Origin: an uncultured Bacteroidota bacterium
GTDB taxonomy: Bacteria; Bacteroidota; Bacteroidia; Flavobacteriales; Flavobacteriaceae
Direction of reading: 5' to 3'
Length of the DNA stretch: 64,000 nucleotides
Assembly (NCBI GenBank): GCA_902586905.1
Contig: CACIJH010000007.1
Coordinates: forward strand, 1 to 64,000
Positions 1 to 64,000 of this stretch are shown piece after piece. The position numbers and the translations under genes are program-made. The notes below the pieces were generated by a model. That model was not told the DNA's origin and did no database searches. It saw only the letters and a list, made by a program, of their open reading frames with translations. Numbering within the stretch: the first letter of the stretch is position 1; every line of letters begins with the position of its first letter.

Positions 1-135
1 CCTGCTGAGGAAACGCCTGCTGAGGAAGCAACCCCTGCAGCAGAGGAACAAAAAGAAGAAGCACCAGCTGAAGAAGCTGAAACTGCTGAACCAGCTGCTG
101 AAGAAGAAGCTGCTGATGACAGCAAATCTGAATAG
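1..135 (+). CDS. rpsP: 30S ribosomal protein S16, C-terminal tail (partial)
   Basis: Only the last 44 codons are in the window, ending in TAG. They encode a low-complexity tail rich in Ala, Glu and Pro with repeated P-A-E-E units. The S16 call rests on position: rimM follows 18 bp later, and rpsP-rimM is the usual order in Bacteroidota, where S16 often carries an acidic C-terminal extension. No S16 core domain is visible here, so the identity is inferred from context. A similar acidic Ala/Glu tail ends the L25 protein at 49517-50191. Confidence 0.75.
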   Translation, partial: PAEETPAEEATPAAEEQKEEAPAEEAETAEPAAEEEAADDSKSE

Positions 136-153
136 CAAAGACAGTATAAATTC

Positions 154-678
154 ATGCGTAAAGAAAACTGCTTCTTTTTAGGAACAGTTGTCGCCAAATA
201 CAGTTTTAAGGGCGAAGTGTTGATCAAACTCGACACAGACGAACCGCAACAATATTTATCATTAACATCTTTTCTTTTAGAACAAAAGACAGGGTTGGTA
301 CCCTACTTCACAACAGCTGTTAAGCTACATAAAACACAGCTCCTACGCGTATCGATTGAAGAGATAAATACTGAACAACAGGCCAATGAATTGATTGGCA
401 AATCAGTATACTTGCCACTCGATCAATTGCCGTCCTTGAATGACGACCAGTTTTATTTCCATGAAATCATTGGTTTTGAAATCGTTGATGCCACACTCGG
501 TTCGGTGGGAACAATTATAAATGTCAATGATGCCAATTCACAAGTATTGTTAGAGGTCGATCATATGAACAAAAAAATATTAATCCCTTTGGTCGATGAA
601 CTAATCCATAAAATCGACAAAGAAAAAAAACAGCTCCACCTATCTATTCCCGACGGTCTTCTTAACTTAGACTCCTAG
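154..678 (+). CDS. rimM: Ribosome maturation factor RimM
   Basis: The product has 174 residues, the usual RimM size. RimM binds S19 and helps mature the 30S head domain and process 16S rRNA. The N-terminal beta-barrel half begins with FLGTVVAKYSFKGEVLIKL, the RimM G-x-V...G-x-x-G-E-V pattern. The C-terminal PRC-barrel half contains FYFHEIIGFEIVD and ends with a conserved ILIPLVDELI segment. It lies 18 bp downstream of the putative rpsP stop, consistent with an rpsP-rimM operon. The start is the first ATG after the rpsP stop. Confidence 0.95.
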   Translation: MRKENCFFLGTVVAKYSFKGEVLIKLDTDEPQQYLSLTSFLLEQKTGLVPYFTTAVKLHKTQLLRVSIEEINTEQQANELIGKSVYLPLDQLPSLNDDQFYFHEIIGFEIVDATLGSVGTIINVNDANSQVLLEVDHMNKKILIPLVDELIHKIDKEKKQLHLSIPDGLLNLDS

Positions 679-681
679 AGG

Positions 682-2652
682 ATGATGAGAAAGCTGTTTT
701 TTGTTTTGATTTTTGTGACCACTAGTCATGCGCAAGATACCCTGAATCTGAAAGAGGTTGTCATCAAATCTCCTTTACTCTTGTCTGAAGAAAGTTCTCT
801 ACCATTATCGATAAACTCCTGGTCTACCAATGGGCATTTTCGTTCTATCGAACAAGAGCTCAACACTGTGCCAGGTGTGTGGCTTACAAACACGAGCAAT
901 GCAGCGCAAGATTATCGGATTGCCATACGAGGCTTTGGCTCTCGTGCTTCCTTTGGTGTGAGAGGAATTCGAATTTTGCTGGATGGCATACCCCAAACAA
1001 CCCCCGATGGTCAGAGCCAAATCGATCACTTACCATTGCATCTCATTCGACAAAGTGAGGTGGTTCGTGGTCCTGCAGGTTCTCGACACGGAAATGCTGC
1101 TGGTGGCGTACTTTCATTTTTTACGATAGACAATAACTCCGATAAGTCAAGCATCCGCATACAGCACGGCAGCTTTGGTTTGTTGAATTCAGACGCTACG
1201 ATCAATCAAAATCTATCGGATCATTCTTCCATAATTGGATCGTTGAATTATCAAAAAATGGATGGATTTCGCAACCATGCTGGCTTTGAAAACAAAAGTG
1301 CTTTTGTCAAATTCAATCTACAAAAAAACAAAGCAGCACATGCCATATCTATACTTCATTTTGACAGCCCTTATGCTTTTGACCCTGGTGGTCTTACCAT
1401 GGATGAGGTCAGTGTGAGCAGATCACAAGCACGCAAAAAAAATGAAACCTATGCAGCAGGGGAAAGCGTTCGTCAATCTCAAATGGCATGGAAATACAAA
1501 ACCCCATTTCTAGGAGGAGAACTGGAATCAACCCTTCACTATAGCCCAAGGCTCTTCGATGGGAAACTGCCATTTGAAAACGGTGGCTTGGTCAACTTAA
1601 ATCGAGACTTTTATGGTGGTACCATCCTTTATCGTTCCTCATCAGATAGTCGTTATGGTAAAGGAATTATAGGTCTTGAGTTTCAAAATCAGAGAGATCA
1701 TCGGAAACGATATGTCAATCTTTTGGGAACAAAAGGCAATCAGACAATGAATCAGATTGAGCGTTTTAATGCAGCAAGCGCATTTGGGATTTGGTCCATA
1801 TCAGTTGGGAAATCTATGTTTGATTTTGGTCTTCGATATGATAGTAATTTGGTTGCTTTGAACGATAGTTTTGAGAGTAGTGAAGAAACATATCATCGTC
1901 AATTTAGTCGTTGGTCTCCTCATATAGGTTTTTTATGGAAAATGAATCAATCGTCAACATGGTTTCTGTCGTTGGGTTCTGGGTTTGAGCTGCCTGCGCT
2001 GAGTGAACTATCAGCCAACCCTTATGGCAATGGATTTAATCCAGGTTTAAAACCGATGGTTTTTAATGGTTTGGATTTTGGGTTTAGATATAAGAAAGCC
2101 CCTTTCCGTTGGGAAGCAGTTGCCTTTTACACAACAGCAAGCAACGAATTGATTCGCTATGAGTTGGAGGACTATCCTGGTCAGAATTTTTACAGAAATC
2201 TTGGCGAATCAACTCGCTATGGAATTGAAGTGGATGCTTCGCTCTACGCTCATAAAAATCATTTGCTTCAAGCTGGTTTGTCTATCGCTTCCTATCGATT
2301 TGATGATGGGGGAACAGAAAAAACCCTTCCAGGCGTACCTTCAAGCATTGCAAACTTGGGATGGACCTACAAGAATAATGGTTGGAAAGTACTGATTGAT
2401 GGGCGTTTTGTGGGAGAGTATTTTGCAGATAATTCCAATACTGTTGGTATTGACCCTTATGGTCTTGCTCATTTGGAGATACACAAACAGTTTTATTTGG
2501 GAAGTGCTTTTGTCGAGCTTGGCTGTTCTGTCTTCAACCTAACAGACACACACTATTTTGACAATATTCGAATCAATGCATTTGGGGGTCGGTTTTACGA
2601 ACCAGCTGCTGGAAGACATCTTCTTTTTTCACTCAAAACAGTGTTTGAGTAA
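682..2652 (+). CDS. TonB-dependent outer-membrane receptor
   Basis: The product has 656 residues with a short signal peptide ending near SHAQ. The plug domain (about residues 25-150) contains IAIRGFGSRASFGVRGIRI, then an LxxxE/VVRGPAGSRHGNAAGG segment typical of ligand-gated TonB receptors. The rest is a beta-barrel ending in an aromatic residue pattern (LLFSLKTVFE). It lacks the N-terminal carboxypeptidase-like domain of SusC proteins, so it is more like a siderophore, metal or vitamin receptor. The substrate is not identifiable. It starts 3 bp after rimM and may be co-transcribed with it. It converges on the oxygenase gene with a 6-bp gap. Confidence 0.88.
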   Translation: MMRKLFFVLIFVTTSHAQDTLNLKEVVIKSPLLLSEESSLPLSINSWSTNGHFRSIEQELNTVPGVWLTNTSNAAQDYRIAIRGFGSRASFGVRGIRILLDGIPQTTPDGQSQIDHLPLHLIRQSEVVRGPAGSRHGNAAGGVLSFFTIDNNSDKSSIRIQHGSFGLLNSDATINQNLSDHSSIIGSLNYQKMDGFRNHAGFENKSAFVKFNLQKNKAAHAISILHFDSPYAFDPGGLTMDEVSVSRSQARKKNETYAAGESVRQSQMAWKYKTPFLGGELESTLHYSPRLFDGKLPFENGGLVNLNRDFYGGTILYRSSSDSRYGKGIIGLEFQNQRDHRKRYVNLLGTKGNQTMNQIERFNAASAFGIWSISVGKSMFDFGLRYDSNLVALNDSFESSEETYHRQFSRWSPHIGFLWKMNQSSTWFLSLGSGFELPALSELSANPYGNGFNPGLKPMVFNGLDFGFRYKKAPFRWEAVAFYTTASNELIRYELEDYPGQNFYRNLGESTRYGIEVDASLYAHKNHLLQAGLSIASYRFDDGGTEKTLPGVPSSIANLGWTYKNNGWKVLIDGRFVGEYFADNSNTVGIDPYGLAHLEIHKQFYLGSAFVELGCSVFNLTDTHYFDNIRINAFGGRFYEPAAGRHLLFSLKTVFE

Positions 2653-2658
2653 GACCAA

Positions 2659-3495
2659 TTATTTTTTCTTCTTTTTGTACACGTGTGGGTTTTCTATCAC
2701 TCCTTTTTTAAATAATTTTCGCAATCCCATTCGCAGTGTAGAATCTATTTTTAAGATTTCATTTTTAATTCTTTGATGTGGCCAACCCCTGAAAGTTGTG
2801 ACATGAAATCGATCCGTTTCACGAAGTGGATCTGGTGAGAAGTAATAGTTGGAAACACAGTTTCTTGCTTGATCTACCTGCACAGGACGAACAGCATGCC
2901 ATGACCCTTGATGGGTCGCCATTACAACAAGGCGGTTGAATTTTGAAGGAATTACAATTGGTTCTCCTTTCAAGCCATCAGGCCAAAGCTCCAAATCGCC
3001 CCCATAGTGGTCTTTCCAATTTGGGTTGACGTAATAAAGCAAGTTTAAAACACGCCAACGATTGCGATCTTTATCATGGGAGTTGTCAAGATGTGGGTTT
3101 AAAAACTGTCCTTTTTCCATTGTTGAAATTCCACCTGCGTAAAGATTTGTATCTGGCTCTAGCTTATCAATCCCACAGATGGACTGGATAAGTGAAACAA
3201 CATCGGCATCCTGAAAGGCATAGATCGCTTGCTCTAACAAAGGATCATGCTGATCCATTTGTGCTGCGATATGCTTGTGCTCGCGTAAACTTTTATTGCG
3301 TTTCATCTCGACTGGAAGTGGAAAAGCACGATGAATCTCTTTGACGATATCGATGGGTAGTAAATCATCTACAAAAAAATAGCCTATTCCACTTTTTGTT
3401 GCATCATACTGTTGTTTGGCTTGTTGCTGTTGTTGCTTAAGCTGTGATAAAACAAGTACTGCAAGAGATTTTTTGGTATGCATTACGTTAGCCAT
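2659..3495 (-). CDS. 2OG-Fe(II) oxygenase (prolyl-4-hydroxylase-like)
   Basis: The product has 278 residues and is probably a cytoplasmic 2-oxoglutarate/iron-dependent dioxygenase. The iron-binding H-x-D is visible in FLNPHLDNSH (His135, Asp137). A distal His occurs in THQGSWHAV (His195 or His200), and Arg211 may bind 2-oxoglutarate. The segment NLLYYVNPNWKDHYGGDLEL is typical of the P4Hc/2OG-FeII_Oxy_3 fold. An N-terminal stretch of seven Gln within ten residues is probably coiled. The substrate is unknown; in this family it can be a protein, a glycan or a small molecule. No hairpin is visible in the 6-bp gap to the convergent receptor gene. Confidence 0.82.
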   Translation of the reverse strand: MANVMHTKKSLAVLVLSQLKQQQQQAKQQYDATKSGIGYFFVDDLLPIDIVKEIHRAFPLPVEMKRNKSLREHKHIAAQMDQHDPLLEQAIYAFQDADVVSLIQSICGIDKLEPDTNLYAGGISTMEKGQFLNPHLDNSHDKDRNRWRVLNLLYYVNPNWKDHYGGDLELWPDGLKGEPIVIPSKFNRLVVMATHQGSWHAVRPVQVDQARNCVSNYYFSPDPLRETDRFHVTTFRGWPHQRIKNEILKIDSTLRMGLRKLFKKGVIENPHVYKKKKK

Positions 3496-3721
3496 GATTA
3501 GGTGTTCGTTTCAGATGGAAAGTCGATTTGTAAATTTCTTAAAATTATGGAATAAAACAAACAATAAAAAACCCTTAAAAAATGAAGGTTTTCAAGTACG
3601 TCTAATTACCCTATTTTCGAAACCAACAATTGATTTTTTGAACAAACTAAATGATTAGTTTATAAATAGTTTATCGATTTTGGTTATGTGATTACTAAAA
3701 CTTGAAATAAGATATATTTTC

Positions 3722-4390
3722 TTATTTGCGCAAATCAGATATTATTTGAAGTGCATGTTTAGTCTGCTCTTTTATTTTATCATAATCAAACGACCCATCT
3801 GTCTGTTTTGCCATCAGCTTAGAGCCCATGCCTACGCAAGTAACTCCTGCATCAAACCATCCCTTGAGGTTTTCTTCTGTTGGCGATACGCCTCCAGTAG
3901 GCATAATACTGGTCCATGGTTGTGGAGCTAGTACCCCTTTTACAAAGCCAGGTCCATAGGTGCTTCCTGGAAATAGCTTGACAATTTCTGCACCTAACTC
4001 TTCCGCCTTAGCAATCTCGGTTAGTGAACCACAACCTGGTGACCACAATACTTTTCTGCGATTGCACACCGTGGCAATATCTTCTCTTAGTACGGGTGTT
4101 ACCACAAAGTTTGCCCCATTTAGCATATAGGCCGATGCAGCCCCTGCGTCTGTTACAGAGCCTACGCCCATAATCATCCCAGGGAGTTCTTTGATGGCGT
4201 ATTTGGTGAGTTCTGTAAATACTTCAAGAGCAAAGTCACCTCGGTTGGTAAACTCCATAAGTCGTGCGCCGCCGTCATAGCAGGATTTGAGTACCTTTTT
4301 TGCTACTGCTACATCGCTGTGGAAGAAAAGCGGTACCATACCACTTTCTCTCATTGTTTGTGCTACTTCTATTCTTGTAAATTGTGCCAT
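3722..4390 (-). CDS. kdgA: 2-keto-3-deoxy-6-phosphogluconate (KDPG) aldolase
   Basis: The product has 222 residues, the usual Eda/KdgA length. It cleaves KDPG to pyruvate and glyceraldehyde-3-phosphate, the last step of uronate breakdown. The Schiff-base lysine is in EIVKLFPG (Lys138), and a catalytic Glu is in LMEFTNRG (Glu46). GVGSVT and a C-terminal PTGGV segment that binds phosphate are also visible. It is the last gene of a minus-strand operon, MFS transporter - SDR reductase - kdgK - kdgA, with a 16-bp gap to kdgK. No other KDPG aldolase is seen in the window. Confidence 0.95.
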   Translation of the reverse strand: MAQFTRIEVAQTMRESGMVPLFFHSDVAVAKKVLKSCYDGGARLMEFTNRGDFALEVFTELTKYAIKELPGMIMGVGSVTDAGAASAYMLNGANFVVTPVLREDIATVCNRRKVLWSPGCGSLTEIAKAEELGAEIVKLFPGSTYGPGFVKGVLAPQPWTSIMPTGGVSPTEENLKGWFDAGVTCVGMGSKLMAKQTDGSFDYDKIKEQTKHALQIISDLRK

Positions 4391-4406
4391 TGAGCAAATG
4401 TAATGT

Positions 4407-5453
4407 TTATCGGGCTACACGTCCTGATGCGTCGCCACCCATGAGTTTTTCTACTTCGGCTACGGTTACTAAGTTGGCATCGCCTTTTATGGTGTGTTTA
4501 AGGCATGACGCCGCAACAGCAAAGTCTAGTGCATGTTGGTCGTTGTCTGGATATTTTAGTAATCCATAAATAAGTCCACCCATAAACGAGTCTCCACCTC
4601 CTACACGATCTACAATATCTGTGATTTGATATTGGGTAGTGTCATACATGGTCTTCCCATCATATAACACGCCAGCCCATGTATTGTGTGAAGCTGAAAT
4701 CGAACCTCTAAGGGTTGTTATCACTTTTTTAGCCTTTGGGAACTTCTCCATCATCTGTTTACACACAGATAAAAAGGCTTCGGCCTTTACATCATGCCCT
4801 TGGGTTTGTACACTTATTCCCTCAGGCTTGATACCAAAGTGCATTTCAGCATCTTCTTCGTTGCCGAGTACAATGTCGCAATACGATGTAAGTTCAGTCA
4901 TGATTTTCTCGCGATGCGCATCATCACAATATTTCCAAAGCTTGGCTCTGTAGTTTAGGTCTGTTGAAATCGTAATGCCTTTATTACTGGCGATCTTTAC
5001 TGCTTCTAGGCATGCATCTGCTGCCGATTGTGAAATAGCTGGGGTAATCCCCGTCCAGTGGAACCATTCCACGCCCTCAAAGGCTTTGTCCCAATCCAGC
5101 ATACCAGGCTCAATCTCAGACATGGCCGAGTGGGCTCTGTCATAAACCACTTTACTGCCTCGACTGACAGCCCCTGTCTCAAGGAAGTAAATCCCCAAAC
5201 GGTCACCACCACGAAGCATAAAATCGGTCTCCACACCTCGTTTGCGCATTTCCATAAGTGCGCATTCTCCTATGTCATTATTGGGAATACGGGAGACAAA
5301 GCGAACAGGAACGCCATAGTTGGCAAGGGACACTGCTACATTGGACTCGCCACCTCCATATATAACATCGAAAGAATTTGTTTGTGAAAAGCGCAAATAG
5401 CCCGGAGGCGCTAAGCGCAACATGATCTCACCAAAGGTAACTACTTTTTTCAT
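4407..5453 (-). CDS. kdgK: 2-keto-3-deoxygluconate (KDG) kinase
   Basis: The product has 348 residues of the PfkB/ribokinase family. It phosphorylates KDG to KDPG. The N-terminal signature YGGGESNVAVSLANYG binds the sugar. The C-terminal signature DIVDRVGGGDSFMGGLIYG carries the catalytic Asp; it has GGGD in place of the more common GAGD. It sits between the SDR reductase (23-bp gap) and kdgA (16-bp gap). All three uronate routes encoded in the window yield its substrate. Confidence 0.95.
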   Translation of the reverse strand: MKKVVTFGEIMLRLAPPGYLRFSQTNSFDVIYGGGESNVAVSLANYGVPVRFVSRIPNNDIGECALMEMRKRGVETDFMLRGGDRLGIYFLETGAVSRGSKVVYDRAHSAMSEIEPGMLDWDKAFEGVEWFHWTGITPAISQSAADACLEAVKIASNKGITISTDLNYRAKLWKYCDDAHREKIMTELTSYCDIVLGNEEDAEMHFGIKPEGISVQTQGHDVKAEAFLSVCKQMMEKFPKAKKVITTLRGSISASHNTWAGVLYDGKTMYDTTQYQITDIVDRVGGGDSFMGGLIYGLLKYPDNDQHALDFAVAASCLKHTIKGDANLVTVAEVEKLMGGDASGRVAR

Positions 5454-5476
5454 TGATTTGTTTTAGTTTGTTTTGA

Positions 5477-6250
5477 TTAAATACCTAGTGCTTGCCCACC
5501 ACCAATTTGAACCGTTTCAGCTGTCATAAATGAAGCGTCATCACTTGCCAAAAAAGACACTACCGCTGCAACTTCATCTGGTTGTCCCAAACGTCCTAGC
5601 ATAATATTATTTTTCCATGATGCAAATACTTCTGGTTTGGTGGACTTGATTTGGGCATGAAAAGGTGTGTCGATTGTACCAGGTGATACTGCATTAACAC
5701 GAATGTTATACTCTGCTAAATCTTTGGCCAAAGCTCTGGTTATGGCATGTACAGCAGCTTTTGATGTGCCATAAATTCCGGCACCAGGACCACCAGCATT
5801 CCAACCTGCGTTTGATGTGTAGTTAATGATTGTTGCATTTTTTCCTTTCTTCAAATATGGAATAGCTGCTCTAGAAACAAAGAAAGTTGAGTCCAAATTT
5901 AAAGCCATTACAAAGCGATAAAAATCAGTTGTCATTTCTTCAAATCTTGAACGACCACCAAGACCACCAGCATTATTGACGACAACATCAATTTTGCCAT
6001 ACTTCTCTCCAATTTGTTTGACATTTTGATTTACAGCTTCTTCATTCGTAACATCAAAGCCAAAATACTCAGCAGTAATTCCCTCAGATTTGAGCATTGC
6101 TACTTTTTCAGCACCCGCATCGTCGTCAATACCATTTAATACAACAGTATAACCATCTTTTCCCAGTCGTTTTGCAACTTCAAAGCCGATACCACTGGTT
6201 GCTCCTGTTATCACTGCAATTCTATTTTCTTGTGAACTCATTATATTCAT
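5477..6250 (-). CDS. dehR: SDR oxidoreductase, probable DEH reductase
   Basis: The product has 257 residues, a classical short-chain dehydrogenase/reductase. The nucleotide-binding motif TGATSGIG is near residue 16, NNAGG follows, and the active-site motif YGTSK is present. In flavobacterial alginate loci the SDR next to kdgK, kdgA and the MFS transporter reduces 4-deoxy-L-erythro-5-hexoseulose uronate (DEH) to KDG. The function is inferred from this order, because SDR sequence alone does not give substrate. A second in-frame ATG three codons in (at 6241) is an equally good start. It follows the MFS gene by 7 bp. Confidence 0.85.
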   Translation of the reverse strand: MNIMSSQENRIAVITGATSGIGFEVAKRLGKDGYTVVLNGIDDDAGAEKVAMLKSEGITAEYFGFDVTNEEAVNQNVKQIGEKYGKIDVVVNNAGGLGGRSRFEEMTTDFYRFVMALNLDSTFFVSRAAIPYLKKGKNATIINYTSNAGWNAGGPGAGIYGTSKAAVHAITRALAKDLAEYNIRVNAVSPGTIDTPFHAQIKSTKPEVFASWKNNIMLGRLGQPDEVAAVVSFLASDDASFMTAETVQIGGGQALGI

Positions 6251-6257
6251 TTAATAT

Positions 6258-7556
6258 TTATACTTTCTTTTTTAATGGTTCGATTTGAGGACATAAAACC
6301 CATATACTTACAATGGCTGTCAGTGCTAAAGCGGCTCCAATAATAAATGCTGGATAGTAGTTGCCCCCTGTAGTTAACCATGGAACCAAAGAAGTTAAAC
6401 CAACCGCTGCTAATTTTGCTGCCATACCTGAAAAACCTGCTAATGTTCCGACTGTTTTTCCACTAAACATATCGCTTGGTAAGGTTTGTACATTTCCAAT
6501 GGCTGTTTGAAAACCAAATAAAATCACAGCCATGATCATTACTGCATTAACAGGTGACCCAGGATTAGACATTGCCAAAAGAGATGGAAGCATGATGAAA
6601 CACCCCAACGCGATGACAAATTTTCGAGTATGGTTTGTCGACCATCCTCGTTTCATAAGATTTTGTGCAAGAAGCCCACCAAACCATGCTCCAACCATAG
6701 CTCCTACATAAGGAACCCATCCATAAATCCCAATACCTTTGACGTCCATCCCATATACTTCTGATAAGTAAATCGGTATCCAGAATACAAATAACCACCA
6801 AATTGGATCGATAGCTGCTGAGGATATGATAACCCCCCAACTTTGTTTATGAGATAACAATTCTTTTGTCGTTGGGGCATATTCGTTGTCATTATCTTCC
6901 TCTGCGCTGGATTGTGATTTTTGACCTGACAATATGTAATCCTTCTCTTGGTCAGTTAGCCATGGGTGTCGCTTGGGAGGAGCTTTCATCAGATACATCC
7001 ATGGAATTAACCACAGCAGTCCAATTAGACCAACCAAAACAAAGATGTATTGCCATTTAAAAATCAAAGCAAGACCTGCTATCACAGGATAGGCTACAAT
7101 TCCACCTATCGAGGCACCTGAGTTAAATAGCCCTTGAGCAAAGGCACGTTCTTTTGTGGGAAACCACTCTGCATTGGCTTTGGTAGCACCAGGCCAGTTT
7201 CCTGCTTCGGCAACCCCTAGTATCGATCGAAAAACAGCAAAGCTTGCAAACCCTTTAGCTAATGCGTGTAAGGCTGTTGCAATTGACCAAATTCCTATAG
7301 AAAGGGCAAAGCCAATACGAGTACCTACCCAATCAAAAATCTTTCCAAAGATGGCCTGTCCAAAAGCGTATGAAAACACAAAAATGACAGAGATCCATGC
7401 ATAGATTTCTTTGCGTTCATCAACAGATTTATCTGGGAAAAGTTCAGGAGCAATCTCTGGCCACAAGACACTCAAAGACTGTCGATCGATATAATTTATT
7501 ACTGTCGCTAAAGCAATTAAGGCAATTACCCACCAGCGTAAACCTTTTATTTTCAT
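6258..7556 (-). CDS. MFS transporter, hexuronate family (ExuT-like)
   Basis: The product has 432 residues from the chosen ATG at 7556, giving MKIKGLRWWV followed directly by the first membrane segment. An upstream in-frame ATG at 7583 would add nine residues. About 12 membrane segments are visible. NYIDRQSLSVLWPEI and GNWPGATKANAEWFP are typical of the hexuronate/anion:cation symporter branch. It probably carries unsaturated or keto uronate monomers across the inner membrane. It is the first gene of the operon with the SDR, kdgK and kdgA. Confidence 0.9.
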   Translation of the reverse strand: MKIKGLRWWVIALIALATVINYIDRQSLSVLWPEIAPELFPDKSVDERKEIYAWISVIFVFSYAFGQAIFGKIFDWVGTRIGFALSIGIWSIATALHALAKGFASFAVFRSILGVAEAGNWPGATKANAEWFPTKERAFAQGLFNSGASIGGIVAYPVIAGLALIFKWQYIFVLVGLIGLLWLIPWMYLMKAPPKRHPWLTDQEKDYILSGQKSQSSAEEDNDNEYAPTTKELLSHKQSWGVIISSAAIDPIWWLFVFWIPIYLSEVYGMDVKGIGIYGWVPYVGAMVGAWFGGLLAQNLMKRGWSTNHTRKFVIALGCFIMLPSLLAMSNPGSPVNAVMIMAVILFGFQTAIGNVQTLPSDMFSGKTVGTLAGFSGMAAKLAAVGLTSLVPWLTTGGNYYPAFIIGAALALTAIVSIWVLCPQIEPLKKKV

Positions 7557-7646
7557 AATCAAAATGTTGTGAGAAAAATGCAAACAAGCTAATGTGCGTT
7601 ATCTTGTTTTGCTATTCAATTATTTCCCTCTTTAATAATCTGTTTT

Positions 7647-8348
7647 TTAGGTTTTATAACAGTATTGATATAAAACGCTAAAATGATCTTTTATCATCAA
7701 TTCAGCCTGATCAGGGTCCTTTGTTCGAATCGCCTCTACAATCGCTTCATGTTCTTTTATCGCACTAAGTGCCATGTCACTTTTACAAACGTGATATTTT
7801 TCAAAGTCAGTGATAATTTGGGGTGTTATCGACAACATCAATTGGTTTAGAGATGGATTGTGACTGGCTTGCGCAATTGCCAAATGAAACAATAGGTCTT
7901 CCTCTACAGACTCCTTACCCGAAAGAGTTTTGGTTCGATAATCTTCAAGTGCTTGCTCGATACGTTCTAAATCTTCAGCTGTGTGACGTATTGCAGCAAA
8001 ACGAACAGATTTTATTTCAAGAAAAATTCTTGTTTCAACCAAAGATTTAAAATCGGGGTCAGGTAGGTTCAGAATCTGGTCAATCATACCATTCAAAGCC
8101 GTTCGTCCTAAGTTTGAAATAAAAGTTCCGCTTTGTGGCATCGATTTTAACAAGCCATAAGACTCTAATTTTTGTATCGCATTTCGAATACTTCCTCTAG
8201 TAACATCTATTCTTTCAGCAAGTAGTCGTTCTGAGGGAAGTTTTTCGCCAGGCTCTAAATTCTTTGTATTAATAAGAGTTTTGATCTCAGAAATAATCAT
8301 TTTTTCCTTTGACTCAAGACCATTAACTACCTTAACATTTGTTTTCAT
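7647..8348 (-). CDS. GntR-family (FadR-type) transcriptional regulator
   Basis: The product has 233 residues. An N-terminal winged HTH (about residues 15-80) contains EKLPSERLLAERIDVTRGSIR and a GTFI wing. A C-terminal FCD ligand domain contains LVETRIFLEIKSVRFAA and ends in a helical segment with the family's metal/acid-binding His residues. The gene lies between the MFS-kdgA operon and the PL7 genes. The perfect palindrome CTGGTTAACCAG at 8357-8368 is in its leader, and the same core occurs in the double-PL7 and susC promoters. It is therefore likely an autoregulated repressor responding to a uronate intermediate. The ligand is inferred. Confidence 0.92.
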   Translation of the reverse strand: MKTNVKVVNGLESKEKMIISEIKTLINTKNLEPGEKLPSERLLAERIDVTRGSIRNAIQKLESYGLLKSMPQSGTFISNLGRTALNGMIDQILNLPDPDFKSLVETRIFLEIKSVRFAAIRHTAEDLERIEQALEDYRTKTLSGKESVEEDLLFHLAIAQASHNPSLNQLMLSITPQIITDFEKYHVCKSDMALSAIKEHEAIVEAIRTKDPDQAELMIKDHFSVLYQYCYKT

Positions 8349-8356
8349 AAAATAGA

Positions 8357-8368
8357 CTGGTTAACCAG
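8357..8368 (-). promoter_or_regulatory. GntR operator in the regulator's own leader
   Basis: The perfect 12-bp palindrome CTGGTTAACCAG lies 8 bp upstream of the GntR start codon. On the minus strand it is overlapped by TAAATCTG (8366-8373), a near-match to the Bacteroidota -7 box TAnnTTTG. The core GGTTAACC recurs at 11903-11910 and 41841-41848 in the same position relative to a -7 box. Binding by the GntR protein is inferred. Confidence 0.65.
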
Positions 8369-8412
8369 ATTTACATCAGTAAATTTAAAAAAAATATTAA
8401 TACTTAACTGTT

Positions 8413-9324
8413 TCAATGAATTACTTTTAATGAATAATATTTTACTCTCGCAAAGGCATTTTCATTTATTGTCCCTAAATAATTACCAGCTTTAAAATAA
8501 TTTTCAAATATGCCCCATTTTTCAATACTGTTTCCTGTATAGGTTTTGGTTTCGTTATCGTTTAAAACAACCTCCATCAATCCATCACCTGCACGAATCT
8601 CCAAGGTGAAAGGTTCATATCCAACGTAAGTTGGAAATGTATAACCACTGTCATTGTCCCATGCATCTGTATGCAATATTTCTGGTACTTCAGCATTGGG
8701 ATTTTTTAATTCTTTGCTGTTTAAACGGACATAGCCATTTACCCATGATATTTTCATAATTGGGGGTGCGTTATTGTCATCTTCCCCAATCAAGTCTCGT
8801 TGCTCGTCTGTGAGCCTTCCATGAATTTGCATGACGATTGTGCGATGTGGATTGCCATTACTGTCTGAAGAAATTTCATCCATCCTCAATCTACCTTTTA
8901 TTGTGCCACCTTGAGAAAAGGTCCAGTTTGTATCATTGGAACCTGAAACCATTTGTTCACGAAGTTCAGTTCTAGAGTATTTGGAATTGGGGGTGCTAGA
9001 ACCTGGTTTTGTAAAAAAAACAAGTGCCCCTTCAATTGAGTCATTGTACATGTAGGGTTTTAATACATCATTGGTTGCATAATCAAGAATTTCGGGGGGT
9101 CCTACAGAAGTTGGATTACCAATCGGCAAAGTCACTTTCCAATTTGTTAAATCAATATCTGGAAGCGAATAAGACGTATTCGTTTCTGAATCATCAGAAT
9201 TTTCATTTGCACCATCTGCACCATATATAGCAAAGTCAAAACCCTTTTTATTTTCACTACAACTAAAAAATTGTAGCGACAAAAAGACTACGGAACAAAG
9301 AATGTAATATTTTCTCAATTTCAT
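8413..9324 (-). CDS. Alginate lyase, family PL7 (lipoprotein)
   Basis: The product has 303 residues. A lipoprotein signal ends at Cys22, followed by an acidic linker (residues 35-50) and an alginate_lyase2 jelly-roll domain. The three PL7 motifs are intact: SRTELREQM (Arg118, Glu120), MQIHG (Gln166, His168) and NYFKAGNY (Tyr276, Tyr282). Gln, His, Arg and the second Tyr are the catalytic set in the family. A QIH rather than QVH motif has been linked to cleavage at guluronate-containing linkages, so polyG or polyMG preference is possible. It is probably on the cell surface or facing the periplasm. It lies downstream of a PL7 remnant and kdgF in the same orientation. Confidence 0.93.
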   Translation of the reverse strand: MKLRKYYILCSVVFLSLQFFSCSENKKGFDFAIYGADGANENSDDSETNTSYSLPDIDLTNWKVTLPIGNPTSVGPPEILDYATNDVLKPYMYNDSIEGALVFFTKPGSSTPNSKYSRTELREQMVSGSNDTNWTFSQGGTIKGRLRMDEISSDSNGNPHRTIVMQIHGRLTDEQRDLIGEDDNNAPPIMKISWVNGYVRLNSKELKNPNAEVPEILHTDAWDNDSGYTFPTYVGYEPFTLEIRAGDGLMEVVLNDNETKTYTGNSIEKWGIFENYFKAGNYLGTINENAFARVKYYSLKVIH

Positions 9325-9330
9325 AAGATT

Positions 9331-9495
9331 TTAATTTGATACCTCTAATTCGAAAAAACTAACTTTTGCAAACGATCCTTCATCACGCGATTGAAAATAA
9401 TTACCTGCTTTAAAGCAATTTTCAAAAACGCTCCTCTTTTCCATATGAACACACTCATAGATTTTAAATTCATTTTTATTGAGTAAAAAATTCAT
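9331..9495 (-). pseudogene. Remnant of a second PL7 alginate lyase (C-terminal 54 codons)
   Basis: This open frame starts at an ATG overlapping the kdgF stop (ATGA) and encodes 54 residues. They align without gaps to the last 54 residues of the neighbouring PL7 lyase, with 24 identities by hand count. FENCFKAGNY matches FENYFKAGNY, and FAKV...LEV matches FARV...LKV. The Arg-Thr-Glu and Gln-Ile-His motifs and the rest of the jelly roll are missing, so it cannot be an active lyase. It looks like the 3' end of a deleted tandem copy. A short peptide could still be made by translational coupling with kdgF. Confidence 0.8.
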
Positions 9496-9839
9496 TCCAT
9501 GAAATCTTCGCGTATTGGACTGAAAACATCGATAAGAACACCATCCTCTAAACAAATAGCCCCGTGCATAACATTGGGTGGAATATAAAAGGCATCTCCA
9601 CCATTTAAAACCTTTGTTTCATCACCAATTGTTACCTCAAAAGAGCCACTGACCACTTGGGTTACTTGTGCGTGATAGTGCTTGTGCATTTGACCAATGC
9701 CTCCTTTTTTGAATTCAACATTTACCAACATGATGGTGTCGTCGTATGCCATGATTTGTCTGCGCACGCCTTCACCTACTTCATCCCATTGGATGTCTTT
9801 TCCAAAATTAAATTCCTTACTTGATCCGAATGATTTCAT
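9492..9839 (-). CDS. kdgF: Cupin, KdgF-type unsaturated uronate ring-opening protein
   Basis: The product has 115 residues, a single-domain cupin. Predicted metal ligands are His52 and His54 in QMHKHYHAQ, Gln58, and His92 in NVMHG, close to the spacing in characterised KdgF proteins. KdgF converts 4,5-unsaturated monouronates released by pectin and alginate lyases to the linear keto form. It sits in the operon after the double-PL7 gene (32-bp gap) and before the PL7 remnant and PL7 gene, which fits this role. A general cupin of other function cannot be excluded by sequence alone. Confidence 0.85.
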   Translation of the reverse strand: MKSFGSSKEFNFGKDIQWDEVGEGVRRQIMAYDDTIMLVNVEFKKGGIGQMHKHYHAQVTQVVSGSFEVTIGDETKVLNGGDAFYIPPNVMHGAICLEDGVLIDVFSPIREDFME

Positions 9840-9871
9840 TTTTTTCTGATTATATAGTTTTTAAGATTACT

Positions 9872-11881
9872 TTATTTTAGTGGTGTTCCTGGACCTACTG
9901 TTGCTTCTCTAAACCAAACCTCTGTATAACTTCCATTTTCATATTGTTTAGCAATATCCCCTCCATAGGTTTCAGCACCTGTACACCATACCATATTTAT
10001 TTCAGGGTTTTTTCCATTTGTCTGGTTATAGGCCCCCTGTTTAAAATAATTTAACTCCCCACTATAAGCAGTGGCACGTTCTGTACCGTCCTGCCCTATG
10101 GGCACAAATAGTTTCTTTACTTGCTGAGGCAAATCTGATTCATTTACATATTCAGAGGAAATTAAATTCTTTGTAAAAGTTTTTGTTTTATGGTTTGGGC
10201 TTGAAAAGGTCAAGTACATGATTCCTTTATAAACATTTACCTCATAACTAAACTCTTCTCCTAATTTAATACCATCTTCTGGCTCGGCAGGATACGCGTC
10301 TTTTGTTGTTCCGATAACAGACATATCATGACCCCAAACAGCAGTTGAGAAGTCCCATCTTCCTGAATTATCCTCTCCAGCAGTATTGATTTCATAGTTC
10401 CAAAAAACCGACCCTTTTGTATGCCCTGGGAATTTTTTATAGAACAATTTAAAGGGCTCATTTTCATGGCCCTCTCCACTGTGTATTTGTCCTATTACAG
10501 TTGAGAATGAAGCAGCAACTCTGGCATCGCCAGTGTTTGAAACATGCATTACTTTACAGATGCCTGTTAGCTTTCCACCCTCTTCTGGAATCCATTCTCT
10601 TTTTTCGTGGAGCTCTGTTCTAGTGTTACTGGAGTTGGGGGAAGTAACACCAGAATTAGGAGTTTTGTATGCAACCCAGCGTCTTGTTCCGTCAATCACT
10701 GTATAGAAAAAGTCTTTGTTTTCAAAATCCACTAGATTGTTTTCTCTTGATCCATCTCCCATTAAAATTTTAAACTTGTCCATAAAAGGAATGACTTCAC
10801 TGGGGTAAACGATCTTTTCACTCAACCCATCATTTGCTGAAAAATAGCCCTCGTTTGAAATGGCTTGATCGCTGATTTCAAGACGAGCTGATTTAAACCA
10901 GACTTCTGCATAATTTCCATCTGCATATTGTTTTTGAAGATCCCCGCCATGGGTTTCTGCACCAGAACACCACACTCTGTTCACTTGTGGACTTTCTCCA
11001 TTGGTTTGATTATAACTCCCCAATTTAAAGAACAAACCTTCTTCAGCGTAAGCGTTTTTGCATTCAACACCATCTTGACCAATAGGAAAAAATAATTCCT
11101 GTACCTGCCTTGGAATATCTGCCTCTGTCTTGTATTCAGAATCAATCAGATTTTTAGTAAAGGTTTTTGTTGGGTGCCCTTCACTTGAAAAGGTGAGGTA
11201 CATCATCCCTTCTTTCACTTCCACTTGGTAGCTAAACTCTTCTCCCAAAGCGATACCCTCTGCTGGTTCTTTTGGAAATACATTTTCGTCTGTTCCAACA
11301 ACAGAAAAGTCGTAACCCCAAACAGGATAGGAATAATCCCATCTTTTTGAATTGTCTTCACCAACTGTATTGATTTCATAATTCCAAAAAACCGATCCTT
11401 TTGTGTGCCCAGGAAATTTTTTATAAAATATCTTAAGAGGTTCATTCTCATGCCCATCTGCACTGTGAATCTGGCCAACCACTACTGAGTAAGTTGCTGC
11501 CACCCGCGCATCACCTGTAGTCGCTACATTCATTACTTTTAGTGTCGCATCTAATTTTGCGTTTGTTAGGGGTGGCCACTTTTTTAGCTGCGCTAGCTCA
11601 GTTCTTGTATTGTTCGAAGTACCATGGGTGTTCCCAGCGTTGGGCGTTTTGAAAACAACCCATTCTCCCTCATTATCAATTGTAACGTAAAAAAAGTCCT
11701 TGTTTTCATAATCAATTGCTTTTCCAACATTTGAACCATCTCCTAAAATTAGATTCCAATGTTGAAAAAAAGGTATGACCTCATTAGCTATTTGAGTTGG
11801 CGTAGCGTTCTGAATACAGCCTTGCAATTGGAAAGCAAAAATTATAGTGAATAGACGAAAAGCCGCATTTTTGATTATCAT
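9872..11881 (-). CDS. Double-domain PL7 alginate lyase (lipoprotein)
   Basis: The product has 669 residues, about twice a normal PL7. A lipobox (LQGC, Cys22) precedes two homologous alginate_lyase2 domains, roughly residues 33-335 and 360-665. Domain 1 has NTRTEL (Arg93), GQIHS (Gln137, His139) and FFKLGSYNQ (Tyr290). Domain 2 has NTRTEL (Arg421), GQIHS (Gln465, His467) and YFKQGAYNQ. Both keep the Arg, Gln, His and second Tyr needed for catalysis. Domain 1 has Phe where the motif's first Tyr usually stands. The two halves share long near-identical stretches such as YKKFPGHTKGSVFWNYEIN, indicating internal duplication. It is the first gene of the operon with kdgF and PL7, behind the operator at 11899-11935. 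Confidence 0.92.
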   Translation of the reverse strand: MIIKNAAFRLFTIIFAFQLQGCIQNATPTQIANEVIPFFQHWNLILGDGSNVGKAIDYENKDFFYVTIDNEGEWVVFKTPNAGNTHGTSNNTRTELAQLKKWPPLTNAKLDATLKVMNVATTGDARVAATYSVVVGQIHSADGHENEPLKIFYKKFPGHTKGSVFWNYEINTVGEDNSKRWDYSYPVWGYDFSVVGTDENVFPKEPAEGIALGEEFSYQVEVKEGMMYLTFSSEGHPTKTFTKNLIDSEYKTEADIPRQVQELFFPIGQDGVECKNAYAEEGLFFKLGSYNQTNGESPQVNRVWCSGAETHGGDLQKQYADGNYAEVWFKSARLEISDQAISNEGYFSANDGLSEKIVYPSEVIPFMDKFKILMGDGSRENNLVDFENKDFFYTVIDGTRRWVAYKTPNSGVTSPNSSNTRTELHEKREWIPEEGGKLTGICKVMHVSNTGDARVAASFSTVIGQIHSGEGHENEPFKLFYKKFPGHTKGSVFWNYEINTAGEDNSGRWDFSTAVWGHDMSVIGTTKDAYPAEPEDGIKLGEEFSYEVNVYKGIMYLTFSSPNHKTKTFTKNLISSEYVNESDLPQQVKKLFVPIGQDGTERATAYSGELNYFKQGAYNQTNGKNPEINMVWCTGAETYGGDIAKQYENGSYTEVWFREATVGPGTPLK

Positions 11882-11898
11882 TTATCAAATGTTTTTTT

Positions 11899-11935
11899 AA
11901 TTGGTTAACCAGTTTGGTTACCCAAATATAGATAT
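11899..11935 (-). promoter_or_regulatory. GntR operator and -7 box of the double-PL7 operon
   Basis: The plus strand reads AATTGGTTAACCA then GTTTGGTTACCCAA, two adjacent inverted-repeat half-pairs, followed by ATATAGATAT. On the minus strand TATATTTG (11923-11930) matches the -7 consensus TAnnTTTG and abuts the operator, so a bound repressor would cover the start site. The whole 37-bp element matches 41837-41873 upstream of susC at 34 of 37 positions. The start codon is at 11881, so the operator lies in the leader. Confidence 0.75.
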
Positions 11936-11940
11936 TTTTT

Positions 11941-13023
11941 TCAGTTTGTCTTTATCACTTTCTGAATAGACATCAATTTATCTACATTATCAAACAACTT
12001 AACCACATACAAACCCTCTGTAAAATGACCAAGATTGATTTCATCATTATAAGTCATCAATATAAGCTTGCCATTTAGGTCATATACCTTAGCGTAATTA
12101 TAGTATTGAGAACTTATAGTTATTGTTCCAGATGTTGGATTTGGGTAAAGGACTACTGGTCTAATGTTGACGTCATTGGCACTCAAACTGCTCACTTCTT
12201 CAAAACTAAAATAGGAGAATAAAACTTCTTCATCTCTAAGGTCTTCAGAGTAAACCAAACTTCTGTATATCCCCCACTTGGGTCGTACAAATTCCCCTCC
12301 TGGTCGCCAATTGACTTTAGGCGCGTCAGCTGATGTATTGTCATAATAAAACAATTCATTTTCAGTATCCATGTCAACAATTGAAATGGAATAAAAACCT
12401 GAAGATGAATAGTTAATTTTTTCAGTAACCTCGACCCAATTGTTTAAAAATGAACTTAGTGGAGTTTCGAATAGTGTGATTTGAGAAGTTGTTTCAGCAT
12501 AACGAAGCTGTAGTTTGTCAGGAGAGCCTTTTCTAGTTGTTAATGTATACATCGGCATACTTTGAAAATCTCCTCCGACTGATTTAAGTTGATGTATATG
12601 AGTAAACTTAGGAGAAGATTGAAAGCCGGCAGGGAGTTTAAATGCCCATTTATATATGACATTCTCCCCTTGGGTTCCCTTTAAATTTGACGGAGATGGA
12701 TGGTAGGTTTTAATTTCATTGCGCTGGCGATCATCGATTTCGTCAATACAACGATCATTATCAGGTGTAACATGAATAAAAAAACGATATGCATAGCCGC
12801 CAATACTGGTGTCATATACCTCATCTATATGATTACCAAAACTAGAATGATTACAATCTGGCACCTCAATTGGATTGTGACCGGGTGCTAAAAAAGCTGT
12901 TAGTTCTTCATAGGTATTTCCAGGGCCGTTTGCTTCAATAACATTCTGTGACCATGACAGATGATGTACAAAAAATAAAAGTATTAAAGAAGCAACCCTT
13001 CTTGAATTTATATAATAAAACAC
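11941..13023 (-). CDS. Putative jelly-roll polysaccharide lyase with T9SS tail
   Basis: The product has 360 residues: a signal peptide (cut near SWSQ), a beta-rich domain (about 27-280) and a T9SS sorting tail beginning VVLYPNPTSGTITIS. The domain carries RQRNEIKTY, THIHQLKSVGG and RPKWGIYRS. This spacing of a charged R-x-E/K motif, a Q/H motif and K-x-GIYR resembles heparin-lyase-I/PL20-like jelly-roll lyases. The family call is by pattern only. A paralogue lies at 33187-34275. It is the last gene behind the kduI-TRAP operon (45-bp gap), so a uronate-containing substrate is likely. Confidence 0.6.
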   Translation of the reverse strand: MFYYINSRRVASLILLFFVHHLSWSQNVIEANGPGNTYEELTAFLAPGHNPIEVPDCNHSSFGNHIDEVYDTSIGGYAYRFFIHVTPDNDRCIDEIDDRQRNEIKTYHPSPSNLKGTQGENVIYKWAFKLPAGFQSSPKFTHIHQLKSVGGDFQSMPMYTLTTRKGSPDKLQLRYAETTSQITLFETPLSSFLNNWVEVTEKINYSSSGFYSISIVDMDTENELFYYDNTSADAPKVNWRPGGEFVRPKWGIYRSLVYSEDLRDEEVLFSYFSFEEVSSLSANDVNIRPVVLYPNPTSGTITISSQYYNYAKVYDLNGKLILMTYNDEINLGHFTEGLYVVKLFDNVDKLMSIQKVIKTN

Positions 13024-13068
13024 TAAGCTGGGATTAATATAGATTTTAATAATTTGATTTTTTTAAAA

Positions 13069-14364
13069 CTAAAGGTCAAAAATTGATGGAAGCCAAAGGG
13101 ATAGTGCAGGAATATAAGTGACTAATAAAAGGGAAACTATCATAGCTAGAAACAAAGGGATTAATGGCTTAATGACTTTCTGTATGGACGTATTTGCAAC
13201 ACCAACTCCGACAAACAAAACACTTCCTACAGGGGGTGTACACAAGCCTATACATAAATTTAAAATCATAATAATTCCAAAATGAACCGGATCAATTCCT
13301 AACTGGGTTACAATGGGTAGAAAAATGGGAGTAAATATTAATACTGCTGGAGTCATATCCATGAAAATACCAACAAATAATAAGGTTAAATTAATCAACA
13401 ATAAAATCACAATTTTATTGTCGCTCAGCGATAAAATACCACTACTAATCATTTCTGGAATATTCTCAAAAGAAAGTACCCACGACATACTCATAGACGC
13501 TCCTATCAAGAACATTACAACAGATGTTGTTATAGAAGATTTTAGCAAAATATTAGGTAGAGACTTTAGCGTAATTTCTTTATAGAAAAATCCCAAAACA
13601 AGTGTATAAATAACGGCAATTGCAGATGCTTCGGTAGCTGTAAAAACTCCTGAAACTATCCCACCAATCACTACAAAAAGTAACATCAAGCTTGGAAAGG
13701 CTTGAACGAAAGAGTTTAAAACTTTTTTTAACGGCTCACGCTTTCCTGTTTTGAGGTTTTTTTTCTTAGCCCACGACATAGCAACAATCATCAGAAACAA
13801 ACCCGTTAGTATTCCAGGAATATAGCCAGCTAAAAACAAAGCAGCAATGGAGGCGCCGCCGCTAGCCAATGAATATACAATTAGGATATTACTTGGTGGA
13901 ATAACAAGTCCAGTAGTTGCAGAAGTTATATTTATTGCTACTCCAAAACCCCTAGAGTATCCTTCTTTCTCCATTTCAGGACCCAAAATACTTCCCATTG
14001 CAGAAGCTGATGCCATAGCTGAGCCTGCAACTGAACCCATTAACATTGCGGAAATAATATTAATGAGGGCTAATCCTCCAGGTAAAAAACCTACTAATGC
14101 TTTAGCGAATGCAACTAATCTCTGTGCTACTCCTCCACTATTCATCAATTCTCCCGACAATATAAAGAATGGTATAGCCAATAAGGCAAAGCTATCGATT
14201 CCAGTAGCCATACGCTGGGATATTGTAGTCAAGGCTGGTAAAAAAGGAATACTAACAAATAGAGTGAAAAGAGATGATATGATTATACTCCATGCAACTG
14301 GTGTTCCTATTGAAAGCAATAATAAAAAACTAAATAATAGTATGGCTATTGAAAAGACTTCCAT
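13069..14364 (-). CDS. dctM: TRAP transporter large membrane subunit
   Basis: The product has 431 residues with about 12 hydrophobic segments, the usual DctM size. LLAIPFFILSGELMNSGG and the conserved GLVIPPSNILIVYS and TPPVGSVLFVG segments mark the family. With DctQ and DctP it forms a sodium- or proton-driven importer for organic acids. In this operon (kduI, kduD, uxaC) the substrate is probably a uronate or keto-uronate. Its first base coincides with the last base of dctQ. Confidence 0.95.
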   Translation of the reverse strand: MEVFSIAILLFSFLLLLSIGTPVAWSIIISSLFTLFVSIPFLPALTTISQRMATGIDSFALLAIPFFILSGELMNSGGVAQRLVAFAKALVGFLPGGLALINIISAMLMGSVAGSAMASASAMGSILGPEMEKEGYSRGFGVAINITSATTGLVIPPSNILIVYSLASGGASIAALFLAGYIPGILTGLFLMIVAMSWAKKKNLKTGKREPLKKVLNSFVQAFPSLMLLFVVIGGIVSGVFTATEASAIAVIYTLVLGFFYKEITLKSLPNILLKSSITTSVVMFLIGASMSMSWVLSFENIPEMISSGILSLSDNKIVILLLINLTLLFVGIFMDMTPAVLIFTPIFLPIVTQLGIDPVHFGIIMILNLCIGLCTPPVGSVLFVGVGVANTSIQKVIKPLIPLFLAMIVSLLLVTYIPALSLWLPSIFDL

Positions 14365-14831
14365 TATGATTTACTTGATGTTAGATCACAGAGCTTGTAA
14401 AAAACAATACATGTCCCGCTTAGTGGTATGCACATGTAAACAAGATATAGGGGAATTTGTAATGCAGCAGATTTTTGACCTAGTACATAACTTAAATATA
14501 CAAGTCTTGAGCCACCAATGATAAAAATCAAAACGGTAGCCAAAATGATAATCGAAAATATAATTTTTTGCATGGCTTTTTGTTGAGACGAACTCAATTG
14601 ACTGGGAAGAATGTCTATGGCAACATGAAGTCGTTTTCCAGAAACATAGGCGGTACCCATAACACCCAACCATATCATGAGATAGCGAGCCAATTCGTCT
14701 GTAAATGAGCTTGGGTTAGACATGACATACCTTGAAAAAACTTGCCAGCTTACATTAAGAACCATGATGCCCAACAAAGCTACCAAAATAATCTCCAAAA
14801 TACGATTTAATTTATCTTGTATGCCTTTCAT
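14364..14831 (-). CDS. dctQ: TRAP transporter small membrane subunit
   Basis: The product has 155 residues with four hydrophobic segments. It contains the DctQ signature WQVFSRYVMSNPSSFTDELARYLMIWLG. It pairs with DctM in the inner membrane. It starts 2 bp after the dctP stop and overlaps dctM by one base, so the three genes are clearly one transcription unit. Confidence 0.94.
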   Translation of the reverse strand: MKGIQDKLNRILEIILVALLGIMVLNVSWQVFSRYVMSNPSSFTDELARYLMIWLGVMGTAYVSGKRLHVAIDILPSQLSSSQQKAMQKIIFSIIILATVLIFIIGGSRLVYLSYVLGQKSAALQIPLYLVYMCIPLSGTCIVFYKLCDLTSSKS

Positions 14832-14833
14832 TC

Positions 14834-15799
14834 CTATTGATTTTTTATTTGATTAATCAACACATCCATTTCCCCATTTGTGCGGTAATAATCGTAAACA
14901 GGCTTAACCATGTCCTCAAACATTTTCTTGTCAGGATAAACAATTTCTACACCAGCTTTTTTTAGTTCACGCAGCGAATTCGCTTCGGATTTAGCCCATA
15001 ATTTTCGCTGATGAACTACAGAAATTGCAACAGCCTCCTCAAGCCACATTTTTTGATTCTCATTTAAACTTTCCCAAAAATAAGATCCACTTACCAAAAC
15101 ATCAGGTAAGGTTGTATGCTCATCTAAGGTGTAGTATTTACAAACCTCAAACTGTTTGGATAGGAAAAAGCTTGGTGGGTTGTTCTCTGCACCATCCACT
15201 ACTTCTTGTTGAAGCGAGGTATACAGTTCACCCCATGAAATTGGCGTAGGGGAACCACCCATGCTTTCAACCATTTTCATAGCTGTAACACTTTCCATAA
15301 CTCTTATTTTTAACCCCTTTAGGTCTGAGGGAGAGTTGATGGGCTTAGACTTCGTATAAAAGCTTCGGCTACCAGCATCGTAATAAGCCAAACCTTTGAT
15401 TCTGAAAGAAGAAGTTTGGTAAAGTAACTCTTTACCAATTGGTCCATCTAAAACTGAAAACGCATGTGCTCTATCTCGGAATAAATATGGTAACCCAAAG
15501 ACTTTCATGTTTGGAGAAAAATTTTCAAGAACACCCGTTGATACTTTGGTGATGTCAAGACTTCCAATTTGCAACAATTCTAGGCATTCACGTTCAGAAC
15601 CCAACTGTTGGTTGGGATATATTTTAATTTTCATAGTTCCAGATGAAATACGGTACAGTTCCTCTCCCATTTTCAACATTGCCTTGTGTACAGAATGATT
15701 GGTGTCAAGTCCATGGCCTAAGCGAATAACAAGATTATTATTAGCTTGTTGACAGGCAATAAACAAAAGCATTGAAAATAATAATATTACTCTTTTCAC
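14834..15799 (-). CDS. dctP: TRAP transporter substrate-binding protein (lipoprotein)
   Basis: The product has 321 residues. The signal sequence ends in a lipobox (FIACQQ, Cys16), so the binding protein is probably membrane-tethered rather than free. The DctP fold is marked by LRLGH-like IRLGHGLDTNHSVH, GSLDITKVSTGVL, and the segment GLKIRVMESVTAMKMVESMGGSPTPISWGELYTSLQ, whose Arg binds the ligand carboxylate in the family. QQEVVDGAENNPPSF follows. It overlaps the uxaC stop by 4 bp. The substrate is inferred to be a uronate-type acid. Confidence 0.94.
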   Translation of the reverse strand: MKRVILLFSMLLFIACQQANNNLVIRLGHGLDTNHSVHKAMLKMGEELYRISSGTMKIKIYPNQQLGSERECLELLQIGSLDITKVSTGVLENFSPNMKVFGLPYLFRDRAHAFSVLDGPIGKELLYQTSSFRIKGLAYYDAGSRSFYTKSKPINSPSDLKGLKIRVMESVTAMKMVESMGGSPTPISWGELYTSLQQEVVDGAENNPPSFFLSKQFEVCKYYTLDEHTTLPDVLVSGSYFWESLNENQKMWLEEAVAISVVHQRKLWAKSEANSLRELKKAGVEIVYPDKKMFEDMVKPVYDYYRTNGEMDVLINQIKNQ

Positions 15800-17214
15800 T
15801 GGCTTGAATAAAAATTAAAATAAGATTTAGCATTATGATAGCATATGTCTGATACTATGGTTCCAATGGTATCCAAATCGCGAGGTAACAACCCCTTTTC
15901 AACATCTTCTCCAAAAATATTACATAACACCCTTCTAAAATACTCATGTCTTGGATAAGACATGAAACTTCGTGAATCTGTAAGCATACCTATAAAAGTG
16001 CTCAAAACACTCATGTTTGACAAAGTGTTAATTTGATTACGAATTCCATCTAATTGATCTAAAAACCACCAGCTTGCACCAAATTGAATCTTGCCACTCA
16101 TGCTACCATCGTTAAAGTTTCCAGCCATGGTTGCAAAGATTGCATTTTGAGCTGGATCTAAATTATATAAAATGGTTTTGGCCAATTTATTTTTACTGTC
16201 AAGTGTATCTAAAAACCTTGACATGCTTTGTGCCTGACGAAAATCACCAATAGAGTCACAACCCATATCATGACCATAGCTATTAAGCATACGGCTATTA
16301 TTGTTGCGTAATGCGCCAAGATGGTATTGTTGTACCCATCCGCGCTCATGATAACTATTTGCTAAAAACAGTAAAACAGCTGTTTTATACTTTTCAATAT
16401 CAGTAGGATTCAAGACCTTTCCTTGTGCTTTTTTTTGAATCACAACATTGGCTATTTCTTCTGAGGTTTCTAAATATGGAATCTGCTCCAGCCCGTGGTC
16501 TGATATTTTACAACCATGAGCTGCAAAATAATCCATTCGATTATTTAAAGCTTTTTTTAGCTTTGAAAATGTATCTATCTTGTAACCAACAATCATACCC
16601 AATTCAGCTAAATGGGGGGTAAATTCTTCTTGCTGTATTTCAATGAATTTATCTGGCCGAAAGGATGGTAAGAGAATAAGATTATCATTTACACCAAATG
16701 CTTTATGATGTTCTAAACTATCGTTAGGATCATCAGTAGTACAAATTATCTCGACACCAAATTTTTTAATAAGATTCAAACAACTATAATCTGTTTGTTT
16801 AAGTAAGGCACTAGTTTGTTCATAAATAGATGCTGCATTGTCAGCGTTGAGTAATTCATCAATACCAAAGTATCTTTTAAGTTCGAGATGTGTCCAATGG
16901 TAGAGTGGATTACGAATAAGTTTTGGTACGCAAGAAGCCCAAGTAATGAATTTTTCTTTTGGCGAGGCATCACCTGTAATGAATCGCTCGTCAACACCCA
17001 AAGTTCGCATTGCACGCCACTTATAATGATCACCCTCAATCCATATTTCGGTTATATTTTTAAACTGATAATCATTGGATATTTGATTTGGTGATAGGTG
17101 GCAATGATAATCAATAATTGGCTGCTTAGCAGCGTAGTTCACATAAAGTTCAAGCGCAAATGCGCTATCGAGTAAAAACCCCTGATCAATAAAAGATTTG
17201 GATTCTCTTATCAT
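15796..17214 (-). CDS. uxaC: Uronate (glucuronate/galacturonate) isomerase
   Basis: The product has 472 residues, the usual UxaC length. It isomerises D-glucuronate to D-fructuronate (or galacturonate to tagaturonate). The amidohydrolase-fold metal site begins with IDYHCHLSP. Further motifs are ICTTDDPND and GMLTDSRSFMSYPRHEYFRR. It overlaps kduD and dctP by 4 bp each. Together with the UxuB-type SDR and UxuA genes at 29913-31945 it completes a glucuronate-to-KDG route, which is not needed for alginate and implies a glucuronate-containing substrate. Confidence 0.96.
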   Translation of the reverse strand: MIRESKSFIDQGFLLDSAFALELYVNYAAKQPIIDYHCHLSPNQISNDYQFKNITEIWIEGDHYKWRAMRTLGVDERFITGDASPKEKFITWASCVPKLIRNPLYHWTHLELKRYFGIDELLNADNAASIYEQTSALLKQTDYSCLNLIKKFGVEIICTTDDPNDSLEHHKAFGVNDNLILLPSFRPDKFIEIQQEEFTPHLAELGMIVGYKIDTFSKLKKALNNRMDYFAAHGCKISDHGLEQIPYLETSEEIANVVIQKKAQGKVLNPTDIEKYKTAVLLFLANSYHERGWVQQYHLGALRNNNSRMLNSYGHDMGCDSIGDFRQAQSMSRFLDTLDSKNKLAKTILYNLDPAQNAIFATMAGNFNDGSMSGKIQFGASWWFLDQLDGIRNQINTLSNMSVLSTFIGMLTDSRSFMSYPRHEYFRRVLCNIFGEDVEKGLLPRDLDTIGTIVSDICYHNAKSYFNFYSSQ

Positions 17215-17993
17215 TGCTCATTGTTTGGTTTTCCAATTGTTGCCAAAATGCCTCCATCAACATAAATAATTTGTCCGTTTACAAAATCACTTGCTTTTGA
17301 TGCAAGGAATACTGCAGTCCCTTTAAGGTCTTCAGTTTTACCCCAACGGCCAGCTGGTGTTCTATTGATAATAAAATCATTAAATGGGTGTCCATCCACT
17401 CTAATTGGAGCCGTTTGAGAAGTCTCAAAATAGCCAGGACCTATACCATTAACTTGTATGTTGTATTTAGACCATTCAGTAGCTAGATTTCTTGTGAGCA
17501 TTTTTAGACCACCTTTTGCAGCTGCATAAGCACTAACAGTGCTACGCCCCAGCTCACTCATCATCGAGCAGATATTGATAATCTTTCCTGACTTTCGTGT
17601 GATCATAGGTGCAGCAAAACGTTGTGCCAAATGAAATGAACCTGTAAGGTGCACATCCGTTACAGATCTAAAGTCCTCTGGTGTCATTTCAATTGCAAGA
17701 GTTCTTTTTATTATACCTGCATTGTTGACTAGAATATCAACTCGTTGTTTTTTGAGAATTTCAGTAGTCACTGTTTTGACCTGTTCATCATTGGTGACAT
17801 CCAATACATAACCAGAAATTTCAAAACCCATTTTTTTGTATTCATTTAATGCATCTTCTAACTTTTGTTTGCTTCTACTTGATATAATCAGTTGTGCTCC
17901 TGCCTCCGCAAGCCCTACGGCCATTGCCATCCCAAGTCCGTGGGTTGCGCCAGAAATAAATGCAGTTTTCCCTTTTAAATCAAATAAATTCAT
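17211..17993 (-). CDS. kduD: KduD-type SDR (2-keto-3-deoxy-gluconate dehydrogenase)
   Basis: The product has 260 residues from the chosen ATG at 17993, giving MNLFDLKGKTAFISGATHGLG; an ATG five codons upstream overlaps kduI. TGATHGLG-type Rossmann motif (here SGATHGLG), NNAGI and YAAAKGG active-site motifs are present. KduD interconverts 2,5-diketo-3-deoxygluconate and KDG, the step after KduI. It lies directly between kduI and uxaC. Gluconate-5-dehydrogenase is a close alternative by sequence, but the kduI neighbour favours KduD. Confidence 0.88.
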   Translation of the reverse strand: MNLFDLKGKTAFISGATHGLGMAMAVGLAEAGAQLIISSRSKQKLEDALNEYKKMGFEISGYVLDVTNDEQVKTVTTEILKKQRVDILVNNAGIIKRTLAIEMTPEDFRSVTDVHLTGSFHLAQRFAAPMITRKSGKIINICSMMSELGRSTVSAYAAAKGGLKMLTRNLATEWSKYNIQVNGIGPGYFETSQTAPIRVDGHPFNDFIINRTPAGRWGKTEDLKGTAVFLASKASDFVNGQIIYVDGGILATIGKPNNEQ

Positions 17994-17994
17994 A

Positions 17995-18831
17995 TTAACG
18001 AAGTTCATTGATGTCTACACCATCCATATCTCCATAGTCTAAATTCTCTCCTGCCATTCCCCAAATAAAGCTATAATTTGAGGTGCCACATCCACTGTGG
18101 ATAGACCAGGGCGGTGAAATTACCGCTTGTTGGTTTTGCATAAAGATATGTCTTGTTTCCTGATGTTCGCCCATGAAATGGGAAATGGAATTATTAACAT
18201 CAATGTCGAAATAAAAATAAACCTCCATTCTTCTAAGGTGCGTATGTGCAGGCATGGTGTTCCACACGTTACCCTCATACAACATTGTAAGGCCCATCTG
18301 CAGTTGGCAAGTAGGAATAATTTCTTGAACAATGAGTTTTTTTATGCGTCTTTTATTAGCATTTTTATCGTCTCCCAGCTCAACATATTGTGCACGTTCA
18401 GATGAAATTTTTTCAGTAGAGTAGCTCTTGTGTGCAGGGGTTGAATTAAAGTAAAACAAAGGGGATTTACCCGAAGTACTCTCAAAAACAACATTTTTTG
18501 TACCTCTTCCAACATATAATGCCTCATGATTTTCAAGTGTATATGCAATTCCATCTACAGTAACAACACCAGTTTCACCAACATTAACGATTCCCAATTC
18601 CCTGCGCTCTAGAAAATAATCGGCTCTTAGTTCATTTATTGACTTTAGGCTAAGTGATTTAGCTTCAGGCTTTGCGCCACCAACAAGGTACCGATCATAA
18701 GTCGTATAATACGAAGTAATTTGATCAGAGATGAAGATTGTCTCTATTAAAAAACGATTTCTCAGCTGTTCTGTGTTGAAATTTTTTGCTTCTGTTGGGC
18801 TTGTCGCTAGATAAATATTATTTGCTTTCAT
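17995..18831 (-). CDS. kduI: 5-keto-4-deoxyuronate isomerase
   Basis: The product has 278 residues, the usual KduI length, with a cupin fold. It isomerises 5-keto-4-deoxyuronate to 2,5-diketo-3-deoxygluconate. Typical features are YLVGGAKP near residue 50, FLERRELGIVNVG, the metal-binding TMPAHTHLRRMEVYFYFD, and PPWSIHSGCGTSNYSFIWGM near the C-terminus. It is the first gene of a tight operon with kduD, uxaC, dctP, dctQ, dctM and probably the jelly-roll lyase. Its leader holds a palindrome predicted to bind the LacI regulator. Confidence 0.96.
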   Translation of the reverse strand: MKANNIYLATSPTEAKNFNTEQLRNRFLIETIFISDQITSYYTTYDRYLVGGAKPEAKSLSLKSINELRADYFLERRELGIVNVGETGVVTVDGIAYTLENHEALYVGRGTKNVVFESTSGKSPLFYFNSTPAHKSYSTEKISSERAQYVELGDDKNANKRRIKKLIVQEIIPTCQLQMGLTMLYEGNVWNTMPAHTHLRRMEVYFYFDIDVNNSISHFMGEHQETRHIFMQNQQAVISPPWSIHSGCGTSNYSFIWGMAGENLDYGDMDGVDINELR

Positions 18832-18838
18832 TTAAAAT

Positions 18839-18858
18839 TGTAATGGATTACAAATATA
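18839..18858 (-). promoter_or_regulatory. LacI-type operator and -7 box of the kdu operon
   Basis: Read on the minus strand, TGTAATCCATTACA (18839-18852) is a perfect 14-bp palindrome, extended to 16 bp by flanking T and A. It abuts TATATTTG (18851-18858), a perfect TAnnTTTG -7 box, and the kduI ATG is at 18831. The same core with compensating changes, TGCAATCCATTGCA, lies at 19995-20008 on the other side of lacI. Confidence 0.75.
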
Positions 18859-18901
18859 AATAAAATGATAAGTTATTTTAAATTATAATTTTGAGTAACG
18901 A

Positions 18902-19930
18902 TTACGTTTTTTGGAAACTCTTCAATGATGAATCCCTAACATAAAGTTTAGGCTTTAGCTTAATAGCGTGCTCAATAATAGCATTATTTGCATTGACTTG
19001 GTCCAAGAAAACACGTGCAGCACTTTTACCCATTTCATATGGATTTTGCTCAATTGAAGTCAATGTCAAGTCCAATAGCTCAGTAAAAGGTTCATTACTA
19101 AATCCAACAACTGATATATCTTCAGGAATATTAACATTATTGTCTTTAAGCTCATGTATAACACCAAGTGCTATATAATCACTGGAGCAAAAAATAGCAT
19201 CAATTTTGATATCGCTGGACAATATTTGACGTGCTGCTTTCCTCCCTGAAATGACATCGCTATTGGCTTGGAAAACAAGGTCAGAATCAAAGTCAATATT
19301 GTTGGCTTCTAGGGCTACTTTATAGCCTTTAAAACGATTTTTATAAATACTTAGATTTAGATCAACAGAAACATGAGCTATATGACTACAGCCTTGATCA
19401 ATTAAGTGTTGCGTAGCAATTTTTCCACCAAACTCGTCATCTGTCTCTACACTACTTGAGTTATCAACGTCAGCCTTTCTGTCAAAGAAAATAAGTGGTA
19501 AATTATTATCAATAATTTTGTTGAAATGATTTTTTGTGCGAGTTGTTTTAGAAACAGAAATAAGCACTCCGTCAACTTGATTCTTTAAAAGCGCATCTAT
19601 AATATCTTGTTCTTTTTTTTCAGATTCATTTGATTGAAAAATCATGACTTGATAACCCTTGGGATATAACTCTTCCTCAACACCCATGATAATATTTGAG
19701 AAAAAATGACGATTAATAAACGGTACAACCAAACCAATCTGATTTGTTCTCCCGCTTTTTAAGGCCAAAGCATGCCGATTCTTAAAATATTTTAATTCAT
19801 GAGCAGATTCCAAAACCATTTTCTTGGTTTTTTTACTTATGAGCTCACTATCATTTAAAGCACGTGATACCGTAGCAGCTGTAATATTAAGCTTAGAGGC
19901 AATGTCGTAAATGGTGGCTTTTTTTTTCAA
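18902..19930 (-). CDS. LacI-family transcriptional regulator
   Basis: The product has 342 residues. The N-terminal HTH reads TIYDIASKLNITAATVSRALND, with the hinge at about 50-60. A periplasmic-binding-protein-like sensor domain follows, starting NQIGLVVPFINRHFFSNII. The gene lies between the kdu-TRAP operon it precedes and the divergent beta-helix operon, and both promoters carry a shared palindrome. It is likely a repressor of both, with a uronate or oligouronate effector. The effector is inferred. Its own -7 box is probably TAATTTTG on the minus strand (19947-19954). Confidence 0.94.
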   Translation of the reverse strand: MKKKATIYDIASKLNITAATVSRALNDSELISKKTKKMVLESAHELKYFKNRHALALKSGRTNQIGLVVPFINRHFFSNIIMGVEEELYPKGYQVMIFQSNESEKKEQDIIDALLKNQVDGVLISVSKTTRTKNHFNKIIDNNLPLIFFDRKADVDNSSSVETDDEFGGKIATQHLIDQGCSHIAHVSVDLNLSIYKNRFKGYKVALEANNIDFDSDLVFQANSDVISGRKAARQILSSDIKIDAIFCSSDYIALGVIHELKDNNVNIPEDISVVGFSNEPFTELLDLTLTSIEQNPYEMGKSAARVFLDQVNANNAIIEHAIKLKPKLYVRDSSLKSFQKT

Positions 19931-19946
19931 ATTATTGAAAGTTGCA

Positions 19947-19954
19947 CAAAATTA
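19947..19954 (-). promoter_or_regulatory. Predicted -7 box of lacI
   Basis: The minus strand reads TAATTTTG, matching TAnnTTTG, 17 bp upstream of the lacI start codon. No clear -33 TTG element is seen at the expected distance. The adjoining GTGCAA resembles a half-site of the operator at 19995-20008. Confidence 0.45.
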
Positions 19955-19994
19955 TTAAAAATGTTTTGAATTTTAATCGAAAACATGTAATTTG

Positions 19995-20008
19995 TGCAAT
20001 CCATTGCA
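19995..20008 (+). promoter_or_regulatory. LacI-type operator upstream of the beta-helix operon
   Basis: TGCAATCCATTGCA is a perfect palindrome, 10 bp before the ATG at 20019. It shares the core AATCCATT with the kdu operator at 18839-18852, and the outer bases covary (C/G here, T/A there), which keeps the symmetry. An imperfect -7 box, TAATTTG (19988-19994), abuts it on the left. Confidence 0.7.
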
Positions 20009-20018
20009 TAAATTTATT

Positions 20019-21695
20019 ATGAATAACTTAAAACACAGTTCTCTGATATTTGTTTTAGGACTATTCTGCTCATCTCCAATGAGTTGGTCACAAGATATGT
20101 CTTTTATCAGTTCAGGTGTAGATGTTGATGATTCAATATTTATTCCTGATTTTAGTTATGCTGGTTATCACAATGGAATAAAAAAAATCCCTGAAATACA
20201 CGGAACTGTCGTTCAAGCATCAACTCTCAATGTTTTAGCAAACGATAATCTTGATGATACATCAGCTATACAAGAAGCCATAGATGAAGTTAGTAAATTA
20301 AAGGGTCCTGTCACGCTGCAACTTCCACCAGGAAAGTTGATCGTTAGTGGTATATTATATATTGAACGAGACAACTTTGTATTGCGTGGACATGGTACAG
20401 ATGAGTCTGGTACAGAAATATATTTCCCTAGACCTTTAATGTATTGTAAAGACCCGGAAGATCTTAAAGAACTAAGAGAATATCTAATTGAATTTGATAA
20501 ACGACAAAAGGAAAAAGAAAACAACATAGACTTACCTTTTTCTCAATATGCTTGGTCAGGAGGTTTTATATGGACGCGAGTTCCCGGAGAACGTGTGAAG
20601 CCATATTTGAAAAAATATGATCGCCCTCACGAGGTATTAGCTAATGTTTTTGAGGGGAAAAGGGGTGGTAAAACTCTAAAAATTTCAAAAGTACAAAATC
20701 TAGCTGTCGGGGATGTTGTTGAGTTACAACTCTTCAACAAAAACGGAAAAGAGGGTAGGATTTTAAAAGACCTTTACAAAGAACAAAATCTAAAAATTGG
20801 TGGTCATCACTGGAACTTTCCTGACTTACCATTGGTGAGGCAACAGGTAAAAATTCTTTCTCTTACTGATAATAGTGCAACTATCAACTGTCCATTAACA
20901 ATTGATGTTAAACCTGAATATAAAGCTCAACTAGTACGATGGAGACACTTAAAAGAAGTTGGTATTCAAGACTTTAGTATTCGGTTCCCTAAGTCACCTA
21001 GGATTGCTCACCACGTTGAGCAAGGTTATAATGGCATCTATCTTACACGTGTCTATGATAGTTGGGTAAAAAATATCTCAATTGAAAATGCAGATAGTGG
21101 TGTTCTTACTGAAAATATTGCCAACGTTACAATTGAAAACGTAATTACAAAAGGCGAAAATATTGCTCACTACACAGTTGCAATGTCTGGCACTTATAAT
21201 GTGTTGGCAAAGGGAATCAAGGTGTATAACAAAGCTGTCCATCCTTTAAGTTTTAACACACTAGCAACAAAATGCGTTTACTTGAATTGCGAAGTTTTTA
21301 AAGATCCAATTTTAGATCAACACTCAGGTGCAAATCATCAAAACTTATTTGACAATACCACTGTACATATTTCAGCAGATGAAGAAATGAGTTATCCATT
21401 GTTCAAAGGTGGGGGTGCCGGTTATTGGAAACCTTCGCATGGTGCATTTAGCACTTTTTGGAACACTAAAATTAACGTATTGAATGACATCGGTTCGTCA
21501 AAAAATATAAAGTTATTTGGAATGAAAGATGGTCCTTTTAGTCGTTTAATAGGAATCAATGGCAATCGAAATTTTAAAGTTGAATACCAACCCAAGGCAA
21601 TGGTAAAAGACGTTAACAAAGTTTTTGAAAAATTCCCATCACTTTATGATTATCAATTAACAAAACGCAAAAAAATTAAACTCGTTAGTTATTGA
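20019..21695 (+). CDS. Secreted right-handed beta-helix protein (pectate-lyase-3-like), specificity unknown
   Basis: The product has 558 residues from the ATG at 20019, which gives a clean signal peptide ending near SWSQ; an upstream TTG at 19992 overlaps the operator and is unlikely. Residues about 70-130 (DDTSAIQEAIDEVSKLKGPVTLQLPPGKL) are the Pectate_lyase_3/GH28-type opening of a beta-helix. Later rungs read NGIYLTRVYDSWVKNISIEN and NVTIENVITKGEN. No catalytic set was recognised, so it may be a lyase, hydrolase or epimerase-like protein. It heads a LacI-controlled operon with AraC, GH88 and GH2 genes, which suggests a uronate-containing glycan. Confidence 0.7.
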   Translation: MNNLKHSSLIFVLGLFCSSPMSWSQDMSFISSGVDVDDSIFIPDFSYAGYHNGIKKIPEIHGTVVQASTLNVLANDNLDDTSAIQEAIDEVSKLKGPVTLQLPPGKLIVSGILYIERDNFVLRGHGTDESGTEIYFPRPLMYCKDPEDLKELREYLIEFDKRQKEKENNIDLPFSQYAWSGGFIWTRVPGERVKPYLKKYDRPHEVLANVFEGKRGGKTLKISKVQNLAVGDVVELQLFNKNGKEGRILKDLYKEQNLKIGGHHWNFPDLPLVRQQVKILSLTDNSATINCPLTIDVKPEYKAQLVRWRHLKEVGIQDFSIRFPKSPRIAHHVEQGYNGIYLTRVYDSWVKNISIENADSGVLTENIANVTIENVITKGENIAHYTVAMSGTYNVLAKGIKVYNKAVHPLSFNTLATKCVYLNCEVFKDPILDQHSGANHQNLFDNTTVHISADEEMSYPLFKGGGAGYWKPSHGAFSTFWNTKINVLNDIGSSKNIKLFGMKDGPFSRLIGINGNRNFKVEYQPKAMVKDVNKVFEKFPSLYDYQLTKRKKIKLVSY

Positions 21696-21752
21696 AATAA
21701 CTAATAGGGCAGATTTAATAGAATCAAACATAAATAAGTTAATAATGATGAT

Positions 21753-22313
21753 ATGTACACTGGAGAAGAACTAAAAATTAGAGGGCAAAACTTAGAATAC
21801 TTAATAGCCCAATCTGGACACAGAAATGAATCACTTAAAGATCAAGTGCGAAAGCTATTCAAAGAAGTAGTTATACTAAGGTCAAGAATTGAATTTCTAG
21901 AAAGGGAAAACAAGAAGCGATTAACAAAGGAAAATGACAAACAAGATGTTTTTCAGCCAAATGAAATATCTATCCCCTCATATGATGAAAAACTATTTCA
22001 AAAAGCACTTCAAATTATAGAAGATAATATCAGTAACGAACGTTTTAACATCTCTATATTTTGTTCCGAACTAGGTGTAAGTCGTACATTATTGTTCTCG
22101 AAAATTAAATCATGGTCAAACTTTACTCCAAACGAGCTAATAAAACATTATCGTATGAGTCGCGCTTTACAATTACTTGAAAAAGGCAAGATGATTGTTT
22201 CAGAAGTAAGTTATCATGTCGGCTATAAAAACCCAAAATACTTTAGCAAGTGTTTCAATCAAAAATTTGGCTTAACCCCTAGTCAATTTCAAAAAAAATA
22301 TACGATCAAATAG
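21753..22313 (+). CDS. Short AraC-family regulator with N-terminal coiled coil
   Basis: The product has 186 residues. Residues about 1-65 are highly charged and heptad-like (SLKDQVRKLFKEVVILRSRIEFLEREN), suggesting a dimerising coiled coil. Residues about 85-185 are an AraC double HTH, with VSRTLLFSKIKSWSNFTPNELIKHYRMSRALQLL and VSYHVGYKNPKYFSKCFNQKFGLTPSQF. There is no cupin, receiver or sensor-kinase domain. The HTH resembles the output domain of hybrid two-component systems, so this could be a detached output module. It lies between the beta-helix and GH88 genes in the same direction. Confidence 0.8.
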   Translation: MYTGEELKIRGQNLEYLIAQSGHRNESLKDQVRKLFKEVVILRSRIEFLERENKKRLTKENDKQDVFQPNEISIPSYDEKLFQKALQIIEDNISNERFNISIFCSELGVSRTLLFSKIKSWSNFTPNELIKHYRMSRALQLLEKGKMIVSEVSYHVGYKNPKYFSKCFNQKFGLTPSQFQKKYTIK

Positions 22314-22367
22314 ATATTAATCTAGTGACATTAAATATGCACTCAAACTAATTCAATCACGACCATA

Positions 22368-23555
22368 ATGTTATCTTGCTCTTATAAAAATTATTATCCA
22401 ATCTTGGTTTTCGTGGTCATCATGTTTTTAGGGTGCTCAAGAAATAAAGATGACTCAGAATTGAATATTAGTACACTTTTGCAAAAAAGGTATGAGAAGT
22501 TACTTAATTATGAGATTGATTCGCTAGCTTTCCCAAGAAGCTATTCTTACAAAGACAAGCTAGTTAAAAAAGTTCCTTCGAATGATTGGACAAGTGGTTT
22601 TTTTGCAGGTAATCTTTGGCAATTATATAACTTAACAGGAAATCAGGCTTACATAAAAAAAGCTGAGCTATGGACAGCTTTTATTGAAAAGGAAAAGTTT
22701 AATAATCGCACCCATGACATGGGGTTTAAGGTGTACAACAGCTTTGGCAATGGAATTAAAATAAAAGAAAATATACAATATGAGGATATAATTGTTGAAA
22801 GTGCCAAAACATTAAGTACTCGATTTAATGAAAATATCAAAAGTATTCGTTCTTGGGATTTTAACAAGAGGGTGTGGCAATTTCCTGTCATCATTGACAA
22901 TATGATGAATTTAGAATTGCTCTTTGAAGCAACTAAAATTTCAGGCGACAGTAGCTTTTATAAGCTTGCAGTAGCTCATGCAAACACTACACTTACACAC
23001 CATTTTAGACCGAACAACAGTTGCTATCACGTGGTAGATTATGACACCCTGACATACCAACCTAGAATGAAAGTCACCCATCAAGGGATTAATGATGAAT
23101 CTTCATGGGCACGCGGTCATGCTTGGGCGATTTATGGATATACACTTGCATATCGATATACCAAAAATTTTAGATACCTAGATCGTGCCATTTCCACTGC
23201 TGAATATTTTTTAAATCATAGTAATTTGCCAAATGACGGAATACCGTATTGGGATTTTGATGACCCGGCCATACCAAATGCGCCAAGAGATGTTTCCGCT
23301 GGAACAATACTTGCCTCTGCAATGATCGAAATTTATGGACATACACTAGATGAAAAATATTTAGATTACAGTAAAAAAGTAATTGCTAGCTTACAAACAA
23401 AAGACTATATTTTAGATTCGGATTTTGAGGCTCCTTTTATCCTGGACCACAGTACTGGGAACTGGCCAAAAAACGATGAGATAGACGAGCCCATTGTATA
23501 TGGGGACTATTATTTCCTTGAAACCCTAATTAGACTAAAAAATCTAAAATTATGA
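22368..23555 (+). CDS. GH88 unsaturated glucuronyl hydrolase (lipoprotein)
   Basis: The product has 395 residues. A lipobox (FLGC, Cys23) is followed by an (alpha/alpha)6 barrel. Two Asp residues match the GH88 catalytic pair: Asp117 in RTHDMGF and Asp177 in VIIDNMMNLELLF, 60 residues apart as in known enzymes. DWTSGFFAGNLWQLY, SSWARGHAWAIYGY and DVSAGTILASAM are further signatures. GH88 removes the 4,5-unsaturated uronic acid that a lyase leaves at the non-reducing end, supplying substrate for KduI. Its stop overlaps the GH2 start (ATGA), so the two are translationally coupled. Confidence 0.92.
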   Translation: MLSCSYKNYYPILVFVVIMFLGCSRNKDDSELNISTLLQKRYEKLLNYEIDSLAFPRSYSYKDKLVKKVPSNDWTSGFFAGNLWQLYNLTGNQAYIKKAELWTAFIEKEKFNNRTHDMGFKVYNSFGNGIKIKENIQYEDIIVESAKTLSTRFNENIKSIRSWDFNKRVWQFPVIIDNMMNLELLFEATKISGDSSFYKLAVAHANTTLTHHFRPNNSCYHVVDYDTLTYQPRMKVTHQGINDESSWARGHAWAIYGYTLAYRYTKNFRYLDRAISTAEYFLNHSNLPNDGIPYWDFDDPAIPNAPRDVSAGTILASAMIEIYGHTLDEKYLDYSKKVIASLQTKDYILDSDFEAPFILDHSTGNWPKNDEIDEPIVYGDYYFLETLIRLKNLKL

Positions 23556-25972
23556 ATTATAGTTGTTTCAAATTAAATTTTGTATTTGGCCTGTTACTTG
23601 TAATTATTACTGTTTCATGTAATCTGGTTTCTGAACCAGTATTGCGACAAAAAGTTAATATTAACAATGGATGGCAGTACCTCGAGCATAATGCAAGAAC
23701 AGTTGATGAAGCATTATCTCATTCAGGATGGCAGGAGATTGATCTCCCCCATACATGGAACGCTAAGGATGCTACAGATTTAACTCCCGGTTACAGAAGA
23801 GATGGAAGTTGGTATCGTAAAGAAATTAAAATCTCCAGCATTAATGTTGATGAGGTTTATCAACTTTATTTTGAAGGAGTTAATATTACGTCTAAAGTTT
23901 ATGTAAATCGAAAAAATGTTGGTGAACACATCGGAGGATATATTGGATTTAATGTTGATATTTCAAATGCTATTAGCGAAGGTAAAAATGAAATTTTAGT
24001 TTATGTCAATAATGGATATAATCCTGAAGTAATCCCTTCTCAAAAGAGTGATTTTTTTATTTATGGCGGTATTACAAGGGATGTTTGGTTAAAAAAACTT
24101 CCCGCTCAGCACATAGAGGATATAAAAATTTCCACTCCAGAAGTGACAAATAGTAATGCAAAGTTAAATGCAAAAGTATCAATCGCTAAGCCCATTGAAG
24201 GAAATATTTCGATTCAGGCAGTGCTCTCTGATAGTGACAACAATGTTGTTAAAACAGAAATATTTGATTTTGTTGATAATACTGCCGATATAAACTTTAA
24301 CTCCATCACAAATCCCATTCTTTGGGATACAAAAAACCCATATCTATATAGACTAACTATCAAGCTTATGGAAAATGAGAAAGTCATTGATCAGGTAAAT
24401 GAAAACGTTGGTTTCCGTTGGTATGAGTTTAAAGACTATGGAGCATTTTACCTTAACGGAAAACGTTTAAAGCTTAGAGGTACTCACAGGCATGAGGAAC
24501 ACGCAGGGGTTGGCTCAGCAATGAGTAACTCACAACACAGGGCAGACATAGAGCTCATCAAGGAGATGGGTGCTAATTTCATTCGCTTAGCTCATTATCC
24601 TCAAGACCCTGAAATCTATAAGGCTTGTGATGAATTGGGTATACTTGTGTGGGACGAATTGCCATGGTGTCGTGGCGGTATGGGTAACGATACTTGGAAA
24701 AAAAACACGAAAATTATGCTCAAAGAAATGATTTATCAAAATTACAATCATCCCAGTATAATTATTTGGTCTTTAGGCAATGAAATTTATTGGTTACCCG
24801 ATTTTGAAGGGGGAGATAATATTGATCAGCTCAAAGAATATCTATCAGAACTAAACGACTATGCACACAAGCTTGATCCTAGTCGAAAAACAGCCATCAG
24901 AAAGTTTTATGAGGGCTCAGACATTGTGGATGTTTTTTCCCCTTCAATTTGGTCTGGCTGGTATTCTGGAAGTTACAAGAGTTACCAAAAAGCAGTTGAC
25001 ACATACAAGAAAGAGTATAAACATTTTTTACACACCGAGTATGGGGGTTCTAGCCATGTGGGAAGGCATACAGAAAACCCCATTACAGGAGAGGGCAAAA
25101 TCCAAGCTGATGGTTGGGAAGAAGCAATTGTACAATCTGATGTTCCTAGTGTAGCAAAGTTTGGTGATTGGAGTGAAAACTATATTGTTGATCTATTTGA
25201 CTGGCATTTACGTATCAGTGAAAATGATACTGCTTTTGTTGGAAATGCTCAGTGGGCATTCAAAGATTTTGGTACACCACTGCGGCCTGAGAATCCGATA
25301 CCTTACATGAATCAAAAGGGTCTAGTTGACAGAAATAACAATCCCAAAGACGCTTTCTATGTATTTAAGAGCTACTGGAATGACACTAATCCTTTTGCAT
25401 ATATTGAATCGCACACATGGAATGAACGTCAAGGTCCTAAAGGTTTAAAACGTTCAGTGAGTGTATACAGTAACTGCTCAGAAGTTGAATTGTTTCTAAA
25501 TGGAAAAAGTGTGGGCGTAAAAAAACGAAATACTAAGGAGTTCCCAGCAGCAGGATTAAACTGGGATGTTGATTTTAAGGATGGTAAAAATACACTTTTA
25601 GCTCTGGGAAAAACAAAAACTGGTGATGTTGTAGAAGACGAATTAAATGTGAACTATAGATTCGTAAAAAATGGAAAAGCGAAAAGTCTTACACTTGAGC
25701 ATAAGCAATTGAAAAATGGAAAATATCTAGTTACTGCAACAGCGCTAGATAAAAATGGTCTTCGTGCATTAGATTTTGAGGAACGAGTATATTTTCAATG
25801 CTTAACAGGCGGAGAAACACAAAAAGCAATGGGAACTCCAATAGGGAGTGAAGTTATAGAAATGGCTAACGGAAGGGCATCCATTGAAGTGGTGAGAACT
25901 TCTAAAAACATCCCTTTAAAAATTATGGTACTGAGTCAAGATTTTAAAGGTACTTATTTAACTATTAAATGA
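23552..25972 (+). CDS. GH2 beta-glycosidase (lipoprotein)
   Basis: The product has 806 residues. A lipoprotein signal ends at Cys23. Sugar-binding (about 33-185), immunoglobulin-like (186-290) and TIM-barrel (291-600) domains follow in GH2 order, then C-terminal beta domains. The acid/base is Glu411 in SLGNEI and the nucleophile is probably Glu496 in LHTEYGG. RLAHYPQDPEIYKACDELG is the GH2 barrel signature. It could be a beta-glucuronidase, beta-galactosidase or beta-mannosidase-like enzyme. Coupling to GH88 suggests it acts on the same oligosaccharides after the uronate cap is removed. Confidence 0.9.
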   Translation: MNYSCFKLNFVFGLLLVIITVSCNLVSEPVLRQKVNINNGWQYLEHNARTVDEALSHSGWQEIDLPHTWNAKDATDLTPGYRRDGSWYRKEIKISSINVDEVYQLYFEGVNITSKVYVNRKNVGEHIGGYIGFNVDISNAISEGKNEILVYVNNGYNPEVIPSQKSDFFIYGGITRDVWLKKLPAQHIEDIKISTPEVTNSNAKLNAKVSIAKPIEGNISIQAVLSDSDNNVVKTEIFDFVDNTADINFNSITNPILWDTKNPYLYRLTIKLMENEKVIDQVNENVGFRWYEFKDYGAFYLNGKRLKLRGTHRHEEHAGVGSAMSNSQHRADIELIKEMGANFIRLAHYPQDPEIYKACDELGILVWDELPWCRGGMGNDTWKKNTKIMLKEMIYQNYNHPSIIIWSLGNEIYWLPDFEGGDNIDQLKEYLSELNDYAHKLDPSRKTAIRKFYEGSDIVDVFSPSIWSGWYSGSYKSYQKAVDTYKKEYKHFLHTEYGGSSHVGRHTENPITGEGKIQADGWEEAIVQSDVPSVAKFGDWSENYIVDLFDWHLRISENDTAFVGNAQWAFKDFGTPLRPENPIPYMNQKGLVDRNNNPKDAFYVFKSYWNDTNPFAYIESHTWNERQGPKGLKRSVSVYSNCSEVELFLNGKSVGVKKRNTKEFPAAGLNWDVDFKDGKNTLLALGKTKTGDVVEDELNVNYRFVKNGKAKSLTLEHKQLKNGKYLVTATALDKNGLRALDFEERVYFQCLTGGETQKAMGTPIGSEVIEMANGRASIEVVRTSKNIPLKIMVLSQDFKGTYLTIK

Positions 25973-26084
25973 ATTTTAACATCGATAAGTATATGATTAA
26001 ATTTAAAATATGTACGATTTTACCCTATTTTGATATTATAAATACAGTCTTATAAATTACTTTTAACTTTTAAAATTAAGATTT

Positions 26085-27215
26085 ATGAAAAAAATTTTAC
26101 TCGCATTTACAATTATGTCAATTGGAACTTCCCTTTCGGCACAATTATACATTAATGAAATAATGGTACATCCTCCTAGTTCCGGCTCATCTCCTAAACA
26201 AGATAATGAAGAACTTATCGAAATACGTGGAGCAGCTGGGGCAACAATTGCTGATAACACTTACCTAATTCAAGTTGAAGGTGATGATAGTGACCCTGGA
26301 GATATTGAGTCAGGTGGTGATCAGGGTGGTATTATTGATCTCTCAGGAAAAATTTTGGGTTCAAATGGCACACTGGTTATTCTTACATCCGACCATCCTT
26401 ACTCGGTTAGTTCTGAAACAACAGTTCTTCTTGACGTTACTGATGGAAACTTAGAAGATCCTTCAAATAACTTTTTTTTAATTAATACAAACGGTAATAG
26501 TGTTACTGATGATGGTGGAACTTCCAGGGATGCGCCACATTCAAGCCATGATTTGGATGAAAATAATGATGGAATAATTGATACAAAATTTACTGATGCC
26601 TGGACATTTATGGATGGGATTTCAATTCTTGATGATGATGATACAGATGAATTTGGCTATGCTGAGGTTATTTTTGCAAAAGACACATCAGATTCAAATG
26701 TTAAAAAATCTACAACGGCTACACTTGTTGATACATCTAATCAGCAATTCCGTTACTTTTTTAGGATTGGTAATTCGACCGGATATAAAGCTGGTGAAGT
26801 AGCTAATCCCGATTGGGTTGGTGGAACCATTAATTCTGGTGATAATCCAAATAATGCTGACTCTGATAATTGGCGTTTTGGTTCAAGTGGTACTGGGGTA
26901 AGAGCTTTGCCAGAGGAATGGGAAGGTTATGATCTCGATCACCTTGGAGCACCAAACCCTGATAATGTTTTAAGTTTTACCACATTGGAAAATCCTAACA
27001 GTTTTCTACTGTATCCTAACCCAACCGAAGGCATTATTCATATTTCTGGAAAAAAATCAGTTGATGCTATTCGCCTAATTAACATTAGCGGTCAGCTTAT
27101 CATGGAAGCAACAAACGCCAACACTCTTGACTTAAGCAGTCAAAGAAATGGCCTTTACATGATTGAGATTGAAAACGAAGGAAGCACAACGACTAGTAAA
27201 TTAATCAAACGCTAA
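26085..27215 (+). CDS. Secreted T9SS-exported protein with lamin-tail-like N-terminus, function unknown
   Basis: The product has 376 residues. A signal peptide ends near SLSAQ. Residues about 20-125 (LYINEIMVHP...NEELIEIRG...YLIQVEGDDS) resemble a lamin-tail-like beta domain. The middle is very rich in Asp, with DEDNNDG- and DDDDTDE-type runs that could bind calcium. The last 80 residues are a T9SS sorting tail (LYPNPTEGIIHISG ... SKLIKR). No catalytic motif was recognised. It follows GH2 by 112 bp on the same strand and ends at the terminator at 27235. A surface glycan-binding or adhesive role is possible but not shown. Confidence 0.75.
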   Translation: MKKILLAFTIMSIGTSLSAQLYINEIMVHPPSSGSSPKQDNEELIEIRGAAGATIADNTYLIQVEGDDSDPGDIESGGDQGGIIDLSGKILGSNGTLVILTSDHPYSVSSETTVLLDVTDGNLEDPSNNFFLINTNGNSVTDDGGTSRDAPHSSHDLDENNDGIIDTKFTDAWTFMDGISILDDDDTDEFGYAEVIFAKDTSDSNVKKSTTATLVDTSNQQFRYFFRIGNSTGYKAGEVANPDWVGGTINSGDNPNNADSDNWRFGSSGTGVRALPEEWEGYDLDHLGAPNPDNVLSFTTLENPNSFLLYPNPTEGIIHISGKKSVDAIRLINISGQLIMEATNANTLDLSSQRNGLYMIEIENEGSTTTSKLIKR

Positions 27216-27234
27216 ACTTTTCAATACTTTCATA

Positions 27235-27261
27235 AAAAAGCACCCATATAGGGTGCTTTTT
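27235..27261. terminator. Bidirectional intrinsic terminator between the T9SS gene and PL6
   Basis: AAAAAGCACCC (27235-27245) pairs perfectly with GGGTGCTTTTT (27251-27261) across a 5-base loop, with A-tract and T-tract flanks. It lies between the convergent T9SS-protein and PL6 genes and can serve both strands. Confidence 0.9.
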
Positions 27262-27279
27262 TTATTTGAGTAATAAGAA

Positions 27280-29661
27280 TTAATAAATCAGGCCTATATT
27301 CCCTACACCGTTTTTTTCTTTTAATAATGGTGATTTTTCATTTGGGATGTATGAATTCTCATCTAACCACTTTGGCTTTTTGTACAGCACATTAGTATCG
27401 ATTGCACCCTTAATAAATTTAGGAAATCCTACATCATAGAAAAGACAATTATCCATAATGTTTGTGGCACCAGAGAGTTGCATTGGAATTTGAATTTTAT
27501 AGCTATTCACAAACACCGAATTAGTAATATTTACCTTGTGTATTCCAGTAGCGATTAAAATTTTACCTTTCTCATTATTGTAAACATTATCAAATACACA
27601 GTGATCAATAATAAGTTCACCACCTGGAAGGTTTGCATCTAAAGTTTCTCTATAATAGTTTACTGCGTGCTCCTCAATATCTTTAAATACCGTATTCTTG
27701 AGCATAATAACATTTGCGTTGTATTTGCCAATATTATATTTATCATAAGATAAATTTAGGCCTCGATAACTGTTTACAAAACGCGTATTTGAAAAACTAA
27801 GAGTGTCCGCTTTTGTACCAATATATGCCTTAAATATGCTTCCACCATTTTTGGTTTTGAAATTTTGAAAAATACAATTATCAGCGTATATACTATATAA
27901 TCCAGATTCATTTTCAGATGGTGACACTAATGCATACTTAATTGAATTTTGATCCAGGGCATCAAAGGTTAGATTCTTCATTATTAACTTCCCACCAGGG
28001 CTTACTTTAAAAAAATACATAAATGGATTTTCTAAATCTTCCATTGACTTTAGCATGGTTGATCCATCTGCAGCACCTTCAATCATAATTTCTTTTTCGA
28101 CCTTTATACTTTTTTCAATTTCATATGTTGCCCCTGCCAAACGGATGGTGGAGCCTGAAGTTGCTTTGCCAATGGCAATCCTTAAATTTCCAGGGCCTGG
28201 ATATACATCAATAATATCTGGTTTTTTAACACGAATTTTGATATTGGGTTTCCAACCAGGGCCAGCTCTAAGTTTTAATGCTTTTGGAATTTTAGAAGAC
28301 CCTAAATTAAAGGCACCTACCGCATGATTCGACCTTTCCATATTAAGTATGTCTCGACTAGGGCTTTGAATATTCTTTTCAACATTTAATACCTCGTTAT
28401 TTTCTGTTGGAATAGGAACTGAAGTGTCATATGACCAGTCAACTGAGGATTTAGTAAAAAATCGATTATCTACTGTTGCATTAGTATCAACAATATTTCC
28501 ACTAAATTCAATACCATCTACAGTATCTAAGTACTCCGCTATTTCAGCTCCTTTATTATTTAAAAATAAGTTGTTGGTAAATACAGAACTAATTGCAGGT
28601 AATGACAATTCAGCACTCTTACCTGCGCCAAAAACTATTGGACTGCAATCAATGATTGTATTATTTTGAATAATAACATCTTTAACCTGATCGTAACGGT
28701 TTAATGGAGAATTTGGAACACCATTCATAACGACAATTGGTGCTCTGTAACCAGTCCCTTTTAGACCAATCATCAAGTTATTTTGAACCACATGCCCAGC
28801 ATTAATAACACGAACACCTCCGGTTTTTGGCTTATCATTTCCAACAAATACATTGTTTTCAACAATTGCATTATTACCGTGCCGTAGGGTCAATGTTCCC
28901 TCACTTTCAATAAACAAGTTGTTCCGATAGATATTATCTCCAGATTTATTTGAAATGATTTCGGATTCACCATTACAGGCTCTAAAAATATTGTTTTCTA
29001 CGAGTGTTTTAGAAGAGCTGCGCGAAAATGTACTAGTTCCTATTCGAATGGTTTCACCGCCGTTTTCACCTAATTCAGGTCGAAAACCAAAATAATTATG
29101 ATCAATTCTGTGGTTATTCTCTTGATGCACTTTTTCTCTTAGAACAACAACTAAAGTAGTTCCTGTTGACTCTTTTCCAGTGAAATTATTGTGATCTACC
29201 CGATTATTTTTTCCATATAAATCAACCCAATGATTGCTGATATCATTAACAGTATCGAAGTATGAAATGGTAGAGTTGGTAAAACGACAGTTGTATGCAA
29301 AAACGGTTGAGTTTTTTCGAAACTGTACCACGTGTTTTTTAGTGGTTTTACCGTCTTTAAACCACAAGCCACTAACAATTACATGAGTTCCATAAATATT
29401 CAAACTTGAATCACCCGTAATCAACACTTTCCCAGGTGTTTCGGCTTTTACAATAACTGGGCTTTGTTTGGTCCCATTACCATGTGCATTGATCACAACA
29501 TCTCTCCACTCACCATTTTTTAAAATTACAGTGCCTCCACTACTTACTTTTTTGATAGCCAAATTAAACTCATCTATTGTTGATACCATAATGGGTTGAG
29601 CAATAACAAAAAAGCTTGAAAAAAAGATTAAAACAGTTATTTTGAGAGAGAAAAGTTTCAT
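27280..29661 (-). CDS. Alginate lyase, family PL6 (two beta-helix domains)
   Basis: The product has 793 residues with a signal peptide ending near VIAQ. The N-terminal catalytic beta-helix (about 25-450) has the PL6 set with correct spacing: predicted calcium ligands Asn200, Glu232 and Glu234, Lys base Lys239 in SNKSGDN, and Arg260 in TLTLRHGNN. The 21-residue Lys-Arg spacing equals that of chondroitinase B and known PL6 alginate lyases. The second helix (about 490-793) makes this the long, two-domain PL6 type. PL6 enzymes act on polyMG, polyG or as exolyases; the type cannot be told here. It is divergent from the uxuB-like operon. Confidence 0.93.
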   Translation of the reverse strand: MKLFSLKITVLIFFSSFFVIAQPIMVSTIDEFNLAIKKVSSGGTVILKNGEWRDVVINAHGNGTKQSPVIVKAETPGKVLITGDSSLNIYGTHVIVSGLWFKDGKTTKKHVVQFRKNSTVFAYNCRFTNSTISYFDTVNDISNHWVDLYGKNNRVDHNNFTGKESTGTTLVVVLREKVHQENNHRIDHNYFGFRPELGENGGETIRIGTSTFSRSSSKTLVENNIFRACNGESEIISNKSGDNIYRNNLFIESEGTLTLRHGNNAIVENNVFVGNDKPKTGGVRVINAGHVVQNNLMIGLKGTGYRAPIVVMNGVPNSPLNRYDQVKDVIIQNNTIIDCSPIVFGAGKSAELSLPAISSVFTNNLFLNNKGAEIAEYLDTVDGIEFSGNIVDTNATVDNRFFTKSSVDWSYDTSVPIPTENNEVLNVEKNIQSPSRDILNMERSNHAVGAFNLGSSKIPKALKLRAGPGWKPNIKIRVKKPDIIDVYPGPGNLRIAIGKATSGSTIRLAGATYEIEKSIKVEKEIMIEGAADGSTMLKSMEDLENPFMYFFKVSPGGKLIMKNLTFDALDQNSIKYALVSPSENESGLYSIYADNCIFQNFKTKNGGSIFKAYIGTKADTLSFSNTRFVNSYRGLNLSYDKYNIGKYNANVIMLKNTVFKDIEEHAVNYYRETLDANLPGGELIIDHCVFDNVYNNEKGKILIATGIHKVNITNSVFVNSYKIQIPMQLSGATNIMDNCLFYDVGFPKFIKGAIDTNVLYKKPKWLDENSYIPNEKSPLLKEKNGVGNIGLIY

Positions 29662-29814
29662 TTATATTTTACTTATTCAATTAATTCATTAATTTAATTA
29701 AAAGAGTTTAAATTTAGATAATTCTAAAATGTTGAATTATAAATATGAACAATTTTAAACACTTTGTGTACGCAATATTAATGAAACTTGTGAGGTTAAA
29801 TTCCCGGTAAAGTA

Positions 29815-29827
29815 TTGTACAAAATTA
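29815..29827 (-). promoter_or_regulatory. Predicted PL6 promoter -7 box with adjoining palindrome
   Basis: The minus strand contains TAATTTTG (29820-29827), matching TAnnTTTG, overlapped by the 8-bp palindrome TTGTACAA (29815-29822). The PL6 start is about 150 bp downstream, giving a long leader. The operator-beside-the--7-box layout matches the other promoters of the locus, but the palindrome is short and may be chance. Confidence 0.4.
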
Positions 29828-29856
29828 GTCGTGGAATAATGCCAATTGCAAAGAAG

Positions 29857-29866
29857 TTGTGCACAA
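29857..29866. promoter_or_regulatory. Palindrome TTGTGCACAA in the PL6/uxuB intergenic region
   Basis: TTGTGCACAA is a perfect 10-bp palindrome, 46 bp upstream of the UxuB-type SDR start, in a 251-bp divergent intergenic region. It differs from both the GntR and the LacI operator cores. TATGTTTC (29871-29878), one mismatch from TAnnTTTG, follows on the plus strand. Role as an operator is a guess. Confidence 0.35.
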
Positions 29867-29912
29867 TAAATATGTTTCTATTAAATTTACTTAAGATTTT
29901 TTTAAAATTTGA

Positions 29913-30740
29913 ATGAGTAAAACAATTGTATTAACGGGAGCTGGTGGAGTTTTGTGCAGTAGGTTAGCTGAGGCACTTGCGGAAAATGGACATAAAATTG
30001 CTGTATTAGATTTGCGAATGGAGGCAGCAGATTCTGTTGTAGCTCGTATAAAAGCAAATGGGGGTACTGCCATTGGCGTAGAAGCAAATGTTCTGGAAAA
30101 AGACAATCTGATTCGCGCTAAAAAAAAGGTTAATAATACCTTTGGTAAAATAGATATTTTGATAAATGGTGCTGGTGGAAATCATCCCATGGGAACAACT
30201 TCAAATCCATTCTTTACACTAGAGGATCTAGAGAATAAAAAGGAAGGATTTAAATCTTTTTTTGACCTTGACCCCAAAGGCATTGAGTTTACATTTAATC
30301 TAAACTTTCTTGGCACCTTACTTCCTACACAAGTTTTTGCTCAAGATATGGTAGGTCGGGAAAATTGTAGTATACTGAATATTTCATCTATGAACGCCTT
30401 CACTCCCTTAACAAAAATTCCTGCATACAGTGGAGCTAAAGCAGCTGTATCAAATTTCACACAATGGTTGGCGGTTCATTTTTCTAAAGTCGGTATCCGC
30501 GTTAATGCCCTTGCGCCTGGTTTTTTTCTTACAGAGCAAAATAGAGCACTTTTAACAAATACCGATGGGAGTTTAACACAAAGAGGACAACAAATTATTG
30601 ACCAAACTCCAATGGGGCGATATGGTACTCCTGACGATTTGGTTGGAATTACCCTTTGGCTTTGTGGTGAGGAATCAAAGTTTGTGACTGGAGTAATAAT
30701 TCCAATTGATGGTGGGTTTGCCGCATATAGTGGCGTTTAA
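29913..30740 (+). CDS. SDR-type D-mannonate oxidoreductase (fructuronate reductase)
   Basis: The product has 275 residues, an SDR with [19 protein letters not shown] as its nucleotide-binding start, [22 protein letters not shown] and YSGAK as active-site motifs. The inserted GGNHPMGTT...NPFF segment is typical of the SDR fructuronate reductases found beside uxuA in Bacteroidota, which replace the unrelated classical UxuB. It converts D-fructuronate to D-mannonate. It precedes uxuA by 11 bp. Confidence 0.85.
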
Positions 30741-30751
30741 TATTTAATGAC

Positions 30752-31945
30752 ATGAATCTTTCTCTAGAACAAACTTGGCGCTGGTACGGTCCCGATGACC
30801 CAGTTTCATTGTTGGATATAAAACAAGCAGGTGCGACAGGCATTGTATCTGCACTTCATCAAATTCCAAATGGAGCTATTTGGCCCATTAATGAAATAAA
30901 AAAACGGCAAGAGGAAATTGCAAAAGTGGGACTTAATTGGTCGGTCGTTGAGAGTGTTCCCGTACATGAAAATATCAAAACCAAATCTGGTAACTACCAA
31001 ACTTACATCAACAACTATAAGCAAACTCTTTTAAATTTAGGAGCTTGTGGTATCGATATAGTATGTTACAATTTTATGCCTGTTCTGGACTGGACTCGTA
31101 CAAACTTAGATTATAAAGTTTCAGATTTATCAACAGCATTGCGATTTGAAGCTGCTGCATTTGCTGCTTTCGAATTGTTTTTACTAAAAAGACCAAATGC
31201 GGAAAAAGATTATTCTCAAGTCGAGATTAAAGCTGCAAAAAAGTACATTGAAAATAGTTCTTTAGAACAACAACAAAAATTGATTAAAAATATTATTGCT
31301 GGGCTACCAGGTGCAGAGGAAGGTTATACCCTTGAAGAATTTGGCCAAATATTAGAAACTTATAACCAGATTGGAACAAAAGAACTTAAAGCAAATCTGT
31401 ATTCTTTTGTATCAGAGATAGTTCCTGCTGCTGAGCAAGCAGGAGTTCTTATGTGTATTCATCCCGATGATCCTCCTTATCCTATTCTTGGATTACCCAG
31501 AGTGTTAAGTACAGAACATGACGTCATTGACTTATACGATGCAGTTAAAAGTCCCAACAATGGTCTTACCTTTTGTACAGGTTCTTTTGGTGTTCGTGCT
31601 GATAATGACTTAGTGGGTATGGTAAGGCGATTGGGTAGCCGTATTCATTTTATCCATTTACGTTCAACCATAAGAGATAAAAATGGAAACTTTCATGAAG
31701 CTAACCACTTAGAAGGAGATGTAGATATGTTTGGAGTTATGAAAGCCCTAATTGAAGAACAAATACTAAGGCATAAAGATGATAGGAAAGATATACGTAT
31801 GCCTTTTAGACCTGATCATGGGCACAAAATGCTTGATGATTTAAGTAAAAAAACAAATCCCGGTTACTCTGGTATAGGCCGTTTGAGAGGTTTAGCTGAG
31901 TTAAGAGGTTTGGAGTTAGGTATTAGACAATCATTGGAACTGTAA
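30752..31945 (+). CDS. uxuA: Mannonate dehydratase
   Basis: The product has 397 residues, the usual UxuA length. It dehydrates D-mannonate to KDG, feeding KdgK. Signature segments are [19 protein letters not shown] at the N-terminus, [29 protein letters not shown], and [12 protein letters not shown] near the C-terminus, which hold metal and substrate ligands (His, Asp). It forms an operon with the SDR upstream. With uxaC at 15796-17214 it completes the glucuronate route, though the two parts lie in separate operons. Confidence 0.96.
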
Positions 31946-32014
31946 TTTTATAGATTGTGATTGAATAAGGAATTAAAAATAATAATCAATGCTTTTTTAT
32001 TTTAAATATTTATA

Positions 32015-33190
32015 ATGAAACTATTGTATGTTCTTTTCATATCAATAATATTGTTTAGCTGTTCAAATCAAAATGATGGTGTAATAATCGTCAATATTAA
32101 AAACGATTTGCCTTTTGATCGTATTTTCGAAACAGTTGAAGTTGATGTATCTCATTTAAACCTTAGCGAAAAAGAGTTAGTGGTATTTGATACCCAGAAA
32201 AGTGAACAAGTTATATCTCAACTTGTAGACAACGATTTAGATGGACAGATAGATATGTTGTTATTTCAACCTGAAATTGCTGCAAACGCTGAAAAGGTAT
32301 TTGACATTAAATATTCAAATGCACCACAGCTATCAGAAACTTATTGTTTTTCACGATTTGTACCAGAACGAACTGACGATTATGCGTGGGAAAATAACCG
32401 AGTTGCTTTTAGAACTTTTGGGCCAACTGCTCAAAAAATGATTGAAGAAGGTGTCAAGGGAGGTACCTTGACAAGTGGAATAGATGCTTGGCTAAAAAGA
32501 GTGGAATACCCCATCATTAATAAATGGTATAAAGAACATTTATCTGGTGAAGCATCTTATCATAAAGACAATGGTGAAGGATTGGACAACTTTCATGTTG
32601 GTGCTAGCAGAGGTGTTGGTGGGATTGCTATTAAAATAAAAGAATCTTATGCTGTTTCAAAAAATTTCATTGATTGGAAAACCATCACTAATGGACCGAT
32701 TAGAACTAGTTTCGAGTTAACATACGGAGATTGGGAGGCGAATGGCAAAATCATTTCTGAAAAGAAAATTATTTCTTTAGATTATGGTCAAAATCTATCA
32801 AAATTCTCAATTAAATTAGACGGGGCAAGAACTATTTCAGCTGGAATTACACTTCACAAAAAAGAGGGCGAAATTACAGAAAATTTAGTCAGCGGCTGGG
32901 TTAGTTATTGGGAACCTCACGAAGGATCAGCATTAGGAATGGGAATTATCTGCGATGTTGAAAATATGGTTGGTATTGATAAATATGTATCCGAAGAGAA
33001 AGACAAGAGCAACCTGTTTGTCGAGCTAAAAAGAGCCGATAATGAATTTCGATATTATGCAGGATTTGGTTGGAGAGAAAGTGGTCAATTTAAAAGTAAA
33101 GTAGAGTGGAACAATTATTTGGAATATTTTTCAAAAAGACTAAAAAGTCCACTGCAAATATCCATTATTGAACAAAACAAAGAACTTTGA
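32015..33190 (+). CDS. DUF4861-family lipoprotein
   Basis: The product has 391 residues with a lipobox (LFSC, Cys16). It matches by eye the DUF4861 family found in Bacteroidota polysaccharide loci: NRVAFRTFGPTAQ, VKGGTLTSGIDAWLKRVEYPIINKWY, NFHVGASRGVGGIAIK, and WVSYWEPHEGSALGMGI. The domain looks beta-rich, as in galactose-mutarotase-like folds. The role is unknown to me; a carbohydrate-active enzyme is possible. It follows uxuA by 69 bp and overlaps the next gene by 4 bp (TTGA), so it is probably co-expressed with a jelly-roll lyase. Confidence 0.72.
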   Translation: MKLLYVLFISIILFSCSNQNDGVIIVNIKNDLPFDRIFETVEVDVSHLNLSEKELVVFDTQKSEQVISQLVDNDLDGQIDMLLFQPEIAANAEKVFDIKYSNAPQLSETYCFSRFVPERTDDYAWENNRVAFRTFGPTAQKMIEEGVKGGTLTSGIDAWLKRVEYPIINKWYKEHLSGEASYHKDNGEGLDNFHVGASRGVGGIAIKIKESYAVSKNFIDWKTITNGPIRTSFELTYGDWEANGKIISEKKIISLDYGQNLSKFSIKLDGARTISAGITLHKKEGEITENLVSGWVSYWEPHEGSALGMGIICDVENMVGIDKYVSEEKDKSNLFVELKRADNEFRYYAGFGWRESGQFKSKVEWNNYLEYFSKRLKSPLQISIIEQNKEL

Positions 33191-34275
33191 TTAATTATCG
33201 CATCAGGTCAATTTTTAATGTATTCTGTTTTATTGTAATTATTTATAATCAAGCAAGCGCGCAAAAAGTATTATTATCTGCAAATGGACCTGGTAATACC
33301 TATGAAGAAATAAATAATGCATTCGCACCCGGCAGAGATGTGGTGGAAGTTCCTGACTGCGTTCACACTGAATTTGGAAGACATATTGAAGAAGTGTTTG
33401 ATGACCAACTAGAAAAATATGTTTTTAATTTTTTAGTACACAAAACCCCTGATAATGACCGATGCCAAAACTTTGATCGTCAGCGTGTAGAAATCAAAAC
33501 GTATGGAGAATCACCTGATAACCTTAAAGCAATTCAAGGGGAAACAATTTCTTATTCGTGGAAGTTTAAACTGCCTCAAAACTTTAAAGTTTCAAAAAAC
33601 TTTACGCATCTACATCAAATTAAATCAGTTGGAGGCCTTTATGCGAGCACCCCAATGATTACATTAACAGCTCGAAAAGCTACACCAGACCGAATAGAGT
33701 TACGATATACTGCTACCAATACTCAAAGTACATTAAAAACAGCATTATTAGACTTATTTCGGGGTGAATGGGTTAAAGTTACTGAGGTTATCAAATATGA
33801 AAATTTAGGAGAATATTATCTGAAAATTTCACGTGTTTCAGATGGCCTAGTCTTGTTGAGATATAGTATATCTACGATTGACATGTGGCAAGATGGATCG
33901 AGCTTTGCACGTCCAAAATGGGGTATTTATAGAAGCATTAAAAGTATATCTAATTTAAGAGATGAGCAGGTAAGATTTGCTGATTTTAGTATTCAGGAGT
34001 TAGCTCCACTTAGTGCAATTAATTATAAGGCAATGTCAATAAATAACAAACTAAAGTTAAATAAATCAAAAGGTGTGGTTTCTATAAAAGAAATACCAAA
34101 AAATAGCTATGAGGAAATCGAGTTAATTGACGGAAAGGGTAAAAGAGTGGCACATAATAGATTATTACGAAAACAGAAAATAACAGTTTCTGGGCTTACT
34201 GAAGGAGATTATTATGTTTCCTTCTTGGTTGAAAAACAACCGGTTAATGTTTATACTTTTACCATAAAAAACTAA
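33187..34275 (+). CDS. Putative jelly-roll polysaccharide lyase, paralogue of 11941-13023
   Basis: The product has 362 residues. The start is TTG at 33187, inside TTGA overlapping the previous stop; no in-frame ATG precedes the signal peptide (ending ASAQ), so TTG decides the start. The domain matches its paralogue: SANGPGNTYEE, VEVPDC, FDRQRVEIKTYG, FTHLHQIKSVGG and RPKWGIYRS. These are in the same order as in heparin-lyase-I/PL20-like lyases, and the family call is by pattern only. The C-terminal 80 residues resemble a T9SS tail (GLTEGDYYVSF) but lack the YPNPT start, so export may differ. Its stop overlaps that of the convergent esterase gene by 4 bp. Confidence 0.6.
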   Translation: MINYRIRSIFNVFCFIVIIYNQASAQKVLLSANGPGNTYEEINNAFAPGRDVVEVPDCVHTEFGRHIEEVFDDQLEKYVFNFLVHKTPDNDRCQNFDRQRVEIKTYGESPDNLKAIQGETISYSWKFKLPQNFKVSKNFTHLHQIKSVGGLYASTPMITLTARKATPDRIELRYTATNTQSTLKTALLDLFRGEWVKVTEVIKYENLGEYYLKISRVSDGLVLLRYSISTIDMWQDGSSFARPKWGIYRSIKSISNLRDEQVRFADFSIQELAPLSAINYKAMSINNKLKLNKSKGVVSIKEIPKNSYEEIELIDGKGKRVAHNRLLRKQKITVSGLTEGDYYVSFLVEKQPVNVYTFTIKN

Positions 34276-36188
34276 TTACCAATTGTTTTTCTGAAAGGAG
34301 GCAATGGAATTTCTAACTCGTTATAAATTGAAACTTCTGAGGGTGCATCTTTCCATAAATATCTGACTTCAATCGGATAATCATCACTTGAGTGTAGAAC
34401 AGCAATTGTTTTTTCATCCACTATTACTGCATTGGCACTAGAATCAAAAACACCATTTTTAAAAATCTCAAATCCCCCTATAATTTTTGATGTGCCCTTG
34501 CGTGTAATAGATTGGTCAAAAGAAAACAAAACGGATTTTGGCATAGATACTGTTTCAATAATCTTTGGATAATGACCAATTATTGAAGGATTATAGACCA
34601 AATGATCAGCAGCCACAGCAAGCCTATAGCCAACATCATGCTTATTTCCTGGGTGAACATCATAATTGTCTCCTATGTCAATAGTTGGTATCATACCCAC
34701 AAAATCTAAATTTAAGGCTTGGGCTTGAGCCTCCCTAAAGTTTGGCTGCTTGATTCCCATATTAGCCCTGTTAGGAAGCTGAATAAATAAAAAAGGCATG
34801 TTGTTTTTCCATTTATCTCTCCAGTCTTTAATCATCATAGGGAATAGTTTTCCATATTCATCCGCTCTATTTACATTAGACTCTCCTTGATACCATATAA
34901 CACCTCGAATATTGTAATCAAAAAATGGATATAGCATGGCATTGTATAGCGATGAGGGTAAATATTTTGGATGCACGCGAGTGGGAGGATCTTTAATTTT
35001 TGGAGTTCCTACTTTATATCTCCAAGTGCCAGATAAGGAAACCTTTGATGAAATTGTACGGAAATAAAATGAGTTTTCGCCGCTTCTAAAACCTCCAATA
35101 TCTAAAGGGTTTTTAACACGAACAGTAATTATATTCTCACCATGCTTTAACAACTCCTTTGGAACAATATAATTTCTAGAAACATTATTTTTTTTAATTG
35201 ACCCAACCTGAGTGCCGTTAAAATAAGTAATATCTTCATTGTCAATTAAACCAAAACTAAGCTCCAAATCTCCAGCTATGTCTTGAGCTGAGAGGTTTAT
35301 GGATTTCGATACCCAAACAACACCCACACGTTGTTTTAAAGGAGAACGTCTCCATACATTGGGGAGTTGCATTTTTTCCCACGAGCTGTAGTCCTGTTGA
35401 ATGGACTGCCAGTTTAGTTTTAATCCCATGTCAACTTTATCTAAATATATCTTGTATTGTTTTTCGTCAACTTTGTACGCCTGCTCCAATTGATTAAGAT
35501 CTGTAGACTTGATTTTTTTTAATAGTTGGTCCTTACTTTTATCATTTTTAAAGGCTTCTGCGCTCATCCAAGCTTCAATACTTGATCCGCCCCATGAGGA
35601 ATGAATTAAACCGATAGGGACTTGGTACCGCTTGTACAACTCACGCGCAAAATAATAGGCAACCGCAGAAAAGTTTTTTGTTGTTTTTGGATTACAGCTA
35701 GTCCACTTATTTGTAGTATCAAGATCCTTAGTAGGTATACCACTCATAGATCTTCTTACATTAAACAGCTTGATTTTGTCATGTAAGCTTTGTTCAACTT
35801 CTAGAATACCATTTTCTGATTTGTAAAGTGGCCAACCCATGTTTGACTGCCCTGAACAAAACCATACTTCGCCAACAAATACATTATTGAATTTAATTGT
35901 ATTTTTTCCGGAAATTATAAGCTGGTATGGCCCCCCAGGTTTTGATGGACTAAAAACAAGTTGCCATGAACCGTCTGGATTGGCATTCGTTTTACGCACC
36001 TCACCCTTAAAACTGCCAACAACTTGTTCACTTGGAGCAGCCTTTCCAAAAAGAAGTATTTCCTGCTGTTGTTGTAAGACCATGTGATCTGAAAAAAAAG
36101 CAGGTAAACTTATTTGTGCACACAAACCATATGAAGTCAATGTGAAAAATAGCAAGTTGAAATAACGTGTTTTGATCAAATACATCAT
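34272..36188 (-). CDS. SGNH-type sialate O-acetylesterase-like carbohydrate esterase
   Basis: The product has 639 residues from ATG 36188, which gives a signal peptide ending CAQ; an upstream TTG at 36209 lies inside a terminator stem and is rejected. The SGNH Ser is in WFCSGQSNMGWPL. A GH2-like beta domain is inserted (about 230-400). The Gly/Asn block is WYQGESNVNRADEYG, and the Asp-His pair is in YDVHPGNKHDVGYR. Family members remove acetyl groups from sialic acid or from plant and algal glycans, so here it probably deacetylates the polymer (alginate and glucuronans can be acetylated). It is separated from the SusCD operon by a terminator. Confidence 0.85.
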   Translation of the reverse strand: MMYLIKTRYFNLLFFTLTSYGLCAQISLPAFFSDHMVLQQQQEILLFGKAAPSEQVVGSFKGEVRKTNANPDGSWQLVFSPSKPGGPYQLIISGKNTIKFNNVFVGEVWFCSGQSNMGWPLYKSENGILEVEQSLHDKIKLFNVRRSMSGIPTKDLDTTNKWTSCNPKTTKNFSAVAYYFARELYKRYQVPIGLIHSSWGGSSIEAWMSAEAFKNDKSKDQLLKKIKSTDLNQLEQAYKVDEKQYKIYLDKVDMGLKLNWQSIQQDYSSWEKMQLPNVWRRSPLKQRVGVVWVSKSINLSAQDIAGDLELSFGLIDNEDITYFNGTQVGSIKKNNVSRNYIVPKELLKHGENIITVRVKNPLDIGGFRSGENSFYFRTISSKVSLSGTWRYKVGTPKIKDPPTRVHPKYLPSSLYNAMLYPFFDYNIRGVIWYQGESNVNRADEYGKLFPMMIKDWRDKWKNNMPFLFIQLPNRANMGIKQPNFREAQAQALNLDFVGMIPTIDIGDNYDVHPGNKHDVGYRLAVAADHLVYNPSIIGHYPKIIETVSMPKSVLFSFDQSITRKGTSKIIGGFEIFKNGVFDSSANAVIVDEKTIAVLHSSDDYPIEVRYLWKDAPSEVSIYNELEIPLPPFRKTIGN

Positions 36189-36197
36189 TCTTGAAAT

Positions 36198-36237
36198 AAA
36201 AAAAGGCAAGTAGCTAAAATTACCACTTGCCTTTTTT
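36198..36237 (-). terminator. Intrinsic terminator of the SusC-SusD-PKD operon
   Basis: ACTTGCCTTTTTT (36225-36237) pairs with AAAAAAGGCAAGT (36199-36211) over a 13-base loop. On the minus strand it lies between the PKD lipoprotein stop and the esterase start, and ends in a T-run. The A/T flanks would also let it work on the plus strand. Confidence 0.85.
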
Positions 36238-36258
36238 AAATAACCATTAATTAATATC

Positions 36259-37239
36259 CTACAAAGCAGTGATGACTAAATTGTCAATTCTAATTTCTTC
36301 ATCTCCGCTAGAATAACCATATTTTTCATTATCTGAACTGCCTGTAGCAAGTCCACCAATGCCCCTTGCAAATAACGCTACACTATTATTAGCACCAGAA
36401 TTGAAGTTAAGTATGTACTTGATATAACTTGTATCGTCTGGGTTATTAAGTACTTTAGTCATTAGATTATTCGCTTCAACTTCTGTTTGAGCAACTGAAG
36501 AGTACCCATATCCATCTTGTGGGAATGCCGTTGTTTCAGTGTAATAAGTCGGAGTATAGCCAGTATCATAACCTGTTCCAGCTAGGACTCTAAATTCGAG
36601 ACTTGAAGGGTTTGATTTACCAGCATTAGCTTTAAATGCTACCTCAACTTCAATTTGATAATTGGAATTAGGTGTGACCTCAAACTCTTGATAAATATGA
36701 TCAGGTTCATTGTTGTCAAACTTTAGCACACTATCTCCAGAAGCTGTACTGGATTCTCCTTGAGTGCCTAAGCTTAAATTGATCCAACCCGAACAAGCAC
36801 AATCAGAACCAGATGACTTACCGAGTTTATCAAAAACAGTATTTATTAAAACTGGATCTGGTACAGGGGGTGCTGGCGGTTCTTCAACAAGTACTTCCTT
36901 TGTTAATGTATTTGAAAGGCCATTGTTATCAGAAGCAGTCAATGCCACCGTATAAGTTCCCTCCTCACTAAACCTATTTGTTGGTTCATAATCTGAAGAT
37001 GTATTCCCATCTCCAAAATCCCAAGCATAGGTAGTGGCACTTATTGATCCATTGGAAAAATAAAAGTTTTTCCAACCGTCATTATCCACTTCCTCACTTT
37101 GTATGGCAGAGAATACAGCCTCAGGAGGAGTCGCATCTGGAATTGAATTTGCCTCAGGCAATTCATATTTATCAAAATCATCACATGCCGAAACTAATAC
37201 TAGTAAGGCAACCATTAAAATATTAAATATATTTTTCAT
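36259..37239 (-). CDS. PKD-domain surface glycan-binding lipoprotein
   Basis: The product has 326 residues. A lipoprotein signal ends at Cys19 followed by DDFDKYE, which fits a surface export signal. A PKD domain (about residues 40-120) contains TTYAWDFGDGNTSSDYEPTNRFSEEGTYTVALT. After a Pro-rich linker (PPAPPVPDP) a C-terminal beta-sandwich (about 130-326) may bind glycan. It is directly downstream of susD (20-bp gap). In flavobacterial alginate loci a PKD protein follows susC-susD and acts as the surface glycan-binding protein. Binding specificity is inferred. Confidence 0.85.
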   Translation of the reverse strand: MKNIFNILMVALLVLVSACDDFDKYELPEANSIPDATPPEAVFSAIQSEEVDNDGWKNFYFSNGSISATTYAWDFGDGNTSSDYEPTNRFSEEGTYTVALTASDNNGLSNTLTKEVLVEEPPAPPVPDPVLINTVFDKLGKSSGSDCACSGWINLSLGTQGESSTASGDSVLKFDNNEPDHIYQEFEVTPNSNYQIEVEVAFKANAGKSNPSSLEFRVLAGTGYDTGYTPTYYTETTAFPQDGYGYSSVAQTEVEANNLMTKVLNNPDDTSYIKYILNFNSGANNSVALFARGIGGLATGSSDNEKYGYSSGDEEIRIDNLVITAL

Positions 37240-37259
37240 TTTATTTTATTTATTTGGTT

Positions 37260-38678
37260 TTAATACCCAGGGTTTTGTTCTAATAATCCTTTGCTAAGTC
37301 CGATTTCTATTTGTGGAAATGGAAGCAATAAATCATTAGAGGTGAAATTTGCTCCAATTGCTTCTGCATAGGCGCCAAGTATATCTACCCCTTTTCCAAA
37401 TCGCATTATGTCATACAACCTTTGGTTTTCAAACGCTAATTCTGCACGACGCTCAGCTAACAAATCGTCTTTGGTAATAGAAGTTACTGCGTCTGTTAAT
37501 CCTGCTCTATCACGAACTTGTTGAAATGAGGCTAAAGCCGCTGGATCATTGGTATCAGTACCTCCAGCCAAAATGGCCTCTGCATGCATCAACAAGATAT
37601 CGGCATAACGCAGTACGATCCAATCGTTTCCAGCAAGTCGTGCATCAAAATCAAATGTTTTACCGTCAGAACCGCCATCAAAACCATCAGGTAAAAACTT
37701 AATGACTTGCGTTTGAGTTGGTTGTATTGGATCTGTCCGCATAGAAACTTCAGTTCTGTTTCCACCATTGGTCTCCATAAAAGCCTTTGCATCATCAGTA
37801 ACATAGTTTACACCAACCGTTCGTCCAACTCCGTTTAAGAATTCAGCAGAAAAGTTTTGACTATCTAATGCCAAACCTGAACTATATCCGATAGAAAAAA
37901 TAACTTCCGAATTGTTTTCATTAAAAAATACATCTCTAAAGTTGGCCTCCAAAGCAAATCCATCAGACATAACGCTTTCTAGTAATTGTTGAGCCTCGAG
38001 ATAATTTCCTAACGTAAGGTGTACTTTGGCAAGTAATCCTTGTGCAGCAGCTTTAGTAGCTCTGTTCCTACCATTACTATTGTCTAATCCAGCAACTGCG
38101 CTGTTCAAATCACTAACTATTAAGTCATATATATCTGCCACCGGTCTCCTGATATAAGATGCGTCATCATTTACACCAATAACATTGTCAACAAGTGGTA
38201 TAGCACCATAAAGTCTTACCAAGTTAAAATAAACATAGGCGCGAATAAATTTAGCTTCCCCTTCTATCTTTGCTTTGTTGCTTTCAGAAGCAACACCAAG
38301 ATTTTGTAGTACCGTATTGGCTCGAAAAATAACATTATAAAAACTTCTGTAGTGGTCGGCAATTAAGCCATTAGTCGCCTCAACAGCAAGATTATCAAAT
38401 TGGGCAGCTTCTCCCTCTCCGCTTTTTGATCTTGTGTTGTCGCTACGCATTTCAGTTACATAAAACTCCATTTGAGTTGCGTGATTACTCCTAGAGCTAG
38501 TGTCGTTAGCTCCTTGTAGGCCATCATACATATTGTAGACTCCTTGCATGAGCTGTAATTCATCGGCGTAAAAACTTGCGCCACTTATCACTGATGTTGG
38601 TGCTGGTTCTAAATAGTCTTCACATGAAGTAAAGAGAGCCATTACCGAAATAAAAATTATAATTCTAATGCTTTTCAT
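37260..38678 (-). CDS. susD: SusD-like outer-membrane glycan-binding lipoprotein
   Basis: The product has 472 residues with a lipobox at Cys19 (FTSCEDYLEPAP, the typical SusD start). RAYVYFNLVRLYGAIPLV, the TPR-type helices, and LLMHAEAILAGG near the C-terminus are characteristic of RagB/SusD. LLAERRAELAFENQRLYDIMRFGKG is the conserved C-terminal signature. It forms the lid of the SusC transporter and captures oligosaccharides at the surface. It lies 10 bp after susC. It is the only SusD in the window. Confidence 0.96.
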   Translation of the reverse strand: MKSIRIIIFISVMALFTSCEDYLEPAPTSVISGASFYADELQLMQGVYNMYDGLQGANDTSSRSNHATQMEFYVTEMRSDNTRSKSGEGEAAQFDNLAVEATNGLIADHYRSFYNVIFRANTVLQNLGVASESNKAKIEGEAKFIRAYVYFNLVRLYGAIPLVDNVIGVNDDASYIRRPVADIYDLIVSDLNSAVAGLDNSNGRNRATKAAAQGLLAKVHLTLGNYLEAQQLLESVMSDGFALEANFRDVFFNENNSEVIFSIGYSSGLALDSQNFSAEFLNGVGRTVGVNYVTDDAKAFMETNGGNRTEVSMRTDPIQPTQTQVIKFLPDGFDGGSDGKTFDFDARLAGNDWIVLRYADILLMHAEAILAGGTDTNDPAALASFQQVRDRAGLTDAVTSITKDDLLAERRAELAFENQRLYDIMRFGKGVDILGAYAEAIGANFTSNDLLLPFPQIEIGLSKGLLEQNPGY

Positions 38679-38688
38679 GATTAATTAT

Positions 38689-41600
38689 TTAGAAATTTAG
38701 ATTAAGACCTAATGAGAATGTTCGATTGATCGGAGAACCAACGCGTTGGTAACCGTAGTTAATTGGGCTTGTATCGAGAATAGACTCCGGATTTAAGCCG
38801 TTGTAATCATCAGCAGTTATGTACAGCAAATTTTGACCTGTCGCGTAAATTCTTGCACTGGTAATAAATAATCCTGAGAGTAAATCCTCTGGAAAATCGT
38901 AGCCAATTGATATTGTGCGTAATGCTACATATGAAGCATTCTGAACAATCGAATCCGTAAATATTTTTTGTTTTATAAAGCCTTGATTAGGTGCAGTTGA
39001 TAAAGCTGTTGAAGCAGATCCAAAGTGACGGAATAAATACTGATCACCAATATTTCGTACTTCAGCCCCATGACTTCCTTGAAAAATAAAGCTTAAATCA
39101 AAACCGCCTACCTTAAACTCATTTGAAATGCTCCATACCAAATCAGGGTAAGGATTTCCAAGAATGGTTTTATCATCATCGTCAATTACACCATCACCAT
39201 TAAGGTCTTTCACATAAACTTCTCTATTGGTTTGACGCACACGCTCCCATGGTGCCTTAATGTATTCAGCAGGAATCTCAGAGTCTACTACCCATCCGTA
39301 AAATGATGAAATCGGATTTCCAACTAAATTAATCCACTCTGCAGCACGCTTGGTATCAACATTTGTTATAAGACCATCTGATTCGGCAAAGTCCAAAAGC
39401 TCGTTTTCGTTTCGTGAAGCGATAAACGTACTGTTCCATTGGAAATTTGGTCGAATGACATTTTTAGTTCTAAATTCTATTTCAATACCTCTATTTTCAA
39501 CCTTTCCCCTATTGTCAAGAGCATTCGGGAAACCTGTAGTATACGAAACCGGAACGTCTAACAATAGGTCCTTACTTGTCCTTTTATATACATCTATAGA
39601 ACCTGTAAGTCTATTGTTAAATAATCCAAAATCAATTCCTGGGTTCACCTCCACTGATTTTTCCCAGCCCAAAGCTGCATTGGAAATGTTAAGTGGGTTA
39701 AATCCATTAACAATAGAATTATTAAATGACGCTGACGAAGCTCCAATTAAAGACAAATAAGGGTAACTATTAATTTGGTTTCTGAAATCACCAGAACCAA
39801 TATCAAATGCATTGTTTCCTGTTAGTCCATAACTAACTCTTAGTTTTAAAAAATTAACAGTCTTACTTTCACGTAGGAAATCCTCGTTAGAAAGCGTCCA
39901 TCCAGCAGAAGCTGCTGGGAAAAATCCGTATTTAGAGTCTGGTCCAAAAGCAGAATACCCATCCCTTCTTGCGCTTAATGACACAAGATACTTGCCGTCA
40001 TATGCATAATTGATACGGCCAAAATAGGAAAGTAACCTTTGCTGATATTCTTCAGACGTGGCTTCAGCAATAGTTGTCGCGCCAGAAAGTGTTCGTACCA
40101 AATCTGAGGTATAACCTATTCCCGTAGCAGCCTCAATTTCATAGTCCCACTGTTCAGCAGAAAAACCAGCCACTGCATTGATGTCATGTTTACCTATTGT
40201 TTTATCATAAGTGAAAATATTATCTGAAACAATATGGAGCCTCTTCAAGTTTGAAAGGTCAAGCCTTGTTGCTGCTACTCCATTACGACTCGCTTTAACC
40301 CCCTGCCACCTATCTCTTTTTGTGTGTGAGTAATCACCCCCCAAGGTTGTTTTAAATTTCAAGCCGTTAGTAATTTCGTATTGTACATAGATATTTCCGT
40401 ATAGTTTAAATTTATAATCATTTCTGTCACGTTCCAAAATTTTGGCAGCTGGGTTGGTATTACTAGTTGTACTAATATCTGTTTCACCTCCGTCTCCATA
40501 TAAATCAAAATTATCAAAGTGTCTTTGCACAGCATAATCACCTACCTGAACATCTGGATATGCATTTCTATCCACAAACTGGATAGTGTGGTCGTTGTGG
40601 TAGACCGGCAACCATGGTGGTTGTCTTAATACATCGTGCGTTGAACCATCAAATCTTCTTCTGTCAGAATAAGAAGGAGATATGTTGGCACCGACTTTAA
40701 ATTTATCTCCAACTCTCGAGTCAACCTTCAAACGAATACTATATCGATCAAAGTTATCTGTAAGTAAAACACCTTCGTCACTTAAGTAGTTTAAAGATGT
40801 GCTAAATGTAGTGCGCTGGCTTCCACCTCTTGCAGAAAACGAGTGGCTTTCTATCCAACCACCATCAAACATAATATCTTGCCAATCACGATCATTCTGA
40901 AGTAAAAGTTTATAATTGGTTTTATCTGAAAGTTCACCAGTTGCTGCAAGTTCTTTTTCAGCCCACTCTTTCATTGAAACATGTATATTTTCGCCTGTTC
41001 GTGCTTCTTTAAAGCCCCTATATGTATTGTAGGTAAATTTTGTTTTACCTTCCTTACCATTTTTAGTTGAAATTAAAATTACACCATTACCACCTCGTGC
41101 GCCAAAAATTGCTGCCGAAGAAGCATCTTTCAATACTTCAAATGATTCGATATCATTCATATCAAGATTACCCAAAAAATCGTTATCAACAACAATTCCA
41201 TCAACAACAATAAGAGGTGATGAACTACTTGTGATAGAACCTGTACCCCTAACGCGGATTGTAGGGTCAGACCCTGCTTCACCCTCTGTAGCTTGAATAT
41301 TTACACCAGAAACTTGGCCAGTTAGTGCATCATCTACTCGAGAGACAGCAATTTTATCAAGGTTTTCATTTTTTACTTTCGAAATAGCGCCAGTCAAATT
41401 TTTCCTTTTTTGAGTTCCATATCCAATGACGACAATTTCGTCAAGAAGTGTATCGTCATATTCCATAGATATATTTAAAACATTATTGCTTTCTACAACA
41501 ACAATCTGTGTTTTGAATCCTACATAGGAAAATTGTAATAAATCACCCTCGTTTGCATTAATTTCAAAGTTTCCGTCAAAATCTGTAACCGCACCAATAC

Positions 41601-41751
41601 TGGAATTAACTACAACAATATTAACGCCTGGGATAGGTTCATTGTCCTCACTGGAAGAAACTTGTCCTTTTATACTCATAGTATTCTGAGCGTATGTTCC
41701 CAAGCACATAAGCAATGATACTAAAAGAGTTAATTTAATTTTATAATTCAT
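38689..41751 (-). CDS. susC: SusC-like TonB-dependent oligosaccharide transporter
   Basis: The product has 1020 residues. A signal peptide (ending TYAQ) is followed by a carboxypeptidase-regulatory-like domain (IKGQVSSSEDNEPIPGVNIVV). Next come the TonB box/plug start LDEIVVIGYGTQKRKNLTGA, the plug (about 120-230, with KDASSAAIFGARGGNGVILI) and the beta-barrel ending RTFSLGLNLNF. It imports oligosaccharides, presumably alginate-derived, with SusD. Its promoter carries the same 37-bp operator as the double-PL7 operon. That shared element is the best evidence for the alginate assignment. Confidence 0.96.
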   Translation of the reverse strand: MNYKIKLTLLVSLLMCLGTYAQNTMSIKGQVSSSEDNEPIPGVNIVVVNSSIGAVTDFDGNFEINANEGDLLQFSYVGFKTQIVVVESNNVLNISMEYDDTLLDEIVVIGYGTQKRKNLTGAISKVKNENLDKIAVSRVDDALTGQVSGVNIQATEGEAGSDPTIRVRGTGSITSSSSPLIVVDGIVVDNDFLGNLDMNDIESFEVLKDASSAAIFGARGGNGVILISTKNGKEGKTKFTYNTYRGFKEARTGENIHVSMKEWAEKELAATGELSDKTNYKLLLQNDRDWQDIMFDGGWIESHSFSARGGSQRTTFSTSLNYLSDEGVLLTDNFDRYSIRLKVDSRVGDKFKVGANISPSYSDRRRFDGSTHDVLRQPPWLPVYHNDHTIQFVDRNAYPDVQVGDYAVQRHFDNFDLYGDGGETDISTTSNTNPAAKILERDRNDYKFKLYGNIYVQYEITNGLKFKTTLGGDYSHTKRDRWQGVKASRNGVAATRLDLSNLKRLHIVSDNIFTYDKTIGKHDINAVAGFSAEQWDYEIEAATGIGYTSDLVRTLSGATTIAEATSEEYQQRLLSYFGRINYAYDGKYLVSLSARRDGYSAFGPDSKYGFFPAASAGWTLSNEDFLRESKTVNFLKLRVSYGLTGNNAFDIGSGDFRNQINSYPYLSLIGASSASFNNSIVNGFNPLNISNAALGWEKSVEVNPGIDFGLFNNRLTGSIDVYKRTSKDLLLDVPVSYTTGFPNALDNRGKVENRGIEIEFRTKNVIRPNFQWNSTFIASRNENELLDFAESDGLITNVDTKRAAEWINLVGNPISSFYGWVVDSEIPAEYIKAPWERVRQTNREVYVKDLNGDGVIDDDDKTILGNPYPDLVWSISNEFKVGGFDLSFIFQGSHGAEVRNIGDQYLFRHFGSASTALSTAPNQGFIKQKIFTDSIVQNASYVALRTISIGYDFPEDLLSGLFITSARIYATGQNLLYITADDYNGLNPESILDTSPINYGYQRVGSPINRTFSLGLNLNF

Positions 41752-41836
41752 ATTATGTTGGTTATTTTTAGTTTAATTTTAAAAAAAAAAATTAATTTTT
41801 TAAAGAATACAAGTTTTGACTTATAAAGCCAAAAAA

Positions 41837-41873
41837 AATTGGTTAACCATATTGGTTATCCAAATATAGATAT
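41837..41873 (-). promoter_or_regulatory. GntR operator and -7 box of the susC operon
   Basis: The plus strand reads AATTGGTTAACCA then TATTGGTTATCCAA, followed by ATATAGATAT. On the minus strand TATATTTG (41861-41868) is a perfect -7 box abutting the operator, about 110 bp from the susC ATG at 41751. It matches 11899-11935 at 34 of 37 positions. The rest of the 314-bp intergenic region 41752-42065 holds only AT-rich sequence and the sulfatase promoter. Confidence 0.78.
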
Positions 41874-42046
41874 AAAAATCTTAATTTTTATCAAAAAAAT
41901 ATTTTAATTACATGAAAAAAACTTAGTTTTCATAATAAATTCACAATAATTCTTTAATATATGTAAATTTCTTAAAGGATGTAGTGTGACTGACGGAACT
42001 GGACTTTTTTAACCCAAAAATGTATTCATTTCAACAATCGGATTGA

Positions 42047-42054
42047 TAAATTTG
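42047..42054 (+). promoter_or_regulatory. Predicted -7 box of the sulfatase gene
   Basis: TAAATTTG matches TAnnTTTG and lies 11 bp before the ATG at 42066, implying a very short leader. No clear -33 element is seen. Confidence 0.45.
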
Positions 42055-42065
42055 AATGAGTTAAT

Positions 42066-43556
42066 ATGTTTTATAAGATAACCTTTCTTTGCTTTATACT
42101 TTTAGCATCGGTTGTTGTTTGTCGGGGACAAATAAGCACATCAAATGCTAAAAAAAATGTGCCATACAATATTCTTTTTATTTCAATTGATGACCTACGT
42201 ACTGAACTAAATTGTTATGGAGCAAGTCATATAAAATCTCCAAACATTGACCGATTAGCTGCCCAAGGCGTTAGATTTGAAAATGCACATGTTCAACAAG
42301 CCATTTGCATGGCATCGAGAGCATCGATTATGACTGGTATAAGACCCGAGAAATATGGAATCTACACTGGGCTAGCTGTAGATGATGTCATACCAAAGGC
42401 ATTGACGATAAATAAATATTTTGAGCTTAATGGATACAACATTGCGTCTTGTGGCAAAATCTATCATCATAAAATTGATACAAAAAAACAGTTTGGTGAG
42501 AACGAAATAAAATCTAAAGGCACGTGGACGGGAAGAGGATATGTAACTCCAGAAGCCATTAAAAAAATTACGCTAAACACCAAGTACAATAGGGGCCCAG
42601 CTTACGAATTTGCCCCAGTTAATGACACAATTTATAAAGACGGATTAAATACCCATAATGCACTGAAAAAAATGGAAGAACTAAGTAAAGATGGTGCTCC
42701 ATTTTTTTTATCGGTTGGCTTATCTAAACCACATCTTCCATTCGTAGCTCCAAAAAAATATTGGGATATGTATCCAGCTTCATCTATCAAACTAACTGAA
42801 ATAAAAGAACGCCCTAGAAATGGATATAAAAAAGCTATCAGGACGGGCGGGGAACTGAAAAACTACTATGGAATGCCAGAGCTGTATGATGAAATTGATG
42901 ACAATATGGCTTTGAAACTTCGTAGAGCATACTATGCTTGTGTATCATACGCCGATGCACAAGTAGGAAAACTCGTCGATAAGCTAGAAACCTTGGGCAT
43001 TAGGGACAAAACAATTATAGTATTATGGGGTGATCACGGCTACAAACTTGGTGACTATAACTCATGGTGTAAATGGACTAATATGCATCTTGACACTAAT
43101 ATTCCGCTCATATTCAGTATTCCAGACGGAAAGCAAGATAGTGTTTCAAAAACCCCTGTAGCTGCACTTGATATATACCCTACTCTTGTAGAACTCAATG
43201 GAATGCAAAAACCTAATCATTTAGATGGGCAAAGTATAGTCACTTTACTGAACAGTCCTGAAGCTCAAAAAGAAAGAGTAGTATTTAGCATCTGGCCTAT
43301 TAAAAGAGAAGATTACAGTAAAACCATAATGGGGTATGCGGCCAAAACAGCAAGGTATAATTATGTAGAATGGATTAAAATGAGTTCAGGTGAAAAAATT
43401 GGTAAAGAATTTTTTGATCGTCAAAAAGATCCCGACGAAACATTAAATTTAATCGATAATATTGAATATACTGAAACCATAGCTTTTCTTGCTGAAAAAG
43501 TGGCTGAACGAATTCAAGGCACTCATCACGACCACCCCTTTAAAGAAATCGATTAA
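42066..43556 (+). CDS. Family S1 (formylglycine) sulfatase, iduronate-sulfatase-like
   Basis: The product has 496 residues with a signal peptide ending near CRGQ. Metal-binding Asp42 and Asp43 are in ISIDDLRTE. The formylglycine site is Cys81 in the motif CMASR, followed by ASIMTGIRPEKYGIY, as in iduronate-2-sulfatase-like S1 enzymes. SVGLSKPHLPFVAPKKYWDMY and WGDHGYKLGDYNSWCKWTNMH are further signatures. It needs a formylglycine-generating (anaerobic or FGE-type) enzyme, which is not in the window. It implies that some substrate of this locus is sulfated, unlike alginate. It converges on the PL38-type lyase. Confidence 0.92.
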   Translation: MFYKITFLCFILLASVVVCRGQISTSNAKKNVPYNILFISIDDLRTELNCYGASHIKSPNIDRLAAQGVRFENAHVQQAICMASRASIMTGIRPEKYGIYTGLAVDDVIPKALTINKYFELNGYNIASCGKIYHHKIDTKKQFGENEIKSKGTWTGRGYVTPEAIKKITLNTKYNRGPAYEFAPVNDTIYKDGLNTHNALKKMEELSKDGAPFFLSVGLSKPHLPFVAPKKYWDMYPASSIKLTEIKERPRNGYKKAIRTGGELKNYYGMPELYDEIDDNMALKLRRAYYACVSYADAQVGKLVDKLETLGIRDKTIIVLWGDHGYKLGDYNSWCKWTNMHLDTNIPLIFSIPDGKQDSVSKTPVAALDIYPTLVELNGMQKPNHLDGQSIVTLLNSPEAQKERVVFSIWPIKREDYSKTIMGYAAKTARYNYVEWIKMSSGEKIGKEFFDRQKDPDETLNLIDNIEYTETIAFLAEKVAERIQGTHHDHPFKEID

Positions 43557-43581
43557 GCACCCCCATAAACAAATCATTAAA

Positions 43582-44781
43582 TTAGTCAAATAACCAAATT
43601 ATCGGATGTCTCACTGGTAAATTCCTAACAACTTCGGGGTGAATAGGATATGTAGGTAATTCGAGGTAAGCATTGAGGTAATTTGAATTATTATATGCTA
43701 CTGCACCAAATAATAAAGATGGATGACAAACTGGCCATTCATTCCAAATGTAAACGTCTTTAGCGAATGGCCATATCGTCTTATCTTCCATATATGGGTA
43801 TATATATTCTAGCCCATTTTTTAAAGATTTTTTATCCTTTGTTTCATACTCAAATAAATTATCTTCAGGAGTAGATAAAATTTGTGCTACATTGAAAAAT
43901 GCATCAATATTAAATAAAGAATATCCATATGGCTTGGTTCTTTTTAATTCAAGTGGAAAGCTGCCATCAATAGCCATTTGGTTTGGAAGCAGTATATTCT
44001 TAAACCGATCGATGCACAATTTCTTTATTTCTTCATTGTCAGTTAATACTGCCATTGAAGCTGCGGTTGCTGCCCAACTAGTTCCATGATTATTCTTAGA
44101 ATTCATTTCTAAAATTCCATATTTGTGAGTAGTCATCCATTTTAAAAATTCGCTAAACCAAGCTTTGATTTTATCAGATTGTTCAGGTGAAATACCACCC
44201 TTATCTGAAAGTACTTTCACAGATCTAGTAACTTCTACAAAATGGTAAGCATCTATCAACCCGATGCTACGACCTGTAACTTTTCCTAAAATTGCTTGTG
44301 CATAGAGCATATTCGGATTCATTTTAGTTTTAGTATCCACAAACCATGCATTTAAATGTTCCAATGCCTTATCTGCATAAACATTTTCATTTGTAAGCAA
44401 CCAAGCAGAGGTTAAAGTAGCGGTAATCTCACTCAGTCTGATCATTGCATGTCGATGTGACGTGAAATTATTTGGGTTTGTTTGCCCATCACGCTGTTGA
44501 TAAGCGCCTCCCGGATTCTCTGGGTTTGGCCACCAATAATCTCCTTCAGAATAAAAATCATGTAACCCTCCGGCACTGCGCTCACAATGTGCATCAGTAA
44601 CAGTAACAGGAGTTGAACTCAAATATATTTTCGCTCTTGCAATTTCTGTTTCTTTAAAGGCCTTAATAATCAAATCTTTTAATTCTTGAGCTTGTAAATT
44701 CAACGGCAAAAGAGCAAAAATGAATACAGCAATGGAAAATACAAAAGACATTTTTTTTTCTAAAAGATATTTATTGATCAT
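43582..44781 (-). CDS. PL38-type (alginate_lyase fold) polyuronate lyase
   Basis: The product has 399 residues with a signal peptide ending LQAQ. It is an alpha-barrel lyase of the PF05426 group. HDFYSEGDYWWPNPENPGGAYQQRDGQTNPNNF, TSHRHAMIRLSEI and the catalytic Asn-His segment MNSKNNHGTSWAA are typical, and the DYWWPNP element points to PL38. Members cleave glucuronan and/or alginate (polyM) by beta-elimination, so it may serve either substrate of the locus. It is a single gene on the minus strand at the edge of the locus. A 7-of-8 match to a -7 box lies near 44857. Confidence 0.82.
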   Translation of the reverse strand: MINKYLLEKKMSFVFSIAVFIFALLPLNLQAQELKDLIIKAFKETEIARAKIYLSSTPVTVTDAHCERSAGGLHDFYSEGDYWWPNPENPGGAYQQRDGQTNPNNFTSHRHAMIRLSEITATLTSAWLLTNENVYADKALEHLNAWFVDTKTKMNPNMLYAQAILGKVTGRSIGLIDAYHFVEVTRSVKVLSDKGGISPEQSDKIKAWFSEFLKWMTTHKYGILEMNSKNNHGTSWAATAASMAVLTDNEEIKKLCIDRFKNILLPNQMAIDGSFPLELKRTKPYGYSLFNIDAFFNVAQILSTPEDNLFEYETKDKKSLKNGLEYIYPYMEDKTIWPFAKDVYIWNEWPVCHPSLLFGAVAYNNSNYLNAYLELPTYPIHPEVVRNLPVRHPIIWLFD

Positions 44782-45596
44782 TTCAAGAGTTATTTATCCA
44801 TTTTTGTGAAAAGCAAAGTTATTTTTTTGGTTTTTCATCTACTAAAAATTAAATTCCAAATATCAATAAAATTATTTTTTCTTTTGATATAAAAAAAGAA
44901 ACTGTCTTAAATGGAATTCAGTTAATTAAAAACCAAAATAATTATAATTATATTCCCAAAGATTTGAGTCACAATTTGTTCCCAAAAATAATTTTAATTA
45001 TTAGAGGTATTTTTTCAGGGTATCGTGTTTAAAATATTTAATTACTAAATAGTTTTGAAAATTGAGCTAAGCTTTCCACAATTGAGTTCGATGTTTTTTC
45101 TGTATGCGCTGCTTCACAGATTATTTCTGATTATAATAATTTATTCTAGGGAACAAAATCGTACACCCCATTGAGCTATTTTCGAAACAATCAATTACTT
45201 TTTTAAAAAGATTAACAAACCCAACCTTTAGGCATTTCAAATATTGAAGAACAATGAATCAAAGCAATTCAAGCACACTTTTTGTACTAGAGTTATTTTT
45301 TTTATAGACATCGCAATCTAGTTACTGTAGGAAATAAAAGTAATTATCATTAGAAATCCCCAACAAGGATTTTAATTAATAAAAAAGAAGCTGATCAAAA
45401 AGATCTTGGATTCGCTCAGAAAAAAATTCGCACGATGCCTTTCTGCCAAAAGTTGTTTTTTCTTAGGTTGAAAAAACACAGCTTACAATTTTTTAACGAA
45501 GAAGAAACAAAGCCATAGGTTTCAATTAACAAAAAAATTAAAAACCCATATCATTATTTTAATCTACTGCCACATTCTAACATCTAAATTTATTGT
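44782..45596. other. 815-bp AT-rich intergenic region at the locus boundary
   Basis: No convincing gene, tRNA, insertion-sequence end or long repeat was found on either strand. A 27-codon frame starts near 45434 but has no recognisable homology. Runs of A and T and short inverted repeats such as TTTTTTCTTTTGATATAAAAAAAGAAA-like sequence near 44875 are present. It separates the polyuronate locus from housekeeping genes and may hold a degraded gene or the promoter of the LpxH-like gene. Confidence 0.5.
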
Positions 45597-46424
45597 ATGA
45601 ATAAAAAAAGATCTGTTGACATTGTCGTGATATCAGACACTCATTTGGGCGCTATTGGATGTCGTGCCAAAGAACTGAATAGGTATTTAAAAAGCATTCA
45701 ACCCAAAACAATAATTCTGAATGGTGATATTATTGATATTTGGCAATTCAACAAAAGGTATTGGAATAAATACCATACCAAGGTTGTAAAGCGACTACTT
45801 AACTTTATTTCTAATGGAACTAAAGTTTATTACATTGCTGGAAATCATGACGAGGCCCTAAGGCGATTTCTTAATTTTGAAATAGAGGGCTTTACAATAA
45901 GTAACAAGCTTTCACTTGATTTGAATGGCAAAAAAACATGGTTTTTTCACGGTGATGTATTTGATGTGACCATGCAACATTCGCGTTGGTTGACGCGTTT
46001 GGGTGGTTTTGGTTATGATCTTCTCATATTATTAAATGCAACGGTCAACAAATTTTTAACACTCATTGGACGAGAAAAACTTTCATTTTCAAAAACTATA
46101 AAAAACAAAGTCAAAGCCGCAGTGTCATACATTAATAAATTTGAAACCACGGTGACAGATATTGCTTCAAAAAACAATTTTGATTCTGTTGTTTGTGGAC
46201 ATATACATCAACCTTGTATCAAAAACTTTAAGAAAAAAAATAAAAACGTAACTTACTTGAATTCAGGTGATTGGATAGAAAACATGACTGCGTTGGAATA
46301 CCATGACAACAAATGGTCATTGTTTGAATATGACCCATTATTTTTTAAGGACGGTACATTTGACGAGCAAGTTTACAAAGACGCCAAAGCACTTTTTTCT
46401 GAATTGGTAAAAGAAATTCATTGA
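45597..46424 (+). CDS. LpxH-like metallophosphatase (UDP-2,3-diacylglucosamine hydrolase family)
   Basis: The product has 275 residues. The calcineurin-type metal site is complete: VISDTHLG (Asp, His), LNGDIIDIW (Gly-Asp), AGNHDEALRR (Gly-Asn-His-Asp), FFHGDVFD, and VCGHIHQP (Gly-His-x-His). LpxH enzymes cleave UDP-2,3-diacylglucosamine to lipid X in lipid A synthesis. Many Bacteroidota have an LpxH plus LpxH-like paralogues, so the exact substrate is not certain. Its stop overlaps the TTG start of the next gene (TTGA), so it is coupled to a glycosyltransferase. Confidence 0.85.
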   Translation: MNKKRSVDIVVISDTHLGAIGCRAKELNRYLKSIQPKTIILNGDIIDIWQFNKRYWNKYHTKVVKRLLNFISNGTKVYYIAGNHDEALRRFLNFEIEGFTISNKLSLDLNGKKTWFFHGDVFDVTMQHSRWLTRLGGFGYDLLILLNATVNKFLTLIGREKLSFSKTIKNKVKAAVSYINKFETTVTDIASKNNFDSVVCGHIHQPCIKNFKKKNKNVTYLNSGDWIENMTALEYHDNKWSLFEYDPLFFKDGTFDEQVYKDAKALFSELVKEIH

Positions 46425-47449
46425 GAATTCTTTACGCCATACAAGCCACTGGTAACGGCCATGTTTCAAGAGCCAAAACACTCATACCTTACCTTCAAAA
46501 AAATTATGAAGTAGATGTCCTCCTGAGTGGAACATCATCTGATATTGAGTTGGGTCATCCCATAACTTATAAATATAAAGGACTCAGTTTTGTGTTTGGG
46601 AAAAATGGTGGGGTTAATTTCTGGCAGACCATTAGGCAAATCAATTTTTGGAGGTTTGTAAGAGATGTGAAACAATTGTCTCTGAAGGATTACGATTTTG
46701 TAATCAACGACTTTGAACCTGTTTCCGCATGGGCCTGTAGGTTCAAAGGCAAGCACTGCATTGCTCTTAGTCATCAGTATAGCTTACTGAGCCGTAATGC
46801 ACCAAGACCACAGGAAAAAAATATTTTATCTGAGCTCATTTTAAGGTATTATGCCCCGACATCTATCGGATATGGTTTGCATTTTAAAAAATATGACTCA
46901 AATGTTTATTTACCTATAATAAAAGAAGAAATTAGAACTAAAAATCCAACAAAAAAGAACTTTTATTTGGTTTACTTGCCTTCGTTTGCAGATGAAAAAA
47001 TTATATCTGTATTAAACAAGATTTACAACATCAATTGGATAATATTTTCTAAGCATACACAAAAGAAATATCAAATTGGAAACATCAAGGTCTACCCCAT
47101 TTCAAGTGAATTTTTTAACCATAAATTAGTGGAATGTAAAGGGGTTTTGTGTGGAGCTGGCTTTGAGACCCCCTCCGAAGCGCTATTCCTAAAAAAGAAA
47201 CTTATGGTCATTCCAATGAAAAATCAATATGAACAACAATGCAATGCGGCATCACTTAAAAACATGGGAGTCCAAGTAATTTATGATTTAAACCATGACA
47301 TGATAGAGGTCATTCAAAACTGGACCAAATCAAAAAAAATTATAAACGTTGATTATCAAGAATCACCAAAAAAAGTCTTAAACCGAGTTTTAATTGATTA
47401 CATGAAGAAAACAGCAAAAAATGAGTTGCTTGAAGAGTATATATATTAA
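46421..47449 (+). CDS. GT-B glycosyltransferase, MJ1255/VC2487-like family
   Basis: The product has 342 residues. The start is TTG at 46421 inside TTGA; it gives MRILYAIQATGNGHVSRA, the expected N-terminus with the conserved G-x-G-H-x-x-R motif, and no ATG lies nearby. CGAGFETPSEALFLKKKLMVIPMKNQYEQQCNAASL is the C-terminal nucleotide-sugar binding region typical of MurG-like GT-B enzymes. The acceptor is unknown; pairing with an LpxH-like phosphatase suggests a cell-envelope lipid or glycan. Confidence 0.8.
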   Translation: MRILYAIQATGNGHVSRAKTLIPYLQKNYEVDVLLSGTSSDIELGHPITYKYKGLSFVFGKNGGVNFWQTIRQINFWRFVRDVKQLSLKDYDFVINDFEPVSAWACRFKGKHCIALSHQYSLLSRNAPRPQEKNILSELILRYYAPTSIGYGLHFKKYDSNVYLPIIKEEIRTKNPTKKNFYLVYLPSFADEKIISVLNKIYNINWIIFSKHTQKKYQIGNIKVYPISSEFFNHKLVECKGVLCGAGFETPSEALFLKKKLMVIPMKNQYEQQCNAASLKNMGVQVIYDLNHDMIEVIQNWTKSKKIINVDYQESPKKVLNRVLIDYMKKTAKNELLEEYIY

Positions 47450-47562
47450 ATATCATCATGCATTCGCTTTCAAAAAAACTACAATTTTTTTAGCATATTC
47501 TTACTGATTTGATTTTTAGCTTTGCGATACATTTTAAATCTGTTTTTCAAATAAAGAAAAAA

Positions 47563-48330
47563 ATGAAACCTATATTTATTATTCTCCTTGTGGTGTTTGT
47601 TATAGCTTCGGCAACATCTCAACAAATTCAAGTTTTCGGTCATCGAGGAGCTATGGGTCATGCACCTGAAAACACGGCACTTTCTGTGCAAAAGGCATTG
47701 GCTTTCGGGGTTGATGGTATTGAAATTGATGTGTTTCGTTGTCAATCAAGTGAAATTGTTGTTTTTCATGACAAAACTCTTGATAAATTAACCAATGGTA
47801 GTGGAAAAGTTGAAGAGAAAACCTTGCAGCAACTTACTGCGTTACAAGTAATGGGAAGTGAACCGATTCCAACCCTTGATAAAATCATTAACATTATCAA
47901 TGGAAGTACTCGACTTAATATTGAGCTTAAAGGAAAAAATACTGCAGAGGGAGTAATTCATATAATGAAGAAAGCCATTGAAAGTGGTCGTTGGAAAGCG
48001 GATCAGTTATTTGTTTCTAGTTTTGACTGGGATGAGTTACGTGAGTTTAAAAAAAACACATCTGAATTTGGCATTGCGATCTTAACAGAAAAGAATCCCC
48101 TTGACGCAATTCCCGTTGCACGTGAACTCAATGCATTTGCGATTAACCCCAATCATAGTAATTTAACGCAGGAGACAATTAACTATATTCACAGTGAGGG
48201 GTTTGAAATTCACACATGGACTGTAAATGAAAAAAATCGAATCGAGGAACTCATTTCATGGGGAGTTGATGCGATTATTACCGATTTTCCAGATAGAATA
48301 TTGAACAAAAAAAATCCCCAAAAACAATAA
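47563..48330 (+). CDS. Secreted glycerophosphodiester phosphodiesterase
   Basis: The product has 255 residues from ATG 47563, which gives a signal peptide MKPIFIILLVVFVIASATSQ; the frame also runs back to a TTG at 47509, which would bury it. The GDPD site HRGAMGHAPENT is complete with EIDVFRCQSSEIVVFHDKTLDKLTNG. It hydrolyses glycerophosphodiesters to glycerol-3-phosphate and an alcohol in the periplasm or outside. The C-terminal WTVNEKNRIEELISWGVDAIITDFPD is the usual family ending. Confidence 0.92.
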   Translation: MKPIFIILLVVFVIASATSQQIQVFGHRGAMGHAPENTALSVQKALAFGVDGIEIDVFRCQSSEIVVFHDKTLDKLTNGSGKVEEKTLQQLTALQVMGSEPIPTLDKIINIINGSTRLNIELKGKNTAEGVIHIMKKAIESGRWKADQLFVSSFDWDELREFKKNTSEFGIAILTEKNPLDAIPVARELNAFAINPNHSNLTQETINYIHSEGFEIHTWTVNEKNRIEELISWGVDAIITDFPDRILNKKNPQKQ

Positions 48331-48350
48331 ATTATTTTTGAGTATAAATG

Positions 48351-48432
48351 TACCTTGGGTGGGAATCGAACCCACACTTCCGAAGAAACTGGATTTTGAA
48401 TCCAGCGCGTCTACCAGTTCCGCCACCAAGGC
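48351..48432 (-). tRNA. tRNA-Leu (anticodon CAA)
   Basis: On the minus strand GCCTTGG (48432-48426) pairs with CCAAGGT (48358-48352), with one G-U pair and discriminator A at 48351. The anticodon stem-loop CTGGA-TTCAAAA-TCCAG gives anticodon CAA, reading UUG. GGTTCGATTCC forms the T arm, and a long variable arm places it in class II. CCA is not encoded. Confidence 0.96.
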
Positions 48433-48518
48433 AATTTGCGATGGTAAATGTAGGAATTAATTTAACCCTTTAAAAGCAAAAATTATTTTAGAATTTATAC
48501 TGACATCTAAAAAAATCA

Positions 48519-48526
48519 TACATTTG
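48519..48526 (+). promoter_or_regulatory. Predicted -7 box of prs
   Basis: TACATTTG matches TAnnTTTG, followed by CACCCC, and lies 30 bp before the prs ATG at 48556. No clear -33 TTG is present. Confidence 0.55.
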
Positions 48527-48555
48527 CACCCCTGTAAAACAACAGATTCGCCAAA

Positions 48556-49497
48556 ATGGCTAAAGTTAAAATAGAAGCGAAAATATTTGGGTGTACGCAA
48601 AGCATGGATCTTGCCAAGCGTATTGCTGATCATTATGGCGCAAAATTGGGGAATGTTATTTTTTCGCGTTATAGCGATGGCGAGTTTCAACCTTCCTTCG
48701 AAGAATCAATTCGTGGCAGTCGTATTTTTATCGTTGGCTCCACTCATCCAAGTGCTGAAAACCTGATGGAAATGTTGCTGATGCTCGATGCTGCCAAGCG
48801 CGCTTCAGCGAGGCACATTACAGCTGTGATGCCATATTTCGGCTGGGCAAGACAAGACCGAAAAGACAAGCCGAGAGTGCCAATCGGCGCCAAGCTCATT
48901 GCCAAACTATTAGAGTCTGCAGGAGCTACTCGCATCATTACGATGGACCTGCACGCCGACCAAATTCAAGGCTTTTTCGAAAAGCCAGTCGATCATTTGT
49001 TTGCTTCGTCTTTGTTTTTACCTCATATCAAATCCCTAAACATCGACAACCTTACTATTGCTTCTCCAGATATGGGTGGTGCAAAGCGTGCCTATGCTTA
49101 TGCAAAATTTTTGGAAAGTGATGTTGTGATTTGTTACAAACAAAGAAAAAAGGCAAACATTATATCTCACATGGAACTCATAGGTGATGTGACTGGCAAA
49201 AACGTCGTGCTTGTCGATGATATGGTCGATACTGCAGGTACATTGACCAAGGCTGCCGATATGATGATGGAGCGTGGTGCGCTGAGTGTTCGTGCTGTGT
49301 GCACACACCCCTTACTTTCTGGTGAGGCCTATGAAAGAATTGAACAATCTGCCCTAACCGAACTGATAACAACGGATACCATTCCTGTTAAAAAAGAATC
49401 TAAAAAAGTGAAAGTACTCAGCTGTGCTGAGCTTTTCGCACAAGTGATGCACAATGTTCATCACAACAAATCGATTGCGAAAAAATTTATAATGTAA
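48556..49497 (+). CDS. prs: Ribose-phosphate pyrophosphokinase
   Basis: The product has 313 residues, the usual length. It makes PRPP from ribose-5-phosphate and ATP. The ATP-binding RQDRKDKPRVPI, flexible loop, and PRPP-binding VLVDDMVDTAGTLTKAAD are all present. It is followed by rplY after 19 bp, an arrangement common in Flavobacteriia. Confidence 0.97.
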   Translation: MAKVKIEAKIFGCTQSMDLAKRIADHYGAKLGNVIFSRYSDGEFQPSFEESIRGSRIFIVGSTHPSAENLMEMLLMLDAAKRASARHITAVMPYFGWARQDRKDKPRVPIGAKLIAKLLESAGATRIITMDLHADQIQGFFEKPVDHLFASSLFLPHIKSLNIDNLTIASPDMGGAKRAYAYAKFLESDVVICYKQRKKANIISHMELIGDVTGKNVVLVDDMVDTAGTLTKAADMMMERGALSVRAVCTHPLLSGEAYERIEQSALTELITTDTIPVKKESKKVKVLSCAELFAQVMHNVHHNKSIAKKFIM

Positions 49498-49516
49498 TCT
49501 ATTTTAAATATAAACT

Positions 49517-50191
49517 ATGAAGTCAATTACGATCAAAGGATCTAAAAGAGAAAGCGTAGGCAAGGCATCGACCAAGGCTCTACGTAATGCTGAGAAAGTT
49601 CCTTGCGTGCTCTACGGAGGAGGCAATGCCATACATTTTTCAGCTGATGAATTGTCATTTTCCAAACTCGTTTACACGGGCAAAGCACACACTGCAGTGA
49701 TTGAACTGGAAGATGAAACCTATAATGCAATTTTGCAAGACGTGCAATTTCACCCACTGTCGGATAAAATTTTACACATCGACTTTTATCAACTTTTCGA
49801 TGGTAAGGAAATCTCAATGGATATCCCTGTAGAATTTGTTGGGCAAGCGCCTGGCGTGAAATTAAGTGGTGGGGTACTCAGTAAAAACAAGCGTAAGCTT
49901 CGCGTGCGAGCTTTACCATCCAACCTACCAGATTGCATAATCGCAGATATTTCGAATTTGGAAATTGGAAACAAACTATATGTAACTGATGTCTCTGATG
50001 AAAAATTCACTTTTTTACATCCTGACAATACTGTTGTTTGTCAAGTGCGTAACTCACGTGTTTCACTTATCACTGAAGAGGAAAAAGTGGAAGGTGAAGA
50101 AGGAGAAGAAGGAGCTGAAGGAGCTGAAGGAGAAACTGCTCCAGCAGCAGAAGGCGCACCTGCACCCGAAGAGGGAAAAGCAGACGCATAA
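49517..50191 (+). CDS. rplY: 50S ribosomal protein L25 (Ctc/TL5 type)
   Basis: The product has 224 residues. The N-terminal L25 domain (about 1-90) starts [19 protein letters not shown] and contains [12 protein letters not shown]5-type C-terminal beta domain (about 95-190) follows. The last 35 residues are an acidic Glu/Gly/Ala/Pro tail similar in composition to the tail of S16 at position 1. It binds 5S rRNA. An intrinsic terminator follows at 50209. Confidence 0.96.
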
Positions 50192-50208
50192 TCCATTCAT
50201 TCTGAATC

Positions 50209-50245
50209 AAAAGCATCCCTGCAAAACGCTGCTTGGGATGCTTTT
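50209..50245 (+). terminator. Intrinsic terminator after rplY
   Basis: AAAAGCATCCC (50209-50219) pairs with GGGATGCTTTT (50235-50245) over a 15-base loop, followed by more T residues. It ends the prs-rplY unit. Confidence 0.9.
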
Positions 50246-50265
50246 TTTATTTTTACAAAAAAAAG

Positions 50266-50889
50266 ATGCCCTTTTGGCCATTCAAGCGTAGTCAACAACA
50301 GTCGATGAATACATTCCTTATCGTTGGTTTAGGCAATATCGGAATCGATTATAAAAACACTCGCCACAATATAGGATTTAATGTCTTAGACGCATTGGCT
50401 ACACAAGTCGATGTTTCTTATTCAACCTTGCGATATGGCGACCTGGCTGAAATGAGTCACAAAGGAAAAAAAATCGTTTTACTCAAACCTAGTACATTGA
50501 TGAACCGAAGTGGGCAGGCTGTGCGTTACTGGGCGAAGCAGAAAAAAATAAATCCCCAAAACATTCTTGTCATCACTGATGATGTTCACTTAGATTTTGG
50601 ATATGTACGACTCCGAAAACAAGGGTCTGACGGTGGGCATAATGGGCTTCGTGATATTCAAGAAAAATTGGGAACCAACAAATACCCCAGACTTCGCATT
50701 GGTGTAGGATCCAACTTTAGCAAAGGACGGCAAGCAGATTATGTGCTTTCGACTTGGAACGCAGATGAGCAGAGCAAGCTTCCACTGATTGTTGATCAGT
50801 CGGCAAAAGCAGTGATTCACTTTGCAACCCAAGGCCTTGAACAAACGATGAACCTTTACAATGGACAAGTAAAAGTTAACGAGGGATGA
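50266..50889 (+). CDS. pth: Peptidyl-tRNA hydrolase
   Basis: The product has 207 residues from ATG 50266. A TTG at 50233 lies in the rplY terminator and is rejected; an ATG at 50305 (MNTFLIVGLGNIG) would remove a short basic N-terminal extension, and I cannot decide between the two ATGs. The catalytic His is in NTRHNIGF. LLKPSTLMNRSG and ITDDVHLDFGYVRLRKQGSDGGHNGL are Pth signatures. It frees tRNA from stalled peptidyl-tRNA. Its stop overlaps the ribF start (ATGA). Confidence 0.94.
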   Translation: MPFWPFKRSQQQSMNTFLIVGLGNIGIDYKNTRHNIGFNVLDALATQVDVSYSTLRYGDLAEMSHKGKKIVLLKPSTLMNRSGQAVRYWAKQKKINPQNILVITDDVHLDFGYVRLRKQGSDGGHNGLRDIQEKLGTNKYPRLRIGVGSNFSKGRQADYVLSTWNADEQSKLPLIVDQSAKAVIHFATQGLEQTMNLYNGQVKVNEG

Positions 50890-51812
50890 AAACCATTCAT
50901 GGCATAGAAAACTTCCCTGCAAGTGAAGGGTCAATTGTTACCATTGGTACTTTTGATGGCGTGCACTTGGGTCATCAGCAAATACTCAAACAATTGATCG
51001 ACACAAGTCAGCAGTCAAAACTAAAAAGTGTTTTGCTGACTTTTTTTCCTCACCCCAGAATGGTGCTTCAACCAGATATTTCTATGCGTCTTATCCAAAC
51101 CATTGAAGAGCGCGAAAAAGCGCTCAGAAAAACAGGTTTGGACTATTTGGTAATTCATCCATTTTCTGAAAAATTTTCGAGACTCAGTGCCGATGATTAT
51201 GTGAAACAAATCCTAGTAGATAAACTCAACGTTCGAAAAGTAGTTGTCGGATATGATCATCGCTTTGGTCGTAACAGAACAGCTAGTTTGGAAGACATGT
51301 ATAACTATGCAAATATCTATGATTTTGAGGTGATTGAAATTGATGCAAAAAAAATAAAGTCAACAGCTGTGAGTTCGACCAAAATTCGAAAAGCGATAGA
51401 CCAAGGGGATATTGCACTCGCCAACAGCTATCTTGGCGACCCATTTACACTCGAGGGGGTTGTTGTTCATGGCGATAAAAGAGGGCGTGAATTGTCCTAT
51501 CCTACTGCAAATATCGAACTGCAAAACAAACATAAAATCATACCCAAACAAGGGGTTTATTTGATTCAATCAGACATTGACAATCAAGTTGTTTATGGAA
51601 TGATGAATATTGGCACAAAACCAACTTTTGATACAACCAACCCAAGTATAGAGGTGCACTTTTTTGATTGGAATGGCGATTTATATGATCAAACCCTGCA
51701 AGTGAAGTTGTTGAAGTGGATTCGAGAGGAGCAAAAATTTGGCTCAGTCGAGGAGCTACAGGCACAAATTCATGCAGATGAGAGATATTGTCGATCATAT
51801 ATTCCGAACTAG
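50886..51812 (+). CDS. ribF: Bifunctional riboflavin kinase / FAD synthetase
   Basis: The product has 308 residues. The N-terminal FAD synthetase half begins TIGTFDGVHLGHQQIL (nucleotidyl-transferase G-x-F-D-G-x-H). The C-terminal riboflavin kinase half (about 185-308) has GDKRGRELSYPTANIELQ and a GVYLIQSDI...YGMMNIGTKPTF segment. It makes FMN and FAD. It overlaps pth by 4 bp. Confidence 0.96.
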   Translation: MKTIHGIENFPASEGSIVTIGTFDGVHLGHQQILKQLIDTSQQSKLKSVLLTFFPHPRMVLQPDISMRLIQTIEEREKALRKTGLDYLVIHPFSEKFSRLSADDYVKQILVDKLNVRKVVVGYDHRFGRNRTASLEDMYNYANIYDFEVIEIDAKKIKSTAVSSTKIRKAIDQGDIALANSYLGDPFTLEGVVVHGDKRGRELSYPTANIELQNKHKIIPKQGVYLIQSDIDNQVVYGMMNIGTKPTFDTTNPSIEVHFFDWNGDLYDQTLQVKLLKWIREEQKFGSVEELQAQIHADERYCRSYIPN

Positions 51813-51835
51813 CGTGTGAGGTTTGAATAAAGTTT

Positions 51836-51843
51836 TACTTTTG
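51836..51843 (+). promoter_or_regulatory. Predicted -7 box of serS
   Basis: TACTTTTG matches TAnnTTTG and lies 18 bp before the serS ATG. A TTTG occurs at 51822-51825, but too close to be the -33 element. Confidence 0.5.
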
Positions 51844-51860
51844 CATAAAATTAAACTGCA

Positions 51861-53132
51861 ATGCTCGACCTATCGGTAGTACGTACAGATAAAAAAACTG
51901 TCATCACAGCCCTTAACAAACGTGGCATAGATGCGAGTACTCTTATTGACAATGCCCTCTCAACAGATGAAAAACGTCGTGGATTACAAACCAGTCTCGA
52001 CCAAAAACTCGCCCTGGCAAATGCTTTAGCCAAAGAAATTGGGGAGTTATATAAGAGTGGAAATCCAGCGCAAGCCAATCAAAAGAAAGAAGAATCTGCA
52101 GCTTTAAAATCCGAAACTAAAGATCTACAAACGCAACTCTCGCAAGCAGAAAGTGAATTGCATGAACTGTTGTGTTCCATCCCAAATATCCCTCACTCTC
52201 TAGTCCCAAATGGGCAAAGCGAAGACGACAACGAAGAAGTTTTTCGTTCGGGGGAGGTGCCAAGTCTCAGCGAAGATGCTCTTCCACACTGGGAGTTGGC
52301 TGCTAAATATGAGTTGATAAATTTTGAACTCGGCAACAAAATCACAGGTGCTGGTTTTCCTGTTTACACTGGAAAAGGAGCAAAACTCCAACGCGCACTG
52401 ATCAGTTTTTTTCTTGATCAAAACACAGCAGCAGGATATGAGGAAGTACAAGTCCCCCACCTAGTCAATGAGCAATCGGGCTTTGGCACTGGACAACTCC
52501 CTGACAAAGAAGGGCAAATGTATCATGTAGGCGCAGACAACCTTTACCTCATCCCCACTGCAGAAGTGCCGATCACAAATTTGTTTCGCAATGAAATTGT
52601 CAATGCTAGTGATTTGCCAATCACTCGAACTGGCTATACCCCTTGTTTTCGACGTGAGGCTGGAAGTTATGGCGCTCATGTTCGTGGTCTCAATCGCTTA
52701 CATCAGTTCGACAAAGTCGAAATCGTTCGACTCGAACATCCCGACAAAGCATATGATGCCCTCGATCAAATGGTCGAGCATGTCAAAGGCATTCTCGAAC
52801 AGTTTGAGCTACCCTATCGCATTCTTCGATTGTGTGGTGGTGACCTTGGGTTTACAGCTGCAATGACATACGATTTTGAAATCTATTCCACTGCTCAAAA
52901 ACGATGGCTAGAGGTAAGCTCAGTTTCAAACTTTGAAAGCTATCAATCTACAAGACTAAAACTTCGTTTTAAAGATAATGATGGCAATAGCAAGTGGGTG
53001 CATACCCTCAATGGAAGTGCCCTTGCTCTTCCACGTATCATGGCTGGTTTGCTAGAAAACCATCAATCTGAAAATGGTATTCACATCCCTAAAGCTTTGG
53101 CTTCTTACACTGGCTTTGATACGATTCACTAA
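51861..53132 (+). CDS. serS: Seryl-tRNA synthetase
   Basis: The product has 423 residues. The N-terminal long coiled-coil tRNA-binding arm spans about 30-110. The class II core has LIPTAEVPITNL, motif 2 FRREAGSYGAHVRGLNRLHQF, and motif 3 GSALALPRIMAGLLENHQ. It charges tRNA-Ser and tRNA-Sec where present. The gene seems to start a new transcription unit after ribF. Confidence 0.97.
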   Translation: MLDLSVVRTDKKTVITALNKRGIDASTLIDNALSTDEKRRGLQTSLDQKLALANALAKEIGELYKSGNPAQANQKKEESAALKSETKDLQTQLSQAESELHELLCSIPNIPHSLVPNGQSEDDNEEVFRSGEVPSLSEDALPHWELAAKYELINFELGNKITGAGFPVYTGKGAKLQRALISFFLDQNTAAGYEEVQVPHLVNEQSGFGTGQLPDKEGQMYHVGADNLYLIPTAEVPITNLFRNEIVNASDLPITRTGYTPCFRREAGSYGAHVRGLNRLHQFDKVEIVRLEHPDKAYDALDQMVEHVKGILEQFELPYRILRLCGGDLGFTAAMTYDFEIYSTAQKRWLEVSSVSNFESYQSTRLKLRFKDNDGNSKWVHTLNGSALALPRIMAGLLENHQSENGIHIPKALASYTGFDTIH

Positions 53133-53140
53133 TTGCTCTT

Positions 53141-53431
53141 ATGCATATTCTCAATATCACCTTTAGTGTTGATCCAACTGTTCAAGAGGACTTTGTTGCC
53201 TATGTAACAACGCAACTCATCCCAACACTTGATCAGAAAAGCTCCCTTTTGCGCATACACAGCGATGCCAATACACATCCCACTTTTGGACTTCAAATTG
53301 AGTTTGAGTCTTCCAACATTCTCAAAGACTTTAAAAATAATGCGTTGGAAAAAACCTATGAGCAACTCCAAGCCTCTTTCCCCAACAAATGGGTGTGTTT
53401 TGATACCGAACTTGAAAAACTAAACCCTTGA
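53141..53431 (+). CDS. DUF4286-family small protein
   Basis: The product has 96 residues: [18 protein letters not shown] at the start, [20 protein letters not shown] in the middle. It resembles the DUF4286 (ferredoxin-like, stress-barrel) family common in Bacteroidota next to rsmA. Function is unknown. Its stop is overlapped by the TTG start of rsmA. Confidence 0.8.
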
Positions 53432-54201
53432 GTGTTCGTCCAAAAAAACATCTGGGTCAACACTTTTTGACTGATCTCAATATCGCTCAAAATATCGCTG
53501 GTGCGCTCACTGGAGTCGACTACCAAGATGTGTTAGAAGTAGGTCCTGGCATGGGGGTGCTGACCCAATATCTTCTGCAAACCAAGCATACGATTCACGC
53601 CATTGAGGTGGATAACGAATCTGTAGATTATCTCAACACAAATTTCCCCAAACTAGAGCCAAATTTAATTTTTGGAGATTTTCTGAAATGCAATTTGGCC
53701 AAAGATTTTCCTAGCCCTTTGGCAATCATTGGAAATTTTCCATACAATATATCATCTCAAATCTTGTTTAAAACCATAGAAAATCGAAAACAGATTCCAG
53801 AATTTGTTGGGATGTTTCAGAAAGAGGTTGCAGAACGTATTTGCGAACCCCCTGGCTCGAAAGCATATGGGATACTTTCTGTTTTGACCCAAAGTTTTTA
53901 TGACGCCGAATATTTATTCAATGTCAATCGATTTGTATTTGACCCTCCACCAAAAGTAGCATCAGCTGTATTGCGATTGCGCCGAAAAGAAACGATCGAC
54001 TTAAACTGTGATGAAAGACTGTATTTTCGAGTTGTTAAAACTGCCTTTCAACAAAGACGAAAAACTTTACGAAACAGTTTAAAAACCTTTTCTTTATCTA
54101 CCAATTTAAAAGAAGACACTATCTTTGGGCAGCGTCCAGAACAATTGGGCGTTTCGGATTTTGTTCGGATCACAAATTTGATTGCTCATGACGCCATTTA
54201 A
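53428..54201 (+). CDS. rsmA: 16S rRNA dimethyladenosine transferase
   Basis: The product has 257 residues. The start is TTG at 53428 within TTGA; it gives [13 protein letters not shown], the conserved KsgA N-terminus, and no ATG is available upstream. The SAM site is [16 protein letters not shown] and the catalytic NFPYNIS (N-x-P-Y) is present. It dimethylates two adenines near the 3' end of 16S rRNA. It overlaps DUF4286 by 4 bp and mgtE by 14 bp. Confidence 0.96.
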
Positions 54202-55543
54202 GCTTAGTGAAGAACTTCTAGATCAAATCAACAGTGATATAGTGGCTCAAAACAACAAGGCACTACAAACACTTGTTAAAGAATACCATTACGCCGATTT
54301 GGCAGAAATTTTTGAGGCACTTCAAATCGATCAGGCTGTTTATTTATTTAAACTGATTGACTCTGAAAAATCTGCAGATATGCTCCCCGAACTCGACGAA
54401 GATGTTCGTGAGAGTATTCTAGATGCATTGTCATCAGAGGAAATCGCAACAGAGATTGAGGAACTCGATACCGACGACGCAGTAGATATCATCGCTGAAC
54501 TCCCCGACGAGCTTCGCAAAGAAGTTATCAGTCAAATTTCAGACACCGAACATGCTGATGATATTCGAGAGTTACTCACCTATGACGAAAATTCTGCTGG
54601 TGGTCTAATGGCAAAAGAGTTGGTTTGTGTCAACCAAAACTGGACAGTCACTCGTTGTGTGCGAGAGATGCGCTTACAGGCGCAAGAAGTCACTCGTGTT
54701 CATTCCATCTATGTAGTTGACAACGATGATGTATTGCTTGGACGATTATCTCTGAAAGATCTGCTTACAGCGAATGAAAAAAGCAAAATTAAAAGTGTTT
54801 ATATCCCGAAAGTCGATTATGTAACAATCGATGAAGAGGGAGAGGAAGTCGCAAAAATTATGTCTAAATATGACTTAGAGGCAATTCCTGTTGTCAATGA
54901 ACAAAAACAGCTTGTGGGTAGAATTACGATTGATGATATCGTTGATTTGATTAAGGATGAGGCAGAAAAAGATTATCAGCTCGCAGCAGGTATTTCATCT
55001 GATGTTGAAGCAGATGATTCCATTTTTCAACTCACAAAGGCACGACTTCCTTGGTTGATATTGGGCTTGGTCGGTGGGCTCGGAAGTGTCTTTATCCTCG
55101 AGGGATTTGAAGGTTTTATGAATCACCCATCACACAAGGCCTTATTCTTTTTTACCCCTCTCATTGCTGCGATGGCTGGGAATGTGGGTGTTCAATCATC
55201 GGCAATTATTGTACAAGGACTTGCCAACGATGTGGTCAAAGGAAGTTTGCTCAACCGCCTGGTTAAGGAAGTTGGACTGGGGTTGATAAATGGTGGTGCT
55301 TTAGCCTTGCTTGTCATCCTTTTTGGTGTTGCCACCCAACAGCCAACTGATGTGAGCCTGACCATTGCTTTATCGATGCTTTGCGTGATTATTGTTTCAG
55401 CACTGATTGGCACTTTTGTTCCTATTGTACTCAACCGAAGGGGAATAGACCCAGCAATTGCCACTGGCCCATTTATCACCACTAGCAACGACATCTTTGG
55501 CATATTCCTCTTTTTTTATATCGCCAAATGGTTTTTGGCTTAA
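54188..55543 (+). CDS. mgtE: Magnesium transporter MgtE
   Basis: The product has 451 residues from ATG 54188; a TTG two codons upstream is also possible. An acidic N domain (about 1-130) is followed by two CBS domains (about 135-255) and five membrane segments with the Mg-channel signature [17 protein letters not shown] and [19 protein letters not shown]. It imports Mg2+ under control of cytoplasmic Mg2+ bound by the N and CBS domains. Confidence 0.95.
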
Positions 55544-55549
55544 TTCCTA

Positions 55550-56497
55550 ATGTCAATCACCATGCGCGTTCTACACCTAGACAACAATCATGATATTCTG
55601 GCAGAAGGGTTGAGTGAAATTGGTTGTACCAATGACTTTGACTTCACAAGATCCAAGGAAGATATTCTTTCAAAAATTGATGCTTATGATGCCATTGTTA
55701 TTCGCAGTCGTTTTCCAATCGACAAAGCGTTTTTAGACTCCGCCAAACACCTTCGTTTTATTGCACGGGTGGGTTCAGGGCTAGAGAATATCGATGTGTC
55801 TTATGCAAAAGAAATTGGGATTGAGGTCATTGCCTCTCCTGAAGGAAATGCCAATGCTGTGGGTGAACATGCTCTTGGGATGATTCTAACGCTTTTCAAT
55901 AAACTTCCCAAAGCAGCACTGGATATCAAAAATGGAAAGTGGGAGCGTGAGGCGAATCGTGGTGAGGAGCTCAATGGGAAAACCATAGGATTGATTGGTT
56001 ATGGGCATACAGCAAATCAATTTGCGAAAAAACTCAGTGGGTTTGATGTCACAGTTTTATGTCATGATATTTTACCCAACAAAGGCAATGCATTTGCCCA
56101 GCAAGTCGATTTAAAAACCCTACAAGAGCAAGCAGATGTTGTGAGCTTACACATCCCCCAAACTGCTGAAACCAAAGGGTTGATCGATGATGAATTTATA
56201 AAAAAGATGAGCAAAGAGTTTTGGCTAATCAATACCGCCAGAGGAAATCAGGTGGTGATCAAAGACCTTATCGATGGACTAGAAATGGGAAAGGTTAGAG
56301 GTGCTTGTCTAGATGTTTTACCATTTGAAAAATCATCCTTTGAGGGGGTTACAAACAATGCCCAACTCAAACAGTTGCAGGAAAACCCAAATGTTATTCT
56401 TACACCCCACATCGCAGGTTGGACACACCAAAGCAAGCGTCAACTCGCTCAGGTTATTGTCGATAAGGTGAAACAGGTTTTTTTTAATTCTCTTTAG
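55550..56497 (+). CDS. D-2-hydroxyacid dehydrogenase (3-phosphoglycerate dehydrogenase-like)
   Basis: The product has 315 residues, the short form without an ACT domain. The NAD-binding GLIGYGHTANQFAKKLSGFD, the catalytic Arg in NTARGNQV, the Glu in EHALGM region, and His in ILTPHIAGWT are present. It may be SerA or another 2-hydroxyacid dehydrogenase. It starts 6 bp after mgtE, and a second in-frame ATG lies at 55562. Confidence 0.85.
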   Translation: MSITMRVLHLDNNHDILAEGLSEIGCTNDFDFTRSKEDILSKIDAYDAIVIRSRFPIDKAFLDSAKHLRFIARVGSGLENIDVSYAKEIGIEVIASPEGNANAVGEHALGMILTLFNKLPKAALDIKNGKWEREANRGEELNGKTIGLIGYGHTANQFAKKLSGFDVTVLCHDILPNKGNAFAQQVDLKTLQEQADVVSLHIPQTAETKGLIDDEFIKKMSKEFWLINTARGNQVVIKDLIDGLEMGKVRGACLDVLPFEKSSFEGVTNNAQLKQLQENPNVILTPHIAGWTHQSKRQLAQVIVDKVKQVFFNSL

Positions 56498-56545
56498 AAA
56501 ACAATATCTTAACCTCAAGTTTACAAGCTGAAAACCAATAGATTA

Positions 56546-56553
56546 TATTTTTG
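56546..56553 (+). promoter_or_regulatory. Predicted -7 box of the ArsC-like gene
   Basis: TATTTTTG matches TAnnTTTG, only 5 bp before the ATG at 56558. The transcript would be leaderless or nearly so. Confidence 0.45.
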
Positions 56554-56557
56554 CATT

Positions 56558-56998
56558 ATGAAAAAGATACTTATACTCTGCACTGGCAACTCTTGTCGAA
56601 GCCAAATCGCACATGGTTATTTTGCATATTTCGGTAAAGATGCGCTGGATGTGTATTCAGCTGGTATCGAAACACATGGCGTTAATCCTAGAGCCATAGC
56701 AACGATGGAGGAAGATGGAATAGATATTTCAAAACACACATCGAACCACGTGGATGAATACCTCCACATCCCTTTTGACTATATATTGACTGTTTGTGAT
56801 CATGCACATGAACATTGCCCATATATTCCTAGTCAAACAGCACTTCGCATACATCACAACTTTACTGACCCCTCCAAGTTGGTGTCAGAAAATGAAGAAG
56901 AAATCAAAGCTGCTTTTGCTACAACTAGAGAAGAAATCAAAAACTTTGCACTTGCTTTTGTGCAACAACACAGACTCAAGAAAGTGTCTAACGCATAA
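56558..56998 (+). CDS. Low-molecular-weight phosphatase-type arsenate reductase-like protein
   Basis: The product has 146 residues. The P-loop CTGNSCRSQ (C-x5-R with Asn and Ser) opens the protein, and two further Cys lie in VCDHAHEHCP, matching the Cys relay of thioredoxin-coupled arsenate reductases. A catalytic Asp-Pro is in FTDPSKL. It could reduce arsenate, or be a protein tyrosine phosphatase. No ars genes are adjacent. Its end overlaps the convergent aspartate kinase gene by 11 bp. Confidence 0.85.
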   Translation: MKKILILCTGNSCRSQIAHGYFAYFGKDALDVYSAGIETHGVNPRAIATMEEDGIDISKHTSNHVDEYLHIPFDYILTVCDHAHEHCPYIPSQTALRIHHNFTDPSKLVSENEEEIKAAFATTREEIKNFALAFVQQHRLKKVSNA

Positions 56999-58238
56999 CC
57001 AACTGCATCGTTTCTTGGGTACGCTGCTCTAACAAAAGTTCGTGTTTACGCAACAAAAAAGTAGCGCTTTCTGGCTGAAAATGCCGAATCGTGTACAATG
57101 AGACATTTGGTTTATGATCCACTTGAAATCGACCGCGTAGTTCGTTAAGAAGTTCTTCTATTTTGCCAAACTTATCAAAAACACAAACCGAAAAACTAAT
57201 CGCTGAGTTTTGAATCAAATCAACCTTCATTTTATACTTGTGGAGCATGGCAAAAATATCACTGATGTTTTTTTCAATAATGAACGAAAAATCTAGTGAA
57301 GATAATTTGATTAATGCCAAATTGTTTTTAACAATATAACAAGGAATATGAGGATCAATTGCAACCCCCTTACTCACTTTGGTTCCTTCATCTTTGGGAT
57401 TGATAAACGATTTTACATGAAGTGGAATTTCTTTTCGCTGTAGTGGCTGAAGGGTTTTGGGGTGAATGACCGATGCCCCATAAAACGCCAGCTCAATTGC
57501 CTCTTGGTAAGAAATGTGATGGAGCAGTTGGGTTGATTCAAAATGACGAGGGTCGGCATTGAGAACCCCTGGCACATCCTTCCAAATGGTTACATAACTA
57601 CCATTGAGACAATAAGCGAATATCGCTGCAGTGTAGTCAGACCCCTCACGACCGAGTGTCGTGGTAAAATTATTGTCATCACTTCCAATAAATCCTTGGG
57701 TAATGTAAAACTGATCAGGGTTGACTTTTTCGCGAATGGCCTTTTCTGTTCTAGCCCAATCTACATTCGCATCGCGATAGCTGGTGTCGGTTTGGATGCA
57801 TTCTCTTGCATCTAACCAGTTGGCAGCAATCCCTTTTTCGTTTAGGAAGTGGGTGATGATTGTCGTTGATACCAATTCGCCTGTGCTCACAACCTGATCA
57901 TAAACAAAAGAATAATGTGGGGATTTATTGTTTTTCAAAAAAGTACGCAACCGATCAAATCGTTGTTTGACCTGATCGAACACATCATGCTTTGGGTGAT
58001 CGAAGGTTTCATTCATAATCCCCAAATGATAGTCGACGATTTCATTGAGTTGTGACTCCATTTGTTTGGCGTCATCAAAATAGGCTTCAATAAGTTTTTC
58101 GAAAGCATTGGTGGTTTTGCCCATAGCAGACACCACAATCAAGGTTTGGGCATGACCTGTTTGTTCAAGCACACGATACATATTGTGTATCCCCTCGGCA
58201 TCTTTTACTGATGCTCCCCCAAATTTAAATATTCTCAT
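56988..58238 (-). CDS. lysC: Aspartate kinase
   Basis: The product has 416 residues, monofunctional. The N-terminal KFGGASVKDAEGI, the kinase domain GREGSDYTAAIFAY and WKDVPGVLNADPR, and C-terminal ACT domains (about 300-416, LIKLSSLDFSFI) are present. It phosphorylates aspartate for lysine, threonine and methionine synthesis, with feedback through ACT domains. It overlaps the GNAT gene by 14 bp at its start. Confidence 0.94.
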   Translation of the reverse strand: MRIFKFGGASVKDAEGIHNMYRVLEQTGHAQTLIVVSAMGKTTNAFEKLIEAYFDDAKQMESQLNEIVDYHLGIMNETFDHPKHDVFDQVKQRFDRLRTFLKNNKSPHYSFVYDQVVSTGELVSTTIITHFLNEKGIAANWLDARECIQTDTSYRDANVDWARTEKAIREKVNPDQFYITQGFIGSDDNNFTTTLGREGSDYTAAIFAYCLNGSYVTIWKDVPGVLNADPRHFESTQLLHHISYQEAIELAFYGASVIHPKTLQPLQRKEIPLHVKSFINPKDEGTKVSKGVAIDPHIPCYIVKNNLALIKLSSLDFSFIIEKNISDIFAMLHKYKMKVDLIQNSAISFSVCVFDKFGKIEELLNELRGRFQVDHKPNVSLYTIRHFQPESATFLLRKHELLLEQRTQETMQLVMR

Positions 58239-58725
58239 CGGGATATTGATTTATAAATGTAGAAATTGCATGTTCATCCATTTGAGCTGTGCGCCAATCA
58301 GACAGTACTGCGGCACCTGTTTGTTCGTAGAAATCAATAGCAGATTGGTTCCAGTCCAACACAGCCCACTCCACACGACGTACTTGCAGAGAATGAGCAT
58401 AGTGGATAAATCGTTTGTACAAGGCAAATCCAATACCTTTCCCTCTGTAATCTTCTTGCACGATCAAATCTTCAAGGTGCATGGTTTTTCCTTTCCAAGT
58501 CGAATAACGTGGATAGCCCAACGCCAAGCCTACAATTTGTTGATCCTCCTCGGCAACAAAGCACACAAAAGAAGGATGCTCTCCAAAGCCATCTCGAACC
58601 AAGTCTTCAGTTGTGAGAACGACTGCATCTGGCTCGCGTTCAAAAACAGCAAGCTCTTTGATGAGTGCTAAAATTGATTGTGCATCAGCCGAGGTCGCTT
58701 GACGAATAGTAGCCTGTTTTTTCAT
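58225..58725 (-). CDS. GNAT-family N-acetyltransferase
   Basis: The product has 166 residues from ATG 58725 (MKKQATIRQATSADA), the usual GNAT start; the frame extends to 58836 but that stretch lacks family sequence. The acetyl-CoA site is DYRGKGIGFALYKRFI (Q/R-x-x-G-x-G/A type). FVCFVAEEDQQIVGLALGYPRYSTW fits the diamine acetyltransferase-like (SAT) branch. The substrate is not certain. It lies upstream of aspartate kinase in a tight pair. Confidence 0.88.
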   Translation of the reverse strand: MKKQATIRQATSADAQSILALIKELAVFEREPDAVVLTTEDLVRDGFGEHPSFVCFVAEEDQQIVGLALGYPRYSTWKGKTMHLEDLIVQEDYRGKGIGFALYKRFIHYAHSLQVRRVEWAVLDWNQSAIDFYEQTGAAVLSDWRTAQMDEHAISTFINQYPDENI

Positions 58726-58826
58726 GGGCGCAAAGGTAAGAATATGACAGCAAATACCTGTTCGAATCTTTTTGCGATTTGTATGCAATCTATAAGAAGA
58801 GTTTGTATCATTGCAAAAAAATTGGA

Positions 58827-61800
58827 TTGAATCCATTTGGCAATGCTGGTCGTACCACCAACAATGTACAGCTCCAGCAGCTTTCCAACCTCATAGATGC
58901 GAGCGAAAAAGTCAGTGTTTCGGGTCTCGCAGGGTCTTCTTATGCCTTTTTGGTAGCTGCCATCTTTGAAAAGAGTAAAAAAACAATGGTTTTGGTCCTC
59001 GACGATAAGGAGGAAGCAGCCTATATATTTAATGATCTCGAGCGATTGTTGCCTGATCAACAAGTGCTCTTCTATCCTGCTAGTTATCGCCGACCCTATG
59101 AAATAGAAGAGGTGGACAACGCAAATGTGATGATGCGTGCAGATGCCCTTAAAAGATGTAGCACGAACCAAAAGCCAACTTTACTTGTGAGCTATCCCGA
59201 TGCTTTGTTTGAGCAAGTCATCACAAAAAAAGAGTTGCAAAAAAAGACCTTAACAATACAACTGGGCGAAAGTATTGGTCGAGACCTTATCAACGAAGCC
59301 TTATTCGACTACGACTTTCAAAGGGTTGATTTTGTGTCCCAACCTGGTGAATTTTCAGTAAGAGGTGGAATCATCGATATCTTTTCCTATGATAAAGATG
59401 AACCCTATCGTATCGAGTTTTTTGGTGATGATGTTGATCGAATCAATTGTTTTGATATCGAGACCCAACTATCGACCAAGCCATTGGAGAAGATCGATAT
59501 TGTTGCGCATTTGGAGCATAAATTACAAAGTGAAGAACGCCAGCCGATTTGGTCCTTTTTGGGCGATTCGACCACTTATTTTCTACCTGACATCGATGAT
59601 GTGACTGCTGTACTGAACAAGCTTTATCACAAGTCGATAGAAGCGCACACTTCTTTGGAAAGCCCTATAAATCACTCCAATCCAGAAGACTTGTTTGTGC
59701 GTGGTCATGATTTTGAAACCGCAATTGCCAATCGAGCGACTGTCCACTTTGGTGGTCAAAAAGAGTCGAATCACATTGCTTTTGACTGTCAGCCGCAACC
59801 GAGCTTTAATCGAAATTTCGAGCAAGTCATCGAACATCTGATCGATAATGAATCGCAGGGGTTTCGCAATCATCTTTTTTGCAGTTCACAGCAGCAAGCC
59901 GACCGTTTTGTGAGAATCGCAGAAGAGTTGTCAACCAAAAGTCTATTTGAAATCCATATTATGCCTCTCTATCGAGGATTTATCGACAAGCAAAATCATG
60001 TCGCTTGTTATACAGATCACCAATTTTTTGAACGTCATCACAAATTCAGACTCAAAAATGGCTATGCAAAAAAACAAGCCATTAGTCTCAAAGAGTTTAA
60101 CCAGCTTAGTGTTGGGGATTATGTCACTCATATCGATCATGGCGTTGGTAGATTTGGTGGGCTCCAGCGCATCGAAGTAGATGGCAAGCTTCAAGAGGCG
60201 ATTAAACTCACCTACAGCGAGCGTGATATACTATATGTGAGTATTCACTCATTGCACAAAATCAGTAAATACGCAGGGAAAGATGGTGCAGTTCCGAAAA
60301 TTTACAAACTTGGGTCTGTCGCTTGGAAAAAATTAAAAACAAAGACAAAGAAACGGGTAAAAGAAATTGCCTTTGACCTTATTCAAGTCTATGCGAAAAG
60401 GAAACTTAAAAAAGGCTTTCAATGTCATTCTGATAGTTATTTGCAACACGAGTTGGAAGCATCCTTTATCTATGAAGACACCCCCGATCAGCGAAATGCC
60501 ACAGTGGCAGTAAAAGAGGATATGGAAAGTGAACAGCCCATGGATCGCTTGGTTTGTGGAGATGTTGGCTTTGGCAAAACAGAAGTCGCCATTCGTGCTG
60601 CTTTCAAGGCAGTGGACAATGGAAAGCAGGTCGCTGTTCTTGTACCCACCACAATCCTTGCCTTTCAACATCACAACACCTTTTCAAAACGATTGAAAGA
60701 CTTCCCTGTCAAAATCGATTATCTGAATCGTTTTCGATCAGCAAAAAACAAAAAGGAAATCCTTCAAGGGTTGGATGATGGGTCAATCGATATTATCATT
60801 GGCACACACCAACTGGTGAACAAGAGTACCAACTTTAAAAATTTGGGCTTACTGATCGTTGATGAGGAGCAGAAATTTGGGGTTAGTGTAAAAGAAAAAC
60901 TCAGGGCACTCAAAGCCAATGTTGATGTACTCACACTCACTGCCACTCCAATTCCGAGAACGCTACAATTTAGCTTAATGGCAGCTCGTGACTTGTCGAT
61001 TATCAATACTCCTCCGCCCAACAGACACCCTATAGAAAGTCAGGTTGTTGGCTTTAGTGAACCCCTCATTCGAGATGCGATTATCTATGAGTTGCAGCGA
61101 GGTGGGCAGGTGTTTTTTGTGCACAATAGAGTCGAAAACTTGGCAGATTTCACTGGCATGATTCAACGCCTGATTCCCGATGCTAAGGTCACAAGCATTC
61201 ATGGCCAAATGGATGGATCATCGATCGAAACTAGAATGCGTGATTTTATTGAGGGTCATATCGATATACTGGTAGCAACAACCATCATTGAAAATGGGCT
61301 TGATGTACCAAATGCAAATACAATTTTTATCAATAATGCACATCAGTTTGGGCTGAGTGATCTTCACCAAATGAGAGGTCGTGTGGGAAGGAGTAACAAA
61401 AAGGCCTTTTGTTATTTCCTATCAGCTCCCATTTCAACCCTAAACGATGAAGCTCGAAAACGAATGCGTGCACTTTCCGAACACACTGCTTTGGGGTCTG
61501 GTTTTCAAATTGCCATGCGTGATTTGGAAATTCGTGGTGCTGGTGATTTGTTGGGTGGCGAGCAAAGTGGATTTATCAATGATATTGGGTTTGAAACATA
61601 TCAGAAAATTTTAAAAGAAGCTGTTGAAGAATTAAAATCTGAGCATTTTCAAGAACTCTATCCAAATCATGAACCAGCTCCAAAAGAAGTGCAAATTGAT
61701 ACCGACCTCGAAATTCTTTTCCCAGACACCTATATCAATAACGTACAAGAGCGCTTGAGTTGTTATCAAAGCCTGAATGAGGTGTCGAATCAGCCTGCAC

Positions 61801-62153
61801 TAAATCAGTTTGTCAATGAGTTGCAAGATCGTTTTGGCCCTTTACCCCCAACATCCCAGGCACTGATTCAAAGCATTCAACTCAAGTGGTTGGCAAACGA
61901 ATTGCATTTTGAAAAAATTGTTTTGAAAAAAAATAAACTCATCGGATACTTTGATCTTTCAACAAGTCAAGATTTCCTCCAGTCAGATCAGTTTCAGTTG
62001 ATGATGAAAAAACTACAAACACATTCGAAAAAGGGCTTGTTGAAAGAGCGAAAACAAGGAGAAAACAATCGATTATTATTATCGTTTGAAAACGTCCATA
62101 CGATAGAAGAAGCCCTGAATTCGCTGAAAGAGTTGCAGCCTATAACTGCTTGA
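58827..62153 (+). CDS. mfd: Transcription-repair coupling factor
   Basis: The product has about 1108 residues. No ATG is usable; the frame is open from a TTG at 58779, with further TTGs at 58803 and 58827, and 58827 is chosen because it leaves the normal N-terminus and room for a promoter. Domains in order: UvrB-like (about 20-300), RNA-polymerase-interacting CarD-like (SVGDYVTHIDHGVGRFGG), and DEAD/helicase with GDVGFGKTEVAIRAA, DEEQKFG and RTLQFSLMAARDLS. The TRG motif region (about 900-) and C-terminal domain follow. It frees stalled RNA polymerase and recruits UvrA. Confidence 0.95.
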   Translation: MNPFGNAGRTTNNVQLQQLSNLIDASEKVSVSGLAGSSYAFLVAAIFEKSKKTMVLVLDDKEEAAYIFNDLERLLPDQQVLFYPASYRRPYEIEEVDNANVMMRADALKRCSTNQKPTLLVSYPDALFEQVITKKELQKKTLTIQLGESIGRDLINEALFDYDFQRVDFVSQPGEFSVRGGIIDIFSYDKDEPYRIEFFGDDVDRINCFDIETQLSTKPLEKIDIVAHLEHKLQSEERQPIWSFLGDSTTYFLPDIDDVTAVLNKLYHKSIEAHTSLESPINHSNPEDLFVRGHDFETAIANRATVHFGGQKESNHIAFDCQPQPSFNRNFEQVIEHLIDNESQGFRNHLFCSSQQQADRFVRIAEELSTKSLFEIHIMPLYRGFIDKQNHVACYTDHQFFERHHKFRLKNGYAKKQAISLKEFNQLSVGDYVTHIDHGVGRFGGLQRIEVDGKLQEAIKLTYSERDILYVSIHSLHKISKYAGKDGAVPKIYKLGSVAWKKLKTKTKKRVKEIAFDLIQVYAKRKLKKGFQCHSDSYLQHELEASFIYEDTPDQRNATVAVKEDMESEQPMDRLVCGDVGFGKTEVAIRAAFKAVDNGKQVAVLVPTTILAFQHHNTFSKRLKDFPVKIDYLNRFRSAKNKKEILQGLDDGSIDIIIGTHQLVNKSTNFKNLGLLIVDEEQKFGVSVKEKLRALKANVDVLTLTATPIPRTLQFSLMAARDLSIINTPPPNRHPIESQVVGFSEPLIRDAIIYELQRGGQVFFVHNRVENLADFTGMIQRLIPDAKVTSIHGQMDGSSIETRMRDFIEGHIDILVATTIIENGLDVPNANTIFINNAHQFGLSDLHQMRGRVGRSNKKAFCYFLSAPISTLNDEARKRMRALSEHTALGSGFQIAMRDLEIRGAGDLLGGEQSGFINDIGFETYQKILKEAVEELKSEHFQELYPNHEPAPKEVQIDTDLEILFPDTYINNVQERLSCYQSLNEVSNQPALNQFVNELQDRFGPLPPTSQALIQSIQLKWLANELHFEKIVLKKNKLIGYFDLSTSQDFLQSDQFQLMMKKLQTHSKKGLLKERKQGENNRLLLSFENVHTIEEALNSLKELQPITA

Positions 62154-62799
62154 GATCTTTGATGATTCGAAAGGCTCTATCAACCTGTTCTTCATTGACA
62201 AGAATTGTGAATTCATTTGAAGTTGAAATCACCTCGTAGATATTAATTCCCTCCCAAGACAGGCGCTGAAAAACAAAATAATAGATTCCTGGAACAGAAA
62301 CATTTTCAGTTGGCAACTTCACTGAAATAGAAGACAAGTCTGTTTCTTTATGAATACATGTTTCATTTGAGAAACAACTTTCAACCAGTTCGGCAAGGTT
62401 GCCGCTCACCACAACATTACATTCGTTGACGCCTCTTGAAGAGGTATAAAAATTGTCTTTCGCATCAGAAATCCCAGCAACCAATTTTGCCTGAGAGGTC
62501 AGTAGTGTTGGAGAGGTTTTAAAGTTGTAATCAATGAGCGACGATCGAACCGTTATATCGCCAATGTTTCGCAAGGTGCGTACAATTTTAAGAGAAGATC
62601 GAAATTCAAAATCGGAGGAAAGACGCTTCAAAGCCATAACAATGGCTCCGTTTCTCACCTCTTTGTTCATCACACTGCTAATATCTTCATTCATGATACG
62701 AGCTAGAGAGGTAAGGTTGATAATCCCCTGCGTTAGTGCGCTGACTAAAAAGGGTTTGCTTTTGATATATTCCTCAACAGCAGAAGATATTGTTTTCAT
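62140..62799 (-). CDS. ACT-domain-like protein of unknown function
   Basis: The product has 219 residues from ATG 62799 (MKTISSAVEEYIKSKPF); an ATG six codons upstream is possible. The N-terminal part (about 1-85) is helical, and the C-terminal half has ACT-like beta-alpha segments such as YFVFQRLSWEGINIYEVISTSNEFTILVNEEQVDRAFRII, which resembles the ACT domain of aspartate kinases. No catalytic motif is visible. It probably senses an amino acid. It overlaps the convergent mfd end by 14 bp. Confidence 0.7.
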   Translation of the reverse strand: MKTISSAVEEYIKSKPFLVSALTQGIINLTSLARIMNEDISSVMNKEVRNGAIVMALKRLSSDFEFRSSLKIVRTLRNIGDITVRSSLIDYNFKTSPTLLTSQAKLVAGISDAKDNFYTSSRGVNECNVVVSGNLAELVESCFSNETCIHKETDLSSISVKLPTENVSVPGIYYFVFQRLSWEGINIYEVISTSNEFTILVNEEQVDRAFRIIKDLKQL

Positions 62800-62865
62800 A
62801 TTATCTCTTAAGTACATCGCGAAAATAGCAAATAATTAAACAAAATGTTACAAATAATACATTTA

Positions 62866-63221
62866 TTAAAATGGATAGAATGCATTTTCAATGATTTGAA
62901 GCTTGATATTCTTCCCTTGACTGACAATGCTCACGATATCAAACCTAACATTGACATCCAAGTTATTTGTACTGACAAAGTGGTCAGCAGCAACAATAAG
63001 AGAACGCTGTTGTTTTTTTGAAACAAAGGATTGAGGGTCACCAAAATAAGTACTTGTCCTTGACTTAACCTCCACAATAGCGAGTATTTCCCCTTTACGA
63101 GCAATGATATCCACCTCCGATCTGTCAAATCGATAATTGCGTTTGAGGATGGTGTAGCCTTTTTTCTGATAGCTTTCAGCAGCAATACTTTCGCCTTGTC
63201 GACAAGTTTGGTTGTGTTCAT
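62866..63221 (-). pseudogene. yraN: YraN/UPF0102 family endonuclease-like gene with N-terminal frameshift
   Basis: The frame from about 63207 down to 62866 encodes HNQTCRQGESIAAESYQKKG, then YTILKRNYRF, EVDIIARKGEILAIVEVKSR and FGDPQSFVSKKQQ, the YraN (UPF0102) pattern. That frame has no ATG, GTG or TTG upstream before its stop at 63239. The only ATG in the right place (63221) is one base out of frame (MNTTKLVDKAKV). The first in-frame usable start is GTG 63114, which would lose the GE-x-x-A and E-x-D residues. A one-base loss in codon 2 explains this, either a mutation or a sequencing error. Confidence 0.75.
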
Positions 63222-63277
63222 TTTGGGATTGTAAATTTTAAAGATATAAAAAATCGATGAGAGGGAAGATTATTGCT

Positions 63278-63285
63278 TATTTTTG
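63278..63285 (+). promoter_or_regulatory. Predicted -7 box of metG
   Basis: TATTTTTG matches TAnnTTTG, 20 bp before the metG ATG. No clear -33 element is present. Confidence 0.5.
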
Positions 63286-63305
63286 TGATCGAATTAAACG
63301 ACTAC

Positions 63306-64000
63306 ATGTCAAAACAGCGCTACACCATTACAGCAGCACTTCCCTACACCAATGGACCAATTCATATTGGGCATTTGGCTGGTGTTTATGTGCCAGCAGA
63401 TATTTATGCTCGCTATCTGCGAATTAAAGGTGAAGATGTTTTTTTTGTTTGTGGAAGCGATGAGCATGGCGTTGCAATTTCTATTCGAGCCAAAAAAGAG
63501 GGGAAGACACCCAAAGAAATCATCGATCATTATCACAATATGATTCAATCTTCTTTTGATGATTTTGGGATTTCTTTTGATCATTATGGAAGAACTTCCG
63601 ATCCGATTCATCATCAAACTGCAAGTGATTTTTTTAAAGCACTTTATGATAAGGGCGATTTTATTGAAGAGACCACAGAGCAATTGTACGATCAAGAAGC
63701 CGAACAGTTTTTGGCCGATCGTTTTGTTGTCGGTACTTGTCCACATTGCGACCATGAAGAGGCCTATGGTGATCAATGTGAGTCTTGTGGGCGCTCGCTC
63801 AATCCGACTGATTTAATACATCCAACCTCCACAATTTCTGGTAGTGTTCCCATCACCAAAGCAACCAAACATTGGTTCCTACCACTGGATAGGTATCAAA
63901 GCTTTTTGGAAGATTGGATTCTGAAAGGGCATGCTGATGATTGGAAATCCAATGTGTATGGACAAGTAAAATCCTGGCTCGACGATGGGCTCAAACCAAG
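63306..64000 (+). CDS. metG: Methionyl-tRNA synthetase (5' part, runs off the window)
   Basis: The first 231 codons are present. They contain the HIGH motif ([20 protein letters not shown]), [13 protein letters not shown], and a zinc-binding Cys set (CPHCDH...CESCGRSL). The N-terminal [18 protein letters not shown] is the usual start. It is a full catalytic-domain start with no break seen. It charges tRNA-Met. The end of the window cuts it before the KMSKS motif. Confidence 0.95.

Follow-up and report, generated by a model that had tools for sequence, protein, structure and literature searches.

The alginate locus and a short frame behind kdgF

The window, by which we mean the whole 64,000 nt stretch of DNA analysed here, carries an alginate locus whose central genes lie on the minus strand. 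In the direction of reading these are a two-domain PL7 gene (PL7dbl, 9872..11881, two PF08787 stretches), kdgF (9492..9839, a cupin of 115 aa, Pfam Cupin_2), a 54-codon frame (9331..9495), an intact alginate lyase gene (PL7a, 8413..9324, PF08787 over the full profile) and a GntR/FCD regulator, AusR-like by its position (7647..8348). The pair PL7dbl-kdgF is conserved in relatives, as is the regulator after PL7a. An MFS gene lies between the regulator and an SDR gene (6258-7583) and was found in two types, some relatives having a version about 67-79% identical and others, including genome G410, one only about 41-52% identical; the genes beside it look orthologous, and the MFS gene was possibly replaced in place. 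With kdgF, SusC, SusD, PKD lipoprotein, PL7, GntR, MFS, SDR, kdgK and kdgA in mostly the usual order, the window resembles the flavobacterial alginate locus of Zobellia, in whose locus I a large alginate operon brings PL7-SF6 in-paralogues together with PKD proteins and AusR, a GntR repressor (PMC8073546, in the parts consulted). It differs from the locus as those parts describe it in that the SusC-SusD-lipoprotein genes lie about 27 kb from PL7a and that kdgF abuts a PL7 stub.

The short frame runs on the minus strand from an ATG at 9493-9495 to a TAA at 9331-9333, and its ATG overlaps the kdgF stop codon (TGA, 9492-9494) in the sequence ATGA (9492..9495), so that the coordinates bear out a sequence-only reading of this DNA, which had the frame start on the kdgF stop. 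The 24 gapless identities which that reading had noted to the C-terminus of the adjacent PL7 (8413-9324) were reproduced in an anchored alignment over 54 residues. In a search of its own genome the 54 aa sequence matched the adjacent PL7 with an E-value of 3.3e-10, and Pfam PF08787 aligned to residues 6-53 (E 8.2e-5, profile positions 175-224 of 225) with a score of 23.0 bits, which falls short of the gathering cut-off of 29.7 bits. All 93 intact PL7 proteins that we collected matched this spot in tblastn (best E 1.2e-20), and homology to the intact family is significant but partial.

The active site of PL7 lyases is formed by the segments R-x-E-L-R, Q-I-H and Y-F-K-A-G-x-Y. The first two belong to the part that is missing here, and the third reads CFKAGNY, its first Y being changed. 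The stub is like the last ~50 residues of a PL7 lyase (PF08787, Alginate_lyase2), with up to 37 of 54 identities to the C-termini of PL7b, the upstream copy of a tandem pair in relatives. It is unlike a PL7 lyase in that it has no signal peptide, lacks the N-terminal four fifths, has changed an invariant W and Y, and shows no complete Alginate_lyase2 domain above the gathering score. Judged by its sequence, the stub cannot be a lyase.

Not all of the frame appears to be lyase-derived. Against the PL7b of L041, the nearest by locus, the alignment opens only at codon 5 (LNKNEF...) with 34 of 50 identities, and the first four codons are similar to the DNA 3' of kdgF in relatives; on this basis PL7b accounts for about 50 of the 54 codons and the kdgF 3' flank probably for about four. 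At the DNA level, the PL7b end of L041 can be traced by eye in the stub from CTCAATAAAAATGAATTTAAAA onward. A tblastn match that seemed to extend the homology 23 codons into kdgF (9340-9564) was rejected as a chance tail, because it needed a gap with L047 and L095, was absent with L041, and covers a stretch that encodes the conserved kdgF end. L041 itself is a Flavobacteriaceae-like alginate locus in a bin named Hellea sp. (JABGVR010000250.1), and its contig is probably mis-binned.

Source of the remnant and gene order in relatives

A match to the adjacent PL7 was found in 80 of 397 genomes of the family, many with two copies side by side. From the fetched loci we kept 93 PL7 proteins, of which 35 are the upstream copy of a pair (PL7b), 35 are the downstream copy (PL7a) and 23 have no pair assignment, and aligned their tails to the stub over 54 residues with the FEN motif as anchor. 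Identities to the stub number 26-37 of 54 for the 34 distinct PL7b tails (median 34), compared with 19-30 (median 26) for the 35 PL7a tails, and in each of the 35 tandem pairs found in relatives PL7b is the nearer of the two copies, with zero ties. The position agrees: PL7b stands directly before PL7a in the 35 pairs, ending 9 nt before it in G177 and L041, and the stub ends 6 nt before PL7a in the window. Since it is nearer to PL7b in every pair and occupies the place directly ahead of PL7a that PL7b has in relatives, the sequence identifies the stub as the end of PL7b, the upstream paralogue of PL7a. The tail of a duplicated adjacent PL7a is ruled out by the same comparison, and the earlier view of the lost gene as a copy of the adjacent PL7 was not borne out. 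What that view had right is that the stub is the tail of a PL7 lost from a tandem pair and that kdgF now abuts a fossil, tandem PL7 genes being common in the family.

Gene order was compared in eleven loci of relatives, and eight of them (L102, L108-L114) show the order SusC-SusD-lipoprotein-PL7. Among these eight, kdgF lies upstream in seven (the exception being L111, where the fetched stretch begins 600 nt before SusC), both PL7 copies are present in seven (L108 has one), and both features occur together in six. The best example is G177 (contig 165, L102), whose kdgF is 95% identical to that of the window and whose order is PL7dbl(end)-kdgF-SusC-SusD-lip-lip-PL7b-PL7a-GntR-MFS; L109, L110, L112, L113 and L114 have kdgF-(SDR-)SusC-SusD-lip(s)-PL7b-PL7a-GntR, with the SDR gene in L110, so that in all six kdgF lies farther upstream of the PL7b-PL7a pair. 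Measured between the stop codon of kdgF and the stretch of PL7b equivalent to the stub, the distance is about 8.1 kb in G177 and about 6.8 kb in L114, which has one lipoprotein gene. The other three of the eleven loci read kdgF-SusC-SusD-PL7a (L103), kdgF-PL7a (L104) and kdgF-PL7 debris-GntR (L107). The exact order kdgF-PL7b-PL7a was found in no relative examined.

Compared with these relatives, the kdgF-PL7a interval of the window lacks the SusC, SusD and lipoprotein genes as well as about 250 PL7b codons. As SusC, SusD and two lipoprotein genes stand between kdgF and PL7b in G177, the scar marks the removal of about 8 kb from this site and not of the lyase alone. The proposal of gene loss in a PL7 tandem array thus holds insofar as one PL7 of a pair was lost, but it was too narrow, as SusC, SusD and lipoproteins are missing as well; likewise, the intact PL7 that was to be sought between kdgF and PL7 does exist in relatives as PL7b before PL7a, but in G177 it shares the interval with the SusC-SusD-lipoprotein genes. 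No trace of the 5' part of PL7b turned up elsewhere in the window, where the remaining matches lie in PL7a, the stub and the two-domain PL7.

In two further genomes, G410 and G415, PL7a begins 15 nt after kdgF with no SusC-SusD between them and no stub, and G410 shares with the window a block TRAP-PLx-PL7dbl-kdgF. A screen of the fetched loci for PL7 fragments outside full genes returned G114 only, other short matches lying inside two-domain PL7 genes; the stub of G011, a congener discussed below, escaped this screen by lying less than 30 nt from PL7a. G114 belongs to another genus, and in it a second remnant of a PL7 C-terminus stands after kdgF and before GntR (L094:4407-4565, and at the same position in L107). 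Its order is PL7dbl-kdgF, two operator-like palindromic sites, PL7 remnant, GntR; the remnant is split over two frames and contains an in-frame stop, and the best SusD match of this genome to the G177 SusD is 31%. The two remnants are alike in that each lies between kdgF and GntR and that only the C-terminus of the PL7 concerned is left, and that of G114 differs in its genus, in lying about 0.4 kb after kdgF, and in having no PL7a left. G114 is apparently an independent, more decayed case.

The ATGA overlap, the joint and the decay of the frame

The sequence-only reading had described the frame as coupled to kdgF by ATGA, which does not survive comparison. The same GGAATGA ends kdgF in G177, G409, G410 and G415, where SusC or PL7a comes next and no stub is present, while more distant kdgF genes have other endings; in G011 the ATG of the kdgF end is out of frame with the stub. 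As four relatives without a stub have this end, the ATG belongs to kdgF itself and is not an evolved coupling; the overlap does not go together with the gene pair. The DNA that follows the kdgF TGA reads TAATTTTTTTAAC in G177, CAATTTTTTTAAC in G409, ATTTTTTTAC in G011 and ATTTTTTAC in the window. By this comparison the joint is probably situated behind the T-run, which would make the frame's first four codons kdgF flank; alternatively, it lies at the AATGA(T) common to kdgF and PL7b. The kdgF flanks of G177 and G409 together with the PL7b of G177 and L041 confine it to 9481..9494 (minus strand), with the kdgF stop on one side and the PL7b sequence CTCAATAAAAATG on the other. Side by side with this we noted that kdgF is 95-97% identical in G177, G409, G410 and G415 but PL7a and GntR there only about 65-76%, which may reflect either unusually strong conservation or transfer of kdgF; among viral contigs there was one relative of kdgF (54%), and no PL7 relative was found.

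Across 91 distinct intact PL7 tails, 14 columns are conserved in at least 95%. The stub changes three of these 14 (W21R, Y27C, H54N), while in a leave-one-out comparison 84 of the 91 intact tails change none and seven change one. Apart from the window genome, the stub was seen in a single congener, G011 (contig 18), which has it at the same place with one extra T after ATGAA and an in-frame TAT changed to TAG; W to R and Y to C are changed there likewise, the final H being retained. The frame difference sits in a T-run, where assembly errors are common. Disabling changes are thus present in both carriers, and the conserved open frame that one would look for in a functional small protein is broken in the sole other genome. 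A search for relatives that retain the same 54-codon frame intact, named beforehand as the finding that would overturn the remnant, found none, with one other carrier to look in, and the suggestion that the peptide may be kept is disfavoured by the two breaks in G011 and the loss of the near-invariant W, Y and H here.

Substitutions between the window genome (G000) and G011 tell a less clear story. The stub differs at 8 of 161 positions plus one indel, compared with 2 of 348 in kdgF, 32 of 912 in PL7a, and 4 of 64 and 5 of 59 in two short intergenic stretches. The eight changes comprise four synonymous, three nonsynonymous and one nonsense change on 27 synonymous and 126 nonsynonymous sites, so that the synonymous share is above the approximately one in six expected of free drift, on very small counts, and this test does not favour drift. 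The stub is also still 34-37/54 identical to many intact PL7b tails. The two carrier genomes are 70% and 72% complete; in a survey of 13 genomes of the genus, none of them 90% complete, PL7 and kdgF were each found in just two, and there is thus no third copy of the stub for comparison. In G011 (L007) the start codon of PL7a is ATT, in the window ATG; a TTG two codons later could serve as the start there, or PL7a may be starting to decay.

The displaced SusC-SusD set and the history of the locus

An alginate-type transport set is present elsewhere in the window, consisting of SusC (38689-41751), SusD (37260-38678) and a PKD lipoprotein (36259-37239), all within 36259..41751 on the minus strand. 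It lies about 27 kb from PL7a on the same strand, the usual place being between kdgF and PL7, and we accordingly withdrew the idea that SusC-SusD had been lost altogether. The set is followed by an acetylesterase-like gene in place of PL7, and its flanks carry genes for a sulfatase and for an alginate lyase of family PF05426. G410 has the same arrangement, and G415, G011 and G009 share SusC-SusD-lip-esterase; G009 has the set with both kdgF and PL7 absent. The window SusD is 57-63% identical to SusDs of 20 genomes, all with a PL7 match nearby on the same contig, and 48% identical to that of G177. Among the 50 SusDs placed in a tree, the five that are linked to an esterase (window, G011, G009, G410, G415) form one clade (support 100/100) on a stem of 0.43, nested in a 32-row clade (98/97) that otherwise consists of SusDs near PL7; G177 falls outside and is not sister to them. 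Because the window SusD is not the sister of the G177 SusD, what exactly was removed from the kdgF-PL7 interval is read from gene order, and with a clade of its own on a stem of that length the displaced set could have been acquired separately.

The 64 kb window contains just three copies of a palindrome, TGGTTAACCA, one each in front of GntR (8358..8367), PL7dbl (11902..11911) and the displaced SusC (41840..41849); going upstream from PL7a, the first such site is the one at PL7dbl. In 32 related loci a looser form, TGGTNNACCA, was found in the 350 nt preceding 26 of 30 SusC, 21 of 27 GntR and 11 of 23 PL7dbl genes, 0 of 25 kdgF genes and 23 of 312 other genes. It was not found in the stretch of G009. 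AusR represses most alginate genes (PMC8286568, as far as consulted), and TGGTTAACCA is likely the putative operator of the alginate regulator. By this distribution the displaced set looks like part of the same regulon, and with an alginate-type set and the same palindrome only about 27 kb away, the SusC-SusD-lipoprotein part may have moved.

Taken together, the frame is very probably a non-functional remnant of PL7b, left by a deletion or relocation that joined kdgF to the PL7b tail. The ancestral order would probably have been [PL7dbl-]kdgF-SusC-SusD-lipoprotein(s)-PL7b-PL7a-GntR-MFS, as is seen in G177. From gene order, the event would have cleared the site of SusC, SusD and the lipoprotein(s), together with the SusC promoter and its operator and about 250 PL7b codons, and fused the kdgF end to the ~50 codons that close PL7b. 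The stub would then have drifted, with the W, Y and H changes seen here and the nonsense change and frame difference seen in the sister species. The ATGA is the old end of kdgF, and its being in frame with the stub here is presumably an accident. The lasting effect would be positional: PL7a now comes after kdgF, and the nearest operator-like palindrome upstream of it is that before PL7dbl, which may now govern it.

Other readings of the frame were weighed against this remnant. It is very unlikely that a micropeptide, or a translated bridge coupling kdgF to PL7a, has been kept: the frame is open here, with the overlap upstream, a gap of 6 nt to the PL7a start and synonymous changes over-represented among the few differences, but it is broken in G011 by the added T and the TAG, has lost the near-invariant W, Y and H, lacks most of the PL7 domain, begins on an ATGA older than the stub, and is absent from G410 and G415. 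Slightly less credible still is that only a duplicate of PL7a was lost and that kdgF had always been its neighbour, as first proposed. The 24 of 54 identities with PL7a speak for it, but the affinity to PL7b in all 35 pairs opposes it, as does the SusC-SusD-lipoprotein set between kdgF and PL7b in relatives that have kdgF and both PL7 copies. The chance that an assembly artefact joined two contigs is negligible; both G000 and G011 are fragmented and incomplete, but the same joint occurs in these two separate assemblies, which differ in sequence.

How the joint arose is a separate matter, and here relocation or block insertion instead of loss is a variant of the preferred remnant reading. SusC-SusD-lipoprotein would have been split from PL7b-PL7a by rearrangement, for example when a block ending in TRAP-PLx-PL7dbl-kdgF landed inside PL7b, the stub being the right edge of the insertion. 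We regard this as possible, if somewhat doubtful. The set at 36259-41751 keeps the strand and the internal order and has TGGTTAACCA in front of SusC, its SusD falls within a group of SusDs that stand near PL7, and G410 has both the TRAP-PLx-PL7dbl-kdgF block and, like G415, the displaced set. Separate acquisition, however, could account for a SusD clade that is not sister to the G177 SusD; G009 has the set without kdgF or PL7, no 5' PL7b vestige was found elsewhere in the window, and kdgF is already beside PL7dbl, upstream of SusC, in G177. We tentatively consider it plausible that one rearrangement took both importer and operator out of the kdgF-PL7 interval and put PL7a behind the PL7dbl operator, a rewiring in a small-genome lineage with a TRAP transporter just upstream. 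G410/G415 and G114, with kdgF beside PL7 or PL7 debris and no SusC-SusD between, could with the same reserve be other routes to that outcome.

In Flagellimonas, stepwise simplification of the alginate locus by PL7 loss has been described (PMC12323373). The window is like this case in having lost one PL7 from an alginate locus and unlike it in that part of the lost gene can still be read; in the consulted parts of that paper the word 'pseudogene' is absent. Among polar isolates, all the Bacteroidetes strains studied had one or more susC-susD pairs in their alginate cluster (PMC7874173, parts consulted). We found no report of this stub in the openly licensed PMC literature on PL7/kdgF/SusD loci, PL7 remnants or pseudogenes, AusR and gene loss from such loci.

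The stub is an ordinary pseudogene fragment, and its value is as a marker of how an alginate locus was dismantled. It also advises caution, as ATGA overlaps cannot be read as coupling without a check of relatives. A readable stub at the joint is direct evidence of a former second PL7 in this alginate locus, and the order in relatives indicates that outer-membrane importer genes formerly stood at this site. The event is dated before the split of two species, and it documents the dismantling of a polysaccharide locus in a small-genome lineage.

Follow-up and report, generated by a model that had tools for sequence, protein, structure and literature searches.

This stretch of DNA (64,000 nucleotides, called the window in what follows) carries two almost identical 37-bp modules, one upstream of an alginate lyase operon and the other upstream of susC, and the question arises whether a single regulator acts at both. 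Direct alignment within the window confirmed that positions 11899-11935 and 41837-41873 are identical at 34 of 37 bases. Extension of the modules by 5 bp on each side did not add a single matching base and thus the similarity ends at their edges. The 35-base common pattern TTGGTTAACCANNTTGGTTANCCAAATATAGATAT matched exactly at both modules, but it was absent from 100 dinucleotide-preserving shuffles of the window even when 3 mismatches were allowed; none of the shuffled windows had such a pair.

The lyase module is located in the 59-bp gap before 9872-11881, the gene of a double PL7 lyase. On the minus strand this gene is followed by genes for a cupin, a second PL7 lyase, the GntR protein (gntR), an MFS transporter, an SDR oxidoreductase, a KDG kinase and a KDPG aldolase. 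The susC module is followed by susC, susD and the gene of a PKD-domain protein. Judging from this gene content, the alginate pathway of the window is apparently complete. As a reference for the regulator we used AusR, the regulon of which was reportedly described in Zobellia galactanivorans by Dudek et al. 2020 (doi 10.1093/nar/gkaa533). The genes are as follows:

9872-11881, minus strand: lyase with a pair of PL7 domains, first gene downstream of the lyase module (Pfam Alginate_lyase2, two stretches)
9492-9839, minus strand: cupin gene of the lyase operon
8413-9324, minus strand: second PL7 lyase gene of the lyase operon
7647-8348, minus strand: putative GntR/FCD repressor gene, AusR orthologue (Pfam GntR and FCD; alignment with 18 orthologues)
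6258-7583, minus strand: MFS transporter, downstream of gntR
5477-6250, minus strand: SDR oxidoreductase, judging from gene order probably a DEH reductase
4407-5453, minus strand: KDG kinase (PfkB family)
3722-4390, minus strand: KDPG/KHG aldolase
38689-41751, minus strand: susC, TonB-linked outer-membrane transporter (TIGR04056, 793 bits)
37260-38678, minus strand: susD-like gene (Pfam SusD_RagB)
36259-37239, minus strand: PKD-domain protein of the susCD operon

The GntR protein (7647-8348) carries the domains of the GntR/FCD (FadR) subfamily, an N-terminal GntR wHTH (PF00392, 61.1 bits, cut-off 27) and a C-terminal FCD domain (PF07729, 89.8 bits, cut-off 24.3), and both scored above their Pfam cut-offs. 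Its residues D151, H155, H200 and H222 do not vary among 19 orthologues and presumably fit the metal-type effector pocket (Asp plus three His) of FCD proteins. The double-PL7 gene contains, at 9903-11368, two diverged copies that are 984 bp apart, share 67-74% DNA identity and include a 37-mer pair with 35/37 identical bases; by DNA comparison this is an internal domain duplication.

When we dissected the modules, we found in both of them a flavobacterial -7 box TATATTTG and two TGG-N4-CCA palindromes that are exactly 13 bp apart. The box is perfect on the minus strand in either case (11930-11923 and 41868-41861), and the two inverted repeats beside it correspond to what had been predicted. 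Read on the minus strand, the layout is ATATC, TATATTTGG[G/A]TAACCA, a 3-base linker and TGGTTAACCAATT, and in both modules the first two bases of palindrome 1 are the last two of the -7 box. In the transcription start site map of F. psychrophilum, the TAnnTTTG box is positioned at -12 to -5 (PMC9723704) and this register was used for the start sites given below. No TTG was present near -33 of the lyase promoter. The following promoter and operator parts were assigned:

11923-11930, minus strand: -7 box TATATTTG of the double-PL7 lyase promoter (exact match)
about 11918, minus strand: predicted start site of the lyase promoter, leader of about 37 nt (F. psychrophilum register)
11915-11924, minus strand: predicted operator copy 1 TGGGTAACCA of the lyase promoter, sharing bases with the -7 box end and extending over the predicted start site
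11902-11911, minus strand: predicted operator copy 2 TGGTTAACCA of the lyase promoter, 13 bp downstream of copy 1
41861-41868, minus strand: -7 box TATATTTG of the susC promoter (exact match)
about 41856, minus strand: predicted start site of the susC promoter, leader of about 105 nt (same register)
41853-41862, minus strand: predicted operator copy 1 TGGATAACCA of the susC promoter
41840-41849, minus strand: predicted operator copy 2 TGGTTAACCA of the susC promoter
8358-8367, minus strand: predicted single operator TGGTTAACCA in the gntR leader
8366-8373, minus strand: degenerate -7 box TAAATCTG of gntR (one mismatch to TAnnTTTG)

The third site requires some comment. The core palindrome of the original prediction, CTGGTTAACCAG, is indeed present as an exact copy in the gntR leader (8357-8368) and nowhere else in the 1.35-Mb genome, but its counterparts are TTGGTTAACCAG in the lyase module and TTGGTTAACCAT in the susC module. 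The core common to all three promoters is not CTGGTTAACCAG but TGGTTAACCA, i.e. TGG-N4-CCA, which in the modules recurs at a fixed 13-bp period. The prediction can also be refined at gntR, where TAAATCTG overlaps the lone palindrome in the same register as at the lyase and susC promoters; with the F. psychrophilum register, the predicted start site of gntR is 8361.

Next to its own genes, a regulatory element may occur at many unrelated ones, and we searched for this in the genome of the window. As analysed, this genome comprises 1.35 Mb and is about 70% complete, so that further targets may be missing. Here, the tandem element was found at two places only (up to 3 mismatches), which are the lyase and the susC modules; an occurrence at many unrelated genes, named beforehand as a refutation, was not observed. 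The lone-site pattern YTGGTNNACCAR matched at 14 places vs 9 for the reversed control, and because of this small difference the lone-site search in this genome is uninformative. Specificity in this genome is limited to the tandem element and to the site that is joined to a -7 box.

Several other regions of the window were inspected. Control of the divergent sulfatase gene at 42066 by the susC module was rejected because there is no -7 box on the sulfatase-facing side. A weak operator-like site at 17226 is probably a chance match, since it lies inside the coding 3' end of 17211-18008. The region 11941-19930 carries a separate uronate cluster (KduI, SDR, UxaC, TRAP transporter, polysaccharide lyase) beside a LacI-type regulator; no convincing AusR operator was detected in this cluster and for this reason its control probably differs from that by AusR. 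A gene for a chondroitinase-B/PL6-like lyase (27280-29661) is without an operator here, unlike its homologues in some relatives, which do have the tandem form.

To relate the element to the regulator, we screened 397 genomes of the family. A GntR orthologue (protein query, E<=1e-50) was detected in 103 of them. The DNA pattern TTTGGNNNACCANNNTGGNNNACCA also matched in 103 of the 397 genomes and its reversed control in 0. The two sets, which were compared from lists transcribed out of both search outputs, are the same: the tandem operator was found in 103/103 genomes with the orthologue vs 0/294 genomes without it. The element is also present in the sister genome and in two more family genomes, all of which have the GntR orthologue, and it is absent from 15 family genomes that lack it. 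These data, together with the sites at the gntR, susC and lyase promoters, argue for the suggestion that one GntR repressor serves gntR, the PL7 operon and susCD. On these comparative grounds, we are highly confident that an AusR-type GntR/FCD repressor, the product of 7647-8348, uses these sites as its operators.

Two side observations concern the distribution of this system. In the genus of the window, several genomes of which are incomplete, a close GntR orthologue was present in 2/13 genomes only (the own genome and G010) and thus, the alginate locus has a patchy distribution there. In a viral collection, the exact tandem pattern was found on two contigs (L017:8494-8516 and L018:4048-4070), which are either viral or mis-binned bacterial DNA.

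The genome-by-genome tracking of the GntR orthologue is difficult to reconcile with the alternative that another regulator of the cluster (LacI-type, 18902-19930, or AraC-type, 21753-22313) binds the sites and that GntR acts elsewhere. A LacI-family gene is present in the same window beside the UxaC/TRAP cluster, the AraC-type gene is nearby and LacI operators are likewise palindromes. However, the LacI gene has no operator copy, the half-site TGGT is shared with PdhR and LldR, the closest GntR/FCD proteins that have been characterised, and most relatives have the operator in front of gntR itself (53/80 with a TGG-N4-CCA site within 220 nt upstream). We consider this alternative very improbable.

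The architecture of the operators was compared in 80 orthologous loci. Here, TGG-N4-CCA core pairs within 40 bp were spaced by 13 bp (141 pairs) or 26 bp (42 pairs) and by nothing else, and there were none in shuffled sequence. The 80 loci and the window contain 101 arrays, 59 of which are double and 42 triple. Because TAnnTTTG is positioned at the array edge in a fixed register in 88/101 arrays and a TTG precedes the -7 box by 19 bp in 39/89 cases, the arrays look like real promoters. Where a downstream gene was found, it was a susC homologue in 65/85 cases, and the remaining ones include homologues of PL7, PL6, gntR, MFS and KDG kinase genes. The existence of the sites, the fixed register that they keep on promoters, their conservation and their co-occurrence with the regulator are all direct observations.

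In the lyase module of the sister genome, the operators have changed at the palindrome centres and in the linker; both the TGG and CCA arms and the -7 box have been retained. Also very improbable is a recent promoter duplication or gene conversion, instead of selection on each site, as origin of the near-identity: the 34/37 identity does include ATATC upstream of the -7 box, but it stops at the module edges, almost every matching position is part of the promoter-operator consensus of the family and the two modules of the sister genome differ from one another at palindrome centres and linkers.

In AusR homologues outside the family, the exact 13-bp pattern was not found. Three such homologues carry related sites, two of them TGGTTGACCA-type palindrome pairs at a distance of 15 bp upstream of gntR and the third single copies. 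The pairs are located as follows:

L236:5637-5688, upstream of the regulator gene: 15-bp-spaced TGGTTGACCA-type pairs
L237:5127-5151, upstream of the regulator gene: 15-bp-spaced TGGTTGACCA-type pair

The 15-bp spacing in these two homologues suggests that the half-site is older than the 13-bp spacing or that the spacing has shifted. One might speculate, with considerable reservation, that the copy number of the operator and its spacing act as a code, in which one copy at the regulator gene provides loose autoregulation and two to three copies kept strictly at 13 bp provide tight cooperative silencing of the lyase and uptake genes, and that the spacing has shifted between lineages.

For the AusR-type repressor we infer binding, dimer stoichiometry, repression and inducer according to the following scheme. 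Each TGG-N4-CCA palindrome would be occupied by one repressor dimer. In the F. psychrophilum register, operator 1 would span about -6 to +4 and operator 2 +8 to +17. Operator 1 shares two bases with the -7 box and covers the predicted start site, operator 2 follows 13 bp downstream, and two bound dimers would thus prevent initiation at both the lyase and the susC promoter. Autorepression through the lone copy at gntR would be looser. As alginate is broken down, the repressor may be released by one of the unsaturated uronates formed or by a metabolite further along the pathway (DEH or KDG class), which would lead to joint induction of the lyases, of uptake via SusCD and of the catabolic genes.

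According to these sequence-based data, an AusR-type switch would control the alginate genes of this marine flavobacterium, which is uncultured and has a small genome. The signature, a -7 box fused to TGG-N4-CCA every 13 bp, can be read from the genome, tracks the regulator with no exception in 397 genomes and helps to assign a substrate to SusCD pairs in metagenomes.

How does this system compare with characterised ones? Like NanR of E. coli, the protein would be a GntR/FCD repressor of an acidic-sugar pathway, and three NanR dimers bind a three-repeat operator cooperatively (PMC8012715). However, the NanR operator consists of (GGTATA)3 direct repeats, whereas here palindromes recur every 13 bp, and the score of our protein against the NanR model (116.4) does not reach the cut-off of 260. 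PdhR and LldR of E. coli, which also belong to the GntR/FCD proteins of the FadR subfamily, recognise an inverted repeat with the half-site TTGGT or TGGT, as here. Their boxes (AATTGGTnnnACCAATT for PdhR, AAnTGGTCnGACCAnTT for LldR) have a 3-bp centre, TGGT-N3-ACCA (PMC7660256, PMC10272880), but the centre is 2 bp in the window and its relatives (TGGT-N2-ACCA) and the pathway is a different one. LldR (123.6, cut-off 311) and PdhR (107.6, cut-off 330) are among the closest NCBIfam models by score, although both scores are far below the cut-offs.

The modules do not reveal a new kind of regulation. The idea of an alginate GntR repressor with these operators is already known from Zobellia, and we regard the system as an AusR regulon and no new one, a likeness drawn through secondary papers and gene context. 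These papers state that Zobellia AusR represses most alginate genes (PMC8286568), that its operators occur in single, double or triple copies (PMC7874173) and that alginate metabolites are reported to release it (PMC7874173, PMC8286568). Our system differs in that it belongs to an uncultured flavobacterium with a 1.35-Mb genome, in which only three operator-bearing promoters were found and susC is 30 kb away from gntR. The likeness lies in a GntR-family regulator encoded inside the alginate locus, among PL7 lyases, KDG kinase and KDPG aldolase, and in an operator that occurs once at gntR, twice at each of the lyase and susC promoters and in double and triple arrays in the relatives.
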